Assembly (NCBI GenBank): GCA_947375085.1
Contig: CANCEQ010000023.1
Coordinates: forward strand, 1 to 23,408
Direction of reading: 5' to 3'
DNA: 23,408 nucleotides
Source: Flavobacteriales bacterium
Lineage (GTDB): Bacteria > Bacteroidota > Bacteroidia > Flavobacteriales > Crocinitomicaceae
The notes below the pieces were generated by a model. That model was given only the letters and a program-made list of their open reading frames with translations, was not told the origin of the DNA and made no database searches. The translations under genes and the position numbers were made by a program. The number at the start of each line of letters is the position of its first letter. Within the stretch, counting starts at the first letter, position 1. Below are positions 1 to 23,408 of this stretch, piece after piece.

Positions 1-46
1 TAGACTACAAAAAAAATGAATTAAAAATATTTTTTTTTAAACAATC

Positions 47-54
47 TATTTTTG
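47..54 (+). promoter_or_regulatory. candidate -7 box (TATTTTTG) for the nuclease gene
   Basis: TATTTTTG fits the Bacteroidota -7 consensus TAnnTTTG and lies 37 bases before the ATG at 92. No convincing TTG -33 element is found at the usual distance, so this rests on one short motif in AT-rich DNA. Confidence 0.3.
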
Positions 55-91
55 GACATAATTCTTATAAATCTCAACACAAATAATTAAA

Positions 92-844
92 ATGAATAAA
101 TTAATCTTAATAACACTACTTTTAATTAGTAAACAGTTAAATTCCCAAATTGAAATTCCATATTCAGTTTTTGATAATTCAATCATTTCTCATGTTGGGT
201 TTACTTTATCTTTTAATATTGATAATAGGCAATCTAATTGGGTCGCCTATCAACTTACAAGTAAAGAAACACAAGCAAAATTTATAAGAAAAAATAAGTT
301 TGTTGAAGACCCCTTGATACTTAATTCAGATTTCAGTATTGATTATGAAAAATCTGGGTTTGATCGTGGTCATCTTGCTCCAGCTGCTGATATGGCTTTT
401 TCAAAAATTGCTATGGAAGAATCATTTTATTATTCCAATATGTCTCCACAAGTTCCGAGTTTTAATAGAGGTATTTGGAAACAATTAGAAGCTCAAACCA
501 GAAAATGGGCAATTGAACTTGATTCTATATATATTGTAACTGGTCCAATATTTATAGACACGAATAGTATGAATACAATTGGTCCTCATAAAATTGCTGT
601 ACCAGAAGCATTCTATAAAATCATATTGGATAATCAAAAAGGTCAAGAAAAAGTAATTGCATTTATAATTAAAAATGAAATGTCAAAAAATGAGCTTAAA
701 TCATTTGTGGTAAAAGTTGATGAAATAGAACAAATTACTAAAATTGATTTTTTTCCTAATTTAGAAGATAGCATTGAAAATGAATTAGAAAGTTCTATTA
801 AAATAAATAAATGGCGTTTTGTTAAATCAATAAAATTATTTTGA
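92..844 (+). CDS. secreted DNA/RNA non-specific endonuclease (NUC1 family)
   Basis: This 250-residue protein is a sugar-non-specific nuclease of the Serratia nuclease / NUC1 (beta-beta-alpha metal) family that would cut DNA and RNA outside the cytoplasm. Residues 1-18 form a hydrophobic signal peptide. The signature DRGHLAPAAD is at residues 91-100, with His94 as expected general base, and the SNMSPQ..N..IW..LE block at about 115-133 supplies the conserved metal-binding Asn and Glu. The length suits a minimal family member. It stands alone, with a terminator directly downstream, so it is probably monocistronic. Likely roles are nutrient scavenging or degradation of extracellular DNA. The family call is firm; the biological role is inferred. 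Confidence 0.93.
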   Translation: MNKLILITLLLISKQLNSQIEIPYSVFDNSIISHVGFTLSFNIDNRQSNWVAYQLTSKETQAKFIRKNKFVEDPLILNSDFSIDYEKSGFDRGHLAPAADMAFSKIAMEESFYYSNMSPQVPSFNRGIWKQLEAQTRKWAIELDSIYIVTGPIFIDTNSMNTIGPHKIAVPEAFYKIILDNQKGQEKVIAFIIKNEMSKNELKSFVVKVDEIEQITKIDFFPNLEDSIENELESSIKINKWRFVKSIKLF

Positions 845-900
845 TTTTAAAATAAAACAAAATAGCTTTGATCCGATTTAGGTGGTTTAGGTTTATAATG

Positions 901-941
901 AAAGTGATGAAACGTATGTTTTGTCACTTTTTTATTTTTTT
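901..941 (+). terminator. rho-independent terminator after the nuclease gene
   Basis: AAAGTGA (901-907) pairs with TCACTTT (924-930). Inside it AAAC (910-913) pairs with GTTT (918-921) around a GTAT loop. A T-rich run to 941 follows. It sits 57 bases after the nuclease stop. Confidence 0.8.
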
Positions 942-1010
942 AAATTAATTCACCCATATAAATGTATTATTTTTTAGATAAATTTATTCTCTTATATAGT
1001 GAATTCAAGT

Positions 1011-1223
1011 ATGACAAAAGAGGCTATAAAATCATTTTTAAAAAACAATGCAATTACAATAAAAGGTCTGACTATCAAATACCATGGTTTAGAATTAAAT
1101 GGTTATTTTGAATTTAAAAAACCAATTGACAAAAAAGATAAGTATTCATTTATCTGTATTCCAAACAATAAAAAAATCATAATTGAAGGGGTTGACATTG
1201 AAACTATGATGGTTAATAAATAA
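1011..1223 (+). CDS. small hypothetical protein
   Basis: A 70-residue, Lys-rich protein of unknown function. I prefer the ATG at 1011; the frame can also open at a GTG at 999, adding four residues, but GTG starts are less common. It has no signal peptide, membrane segment, Cys pair or recognisable motif. The pattern of alternating strands (KGLTIKYHGLELNGYFEF, then YSFICIP, then KIIIEGVDIE) suggests a small beta-rich fold. It lies alone between a terminator upstream and a 293-base spacer downstream. Codon use looks like its neighbours. It may be real but nothing independent confirms it. Confidence 0.45.
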   Translation: MTKEAIKSFLKNNAITIKGLTIKYHGLELNGYFEFKKPIDKKDKYSFICIPNNKKIIIEGVDIETMMVNK

Positions 1224-1279
1224 ATTGAAATTTAAAAGAACTAAAAGGTTAAATATTAGGTCAGTCCTATAAAAACGTT

Positions 1280-1333
1280 CCACTAATTACCGCTTTCCGC
1301 AATTAAAAAAGTCGGAAAGCTTCTCATTAGTGG
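1280..1333. other. nested perfect stem-loop in the 1224-1516 spacer
   Basis: CCACTAAT (1280-1287) pairs with ATTAGTGG (1326-1333). Inside it GCTTTCCG (1292-1299) pairs with CGGAAAGC (1313-1320) around a 13-base A-rich loop. Both stems are perfect 8-mers separated by short internal loops of 4 and 5 bases. No T run follows, so it is not a standard terminator. The rest of the spacer (1334-1516) is AT-rich with repeated ATTCAAA words and no ORF. It may be a structured leader or ncRNA, or a small dispersed element; I do not recognise a known RNA family. Confidence 0.55.
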
Positions 1334-1516
1334 AAATTAGAAGTACATGCCCGGATGCACTAATTCAAAAATTCAAAAATTCAATCAAAGAACTAATTCA
1401 AAGTGCAATTCAAACAATCTTTCCAAGTCAAAAAACAAAATAATGTGACTTTTGCTTTTCACTATTTTATACCTAATTTTAACCACTCATAATTAAAACC
1501 GTAATTCAACATCAAA

Positions 1517-2209
1517 ATGAAAATAGTAGCTTTTCTAATCACTTTTTTATTTACTATTGTTTCTTTTGCTCAAAAATTAGAAACAGAAGTTCATTTAAAA
1601 CATACGATGCGTCAAGAAAATGAATCGTATCAATTCACTGTTTTATCAGAAGATAAAAAAGGTGTTTCTCATTTTGATAAAAAAAAATACTACTACTGGT
1701 TTAAAGCCCAAAAAGTCATCATCACTCAAGGTGGTGCTTCTGGTCAATTATTAAATGGTTCTTTCGAAGCATTTTATGACAATAAACAACTTTCTAGAAA
1801 AGGAAAATTCAAAAAAGGATTAAAAGATGGTGAATGGTTGTATTGGAGAGAAAATGGTTCTCTAATTCGTACTGAAAATTGGAACAATGGTAATAAAAGA
1901 GGAATTGAAGTGGTTTACAATGAAAAAGGAATTGTTACTGAAACTTATAAGTACAAATGTTGTTCATTTTCTAAACAAACGAAAGACAGTTTAATTGTTT
2001 CTAACTATTCAGGCTCAAAAAAAACAATTACACTTTTTGACAAAGATGGTGTTGAAGTTTCAACTACCAAAATTAAAAATGGAACAATAGTTACTCCGAA
2101 AACGAAAGAAGAAAAAACGGAAAAAGAAAAATCAAATTCCGATAAAAAAACGAACAGTGACAATGCAAAAGAAAAGAAAAACTTTTTTTCATTTTTAAAA
2201 AAGAAATAG
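1517..2209 (+). CDS. exported MORN-repeat protein with Lys-rich tail
   Basis: A 230-residue exported protein. Residues 1-18 are a signal peptide ending in FAQ. Residues about 76-145 hold MORN-variant / YwqK-type repeats: GSFEAFYDNKQL, then GKFKKGLKDGEWLYWRENG, then GNKRGIEVVYNEKG. These form beta-hairpin arrays in many Bacteroidota proteins whose role is usually unknown. The C-terminus from about 195 is almost only Lys, Glu, Ser, Thr and Asn and ends FFSFLKKK. The stop is a TAG at 2207-2209. The frame stays open for 42 more codons to a TAG at 2336-2338, and that extension repeats the FSFLKKK-type ending, so the gene may once have been longer. It lies upstream of the secretion cluster but is separated from it by a repeat, so a link is not shown. 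Confidence 0.8.
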   Translation: MKIVAFLITFLFTIVSFAQKLETEVHLKHTMRQENESYQFTVLSEDKKGVSHFDKKKYYYWFKAQKVIITQGGASGQLLNGSFEAFYDNKQLSRKGKFKKGLKDGEWLYWRENGSLIRTENWNNGNKRGIEVVYNEKGIVTETYKYKCCSFSKQTKDSLIVSNYSGSKKTITLFDKDGVEVSTTKIKNGTIVTPKTKEEKTEKEKSNSDKKTNSDNAKEKKNFFSFLKKK

Positions 2210-2350
2210 AAAAAAGAAACAATTACTAAACCATCTAACAATACATTGAAGAAATCAAAAGAAACTAGTCCTGAAAAGAAATGGTATCAATTTTCTTTCT
2301 TAAAAAAGAAGGAGAAAAAAGAAAATTCAAAAAAGTAGTGGTTTTCATCT

Positions 2351-2382
2351 TCCCCCTTTTGGAGGGGGACCGAGGGGGAGGA
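2351..2382. repeat. GC-rich REP-like element, copy A
   Basis: This 32-base element begins TCCCCCTTTTGGAGGGGGA and continues as CCGAGGGGGAGGA. It matches 3772-3802 except for one extra T. TCCCCC can pair with GGGGGA. It sits between the MORN gene and the start of the secretion cluster and stands out against the AT-rich surroundings. Confidence 0.85.
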
Positions 2383-2434
2383 TTTCTATGAATTGCAATT
2401 CCAACTTATCTCCATTTCAAAAGTAATTTTTTAG

Positions 2435-3739
2435 ATGCTAAACTTAAAAAAAAATAGTAAACTCTCTTCCCTTTTAATCCCCCGTTCTACTGAATTTATC
2501 GAAGTGAAGGGGAAACTACTCCCATCTTCTGCTCTTGGTTACGCCATTACTTTTTTATTCTTGATTGCGCTTATTTGTTCTGGTGTTTTATTTATTTCAA
2601 GTGCAAACAAGAGACTTGAATTAAACTTTCAAATGAAAGAACACCTCATCATGGACAATTATTTGTCACTTCAAATAGGTGCCTCACTTGAAAATCAAAC
2701 TTCAAAAACAATTATTCATCCTTCAGGAGATACTTCAGAAATTAGCATAAAACCTTGGGGTGCTTTTAAAGTAGTAATTGCCAAAACAAGACATTTAACG
2801 CGAACAATATCTAAATCTGCTATCGTTGGCAATCAAACAGATGATGTTTTACCTGTTTTATATTTACCTGATAACAACCAAGTTCTAAAATTAAGTGGAG
2901 ATACAAAAATAGAAGGTACTGCATATTTACCAGAAAGAGGATTAGAGCGTGGGTATATTGCTGGTAAAAATTACATGAATGATAAATTACTCTATGGCGA
3001 ACAAAAAAAGAGTGAAAAATATTTACCAAAGATCAAAACGGCTTATTCCAATTTATCATTGGAAAGTTATATAAAAGAGGTAAATAAAATAGATGGTATT
3101 TCAAAAGATACAATCTTTGAATTTGACCAACCAACTTCTTTATTTTCCTCAATTGAGGCTATTAATATCACCAATTCAATAAAAGGAAATATAATTATTC
3201 AATCGTTTAATTCCATATTTGTTTCTAGTCAAGCTAAACTTGAAAATGTTATCCTTATTTCTCCGAAAGTAACCTTTGAAAGTGGTTTTAAAGGTAGTGT
3301 TCAAGTCATCGCGCATGAGCAAATTATCTGTGAAAAAGACGTTCAATTAACATATCCTTCAGCGCTTGTATTGAATGAAACCAAAATGAATCTCGACAAA
3401 GAAAATGCATCCATTCAAATCCAAGAAAATGTGCAAATAAGAGGTGGTGTTTTAATGGTTTCACAGGCCTATAATTTTAGAAAACCTATTCAATTAAAAA
3501 TGGATATTCATTCATTAATAGCAGGTATTGTATATAACCAAGGAGAAACAAATATCAATGGAAAAATTATAGGTCATTTATACAGCCAAGGATTTAACTT
3601 AAATGCAGGTGGTGGTCAATATTCAAATCATTTATTGGATGTTCTGCTTTCTAGTGATAAACTCCCAAAAGAGTTTATCATTCCGAATTGGTTAGAAGAT
3701 GAAAAGAAAGGTAAATCAAAAATTATAGGATGCTTCTAA
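2435..3739 (+). CDS. GspK-position pseudopilin-like protein with beta-helix-like body
   Basis: A 434-residue protein that opens the secretion cluster. After a 33-residue basic leader, residues 34-54 (from LGYAITFLF) form one hydrophobic helix preceded by Ala33, the same arrangement as in the cluster's three pilins but without Glu at +5; absence of Glu5 is a known property of GspK. From about residue 105 the protein is a series of short strands with repeated hydrophobic-x-Gly patterns (LKLSGDTKIEGTAYLP, KGNIIIQSF, ENVILISPKVTFESG, IQIQENVQIRGGVLM), which suggests a right-handed beta-helix or bactofilin-like body rather than the usual GspK domain. A tip or capping role in the pseudopilus is inferred from position and helix. 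The leader is partly encoded by repeat-like DNA at 2489-2506. Its end overlaps the next gene by 10 bases. Confidence 0.62.
   Translation: MLNLKKNSKLSSLLIPRSTEFIEVKGKLLPSSALGYAITFLFLIALICSGVLFISSANKRLELNFQMKEHLIMDNYLSLQIGASLENQTSKTIIHPSGDTSEISIKPWGAFKVVIAKTRHLTRTISKSAIVGNQTDDVLPVLYLPDNNQVLKLSGDTKIEGTAYLPERGLERGYIAGKNYMNDKLLYGEQKKSEKYLPKIKTAYSNLSLESYIKEVNKIDGISKDTIFEFDQPTSLFSSIEAINITNSIKGNIIIQSFNSIFVSSQAKLENVILISPKVTFESGFKGSVQVIAHEQIICEKDVQLTYPSALVLNETKMNLDKENASIQIQENVQIRGGVLMVSQAYNFRKPIQLKMDIHSLIAGIVYNQGETNINGKIIGHLYSQGFNLNAGGGQYSNHLLDVLLSSDKLPKEFIIPNWLEDEKKGKSKIIGCF
2489..2506 (+). repeat. repeat core ACTGAnnnnnTCGAAGTG inside the leader codons
   Basis: These 18 bases match 14 of 18 positions of the element start at 13678-13695 and share its invariant ACTGA and TCGAAGTG blocks with 13472-13489. 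Here the sequence is read as part of STEFIEVKG in the leader of the 434-residue protein. Confidence 0.5.
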
Positions 3740-4134
3740 AATTCATAAATAGAATTTTAAGCAGAACTTATTCCCCCTTTGGAGGGGGACCGAGGGGGAG
3801 GACTCGTTTAATTAATCAAAAACTCCCAGCTTCAAGTATAGCTGAAGTAGTAATCGCTTTAACCATAATAGCTCTATGCTTCAGTGTTGCAGCACTTATC
3901 TTCATTCGTTCTATGAACGTAACATCGCGTTTTCAAGACGTAAGAAAGCAAACTGAAATTCAATCAAAAATTATCGAATCATTGTATAAAGAGAATGATT
4001 CGATACCATTTATTGAAGAAGAAGATGTAGAGGTAACTGTTACCCAAGATGAAAACAACGATTCATTAAATACCATCGATTTTTTAGCAGATGACAATCG
4101 TTTAATTTGGAAAATCCAAAGCATTAAAAAATGA
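3730..4134 (+). CDS. minor pseudopilin with repeat-encoded leader
   Basis: A 134-residue type IV pilin-like protein, probably a minor pseudopilin (GspI/J/H position). The class III signal is PA|SSIAEVVIALTI, so cutting after Ala36 leaves Glu at +5, followed by a hydrophobic helix to about residue 56. The rest is a short acidic globular domain of about 75 residues. The 36-residue leader is long because residues 15-25 (SPFGGGPRGRT) are encoded by the REP-like element at 3772-3802. No ATG, GTG or TTG start lies between that element and the pilin helix, so the repeat has to be translated. The ATG overlaps the previous stop by 10 bases, and the stop overlaps the next ATG as ATGA. The mature domain is too divergent to assign to one minor pilin class. 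Confidence 0.75.
   Translation: MLLKFINRILSRTYSPFGGGPRGRTRLINQKLPASSIAEVVIALTIIALCFSVAALIFIRSMNVTSRFQDVRKQTEIQSKIIESLYKENDSIPFIEEEDVEVTVTQDENNDSLNTIDFLADDNRLIWKIQSIKK
3772..3802. repeat. GC-rich REP-like element, copy B, within a pilin gene
   Basis: This 31-base element is identical to 2351-2382 apart from one fewer T. It keeps the reading frame open and encodes the Gly/Pro/Arg stretch of the pilin leader. TCCCCC and GGGGGA form its stem. Confidence 0.85.
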
Positions 4135-4616
4135 ATTTAAGAGAAAAAAATAGCATATCTGCCTTCACAATTTTTGAAGTAACGATAGTACTCGGTTTAA
4201 TGAGTGCAATCATTGCTATTATAGCCGTTTCATACAATCGATTCAATGAACAACTAAAAAACAGTTCGGTAATTCACGAAGAATTAAATACCTTTTTCGC
4301 ATTTCGTTCTAATTTATGGAATGAATTATACACTTCAGATTCAATCAATTATCAAAATAAACAAATAAACATCTATTCAGATAACAATCTTGTAGAATAT
4401 AAAATTGAAAATGATTTTTTAGAAAGAAAAGCTGGCAAAGATTGGGTTTCAACACCTTTTCCAATGATTGAGTTAAAAGAAGAACAGCAAAATAATGACA
4501 AAATAATTTCATTTATCTTTGATTGGAAAGGTGAACCAATGAAGTTACATTACTTTTGTAAACCCGAATTAAAACACAAGATAGACCACTATTTTGAAAA
4601 TTTTGAAACAAAGTGA
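4131..4616 (+). CDS. minor pseudopilin (GspJ/GspH-like)
   Basis: A 161-residue prepilin-like protein. It has a short 11-residue leader, a predicted cut at SISA|FTIFEVTIVL with Phe at +1 and Glu at +5, and a hydrophobic helix to about residue 34. The globular part of about 120 residues carries strands and ends in a basic region. Size and place next to another minor pilin fit GspH/I/J; conservation of the C-terminal domain cannot be judged by eye. It overlaps its upstream neighbour (ATGA) and shares four bases with the following gspF start, indicating translational coupling. Confidence 0.8.
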   Translation: MNLREKNSISAFTIFEVTIVLGLMSAIIAIIAVSYNRFNEQLKNSSVIHEELNTFFAFRSNLWNELYTSDSINYQNKQINIYSDNNLVEYKIENDFLERKAGKDWVSTPFPMIELKEEQQNNDKIISFIFDWKGEPMKLHYFCKPELKHKIDHYFENFETK

Positions 4617-5695
4617 GTGAAATAAGTAAGAATATATTCCAAAAAGACATCAAATTTGGAAAGGTGTTTCCTGATAAAGCGAAAGAAAGCTTTTACAGTG
4701 AATTTAGTACCCTGCTCGATAGTGGTGTCGATATTCAAAGGGCACTTACAATCTTAATTGAAGAGCAAGAAAAACAAACTTTAATAGATGTGTTAGAGGG
4801 AGTTTTAAATAATTTGGTAATGGGTAACTCTCTATCAGACGCTCTAAAAATGACTACTTATTTTTCTGCATACGAATACCAAAGTGTAAGAATTGGAGAA
4901 GAATCAGGTCGCTTAAAATTGGTACTTGAACATTTAGCAAAATTTTACGAGGACAAGGTAAAGTTACGAAGACAACTTATTGGTGTATTCACCTACCCTG
5001 CTTTTGTTATCTGCATCACTTTTGGTGTATTGTACTTTATGTTAAGTAGTGTTGTTCCGATGTTTGAAGACGTATTTAAACAATTTGGTCAAGAACTACC
5101 TTATTTAACGCAAAAGATAATTTGGCTTTCTCGCTATTTCTCTACTTTCTTAATGTTCTTTTTACTAGCAGTTGTAGGTTTTGCAGCTTATGGATATTCA
5201 CAAAGAAAAGAAGTTTGGTTTCGTAAAGCAACGGGTAATTTTTTATTGAAAATTCCTGTAATTGGTGGTTTATTGAAAAAAGTATATTTGGCTCGTTTCT
5301 GTCAAAGTATGTCTTTACTATTGTCCTCTAAGACTCCATTAGTGACTACCTTAGAATTAATCGAAGATATGATAGGCTTTTATCCTTTAGAGGAAGCAAT
5401 GAAAGAAACTAGAAAAGTAATTCTGTCAGGAGAAAATTTGAACGTAGGTTTATCAAAATTTCCTATTTTTGACAAGCGTTTGATTTCGCTTACAAAAATT
5501 GCAGAAGAAATTAATCAATTGGATACTACCTTTGAACGATTAACCAAGCAATACCAAGAAGAAATCGAATTCAGAACAAAATTGTTGGGAACAGTAATTG
5601 AACCATTAATAATTGTAATCATCGGTTTAATCGTAGGAGTCATAATGATTTCAATGTATTTACCAATGTTTAATTTAAGCAACGTAATTAAATAA
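4613..5695 (+). CDS. gspF: GspF/PilC-type inner-membrane platform protein
   Basis: A 360-residue polytopic inner-membrane protein that couples the assembly ATPase to pilin addition. The two GspF domains run about 28-150 and 225-350. The first contains the conserved LLDSGVDIQRAL and RIGEESGRL (93-101) motifs. Transmembrane segments are near 125-148, 174-195 and 330-352, the usual three. The length is slightly below the usual 400, since the N-terminal segment is short. Translation probably starts at the GTG at 4613, which overlaps the previous TGA; no ATG fits before the domain. A perfect inverted repeat spans its stop, so transcript levels may drop before the next pilin gene. Confidence 0.93.
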   Translation: MSEISKNIFQKDIKFGKVFPDKAKESFYSEFSTLLDSGVDIQRALTILIEEQEKQTLIDVLEGVLNNLVMGNSLSDALKMTTYFSAYEYQSVRIGEESGRLKLVLEHLAKFYEDKVKLRRQLIGVFTYPAFVICITFGVLYFMLSSVVPMFEDVFKQFGQELPYLTQKIIWLSRYFSTFLMFFLLAVVGFAAYGYSQRKEVWFRKATGNFLLKIPVIGGLLKKVYLARFCQSMSLLLSSKTPLVTTLELIEDMIGFYPLEEAMKETRKVILSGENLNVGLSKFPIFDKRLISLTKIAEEINQLDTTFERLTKQYQEEIEFRTKLLGTVIEPLIIVIIGLIVGVIMISMYLPMFNLSNVIK

Positions 5696-5704
5696 TTACG
5701 TTGC
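5679..5704 (+). other. perfect 11-bp stem-loop across the gspF stop codon
   Basis: GCAACGTAATT (5679-5689) and AATTACGTTGC (5694-5704) are exact inverted copies around an AAAT loop that includes the first T of the TAA stop. No U tract follows. It could be an attenuator or an mRNA 3'-end stabiliser between gspF and gspG. Confidence 0.6.
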
Positions 5705-5716
5705 AAAATCGTCATA

Positions 5717-5738
5717 GGGACATGGCACGCCATGTCCC
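5717..5738. repeat. GC-rich palindrome between gspF and gspG
   Basis: GGGACATGGC and GCCATGTCCC are perfect 10-bp inverted repeats with only AC between them. A further perfect 14-bp palindrome, ATATTTTAAAATAT, lies at 5742-5755. The GC-rich pair looks like a dispersed REP palindrome of the Bacteroidota type rather than a terminator, as no T run follows. Confidence 0.65.
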
Positions 5739-5815
5739 ATGGATATTTTAAAATATTGAATAATGGTAAAACCCATTTTCAAATAGAAATGACATAAGTA
5801 GAATAAATTATAAAT

Positions 5816-6316
5816 ATGAACAAAATTAAATCACATATAACCGATTCATTAAAATTCAATTTAATGAATCGAAAAAATCAATCACCACAGGGTCAGGTCG
5901 CTACCTTTCCATGTCGCAATAAAATGCTTGTAAATGCATTCTCATTAGCAGAGATATTAATTGTATTGGCCATTATGGGTATTTTAATTATGTTAGTTGT
6001 TCCTAATCAAGCAGGTGTTGCATCTCGTACAAAAAGTTTAGAAGCACAACAAGAATTAAAAATGGTACACAATCTTGAGTATGCCTATTTTCTTCAATTC
6101 TCAAAATACTCAACAGATTTACCTGGTTTAAATTACATTCCACATAAAACAGTTTTAAACGGTGGCACAGCAAACTACGAAATATCAATTCTTGAGGCAA
6201 GTCCAACTGGGTTTAAAGCAAAGGCAGAATCAGTAGTTGATTTTAATGGTGATGGTAAGAAAAATAGTTGGGAAATCGATCAAGATGGTGTTTTAAAAGA
6301 AACACAAGTAGATTAA
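5816..6316 (+). CDS. gspG: major pseudopilin, GspG type
   Basis: A 166-residue prepilin, the best candidate for the main fibre subunit. The class III signal is LVNA|FSLAEILIVLAIMGIL, with Glu at +5 and a helix to about residue 62. It is followed by the QQELKMVHNLEYAYFLQFSKYSTDL segment that resembles the alpha-spine region of GspG/PilE. Near the C-terminus DFNGDGKKNSWEIDQDG (142-158) looks like the calcium-binding loop of GspG. The ATG at 5816 gives a 41-residue leader that includes a GC-richer stretch at about 5889-5914; a start at the ATG at 5924 would give a five-residue leader MLVNA, which is also acceptable. It is coupled to the peptidase gene by TAATG. Confidence 0.87.
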   Translation: MNKIKSHITDSLKFNLMNRKNQSPQGQVATFPCRNKMLVNAFSLAEILIVLAIMGILIMLVVPNQAGVASRTKSLEAQQELKMVHNLEYAYFLQFSKYSTDLPGLNYIPHKTVLNGGTANYEISILEASPTGFKAKAESVVDFNGDGKKNSWEIDQDGVLKETQVD

Positions 6317-6789
6317 TGATAAAAATTCTTCTCATATTATTGTTGTTGATCATATTCGTTCAGGATGTGAAGTTAAGAGCTGTTTACTGGTTTTTATTTC
6401 CAATCCTAATGGTATTTTGTTTATGGATTGGGTTTGAGTCTAACGACATTGTAAATATAGGATGGAGCTCATTGTTTTTTATTTCTTCAATGTCATTTTT
6501 AACACTTTATGTAAGTATAAAACAAGGTCATTTAGTCAACATTTCAAATGGATATTTTAGTCTAGGCGACATGTTATTTTTAATTGCTATTATCCCCCTT
6601 CTAACTTTTCCCTTGTACCTTTTATTTTTTACTACTGGTACACTATTGACATTAGTCGTTCACGGAGTTGTAGTATCAATTTCAAAACAAAATAAAACGA
6701 TTCCTTTTGCAGGATATATGGCGCTTTTTCTAGTTGCTTATTTAGTATTTGACAATCAAATAAATAACCTAATAATTCGCTTGATTTGA
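6316..6789 (+). CDS. gspO: minimal prepilin peptidase (A24 aspartic family)
   Basis: A 157-residue, almost wholly hydrophobic protein with about five or six membrane segments, placed between a pilin and the ATPase. It has the two aspartate sites of the A24 prepilin peptidases: Asp17 in QDVKLRAVYWFLFP (family pattern Dxx...P) and Asp85 in GYFSLGDMLFLIAI (family pattern GxGD). The PFAGYMALFLVAYL segment (130-142) matches the usual C-terminal PFGPFLA region. The N-terminal methyltransferase domain and its CxxC zinc pairs found in PilD are absent, so only cleavage, not N-methylation, is expected. The start at 6316 overlaps the pilin stop (TAATG); the frame is open further upstream but inside gspG. 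A divergent GxGD (SLGD) is the main uncertainty. Confidence 0.78.
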   Translation: MIKILLILLLLIIFVQDVKLRAVYWFLFPILMVFCLWIGFESNDIVNIGWSSLFFISSMSFLTLYVSIKQGHLVNISNGYFSLGDMLFLIAIIPLLTFPLYLLFFTTGTLLTLVVHGVVVSISKQNKTIPFAGYMALFLVAYLVFDNQINNLIIRLI

Positions 6790-8198
6790 GTACTATTCAA
6801 CATATAGAAATTACTCCCGAATTACAACAATTAATTCGTTCAGATTTGGCGTGGCATTATCGAATCGTCCCTCAAAGTAGTGAGGCTGATAAAATTGTGT
6901 TCTATGTCGACGAAAGTGCCGATCAATTGATTGTTAAAGAAGAATTGATTGCGCTTTTAGGTACAGGTATCGATTTGATTTCAGTAGATAAAGATACGAT
7001 TCAACGAAGTTTAGGAAAGTATTATCGAACAACAAATGAACAAGATCAAAAAGTAGCAATTGATTCAAAAACAGATTTTGTTGACCGTTTAATTCAAGAA
7101 GCGAATAACATTGGAAGCAGTGATATTCACATTGAAATATTTGGCGAAAAAGCAAGGGTAAGAATGCGTATCGATGGAATGTTGATCCAACGATACTTAG
7201 TCGAAAAAGCAGATTATCCTGAATTAATAAACAAAATTAAAATCAGAAGTAAATTAGATATTTCTGAAAAAAGGTTGCCTCAAGATGGTCGTATTCAATA
7301 CGATGATTTTGACATTCGTGTATCTATTCTACCAACTTTGCACGGTGAGAAAATAGTATTGAGGATTTTAGGTCAAGATGCTTCATCTTTGAGCATTGAC
7401 AACCTTGGATTTTCAGGTTTAGAAAAAAAATATTACCTAGAAGGTATTAAAAAACCAAATGGGATTATTCTAATCAGTGGACCAACAGGTTCAGGTAAAA
7501 CAACCACACTGTATGCAACACTAAAAATGTTGAACGATGAAAAGAGAAACATCGTTACGGTTGAAGATCCTATAGAATATACCTTAGACGGAATCAATCA
7601 GGTTCAATTAAAAGAATCAATTGGTTTAACCTTTGCAAGTGCTTTACGATCATTTTTACGTCAAGATCCCGATGTCATTATGTTGGGAGAGATTCGTGAT
7701 TCAGAAACAGCACAAATGGCTATTAGAGCTGCATTAACAGGGCACTTAGTACTTTCAACAATACATACAAATTCAGCTTGGGGTACTATATCTCGTTTAA
7801 TCGACATGGGGGTTCCTTCCTTCTTATTGGCGAACACTATAAATTCATCAGTTGCACAACGTTTGGTGCGAAAATTATGTGTTGAATGTAAAACAGAAAA
7901 ACCATTAGACCAAAAAGATTGGCCGATTGGGTCATCTCAAGAAAATATACCATCGACGCAAATGGTAGCAGTAGGATGTGATAAATGTCATTACACGGGT
8001 TACAAGGGGCGTATTGCACTATATGAAGTTATTTCAATGGACAGTGAATTAGCTGTTTACATTAAAAACAATGACAATAATGTGGAGCAAGTTTTAAAAA
8101 AACGAGGTATTAATAATTTGGCGACAAGAGCTTTAGAAATTTTAACAGAAGGACAAACTTCACTTGAGGAAGTATATGCCTTACTAACAGGATATTGA
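6786..8198 (+). CDS. gspE: GspE/PulE-type secretion ATPase
   Basis: A 470-residue cytoplasmic hexameric ATPase that powers pseudopilus assembly. A short N1-like domain precedes the N2 domain (about 95-215, with SSDIHIE and RVRMRIDG). The motor domain has Walker A GPTGSGKTTT (232-241), the Asp box VTVEDPIEY, Walker B DPDVIMLGEIRD (294-305) and His box ALTGHLVLSTIHTN (316-329). Four cysteines (365, 368, 398, 401) form the zinc-binding CxxC pairs of the GspE/PulE and PilB class, absent from PilT-type retraction ATPases. The start is a TTG at 6786 overlapping the peptidase TGA; no ATG is available near the N-terminus. gspD starts right after its stop. No second ATPase is visible, which favours secretion over twitching. 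Confidence 0.96.
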   Translation: MSTIQHIEITPELQQLIRSDLAWHYRIVPQSSEADKIVFYVDESADQLIVKEELIALLGTGIDLISVDKDTIQRSLGKYYRTTNEQDQKVAIDSKTDFVDRLIQEANNIGSSDIHIEIFGEKARVRMRIDGMLIQRYLVEKADYPELINKIKIRSKLDISEKRLPQDGRIQYDDFDIRVSILPTLHGEKIVLRILGQDASSLSIDNLGFSGLEKKYYLEGIKKPNGIILISGPTGSGKTTTLYATLKMLNDEKRNIVTVEDPIEYTLDGINQVQLKESIGLTFASALRSFLRQDPDVIMLGEIRDSETAQMAIRAALTGHLVLSTIHTNSAWGTISRLIDMGVPSFLLANTINSSVAQRLVRKLCVECKTEKPLDQKDWPIGSSQENIPSTQMVAVGCDKCHYTGYKGRIALYEVISMDSELAVYIKNNDNNVEQVLKKRGINNLATRALEILTEGQTSLEEVYALLTGY

Positions 8199-10136
8199 AT
8201 GAAAATAACAAGAGTGAACACACATTTTATCTTGACTTTACTAATTATTTTAGTAACAAGTTTTAGTGGAATGGGTCAAAATTACACAGATGCAGAATTA
8301 AGAACAAAGTTAGATTCTTTGAGTTCTAAAAATCCAGGTTTAAACAATACTGTTCAACTTAGTGTTTCAGGTTTAGCACTTTATGAATTTGTATATTCGG
8401 TAGCTTTGGAGAATAATTTGAATATCACCATCGAACCAAGCTTAAATCAAGCAATTACTTATAATTTCTTTGATGCCAAAGTGAAAGATATTTTGGTGTT
8501 TTTATATTTTAATTTCGAGTTAGAATTTGAATTTACAGGAAGTATTTTAGCCATCAGAAAACGTTCGGTTCAGAAACCAAAACCAGCAACGGTTGTAACT
8601 AAACAAATTGATATTAAATACAATCCTGCAAATGAATTTCTATCGATGAATCTGCAAAATGATACGCTTTGGAAGGTGGTTGAAAAAGTCACAACATTGA
8701 CGGATAAAAACTTTGTAATCAATCCAGAAGTTCGTAACAAACAAGTAAATGCTTTCTTTCAGAACAGACCGTATGAACAAGTCTTAGAAATGTTTGTAAA
8801 AGCCAATGGTTTATCAATCAACAAAGAAAAAGATGGATTCTATACCATTGCTTTAGAATCAAATCAAGATGCGACTTCAACAGCTAATGGTAAAACTACT
8901 GGTTCACAAGGAAAAAAGACAAAAACAGCTTCTCCTTCAGATGATTTTAACCTTGAAAAAAACAAAGATGGTACGGTAAATGTTTTTGCAAATAATGTAG
9001 ATTTAATCGACATTTTAAAAACTGCTGCTTCTGAATTAAACGCACATTATGTGCTTCATTCGACAGTAGAAGGAAAAGGTAATTTAGATTTAAAAAACGT
9101 AACTTTTAATGAATTAATTGCACATCTTTTTACAACTACTAAATACAATTATACGGTTAAAGATCAATTGTATATAATTGGTGAACGTAAAATGGAGGGT
9201 ATCAGAAAATCAGAGTTAATTCGTTTAGAAAATAGAACGGTTGAAAATGTTAAAACAGCTATCCCTAAAGAATTATTGAACGATGTAGATGTATCCGAAT
9301 TTTTAGAGTTGAATGGTTTAATTGTTTCTGGAAGTGAGCGCGCCATACTGGAATTAAAAACGTTTTTAAAATCAATTGATATTGTGGTTCCAATGATCCA
9401 AATTGACATCATGTTGATTACCTCATCTCGATCAAATACAGTGAACGTAGGCTCTCAAGCAGGTATTGGTGCTTCTCCTGCTGCTTCAACACAAGTACTA
9501 AACCAAACTGAAGGTTTAAACATAAAATTAGGAGCAAAAGCAATTAATGCACTTTTAGAGGCAATATCAGGTTTTGGAGTATTGAATCTTGGTAAAGTAA
9601 CCGATAATTTTTTCTCCAATTTATCCGCACTTGAAACCAACAATGTCATTAACATTGAGAGTACACCAAAAATTTCAACCTTAAATGGGCAAAAAGCAAG
9701 TCTTTCTATAGGTAAAACAACCTATTACCAAGAAACGGTTGTAAATGTATCTACTTCAGTAACACAACAAGGCGTTTTACAATCGAAAGTATGGAAGTCT
9801 ATTCCTGCCGATTTATCAGTAAATATTCAACCGTTTGTTAGTGCAGATGAACAAATAACTTTGACAATTAAAGTGGATCAAAATGCTTTTGCAGGTAAAG
9901 CAGATCCAACATCTCCACCCAATATGACTACTCAAAAATTCGAGTCAATGGTGCGTGTGAAAAATGGTGAATTGGTTCTTTTAGGTGGTTTAGAAGAGAT
10001 TAACGACAACAAATCAGGTACTGGTGTTCCGTGGTTAGCAAGAATCCCAGTTATTAAATGGATTTTTAGTGGCCGTTCAAATATTAAATCTAAATCAAAA
10101 TTACACATCTTAATAAGACCAACAGTTACGTATTAA
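8199..10136 (+). CDS. gspD: GspD-type outer-membrane secretin
   Basis: A 645-residue secretin that forms the outer-membrane channel. The signal peptide ends near residue 26 (FSGMGQ). Then follow an STN/N0-like domain (about 35-115), a second KH-like domain (about 145-225), a charged Ser/Thr/Lys linker (about 230-255), a third repeat of the same type (about 258-330) and an N1-like segment (about 335-395). The secretin core runs from about 400 to the end, with the INALLEAISGFGVLNLGK, NVINIESTPKISTLNGQKA and LVLLGGLEE blocks and the terminal VPWLARIPVIKWIFSGRS followed by LHILIRP. No pilotin-binding S-domain remains after the barrel. It starts directly after gspE and overlaps the next gene by one base. 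Confidence 0.95.
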   Translation: MKITRVNTHFILTLLIILVTSFSGMGQNYTDAELRTKLDSLSSKNPGLNNTVQLSVSGLALYEFVYSVALENNLNITIEPSLNQAITYNFFDAKVKDILVFLYFNFELEFEFTGSILAIRKRSVQKPKPATVVTKQIDIKYNPANEFLSMNLQNDTLWKVVEKVTTLTDKNFVINPEVRNKQVNAFFQNRPYEQVLEMFVKANGLSINKEKDGFYTIALESNQDATSTANGKTTGSQGKKTKTASPSDDFNLEKNKDGTVNVFANNVDLIDILKTAASELNAHYVLHSTVEGKGNLDLKNVTFNELIAHLFTTTKYNYTVKDQLYIIGERKMEGIRKSELIRLENRTVENVKTAIPKELLNDVDVSEFLELNGLIVSGSERAILELKTFLKSIDIVVPMIQIDIMLITSSRSNTVNVGSQAGIGASPAASTQVLNQTEGLNIKLGAKAINALLEAISGFGVLNLGKVTDNFFSNLSALETNNVINIESTPKISTLNGQKASLSIGKTTYYQETVVNVSTSVTQQGVLQSKVWKSIPADLSVNIQPFVSADEQITLTIKVDQNAFAGKADPTSPPNMTTQKFESMVRVKNGELVLLGGLEEINDNKSGTGVPWLARIPVIKWIFSGRSNIKSKSKLHILIRPTVTY

Positions 10137-11305
10137 TGAATAAATGGAACTCAATATGGCAACCCTCATCGTGGGTGATAGTACATTTAGACTATCACGT
10201 TGGAGGAGTACGCATTGTTGCTTCGATTGAAAAAAAATCAAGTAAACAGAGTTCAGTTTTCGAAGAATTTGAAAACATTGGTGAGGTAATTAAAAAATTT
10301 GGTAAAAATAAAGCCTACACATTGCATGTAAGTGGTACCGGTGTTTTAACTCGTCTTGTAGAATTCATTCCAGGTTATAAGGAACAATTAATCGTAAGTG
10401 GTGATAAAGATGATTTCTATTTCTGTTCTTATAATGATTCTTATAAAGTAGCGACATCTTTCTTTCGTAAAAACTTAATTGAAGATATTGTTATCGAATT
10501 GGACGAAGCAAAAGTAATGCTAGTAGGCATTTCTTGTGGAATTATTCCTGTTTTACTTTCAGCTTCGGATAAGGAAAAAATAGCATTTGATTACATTATA
10601 GAAATTGAAAACGGAAGAATTCTTCAAATTACTCGAAATGATTCACCGTCTGTTAGATCTACAATAAATAGTATTTTCAGAACAAGAAATGAAGCCATTA
10701 ATCAAGGAATTGTTCTAAGTTATAGTTCTAATTTTGAAAACTATACAAGTGGTTTTGAGGAAGCGATAAGAAAAGATAAATTAGAAAATTATGCTCAATT
10801 TAGTCGATTCAAATTCTTTGGTTTACTTGCGGTTAGTATCATCTTCTCTGCCCTAGTTGTAAACTATTTTTATCTGAATAACCTAAATGATGAGGTTGCA
10901 CAGTTAGAAACTGATTTAGCTTTGAATAATTCAAATATGTCAACGCTTGAAACATTAAAACAGGAAAAAACTAGAAAAGAGCAGTTAGTAATAAGTTCAG
11001 GAGTAAATCCAGATCAATTTATTTCTTACTTTATTGACAAAATAGGTGAATCGGTTCCTAAATCAATTTCTCTTAGAGAAATGTATGTATTTCCATTAGC
11101 CGAAAATTTAAAAGAAAAAAGAAAAGTTGAGATACGTCATGATGCAATTGAAATTATTGGTTTTACTCCAAACAGTCAGGTATTAGACGATTGGATGGAA
11201 AAAATGAACCGATACGAATGGGTAGAAAGTGTTGAATTATTGAACTATTTAGAATCGACTAATTCAAAAGCAGAGTTTAAACTTTTAATCAGCTTTTCAA
11301 AATGA
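10136..11305 (+). CDS. GspL/PilM-PilN-like bitopic assembly-platform protein
   Basis: A 389-residue protein with a cytoplasmic domain (1-222), one membrane segment (about 227-248) and a coiled-coil plus periplasmic ferredoxin-like domain (about 250-389). This layout matches GspL of type II systems, or PilM fused to PilN. The N-terminal part has actin-like alternation (WVIVHLDYHVGGVRIVAS, FDYIIEIENGRILQI) but no clear nucleotide-binding motif. Its expected job is to recruit GspE and connect it to the GspM/GspC partners. It overlaps gspD by one base (TAATG) and the following gene by four (ATGA). Assignment is by topology, size and gene order rather than by motif. Confidence 0.7.
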   Translation: MNKWNSIWQPSSWVIVHLDYHVGGVRIVASIEKKSSKQSSVFEEFENIGEVIKKFGKNKAYTLHVSGTGVLTRLVEFIPGYKEQLIVSGDKDDFYFCSYNDSYKVATSFFRKNLIEDIVIELDEAKVMLVGISCGIIPVLLSASDKEKIAFDYIIEIENGRILQITRNDSPSVRSTINSIFRTRNEAINQGIVLSYSSNFENYTSGFEEAIRKDKLENYAQFSRFKFFGLLAVSIIFSALVVNYFYLNNLNDEVAQLETDLALNNSNMSTLETLKQEKTRKEQLVISSGVNPDQFISYFIDKIGESVPKSISLREMYVFPLAENLKEKRKVEIRHDAIEIIGFTPNSQVLDDWMEKMNRYEWVESVELLNYLESTNSKAEFKLLISFSK

Positions 11306-11859
11306 CATTTTTCGACCAATATAGCTTCAAACAAAAAAACTATGCGTTATTAATACTTACTGTATTATTAATAGCAGCTAGTTATAAAAGAGCATTCAAA
11401 ACAACCATAGAAACACTCGCTTATAAAAAAGAATTAAACGAAAAAATTGCAATTTCACAAAATGCAGTAAACGAAATTCACATAACACAAGCACAAATTG
11501 CCCATTTCAATAAATTATTAGGGAAAGAAAACAGTACGATTGAAAAAGTTCAACAAGGATTCTTAAACTTCTTAGCAAAAGACAAAACAAATTTAATTGT
11601 CTATCAAGTAGATGAAGTCTTAACTTACAAACATCCTGATTTCTCTATTAATACACACAAAATTATCTTAACAGGGAATTTCTTAGAAACACTTCGGTTC
11701 ATTTATAATTTGGAAAGAAAATTTGATTTAGCGAAATTGATTAATGTAAGTTTCGAATATAAAAAATACAATTCAGAAGAAAACGAAGAATTATATACAA
11801 CACTTCTACTTCAAAATTACGAACGAGGAAATTCGACTAATCAGATTAGTAAATTGTAA
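11302..11859 (+). CDS. GspM/PilO-like inner-membrane protein
   Basis: A 185-residue bitopic protein. A membrane helix at about 14-28 follows a short cytoplasmic tail, then comes a coiled-coil (about 38-75) and an alpha/beta domain (about 80-175) containing ILTGNFLETLRFIYNLE, a pattern typical of PilO. In PilMNOP and GspLM systems this partner dimerises with the GspL/PilN-like protein just upstream, with which it overlaps by ATGA. A short, 15-base gap separates it from the lipoprotein gene. The family sequence is weakly conserved, so the call relies on topology and place. Confidence 0.68.
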   Translation: MTFFDQYSFKQKNYALLILTVLLIAASYKRAFKTTIETLAYKKELNEKIAISQNAVNEIHITQAQIAHFNKLLGKENSTIEKVQQGFLNFLAKDKTNLIVYQVDEVLTYKHPDFSINTHKIILTGNFLETLRFIYNLERKFDLAKLINVSFEYKKYNSEENEELYTTLLLQNYERGNSTNQISKL

Positions 11860-11874
11860 AAATAAATTGAGAAG

Positions 11875-12897
11875 ATGGAATTAAAAAAAGGAAAAATGAA
11901 TAATATGAAATATCTATTTTTAGCAGTTATCGCATTTTTATCATTACAAAGTTGTAAGGATATAAAAGCGAAAAATATTTCAGGAGATATTCCAATTCTG
12001 ATTTTACCTCAAAAATTAGATACCATACTAACTAATCCTGTTCAAATAAAATGGGAGGAAATGGAAGGTGCAACAAAATATCGTTTACAGATTGCAAGTC
12101 CAAGTTTTGCTGACATTACAAAATATGTATTGGATACAACAATCACAGGAACAAGTTATTCTATCGCTTTAGATTCAAGTCAATTTGAGTTGAAATTAAC
12201 AGCAATGAATGCAGGTTACACCTCACAAATTTTAGGTCCAATTAAATTTTGGGTTGGAAAAAAAGCATCCACTACAACAGGTACTTTAATAGTTCCGTTA
12301 TCAACTCCGGCTGATAGTTGTTACAAAAACAATGACTTTGATGGCGTATTTAAATGGGGACAAATAACAGGTGGAACGAATTATCAATTTGAATTAAGAA
12401 AAGGAAATGAGTTTATTGGCGGAACCAGTGTCTTTTCTTTACCAGCATCCAATTCATTTCAAGCTACATTACCTTCTAATTTATTACCACTAGCTCCAGG
12501 TAGATATTTTTGGGCTGTTAAAGGTTATGTTGGATCAATTGAACAACCCTATTCACAAAGAGTATTTTTCATAGATACAGTTCGTCCAACAACACCTATA
12601 ATTGATGTTCCCACATCATCTTCTTTGCAGGCTGACAGTATCACTTTTACTTGGCATTATAATCCAACGAATGAAACGTTTAAAGCACCTGTTCAATCAA
12701 CAATTGAAATCGCTACAGATATTAATTTCAATACTATTTATAAATCGGTTACTTGTAATCCTGCAATAACATCTACTAAAATAAAATTAGTAGCAGCAGT
12801 TGGTGGCACAACATATTATTGTCGAATTCAAAACATTGATGAAGCTGGCAATAAATCAGATTATTCAATCGTAAAAACATTAACAATTACCCCATAA
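11875..12897 (+). CDS. lipoprotein with fibronectin-III-like domains
   Basis: A 340-residue lipoprotein embedded in the secretion cluster. The lipobox LQSC follows a hydrophobic stretch, so Cys27 (full-length numbering) should be lipidated. Two or three beta-sandwich, FN3-like domains follow: about 40-125 (QIKWEEMEGATKYRLQIAS), about 145-235 (FKWGQITGGTNYQFELRKG) and about 240-340 (ITFTWHYNPTNETFKAPV), each with the W/Y pattern of FN3. Three starts are possible: ATG at 11875, 11896 or 11905; the second has AAAGGA just upstream and may be the true one. It could be a pilotin or cover for the secretin, an adhesin, or a carried substrate; no classic GspS fold is seen. Confidence 0.75.
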   Translation: MELKKGKMNNMKYLFLAVIAFLSLQSCKDIKAKNISGDIPILILPQKLDTILTNPVQIKWEEMEGATKYRLQIASPSFADITKYVLDTTITGTSYSIALDSSQFELKLTAMNAGYTSQILGPIKFWVGKKASTTTGTLIVPLSTPADSCYKNNDFDGVFKWGQITGGTNYQFELRKGNEFIGGTSVFSLPASNSFQATLPSNLLPLAPGRYFWAVKGYVGSIEQPYSQRVFFIDTVRPTTPIIDVPTSSSLQADSITFTWHYNPTNETFKAPVQSTIEIATDINFNTIYKSVTCNPAITSTKIKLVAAVGGTTYYCRIQNIDEAGNKSDYSIVKTLTITP

Positions 12898-12916
12898 ATA
12901 AAAGGAAGGTAAACAA

Positions 12917-13414
12917 ATGAAAAACAAAGGAGTAACTTATTTATTATTAATAATAGTAGCAGTAGTCTGGTACAATTTATTTTTAAGAATTAAATCCAAT
13001 TTTGTCGGAGATGATGTAATCATTCCACCGAGTAATATTGAATACTCTATTATTAAAACAAATGCAAGAGATACCTTTACATTGAATGCCAATTACAGAG
13101 ATCCTTTTCAAGGGATAAGCACATCACAATCAAATCCAACAATATCAAATTTACCTGAAGCACCAAAGCAAAACGTATATATAGCACCGAAAGTTGAAAA
13201 AGTATTTCAATGGCCAAGTGTAAAATATTACGGCATGCTAAAAAAAGCAAACGCTAAAAAAGCTGTTGGGATTTTAGATTTTGATGGTTCCCATTTTAAC
13301 CTCATCGAAGGTGAATACCTTTACGATAACTATCAAATAAAAGCAGTATTTAGAGACTCATTAGTAATCAAATACAACAAATTACAGAAGACCTTTTATA
13401 AAAAGAAACAGTAA
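12917..13414 (+). CDS. GspC/PilP-like periplasmic connector
   Basis: A 165-residue bitopic protein that ends the cluster. A membrane helix spans about 6-22. A disordered linker contains RDPF (61-64), a motif also seen in PilP-type proteins, and a Pro-rich stretch. A compact beta domain (about 98-160: VKYYGMLKKANAKKAVGIL, then EGEYLYDNYQIKAVF, then DSLVIKY) resembles the HR domain of GspC or PilP that binds the secretin N0 domain. A GGAAGG ribosome-binding site precedes the ATG. It is separated from the lipoprotein by 19 bases. A role as the bridge between inner-membrane platform and secretin is inferred. Confidence 0.72.
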   Translation: MKNKGVTYLLLIIVAVVWYNLFLRIKSNFVGDDVIIPPSNIEYSIIKTNARDTFTLNANYRDPFQGISTSQSNPTISNLPEAPKQNVYIAPKVEKVFQWPSVKYYGMLKKANAKKAVGILDFDGSHFNLIEGEYLYDNYQIKAVFRDSLVIKYNKLQKTFYKKKQ

Positions 13415-13471
13415 TTAATATTTGTACACCTAGCCAAAAAAAAGAAGTAATTAAGCCTGTCATTTGATATA

Positions 13472-13617
13472 ACTGATCTGGTCGAAGTGCCACTTGCGTT
13501 TTTGTTCCATTTCTTTCCACAAAATCACAAAAGGCTTTAAATCCTCACATCATTCAAATGCATACCAACAAGCGTATGTAAATCTTCCGCGAAAAGCTTC
13601 AAATTTCCATACCCTTG
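13472..13617. repeat. 146-bp direct repeat, copy 1
   Basis: It matches 13678-13823 over the same length with about 12 differences (about 92% identity). It starts with the ACTGAnnnnnTCGAAGTG core and ends in CATACCCTTG. It lies 57 bases after the last secretion-cluster gene. The 13415-13836 stretch contains these two copies and no believable gene; short ORFs there are translations of the repeat. Confidence 0.88.
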
Positions 13618-13677
13618 CCAAACCAAAAAGCACCCCCTAAAATATAATTTGAGTCCTAATTTAATCGAAAAAAGAAC

Positions 13678-13823
13678 ACTGAGCCTGTCGAAGTGCCACT
13701 TGCGCTTTTGCTCCATTCCTTTCCACAAAATTACAAAAGGCTTTAAATCCTCAAATTATTCAAATGCATACCAACAAGCGTATGTAAATTCTCCGCGAAA
13801 AGCTCCAAATTTCCATACCCTTG
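13678..13823. repeat. 146-bp direct repeat, copy 2
   Basis: Second copy, 206 bases after the first, sharing its limits exactly. The sequence between them (13618-13677) is unique. The type resembles dispersed flavobacterial repeats often miscalled as small proteins; that comparison is from memory. Confidence 0.88.
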
Positions 13824-13836
13824 AAAAATATGAAAA

Positions 13837-14265
13837 CTAATCCTGATAAATATTTCCACACTTATTACAATGCCAAGAATTTAGCCATTCATTATATTTC
13901 TTAGGATAAATCTTTTTATTATAATTTTTTGTTGTTTTATAAACTTTAAAACCAAATAGTAAAATGATTATTCCTAAAATTAATTTCCAATCTAAATCTC
14001 TCCAAAACAAAACCAAAATACCTCCTATAATAAAAGCTAATTGATACAAACTAGATATGTTTTTAGATGGTGGAGCAACCCTTTGTGCTAAAAGTGACTG
14101 TGTATATCCTCTAGTATTTGTATCTGCTACTCCAATCCCAATATCACCGCCTAAACCTACACCAATACCAGTAGAAGTACTTTTAGTATTTATATGATGT
14201 GTTCCATTTTGGTAGATGACACTTAATCTTTGTACATCTATAGAATTACATTTTTCGCAAATCAT
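13837..14265 (-). CDS. zinc-ribbon membrane protein
   Basis: A 142-residue protein with a CxxC pair at each end: Cys3/Cys6 and Cys133/Cys136. Together they can form one zinc ribbon once the chain folds back. A Gly-rich segment (about 32-50, GIGVGLGGDIGIGV) is followed by two membrane helices (about 72-90 and 94-110). The topology suggests both termini in the cytoplasm with a short external turn. This arrangement occurs in many uncharacterised bacterial zinc-ribbon membrane proteins, often with stress- or phage-related neighbours; no function can be given. It is the first minus-strand gene after the secretion cluster and ends 13 bases beyond repeat copy 2, which separates the two transcription units. 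Confidence 0.78.
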   Translation of the reverse strand: MICEKCNSIDVQRLSVIYQNGTHHINTKSTSTGIGVGLGGDIGIGVADTNTRGYTQSLLAQRVAPPSKNISSLYQLAFIIGGILVLFWRDLDWKLILGIIILLFGFKVYKTTKNYNKKIYPKKYNEWLNSWHCNKCGNIYQD

Positions 14266-14714
14266 TTTTTGAATTTTTAGTTAATTAGAAAGGTTGAATA
14301 TTAAAATTATTTAACCGTTAACAAATCTAATAAATTAGAACAAATATGTAAAACCAAAATTGATTAAAATAAACTACAAGTTAATATTACTAATAATCAA
14401 AAATAAAAAATAAGTGCAAATCTAGGGTGTTCACTCATTCCGTCAAGTTCAAGCCCTCCGGGTTTTGTCAAAATAATCTCCACCCCTCCCCCATTTTCGC
14501 TTCTATTTCCTGTAAAAAAGAGTTCCTAATCCGTTTCCTGTGCTTGTCGAAGGAGGGGTAGTATTTTTTTGTCAAAAATCTTCCCTTCCATTCCCTCACA
14601 CCCAAAAATAAAGGCATTCTTTTTTCTTTTTTTTTCGGTTTTTTTCTCTTTTTCTTCAAAAATAATTGCGCGGAGCGAAGCGACAAGGATACATAATTTT
14701 TTAAACCGTGAATT
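14266..14714. other. repeat-rich spacer without a convincing gene
   Basis: An AT-rich leader region for the minus-strand gene (14266-14420) is followed by GC-richer patches: a short hairpin AAGCCCTCCGGGTTT (14451-14465), a C-rich/T-rich tract (14478-14665) and a REP-like patch GCGCGGAGCGAAGCGACAAG starting at 14668. Open frames exist on both strands but are low-complexity (Lys/Arg or Phe/Ser runs) and encoded by these tracts, so I call none. Confidence 0.6.
14322..14329 (-). promoter_or_regulatory. candidate -7 box (TAGATTTG) for the zinc-ribbon gene
   Basis: On the minus strand TAGATTTG fits TAnnTTTG and lies 56 bases before the ATG. The upstream TTG is only 11 bases away, shorter than expected, so the support is weak. 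Confidence 0.25.
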
Positions 14715-14915
14715 ATGTACAAACGAACAAATCCAGCAGTCATTAAGAGCTATTTATTAAGACTAACAAAAAGTGAGTTACAAGAAGAAATCCAAATTCT
14801 TCAATCAAAAATTATTGAATTAGATGCAGGTAATAAACGAACAATGTTTATTCAGCTCTACAAATTTACTTTGAATCAATTACCCCACGCAAAACAATCT
14901 AGTTACAAACTGTAA
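14715..14915 (+). CDS. small conserved-looking protein paired with the next gene
   Basis: A 66-residue soluble, helical protein. Residues 20-40 (SELQEEIQILQSKIIELDA) have heptad spacing that suggests a short coiled-coil. No Cys, membrane segment or catalytic motif is present. It lies 11 bases before the 139-residue gene, and the two look like one transcription unit. I recall similar pairs in Bacteroidota genomes near mobile DNA but cannot name a family. The start at 14715 falls just after a REP-like patch and no strong ribosome-binding site is seen. Confidence 0.6.
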   Translation: MYKRTNPAVIKSYLLRLTKSELQEEIQILQSKIIELDAGNKRTMFIQLYKFTLNQLPHAKQSSYKL

Positions 14916-14926
14916 TCCGTATAAAA

Positions 14927-15346
14927 ATGTTAGATTATCAATTAAAAACATACAATCCGGATAACAACTATACTGGATTTCATTTTTTCATCTTAAACAA
15001 AGGTTTAAACAGTGGCAAACCATTATTAGAACCCTGTCCAAATTGTTTTGTTTGCACACTCAAAACAGAAGCCGAAAAAGAACAACTGTATTGGCTTGTT
15101 TTTGGTTTATGGCAAGGGAAAATATTTCATAAAAATTTGTTAGGTTCTGTAATCCCATACATACGATTAAAATGTTTAAAAGAAGTTATTCAATTAGGTA
15201 TTACCAAATATTTATCTAACCCCGAAAAAGCCAAAAAGAACATTTCAACAATCCATCAAATTGAAAACCAAAGACAAACAATTTTGAATCAATTTCAATT
15301 GATGCAGCAGTTAAAATTGGCACTTATTCATGAGGTGTTGAAATAG
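14927..15346 (+). CDS. uncharacterised protein, possibly DUF6943-like
   Basis: A 139-residue protein of unknown function. Its N-terminal half has strongly patterned residues (HFFILNKGLNSGKPLLEPCP, then NCFVCTLKTEAEKEQLYWL, then GLWQGKIFH, then LLGSVIPYIRL) that look family-conserved; from memory this resembles DUF6943 of Bacteroidota. Three cysteines (CPNCFVC, about residues 38-44) may bind metal. The C-terminal third is helical with Gln-rich heptads. It follows the 66-residue gene closely and is closed by a terminator-like hairpin. No enzymatic motif is visible. Confidence 0.7.
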   Translation: MLDYQLKTYNPDNNYTGFHFFILNKGLNSGKPLLEPCPNCFVCTLKTEAEKEQLYWLVFGLWQGKIFHKNLLGSVIPYIRLKCLKEVIQLGITKYLSNPEKAKKNISTIHQIENQRQTILNQFQLMQQLKLALIHEVLK

Positions 15347-15355
15347 TATTAAGTT

Positions 15356-15394
15356 ATCCCCAAATTGAAATAAATATTGTTTTAGTTTGGGGAT
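15356..15394 (+). terminator. stem-loop after the small gene pair
   Basis: ATCCCCAAA (15356-15364) and TTTGGGGAT (15386-15394) form a perfect 9-bp stem around a 21-base AT-rich loop, starting 10 bases after the stop. The following sequence ATTTGTT is only weakly T-rich, so termination strength is uncertain. Its position directly before the next promoter is typical. Confidence 0.55.
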
Positions 15395-15400
15395 ATTTGT

Positions 15401-15408
15401 TAGGTTTG
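15401..15408 (+). promoter_or_regulatory. candidate promoter -7 box (TAGGTTTG) for the HNH operon
   Basis: TAGGTTTG matches TAnnTTTG. A TTG at 15377-15379 lies 21 bases upstream, within the range used in Bacteroidota, and the ATG of the HNH gene is 32 bases downstream. The upstream TTG is inside the terminator loop. Confidence 0.45.
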
Positions 15409-15440
15409 TAATATAGTTGACCATAAACATATCCTAAGAA

Positions 15441-16208
15441 ATGGCTGAAAACAACCGTAAAATACCCGAAGGGATAAAAAGAGAAGTAAGAAAAAGATGT
15501 GGCTTTGGATGCGTGATATGCGGTATTCCTATTTTTGAATATGATCATATTGAAGAATGGTCAAAAGTTCAAAAACATGAAGCCAATAATATTACTCTTT
15601 TGTGTGATTTGCATCACAAAGAAAAGACAAATAGATTACTTAGTAAAGACCAAGTCTTAAAGGCTAATTCGAATCCTTATAACATTATAAATAACTTATC
15701 AAACCCTCATAAATTAAATTACGATTCAAAAGAATTTTCAATATATTTTGGAGATATGAGATTTAGAATTGAAAATTTAAATACTAAAAATGACTTTTTA
15801 ATTCCATTATTAGTTGATAACATGAAATTAATATCTTTTGATATTATAGAAGAACAACTTTTCTTGAATATAGCATTAAAAAACGATCTAAACGAATTGC
15901 TTTTAAGAATTGAAAACAATGAATTGATTTATTCTGCTGAGAATTGGGATGTTGAATTTATCGCAAATAGACTGAAAATTAGAAGAGGATTTCGTGAAAT
16001 AATTTTTGATATTGAATTCTTAATTCCGAATTGTATAAAAATTCATAAGGCAGAATTCTTTTATAATAATCGTAAGATAATAGTAGATACAAATGGTATA
16101 AAAATGAATGGGTTTACTTTTAAAGGTCAAGAAGTTGTCAATTTTCGTATTGGTCTTGCAATTGGAGAATTTAATGAGAAAACTTCTTGTGCAATTAGAT
16201 TAAGTTAA
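15441..16208 (+). CDS. HNH endonuclease-like protein with C-terminal beta domain
   Basis: A 255-residue protein. Residues 17-63 are an HNH nuclease fold: RKRCGFGCVICG (zinc CxxC at 24/27), YDHIEEWS with Asp35-His36, then NNITLLCDLHHKEKTN supplying the conserved Asn50, Cys55 and His58/59. Residues 85-255 hold repeated strands (FSIYFGDMRFRIENL, IIEEQLFLNIALKND, FRIGLAIGEF) and no known motif, so they may be a sensor or binding domain. It starts a plus-strand unit with a HEPN-like gene 18 bases on and a serine protease overlapping that. Such small HNH proteins are common in defence islands; whether it cuts DNA here is not shown. The catalytic residues look intact. Confidence 0.83.
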   Translation: MAENNRKIPEGIKREVRKRCGFGCVICGIPIFEYDHIEEWSKVQKHEANNITLLCDLHHKEKTNRLLSKDQVLKANSNPYNIINNLSNPHKLNYDSKEFSIYFGDMRFRIENLNTKNDFLIPLLVDNMKLISFDIIEEQLFLNIALKNDLNELLLRIENNELIYSAENWDVEFIANRLKIRRGFREIIFDIEFLIPNCIKIHKAEFFYNNRKIIVDTNGIKMNGFTFKGQEVVNFRIGLAIGEFNEKTSCAIRLS

Positions 16209-16226
16209 AAATTTAAATTAAAAAAT

Positions 16227-17063
16227 ATGACCACTACTAATAAAATATCAGTTGAAGATTTAATCATATTTGACTTAAAAAGTTCAAATGAAGTAGGTAT
16301 AAGTACAGATGGAAATTTTCCAGTTTATACATCACCACTCATTGGCTTAGTATGTACAATATCAAAATTAAATGGTAAAAATGAATTTACAAAGCAATTA
16401 GTATCATTGTCACTTTCATATTTTAATCATAAAAATTCAGTTATTAATTCTTATGCAAATATCTTTTCAATAAGTCAGAAAATTAAAAATGAGTCAGATC
16501 ATTTTGCTTTAATTCATATTGGATCTGAACTTATTAATTCATTTATTGTGAATATTAAAGCATCTTTTGATATTATCTGTTGTATACTTCAAATACTTGA
16601 AAATAAACAAGCGATTGAAGAACATAAATATACTGATATTAATAAATACACAAATCAACGATTCAATAGCGATTTAAAATTAATTATCAAAAATATAAAG
16701 GATCAATCTTGGTTCAACGAACTTATCGATATCCGAAATAAAATAATACATCGTGGTTATAAAACTGAATTTTTTATTCAGAGAATATTAAATCAAAACA
16801 CATATAACTATTCCGAACATACCCAAATAAGATTAACTCTTCCAAAGCTATTTGAAAATTTAGAACATTCGGGTCTTAATTCATTTGATCTCAGATGCTA
16901 TTATAAAAAAATTGAGATTTCTAAATATATTCAAGAATTTATGAAATTAGAAACTTGTGAATCACAATTAGCTGATAAATTAATTGAATTAGAAATGACA
17001 TTTGGTATTATAACATATTCACCTTCACAATGTGATAATTTTGGAAATTTAACATTAAATTGA
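16227..17063 (+). CDS. HEPN-like protein
   Basis: A 278-residue, mainly helical protein with HEPN character. The Rx4H signature RNKIIH (Arg170-His175) sits in DIRNKIIHRGYK, preceded by long amphipathic helices (about 92-160) as in HEPN folds. HEPN domains with this motif are often metal-independent RNases in toxin, abortive-infection and CRISPR systems; others bind nucleotides without cutting. The N-terminal 60 residues and the C-terminal 90 have no recognised domain. It lies in a tight unit between the HNH and protease genes and shares four bases with the latter. Assignment is by motif and helical context only. Confidence 0.62.
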   Translation: MTTTNKISVEDLIIFDLKSSNEVGISTDGNFPVYTSPLIGLVCTISKLNGKNEFTKQLVSLSLSYFNHKNSVINSYANIFSISQKIKNESDHFALIHIGSELINSFIVNIKASFDIICCILQILENKQAIEEHKYTDINKYTNQRFNSDLKLIIKNIKDQSWFNELIDIRNKIIHRGYKTEFFIQRILNQNTYNYSEHTQIRLTLPKLFENLEHSGLNSFDLRCYYKKIEISKYIQEFMKLETCESQLADKLIELEMTFGIITYSPSQCDNFGNLTLN

Positions 17064-17830
17064 AAAGTAGGAATTATAAATACAAAAATAGAATGGCAAT
17101 CGAATATTTAAGTGTAGTATCTCTATTTATTGAAATGTATTTTGATGGAGGAGAATCCCGAATTGGGATTGGTACAGCTTTTACTGTTAAAAAAAACGAA
17201 AAACATTATTTGATTACAAATTGGCATTGTTTAACTGGTATTGATCCTATTTCAAACAAACCATTAAATGAAAATGGGTTATGTAATCCAGATATATTGA
17301 AAGTATGGTTTTGTGGAGAAAAAATTGGGACATGGATTCCAAAATCAATTAATTTACTTGATGAAAATGGAAACCACAAATGGATAGAACATCCTGAAGG
17401 TAAAAATGTTGATGTTGTGGCATTACCTTTAGATGAACAATATAATGATGTTAAAATTTATCCGATGGACTTAGAATTAGCGCACACACAATTGAAAATT
17501 TATCCCTCTAAAGCAGTAAGTATTATTGGATTTCCAAAAGGAATATCATCATCAGGTAAATTCCCTATTTGGAAAAAAGGTCATATAGCAAGTGATTTTG
17601 ATGTGAATTATAATAATCAACCTGTTTTTTTAATTGATGCTACTACAAAAAGTGGTATGTCAGGTTCACCAGTTGTTTTGAAAGAATCTGGTATATGTGA
17701 GTTTGAAAATGAGGCAATAGCAAATGGTACTTATATTAGATTTTTAGGTGTTTATGCAGGTAGAATAGACAAAGATATTGAAATAGGTAGGGTATGGAAA
17801 GCTTGTGTAATAGACGATATTTTTATGTAA
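17060..17830 (+). CDS. trypsin-like serine protease
   Basis: A 256-residue protease of the chymotrypsin/trypsin fold (S1/S7-like). The triad is visible: His56 in ITNWHCL, Asp118 in NVDVVALPL and Ser201 in KSGMSGSPVV (GxSG). There is no signal peptide or membrane segment, so it should act in the cytoplasm, unlike DegP-type enzymes, and there is no PDZ domain. The frame opens at a TTG at 17060 that overlaps the HEPN stop; the ATG at 17093 (residue 12) gives MAIEYLS and is the alternative start. Cytosolic trypsin-like proteases are known effector or activator parts of several antiphage modules, which fits its place behind HNH and HEPN genes. Target and trigger are unknown. Confidence 0.85.
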   Translation: MKSRNYKYKNRMAIEYLSVVSLFIEMYFDGGESRIGIGTAFTVKKNEKHYLITNWHCLTGIDPISNKPLNENGLCNPDILKVWFCGEKIGTWIPKSINLLDENGNHKWIEHPEGKNVDVVALPLDEQYNDVKIYPMDLELAHTQLKIYPSKAVSIIGFPKGISSSGKFPIWKKGHIASDFDVNYNNQPVFLIDATTKSGMSGSPVVLKESGICEFENEAIANGTYIRFLGVYAGRIDKDIEIGRVWKACVIDDIFM

Positions 17831-17940
17831 AAAATATATTTTTCAAGTACAATTATTGTCAAACTAACTTACTAGACAAATAAAAATAATTTCAATGAAA
17901 TACATAGAGATTTACAAGATTATTCAAATAATAAAATGAG

Positions 17941-18825
17941 ATGAAGAAAAGATATATACTTAATGGTTTTTCTACAAGAGATGATGCTCAGAAAAGGAAT
18001 CGTGAATTTGCTTTAAAACATGGGATTAAACCTGACTCAACAACAAAATTCATGTTTAATATTCATTGTCTCCAGCGTGAAGAATGGGGTTTAGAAATTT
18101 TAGAGGATAATCTGAATTTATTGGATGAGTCAGAAAAAACATCTCAAAGATTGCGTGAAATCCCTAATAATCCATTTATACAACCATTTATTCCTATGGT
18201 TTTTAGATATCTAGAATCTCAATGGGTTGACGCTTTTTTTAAGAATGGAATTCTTAGATTGAGTTCATTTAAAAAGTTTCATCAACATAAAGATGAACAA
18301 AGGGGAGATAAAAAAGAAGGATCAAATATGATAGTTGGATTGGGTAATGAAAATCAAATTTTCGCAATGACAGCAGATGGACTTGACGCTTTTGTTTTAT
18401 CAACTAGTTTATCTTACAACAATAAAATGTATAATGACTTTAGTGTGGATGCATGTTTTGTAATTGAAAAACCTTTAGAATTTATGGATGCGATTATCAA
18501 GGTGCTTCCAGAGTTTAAAGGTTTAAATTTTGGGCCATGTCTTTATCAACCAGAAAAAATAATTACTCGAAGTTTACCTGAATTTGATTTAGATTCACTT
18601 AAAAGTGATGATGATCCTAATTTTAATGATGCTGATAAAATGTTTAATGTTATTAATCAAGCTGGGGGATTAGAAGTTTTGTTTGCAAAGACAAATGAAT
18701 ATTCAAATCAACATGAGTACAGAATGCTTTGGCATACATATTTAGATCCAATGCCAGATTATATTGACCTTGTAGTACCTGAAGCTACTAAGTTTTGCCG
18801 AAAAATAGAAAAAAACAACGATTAA
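17941..18825 (+). CDS. DUF2971-like protein of unknown function
   Basis: A 294-residue soluble protein. The region FRYLESQWVDAFFKNGILRL followed by SSFKKFHQHKDEQRGDKKEG (about 88-128) and the C-terminal NEYSNQHEYRMLW (about 254-266) recall the layout of DUF2971 proteins, which begin with an exit-like strand motif and end in E-x-EwR. The match is by eye and modest. The N-terminal 60 residues (MKKRYILNGFSTRDDAQKRN) look like a separate small domain. It follows the protease gene after 110 bases on the same strand and may be in the same island but probably has its own promoter. DUF2971 genes are often found beside defence genes; function is unknown. Confidence 0.55.
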   Translation: MKKRYILNGFSTRDDAQKRNREFALKHGIKPDSTTKFMFNIHCLQREEWGLEILEDNLNLLDESEKTSQRLREIPNNPFIQPFIPMVFRYLESQWVDAFFKNGILRLSSFKKFHQHKDEQRGDKKEGSNMIVGLGNENQIFAMTADGLDAFVLSTSLSYNNKMYNDFSVDACFVIEKPLEFMDAIIKVLPEFKGLNFGPCLYQPEKIITRSLPEFDLDSLKSDDDPNFNDADKMFNVINQAGGLEVLFAKTNEYSNQHEYRMLWHTYLDPMPDYIDLVVPEATKFCRKIEKNND

Positions 18826-19149
18826 GTGGTTTTTTTGAAAGATGAGTGTAATTCTTACATTTTTACTTGAAACTATTATTTTAGTCCTCTAAATAGATTG
18901 AATATAATACTGAAAAAACAGTTAAGCAAAAGTAGACCTGAGCTTAACAACAATAAATAAGACTAAAAAATAAATTCAAATACTAAAATCCTAATAATTT
19001 TAAGTAAAATCAACCAATTAAAAAAAGCTTTTTCTAAGAAAGTGTAAGAATCATAATAATAGCACTAAAACAAGAAATGATTTTGATTATGTTTGGGTAT
19101 TTTTTCTCTCTTTTTTACAAGTTTTCTACAAGCCATAAGACAATAAAAA
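18826..19149. other. spacer of 324 bases with a small stem-loop
   Basis: No gene is supported. GTTAAGC (18921-18927) and GCTTAAC (18942-18948) form a 7-bp stem with a 14-base loop, and AAAAAGCTTTTT is a perfect palindrome near 19022. The last 60 bases carry a candidate promoter box. The rest is AT-rich sequence without a pattern. Confidence 0.5.
19088..19095 (+). promoter_or_regulatory. candidate -7 box (TATGTTTG)
   Basis: TATGTTTG fits TAnnTTTG and lies 54 bases before the ATG at 19150. No clear TTG is at the -33 position. Confidence 0.3.
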
Positions 19150-19890
19150 ATGGAAATAACAAAAGTTGGCTTATTAAAACAATTTGACTTTCCTGTAAGG
19201 TTTTTATTCGGACGAGATGATAAAACCTTTCTAAGACTTTTTTGGTTTAATTACGACAGATTAAAAGATGAGTTTTATATGGGTTCTTCGTTAAATCCAA
19301 TAATCTCATCAGGAATAGGCGATGTTTGCGACGCAATATTTTTAGAAAACACTTTTCATATAGAAGTTGACAATACCTCTGAGAAAAAAAGGTTTAACTC
19401 TTTGAAGTTTTCTTTTCATTCAAGTGGAATAAGACATTTGAGAATGATTGACCCTTCCAAAAGTATTACAGGAAAAAACTGCTATGAGCAACTGTATCGA
19501 GAAAACTATGGAAAGTTTGAAGACTTGAAATCTCCAGAAATACTTTTCGCTATGGTCTCAAAAAGAATTTCATTATACGCAGATTATAAAAAGAACGTGA
19601 ATAAAGACAAAACAAATGCTGTTTTATTGAATACACCAGCAAATTATCTACAGTACCGTCAAATTTTTGAATTTTATATTTGTAAATCTCCAAAAGAGTC
19701 AGTTCCAAATTTCATAATTCAGAAGGATTCTCCATTTGACGACTTGACATTCAAGCTTAAGGAAAATTTATATTTGTATGTAAAATTCGTAATAAACACC
19801 TCAGACAATCAATTAAATAAAAACTATCCAAACAAAGAAATTTTGTTTTTCACTGACGGTGGTAAGCTAAAAACATTTAGTTTTGAGTAG
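19150..19890 (+). CDS. uncharacterised soluble protein
   Basis: A 246-residue protein I do not recognise. It lacks a signal peptide and membrane helices. Aromatic and basic residues are dense in the first 60 positions (FDFPVRFLFGRDDKTFLRLF, then WFNYDRLKDEFYMGSS), followed by a strand-rich stretch (FHIEVDNTSEKKRFNSLKFS, FHSSGIRHLRM) and a helical centre (FAMVSKRISLYADYKKNV). It ends in a TAG. Codon choice includes more GAC and AAC than its neighbours, a mild sign of separate origin. The gene stands alone between AT-rich spacers. Confidence 0.6.
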   Translation: MEITKVGLLKQFDFPVRFLFGRDDKTFLRLFWFNYDRLKDEFYMGSSLNPIISSGIGDVCDAIFLENTFHIEVDNTSEKKRFNSLKFSFHSSGIRHLRMIDPSKSITGKNCYEQLYRENYGKFEDLKSPEILFAMVSKRISLYADYKKNVNKDKTNAVLLNTPANYLQYRQIFEFYICKSPKESVPNFIIQKDSPFDDLTFKLKENLYLYVKFVINTSDNQLNKNYPNKEILFFTDGGKLKTFSFE

Positions 19891-20013
19891 AACAAAATCC
19901 AGCAATAAAACGTTATTGATCATTTTATATCTATGTTGAGGATAATTAATCGGGTAAATCGAGTTTTAACAATTTAAATTAACTTAATATTAAGTATAAA
20001 ACATTAAAAATCA

Positions 20014-20781
20014 ATGGCAACATTTTTTAACGGAGTAAATTGTGATATTTATATAGGAAAAGGGGCAGGTAAAATGCTTTTAAATGATATTCAAAATGCT
20101 AAAAAATCAATAAAAATTGTATCTCCTTATTTATCACCTCATTTAGTAAAAGAATTGATTGAATTGCGTAAAAAAAATCTTGATATTCAGCTTATAACAT
20201 CAGATAAAATAGAAGATTTTTATGGAGGATATGATAAAAATATATATAAAATTATTCTGCAACATAGAAGAATAGATTTGGAAGCTCAAAAAGTAAGAAA
20301 TAAATGGATTGATATTTCAAAAAAACTTTTGTACTCCTTATAGGGTGGAGTAATAATTGAATTATTGATGATTTATTTTTTTAGAGATTTAAAAATCATT
20401 TTGGGAATAATACCTTTGATAATTATTTATCAGCGATATAAATTATTCATGAAAAGAGTAAAAAATAAGCAAATATATCATTACACTTATTCGAAGCTTT
20501 TTCCTTTCAAAGTTTACATTTCCCCTGAAAAAAGTCATTTTAGTGATACATTTATACATGGAAAAATTTATTTAATTGATGATAAAATTGCTTATTTAGG
20601 ATCCTTAAATTTTACAAATAGTGGTACAAAAGATAATTATGAAACAAGGATCAAAACAACAGATGAATCTGCGGTACTAAAAATTAAAGAAGAAATAAAT
20701 GATTTGTTTTATTATTCAAACTTACCAGAAAGGGATATTCAAAAATGGGGTAAGCAATTATACTCAGAGCCAATAAATTAA
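20014..20781 (+). pseudogene. PLD-like nuclease gene broken by an in-frame TAG
   Basis: One frame runs from ATG 20014 to TAA 20781 with a single TAG at 20341-20343. The first part (109 residues) has the typical start of small PLD-family proteins (NDIQNAKKSIKIVSPYLSPH, then LDIQLITSD). After the TAG the frame continues with two hydrophobic stretches and then the one HKD motif: HGKIYLIDD (HxKx4D) with GSLNFTNSG, and NYETRI. The active-site motif is therefore downstream of the stop. A separate start at ATG 20365 could make a 138-residue fragment with the HKD motif but without the first strand. Single-HKD members normally dimerise to form a phosphodiesterase/nuclease site. A sequencing error or a real nonsense mutation both fit. 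Confidence 0.75.
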
Positions 20782-20891
20782 ACAATCTTATTAAATTAAA
20801 TCGAATCAATTTATCAAATACTTTATTTATAGTATAATTAAATTTTCCTACTAAGCTGATAAAATTTATACTTAATTTATGGGGATTTGAT

Positions 20892-20899
20892 TAGATTTG
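20892..20899 (+). promoter_or_regulatory. candidate -7 box (TAGATTTG)
   Basis: TAGATTTG fits TAnnTTTG and lies 56 bases before the ATG at 20956. A proper -33 TTG is missing, so the support is weak. Confidence 0.3.
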
Positions 20900-20955
20900 T
20901 TTCGCATATTAATAAGTTAGTGGCAACCGTAATGCCCCAGCAACACAAATAGAAA

Positions 20956-22287
20956 ATGAGAGAAAAACTTTATACATCAGCAGGATTTTATTATTCATCT
21001 TATTTTAGAATTAAAGTTGACACTAACGACTCTTTTCTAAATTTTGACGAAACTTTATCAGAACTTGGAGCTGCTATTTTTTTTCACGAATACATCCATT
21101 TCTTACAAGATATTACGACAACTCACGGTCTATTCAACATAGCAAGTGAAGTGGACTTTATTAAACTTTTTAATTCTAAACTACAAATAGAAGGTGTTAA
21201 CTCTATAAATGTTCCGTTTGAAACGTCAATAGAAGACGGAAACACTCATATAAATATGCAGATGAAAAAAATATTTATAGGAGCAGGTGAACACAAGAAT
21301 TTTAACCAAGACTATATTGTAAACAATGAACCATATAATCTAACAATAGATGGAAGGTCTTTGACATTTAAGAGAGAATTTATTCAAGTAGGAAATGAAA
21401 TGGAAGGCGGCTTTAAATATTACTTTGGCTCATATTGCATTTGTGAAGGAATGGCTTATGAAATGGAGCAAATTCTTTATCCCAATGTGATTCTTCCTAA
21501 CCCGACAAAACTTCCTTATTCAGCACCTAGACTAATCGCAGATAAATTATATCCTAACTTCTCTGACAACATTGAGAATTTAATAGCATTATGTGATGCT
21601 TCCTTAATGTATAGCGACCCAGGAATGGTTTTTTGTAAAATTTTACGCCAGATGTATGCGACAAGTTATTATCCTCAAAAGCCCGAAGATATTTATCAAT
21701 ATGTTTATAGTGATATAAAATTTGAATTTCAAAAAATTTCCAACCCTCTTGAGTTGTTTTACTATGCAGGACACATTGCAAACACACAGTTATCCGATTA
21801 TTTTCGTTCTAACATTTATAAAAAAAACAACGTTTGGATAGCAAGAACAATTTCAGCTTCAGAAAATTTAAGAACGCAAATACCATCATTTATGCTTGAT
21901 ATTGTTAGAAGTGGAGACATAAGAAATAGTATGATTTTTCAAGCAGTAAAAAGAAAGTTAGGAACACCAATTATTGTTAACAACAATAATGAAATGTATT
22001 TTGAGAACATATTAAATAGCTTTGGAGTTGAAATTGAGCCACAATACTTTTGGGTATTTAGTGAAATTAGAGACTTAATTACAAAACAATGGACTGAATT
22101 AGAGAGAAATAATCTTTGCGGTCTAAAAGATTATTGCGACAAAGGAAATGAAGAAAATCCCTTCACAGACATTAGGTGTAGGAATGAGCCTTGGAGAAGG
22201 TCAAACGATGAAAACAGAAATCTTTGTAGTTTCGGTGCAACTTGGAAAGCTTGGGCTTTACAAGGTAAATCACTAACGAATGATTAG
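20956..22287 (+). CDS. HExxH metalloprotease-like protein with four-Cys tail
   Basis: A 443-residue soluble protein. HEYIH (44-48) in FFHEYIHFLQD has the HExxH form of zinc metallopeptidases, and CEGMAYEME (163-171) downstream can give the third ligand Glu, as in gluzincins. The long spacing (about 115 residues) and the central helical part (about 190-300) match no family I know. The C-terminal 60 residues hold four cysteines (388, 394, 408, 424) with Trp and Arg, a possible zinc site. There is no signal peptide, so the target would be in the cytoplasm. It is isolated and bounded by GC-richer palindromic spacers on the right. It may be an inactive or specialised peptidase; the zinc motif alone is not proof of activity. 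Confidence 0.65.
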   Translation: MREKLYTSAGFYYSSYFRIKVDTNDSFLNFDETLSELGAAIFFHEYIHFLQDITTTHGLFNIASEVDFIKLFNSKLQIEGVNSINVPFETSIEDGNTHINMQMKKIFIGAGEHKNFNQDYIVNNEPYNLTIDGRSLTFKREFIQVGNEMEGGFKYYFGSYCICEGMAYEMEQILYPNVILPNPTKLPYSAPRLIADKLYPNFSDNIENLIALCDASLMYSDPGMVFCKILRQMYATSYYPQKPEDIYQYVYSDIKFEFQKISNPLELFYYAGHIANTQLSDYFRSNIYKKNNVWIARTISASENLRTQIPSFMLDIVRSGDIRNSMIFQAVKRKLGTPIIVNNNNEMYFENILNSFGVEIEPQYFWVFSEIRDLITKQWTELERNNLCGLKDYCDKGNEENPFTDIRCRNEPWRRSNDENRNLCSFGATWKAWALQGKSLTND

Positions 22288-22335
22288 ACAACAAGGACGA
22301 ACGGCAGTCACTAACAGGCGTTTGGCTCAACTGCT

Positions 22336-22389
22336 CGAAGTCTTCACTTCGTGTCTGGGCGATAACGGGAAGCTTTAAATTTTAGCTTC
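22336..22389. other. two short hairpins in the spacer after the HEYIH gene
   Basis: CGAAGT (22336-22341) and ACTTCG (22346-22351) pair around CTTC. GAAGCT (22369-22374) and AGCTTC (22384-22389) pair around a nine-base AT loop. The 22288-22420 spacer is clearly richer in G and C than its surroundings and has TAAC/GGCG words repeated (CTAACAGGCG, GATAACGGGAAG, TTAACATTCACGGCG). It may be a mobile-cassette boundary; the second hairpin could also terminate transcription weakly. Confidence 0.45.
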
Positions 22390-22454
22390 GATTAACATTC
22401 ACGGCGGACGAAAACCATACTTGAAATTAAATCTTAACATAAAAAACAAATAAA

Positions 22455-22772
22455 ATGATTATTAAAAATGAAGGAACAGTAAACTTTTGGTTCGATATGA
22501 ATAAGAACCCTAATGCTTTTACAGATGGAGCTAATATAAAATGGTGTGAGACTCAAATAAATGGAGAAAACGCATTAATATTAAGTGAGTCTAAAACATT
22601 AACTGTTATTATGAATCCAAATACTGATAGAGAAATAACAGTATTTAAAACAAGTATTGAAGTCCCTAAACAAGAAAAGCATATGGTAACTATAAGTTGG
22701 TCGCCTGAACAAATTTGTCTATACTTTAATGGAGATGTAATACAAATATTCAAACTAAGCGACCTAAACTAA
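22455..22772 (+). CDS. small LamG/concanavalin-like protein
   Basis: A 105-residue, strand-rich protein that looks like a cut-down LamG or concanavalin A-like domain: EGTVNFWFDMN at the start and HMVTISWSPEQICLYFNGD (75-93) near the end correspond to the common GTV.FW and H.V..TW....L.LYvNG motifs. No signal peptide is present, so it is probably cytosolic, which is unusual for this sugar-binding fold. A full LamG domain has about 150-200 residues, so this is either a shortened variant or a partner for another protein. It stands alone between two palindromic spacers. Confidence 0.6.
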   Translation: MIIKNEGTVNFWFDMNKNPNAFTDGANIKWCETQINGENALILSESKTLTVIMNPNTDREITVFKTSIEVPKQEKHMVTISWSPEQICLYFNGDVIQIFKLSDLN

Positions 22773-22967
22773 ATTTAAGCTCGTATTTTGTTAATCAAAT
22801 ATCAATATAAACAGGAGTACATTGTTTGCTTTTTTTTAGTTTTAAAATATGTTGTTTTATTTTAAATTCTCTTTTTTTATTTCTCATAACTATTATACGG
22901 TTGACTTTGACCGAAAGGGTTTAATAAATTGTGTATGTTGTGTGCTCACAGCAGGGCATAACAACTT

Positions 22968-23014
22968 ATAAGCAAGTGGCTTGGCAAGTACGCATCCAAG
23001 TGCTACTCGCCTAT
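22968..23014. repeat. imperfect inverted repeat, attC-like in shape
   Basis: The left arm (22968-22984, ATAAGCAAGTGGCTTGG) and right arm (22996-23014) match in reverse complement with mostly A/G exchanges and two unpaired bases around an 11-base loop. The whole 22930-23030 stretch is GC-richer than its surroundings. Canonical integron R' and R'' core sites are not found. Together with the minus-strand terminator it accounts for the 22773-23087 spacer, whose first 130 bases show nothing. Confidence 0.5.
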
Positions 23015-23028
23015 CCGCAATACGTAAC

Positions 23029-23061
23029 AAAAAAACCGTTCGAAATTCTTATCGAGCGGTT
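23029..23061 (-). terminator. rho-independent terminator of the holin-like unit
   Basis: Read on the minus strand, AACCGCTCGA (23061-23052) pairs with TCGAACGGTT (23043-23034), leaving one G/T wobble, around an 8-base loop. The stem runs straight into seven T residues (A run 23029-23035 on the plus strand). It lies 26 bases after the stop of the minus-strand gene. Confidence 0.85.
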
Positions 23062-23087
23062 AACTATAAATAATCCTATTCAAAAAA

Positions 23088-23270
23088 TCACTTCTTAAGC
23101 TTTTTCACAACCCACTTCAAAAACAAAGTCACCCCAAAACTAACAGTAGCACCAATCATCGCTAGGATAACAGTTTTTAAAATATCTTGCATATCAATTG
23201 TTGCAAGTACGGTTAACACCGTTCCGGATGCTGTTCCTAAAGCTGTACTATGGTCGTGTTGGGGTAACAT
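23088..23270 (-). CDS. small holin-like membrane protein
   Basis: A 60-residue protein with a short polar start (MLPQHDHSTALG), one weakly hydrophobic segment (about 14-26) and a clear membrane helix (about 31-52) followed by the basic tail KWVVKKLKK. The size, helix and charged tail are typical of phage holins and holin-like proteins. It follows a coiled-coil-rich ORF by 10 bases and ends at a strong terminator, so it is the last gene of a minus-strand unit that comes from beyond the window. A phage, tailocin or transfer-module origin is possible, but nothing else of that kind is seen here. Confidence 0.65.
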   Translation of the reverse strand: MLPQHDHSTALGTASGTVLTVLATIDMQDILKTVILAMIGATVSFGVTLFLKWVVKKLKK

Positions 23271-23280
23271 ATTTTATTTT

Positions 23281-23408
23281 TTAAGATTGTGCTTGATCAG
23301 CTGCATTTCTTTCTTCTGCTTCAATTCGTTCTAACTTCATCGTTTCTTCAGCAATTTGTGCTAAATATTGAAGTCTTTCCTCTAAACGCGCTTGCATTTC
23401 TTTGATTG
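23281..23408 (-). CDS. partial coiled-coil ORF (C-terminal end only)
   Basis: The minus strand is open from the window edge to a TAA at 23283-23281, giving 41 complete codons. The visible end is helical and highly charged: MQARLEERLQYLAQIAEE, then TMKLERIEAEERNAADQAQS, with heptad spacing. There is no stop upstream within the window, so the N-terminus lies outside. It is 10 bases upstream of the holin-like gene and surely in the same transcription unit. The function is unknown; small coiled-coil proteins at this place often belong to phage-like modules. Confidence 0.6.
   Translation of the reverse strand, partial: IKEMQARLEERLQYLAQIAEETMKLERIEAEERNAADQAQS

What the first reader, a model, noticed from the sequence alone, without database searches (positions are those of the whole stretch)
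2435..13414. Compact type II secretion / type IV filament machine in a Bacteroidota genome
Seen: GspE with tetracysteine, GspF, secretin GspD, three pilins with Glu5, a GspK-position protein, a prepilin peptidase and L/M/C-like platform proteins in one nearly gap-free plus-strand array. Known: this phylum mostly uses T9SS, and type II-like systems there are sparsely studied (for example in Cytophaga hutchinsonii). Inferred: a self-contained secretion machine carrying its own peptidase. The mixed features (PilO/PilP-like partners, no retraction ATPase) place it between T2SS and T4P.
Basis: partly seen in the sequence, partly recalled or inferred. Interest (0 to 1): 0.75.

Follow-up and report, generated by a model that had tools for sequence, protein, structure and literature searches.

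The report
Bacteroidota pilus-like protein export machine
This stretch of DNA encodes a known but little-studied envelope-spanning machine of Bacteroidota bacteria, built like a type IV pilus but probably used to put proteins on or beyond the cell surface; comparison with relatives adds two parts not listed in the earlier description read here and points to a family of giant proteins as its possible cargo.

Summary
In detail: 2435-13414 is a compact plus-strand cluster of 12 genes (K-I-J-F-G-O-E-D-L-M-X-C). Relatives show that it starts one gene earlier, at 1517. My ATPase tree agrees (34 Bacteroidota sequences one clade, 100/100; four T2SS references excluded, 99/99). No PilT was identified in 60 relatives' genomes. 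What I did not find in the papers seen: (1) two conserved extra parts, a secreted MORN-repeat protein and a triple-FN3 lipoprotein; (2) a short prepilin peptidase with no second one detected and no methylase domain over cut-off in any of 60 genomes, and Ala rather than Gly before most pilin cleavage sites; (3) a tip-pilin model with a beta-solenoid like Thermus ComZ; (4) a strong link to giant secreted proteins without a detected T9SS tag: 43 of 47 class genomes with the machine against 39 of 248 without, often within 30 kb. They are the best candidate cargo. One earlier paper saw that neighbourhood in one Flavobacterium. None of this is tested by experiment, and the window itself holds no giant gene.

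The parts
1517..2209 (+). N2: secreted MORN-repeat protein with a Lys/Glu-rich tail; newly proposed component
   Evidence: Directly before K in 14 of 14 close-relative loci that hold both and in 20 of 21 class/phylum loci that hold both on the E strand; before K in 14 of 18 regions fetched around K in genomes whose first region had not shown K on the E strand (these regions partly overlap the earlier ones). MORN_2 in 26 of 30 orthologues at E 0.01 or better; signal-like start and tail by eye.
2435..3739 (+). K: tip minor pilin in GspK position, pilin helix plus beta-solenoid
3730..4134 (+). I: minor pilin, KLPA|SSIAE
   Evidence: Glu5 and cleavage-site alignment over orthologues.
4131..4616 (+). 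J: minor pilin, SISA|FTIFE
   Evidence: Same.
4613..5695 (+). F: inner-membrane platform (GspF/PilC)
   Evidence: T2SSF 1.3e-47; TIGR02120 3.3e-69.
5816..6316 (+). G: major pilin, LVNA|FSLAE, with C-terminal EF-hand-like loop DFNGDG
   Evidence: TIGR01710 2.5e-9; D.[DN].DG in 14 of 15 close-relative and 37 of 41 class/phylum orthologues.
6316..6789 (+). O: short prepilin peptidase without methylase domain
   Evidence: Two Asp motifs by eye in orthologues; Peptidase_A24 matched in 27 of 60 genomes with the machine, one match each, on the machine's contig each time; PF06750 over its cut-off in 0 of 60.
6786..8198 (+). E: assembly ATPase with tetracysteine motif
   Evidence: T2SSE 1.3e-125; tree; only full-length PF00437 ATPase per operon copy in relatives.
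8199..10136 (+). D: secretin
   Evidence: Secretin 4.8e-37; GspD N0 3.5e-5, under its cut-off; PDB GspD and PilQ matches.
10136..11305 (+). L: GspL / PilM-PilN-like platform protein
   Evidence: 87 relatives, several source-named PilN; Pfam PilN 0.017.
11302..11859 (+). M: GspM/PilO-like
   Evidence: Profile matches PilO 3jc8 at 0.0033, below an unrelated fusion construct at 0.00065; Pfam PilO or T2SSM in a few orthologues.
11875..12897 (+). X: lipoprotein with three FN3-like domains; newly proposed component
   Evidence: Between M and C in 15 of 15 close-relative and 33 of 36 class/phylum loci that hold X on the E strand; AlphaFold2 pLDDT 90.8; FN3 matches 3e-12; lipobox by eye.
12917..13414 (+). 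C: GspC/PilP-like protein with invariant DPF motif
   Evidence: T2SSC in 9 of 19 orthologues, best 7.6e-6; invariant D62 P63 F64.

Best explanation
A Bacteroidota-specific machine of the type IV filament superfamily, derived from the T4aP side. A single ATPase (E) on platform F/L/M drives assembly of a short filament of major pilin G, cut by the short peptidase O after Ala, tipped by K (beta-solenoid) with I and J, and guided through secretin D by C. X (outer-membrane lipoprotein with FN3 domains) and N2 (periplasmic MORN protein) would support the channel and the tip. With no retraction ATPase identified, it most likely works piston-like, as in T2SS, presenting folded proteins on or beyond the outer membrane beside the T9SS. 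The best candidate cargo is a family of giant secreted proteins (928-2148 aa in 14 examined) without a detected T9SS tag, often encoded nearby. Shown by computation: gene content, order, clade, domain calls, lack of a detectable methylase, co-occurrence. Inferred: filament length, piston action, locations of X and N2, cargo.
For: The 13-gene order is complete in 13 of 17 close-relative loci. ATPase clade 100/100, T2SS references excluded 99/99. One full-length ATPase per operon copy in 14 and in 46 genomes. SprA in 286 of 295 class genomes, including all 47 with the machine, so it adds to T9SS. Giant-head family: 43 of 47 with the machine vs 39 of 248 without (Fisher 3e-24), 35 of 39 without the eight class genomes that led me to it (6e-20); a copy within 30 kb of E or K in 26 of 43, 1.6 expected; further genomes: 13 of 13 close relatives, 4 of 4 phylum genomes (two of them weak, near 5e-9), but 2 of 49 chosen for PilB-type hits. 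Six complete giants tested had no T9SS domain. Skp-like chaperone genes in 6 of the neighbouring regions. C. hutchinsonii mutants lose beta-glucosidase activity and cellulose adhesion. F. psychrophilum has a similar neighbourhood.
Against: In C. hutchinsonii the extracellular protein profile hardly changed in mutants, which argues against bulk secretion. 39 of 248 genomes without the machine also have a giant head, so other routes or missing contigs exist; 4 of 47 with the machine lack it. The window holds no giant head. The family was chosen because it lay near the machine. T9SS-tagged large proteins are neighbours too. One paper reports a PilT homologue in F. johnsoniae by alignment to V. 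cholerae; I could not tell whether that hit is E itself.
Confidence: 0.5

Rival explanations
1. A surface-adhesion pilus: the filament is a product, not a piston; K's beta-solenoid at the tip binds polysaccharide or other surfaces and nothing is secreted.
For: K model resembles the tip pilin ComZ; C. hutchinsonii mutants attach less to Avicel (92% to 67-75%) while the extracellular profile hardly changes.
Against: Mutants changed cellulose-bound outer-membrane proteins and beta-glucosidase; co-occurrence with giant secreted proteins; electron microscopy showed no detectable morphological difference between the D mutant and wild type.
Confidence: 0.25
2. A DNA-uptake (competence) filament with K as a ComZ-like DNA receptor.
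For: ComZ is the best Foldseek match of K, and ComZ binds DNA in Thermus. Huang et al. [quoted passage not shown] johnsoniae and think they may suffice for a T4P-type DNA uptake system.
Against: Naturally competent Riemerella are reported to have no pilus homologues, and F. johnsoniae, which has the machine, was not transformable under the tested conditions. My ComEA-type test was uninformative (281 of 295 genomes).
Confidence: 0.08
3. The giant-head link is hitch-hiking: both sit in accessory islands of the same lineages and do not work together.
For: Lineage effects are uncorrected; E is patchy (47 of 295); T9SS-tagged large proteins are neighbours too; F. psychrophilum has it as a cluster specific to one clonal complex.
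Against: 43 of 47 vs 39 of 248; proximity kept across different gene arrangements; contrast kept within genome-size classes; 2 of 49 in genomes with PilB-type hits, though those may belong to other classes.
Confidence: 0.35
4. An ordinary T2SS acquired from Proteobacteria.
For: The GspF and GspG models are the best NCBIfam matches of F and G; T2SSC in 9 of 19 C orthologues.
Against: Tree excludes the four T2SS references; only three Glu5 pilins plus K in the cluster, so no GspH place; no methylase; published trees.
Confidence: 0.02

Closest known systems
Bacteroidetes T2SS of Cytophaga hutchinsonii, CHU_3191-3202 (Wang et al. 2017, PMC5553014; abstract, one Methods-free set of sections read: cluster identification, adhesion, Discussion)
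   Same: Order by locus number: minor pilins 3201 and 3200, F 3199, G 3198, O 3197, E 3196, D 3195, then 3194, 3193 and 3191 as L/M/C candidates around one unassigned number (3192), which is X's place here. Also reported in F. johnsoniae, P. heparinus, O. splanchnicus and F. psychrophilum.
   Different: X and N2 are not among the components listed; its Table 2, as extracted, pairs 3194, 3193 and 3191 with C, L and M rather than L, M and C. Its sequences were not compared here.
Canonical T2SS (E. coli K-12 gsp operon)
   Same: C, D, E, F, G, I, J, K, L, M and O equivalents, one ATPase.
   Different: ATPase outside T2SS; no GspH; K carries a beta-solenoid; 157-aa peptidase against 225 aa; Ala instead of Gly at -1; extra X and N2.
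Type IVa pilus
   Same: ATPase on the PilB side; PilN/PilO/PilP-like partners.
   Different: No PilT identified, no methylase-type PilD detected.
Thermus ComZ tip pilin (PMC6561018, passages read)
   Same: Pilin domain with a beta-solenoid whose nearest relative is the ice-binding protein FfIBP; FfIBP is also among K's best matches.
   Different: DNA binding of K untested; K and ComZ were not compared by sequence beyond the fold searches.
F. psychrophilum CC-ST10 T2S cluster (PMC5808330, passages read)
   Same: T2S genes beside exported proteins with ABC-toxin-like domains and an OmpH/Skp chaperone.
   Different: One species; no statistical link in the passages read; whether its exported proteins belong to the giant-head family was not tested.

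Membership tests
Bacteroidetes T2SS-like machine (Wang 2017 / Denise 2019) | Gene content and order | tested here: met
   against the locus numbers; no C. hutchinsonii sequence used.
Bacteroidetes T2SS-like machine (Wang 2017 / Denise 2019) | ATPase in one Bacteroidota clade on the T4P side | tested here: met
   34 rows including named F. jumunjinense; C. hutchinsonii itself not in the tree.
Bacteroidetes T2SS-like machine (Wang 2017 / Denise 2019) | Needed for cellulose use and adhesion | not testable with these tools
   Experimental, in C. hutchinsonii only.
Canonical T2SS | GspE inside the T2SS clade | tested here: not met
   all four T2SS references excluded, 99/99; only four references, and they are not one side of a branch.
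Canonical T2SS | GspC HR-type protein | tested here: inconclusive
   T2SSC in 9 of 19 orthologues up to E 0.1, best 7.6e-6; none in the window protein itself.
Canonical T2SS | Bifunctional peptidase/N-methylase | tested here: not met
   PF06750 over its cut-off in 0 of 60 genomes (one weaker match in G388 with two stops inside); it rings in 8 of 14 controls.
Canonical T2SS | Secretes folded proteins | not testable with these tools
   -
T4aP | PilT retraction ATPase | tested here: not met
   One full-length PF00437 ATPase per operon copy in 14 and 46 relatives' genomes; G302 has an extra unidentified partial match; a paper reports a PilT homologue in F. johnsoniae; the window's own genome is not held.
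T4aP | PilB-side ATPase | tested here: met
ComZ-type tip pilin | Pilin helix plus ice-binding-protein-like beta-solenoid | tested here: met
   Model and fold searches.
ComZ-type tip pilin | Solenoid inserted in the pilin sheet | tested here: inconclusive
   Strand order fits, but TM-scores to ComZ are about 0.2.
ComZ-type tip pilin | DNA binding | not testable with these tools
   -

The most novel reading that the evidence does not exclude
The machine is a separate secretion type, derived from T4aP independently of T2SS, with unmethylated Ala-cleaved pilins, a beta-solenoid tip and own parts X and N2, and its dedicated cargo is a family of giant head-bearing proteins without T9SS tags, delivered with an Skp-like chaperone.
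Probability: 0.38. Interest if true: 0.85.

Novelty: new member of a known kind. Interest (0 to 1): 0.6.

Why it matters
Bacteroidota are thought to export mainly through T9SS. Denise et al. raised the possibility that this second machine is an independent invention of protein secretion from a pilus, but the papers read here name no direct substrate. A list of giant, untagged, linked candidates and two unassigned parts makes that question directly testable in laboratory strains. The lack of a detectable pilin methylase in 60 genomes also makes it a natural test of whether N-methylation matters for this kind of filament.

Tried and rejected
MORN protein N2 as a mere neighbour: rejected, because it follows K when the cluster is split. 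Exceptions: N2 lies next to D instead of K in L114 and L115, after C in L099 (whose K is on another contig, L160), and among M and L in L110/L167; it was not seen with K in L107, L113, L156 and L158; L002 lacks both N2 and K.

X as a chance insert: rejected. In L097, L103, L118 and L119 the pair X-C lies beside K instead (L163, L165, L158, L156). X was not found in L114 and L115; in L107, L108 and L110 it is not between M and C; in L113 it is doubtful, as its ORF overlaps M; L060, L078 and L088 end before its place.

DUF6443 RHS proteins as cargo: weaker, 9 of 47 vs 16 of 248, though 5 of those 9 have a copy within 20 kb of E (places compared by eye).

ComEA co-occurrence: uninformative.

Gly-to-Ala at -1 as a fixed rule: rejected as absolute. 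Class/phylum loci: major pilin A 33, G 7, S 1 of 41; J A 20, G 7, S 5 of 32; I A 19, G 10, S 2 of 31; K A 18, G 10, S 2 of 30 with letters. Close-relative loci: G 15 A of 15; J 14 A, 1 G; I 12 A, 2 S, 1 G; K 6 A, 8 S. Alignments depend on my start-codon choices. The E. coli, Pantoea and Sulfitobacter pseudopilins looked at have Gly by eye.

L against PDB gave only unrelated receptors. Families missing from the K fold search prove nothing: VIA-align re-ranks Foldseek hits only.

Tree cautions: the T2SS rows are not one side of a branch, and five rows are flagged as long. A D tree was not built.

Window genome: not held, so PilT, T9SS and giant heads could not be sought in it.

Phylum sample: 107 of 198 genomes match E, but only 7 are near full length at 54% identity or more; the rest are relative systems with a mostly ~395-aa E, ~600-aa PilB, or weak hits.

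Paper searches were not all aimed at these points: one search held the MORN term and the methyltransferase term; none was aimed at FN3 or at the giant heads. In what they listed and what I read I saw no description of X, N2 or methylase loss; for the giant link only the F. psychrophilum passage. Only open-licence papers are held.
Full report
What is there. The window holds a plus-strand array of 13 genes, 1517-13414: N2, K, I, J, F, G, O, E, D, L, M, X, C. F, E and D are unmistakable. The pilins G, I and J carry Glu5; K carries Tyr there. O is a 157-aa membrane protein, too divergent for Pfam, whose orthologues keep two Asp motifs by eye. C and M are recognised only through their orthologues.

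Relatives. A profile of L found 17 loci in GTDB genomes, titled Crocinitomicaceae, Fluviicola, Taishania, other Flavobacteriales or Flavobacteriia, one untitled bacterium, and one record named Chryseobacterium gleum that carries two copies. The order N2-K-I-J-F-G-O-E-D-L-M-X-C is complete in 13 of the 17; in L005 D is split over two frames; L001, L012 and L017 are cut by contig ends; L002, the second copy, has no K or N2 in the 2.1 kb held before I. The window's own genome is not held.

Distribution. In 295 genomes of the class, 47 have E at 1e-60 or better, one match each. SprA of T9SS is in 286 of 295, including all 47. So the machine is patchy and coexists with T9SS. One full-length PF00437 ATPase per operon copy was found in 14 close-relative genomes and in 46 class genomes; G271's is split over two frames, and G302 has an extra partial match of 95.8 bits that I did not identify. 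Against this, one paper reports a PilT homologue in F. johnsoniae by alignment; it may or may not be E.

Known identity. Wang et al. 2017 describe this machine in C. hutchinsonii and list it in four other Bacteroidetes. By locus numbers the order is ours, with CHU_3192 unassigned where X lies. Denise et al. 2019 report that it always clusters with T4aP and may be a novel secretion system. My tree of 65 ATPases gives one Bacteroidota clade of 34 (100/100), which includes the named F. jumunjinense; the four T2SS references fall outside the group of Bacteroidota, relative-system, PilB and HofB rows with 99/99 support.

New parts. X lies between M and C in 15 of 15 close-relative loci and 33 of 36 class/phylum loci that hold it on the E strand, out of 17 and 45 loci examined. 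It is modelled as three FN3-like domains behind a lipobox. N2 lies directly before K in 14 of 14 and 20 of 21 loci that hold both. I searched 19 genomes whose first region had not shown K on the E strand; 18 gave K. In the 18 regions fetched, N2 precedes K in 14. Some of these regions overlap the earlier ones, so the counts are not additive. Exceptions are listed under Tried and rejected.

Peptidase and pilins. In 60 genomes with the machine Peptidase_A24 was matched in 27, always on the contig of the machine (25 within about 1 kb of E, by comparing by eye; G339's lies near K, G312's 10 kb away); in the other 33 no match reached E 0.001. The methylase domain PF06750 passes its cut-off in none of 60, against 8 of 14 controls. 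The major pilin has Ala at -1 in 15 of 15 close-relative and 33 of 41 class/phylum orthologues. That Ala is the one substitution partly tolerated by classical PilD is recalled, not from a call. The major pilin ends in an EF-hand-like loop in 14 of 15 and 37 of 41.

Tip. K is predicted with high confidence: a long pilin helix (31-84), a small sheet, then a beta-helix. The best Foldseek hit is ComZ, and the best VIA-align hits are ice-binding beta-helices, among them FfIBP, which the ComZ paper names as the closest relative of ComZ's solenoid. TM-scores are low, so the domain arrangement is not confirmed.

Possible cargo. Clustering 432 unassigned, non-overlapping ORFs of 100 aa or more from 80 loci (some overlapping) and keeping families in at least five class, phylum or split-module loci gave three families: a mixed, single-linkage group of large secreted proteins, in which four of five members scanned carry T9SS tags; a family of giant proteins with a conserved head; and Skp/OmpH-like chaperones in 6 loci (profile match to Skp 1.7e-15). 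Fourteen giant-head regions fetched have longest frames of 928-2148 aa. Six complete proteins were scanned: no Pfam family over its cut-off and no T9SS domain (L112, five); one had no PDB relative at E 0.01. By eye the head resembles SpvB/RHS starts (recalled); DUF6531 matches one at only 0.017. Secretion is judged from the N-terminal hydrophobic stretch by eye.

Link. With a 400-aa head as query, 82 of 295 class genomes have a match: 43 of 47 with the machine and 39 of 248 without. Without the eight class genomes whose loci had led me to the family it is 35 of 39. A copy lies within 10, 20 and 30 kb of E or K in 13, 21 and 26 of 43 genomes, with 0.6, 1.1 and 1.6 expected under uniform placement; one of these is the query's own genome. 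In 80 further genomes (of 92 first asked for): 13 of 13 close relatives; 4 of 4 phylum genomes with the machine (two only near 5e-9); 8 of 14 with relative GspE-like systems; 2 of 49 others chosen for PilB-type hits, which may belong to other classes. Eight of the 17 machine-bearing ones have a copy within 25 kb of E. Five of these 17 had helped to define the family. The F. psychrophilum paper describes T2S genes, exported proteins with ABC-toxin-like domains and an OmpH/Skp gene in one 35-kb cluster.

Function. The evidence favours export or surface presentation over motility or DNA uptake. C. hutchinsonii mutants keep motility, with a slightly greater colony-spreading defect in the D mutant, and lose beta-glucosidase activity and cellulose adhesion, but their extracellular profile hardly changes. 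Naturally competent Riemerella are reported to have no pilus homologues, while F. johnsoniae was not transformable under the same conditions. That does not exclude a tip-adhesin role. The giant-head family is the most concrete cargo candidate, but this is genetic linkage, uncorrected for ancestry, and the window itself shows none.

Papers: Wang, abstract and three sections; Denise, passages; Salleh on ComZ, passages; two Riemerella papers, passages; F. psychrophilum, passages; Abby 2016, passages; others, search listing only.

Noticed in passing
window 14927-22287: Downstream island: DUF6943 protein, HNH nuclease, trypsin-like protein matching PADLOC PDC-S45 (2.4e-27), and a PLD-like protein in two ORFs (20014-20343, 20365-20781); looks mobile or defence-like.
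   Followed up: partly
window 92-844: DNA/RNA non-specific endonuclease (PF01223, 5e-54) with a signal-like start, upstream of the machine; among 74 loci scanned seen in only one, L002.
   Followed up: no
L174 1-11289: F. jumunjinense 11.3-kb linear 'plasmid' record is mostly this machine (D, L, M, X, C, F fragment, RHS gene, G, O, E by position and size; only E was checked in the tree); it may be a misdeposited chromosomal piece.
   Followed up: partly
L002 and L016: One MAG carries two divergent copies of the machine; the L002 copy lacks N2 and K in the 2.1 kb held before I.
   Followed up: partly
L120-L131: Related systems in phylum genomes, mostly with a ~395-aa E, some with D, M, C and G nearby; two giant-head matches in G028 lie about 0.2 kb from its E genes.
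   Followed up: partly
G302:C236:61571-62053: Extra partial PF00437 match, 95.8 bits, in a 346-aa frame, unidentified.
   Followed up: no
L013, L078, L086, L164: Large neighbours with PKD, DUF7948, SBBP or SprB domains carry T9SS tags.
   Followed up: no
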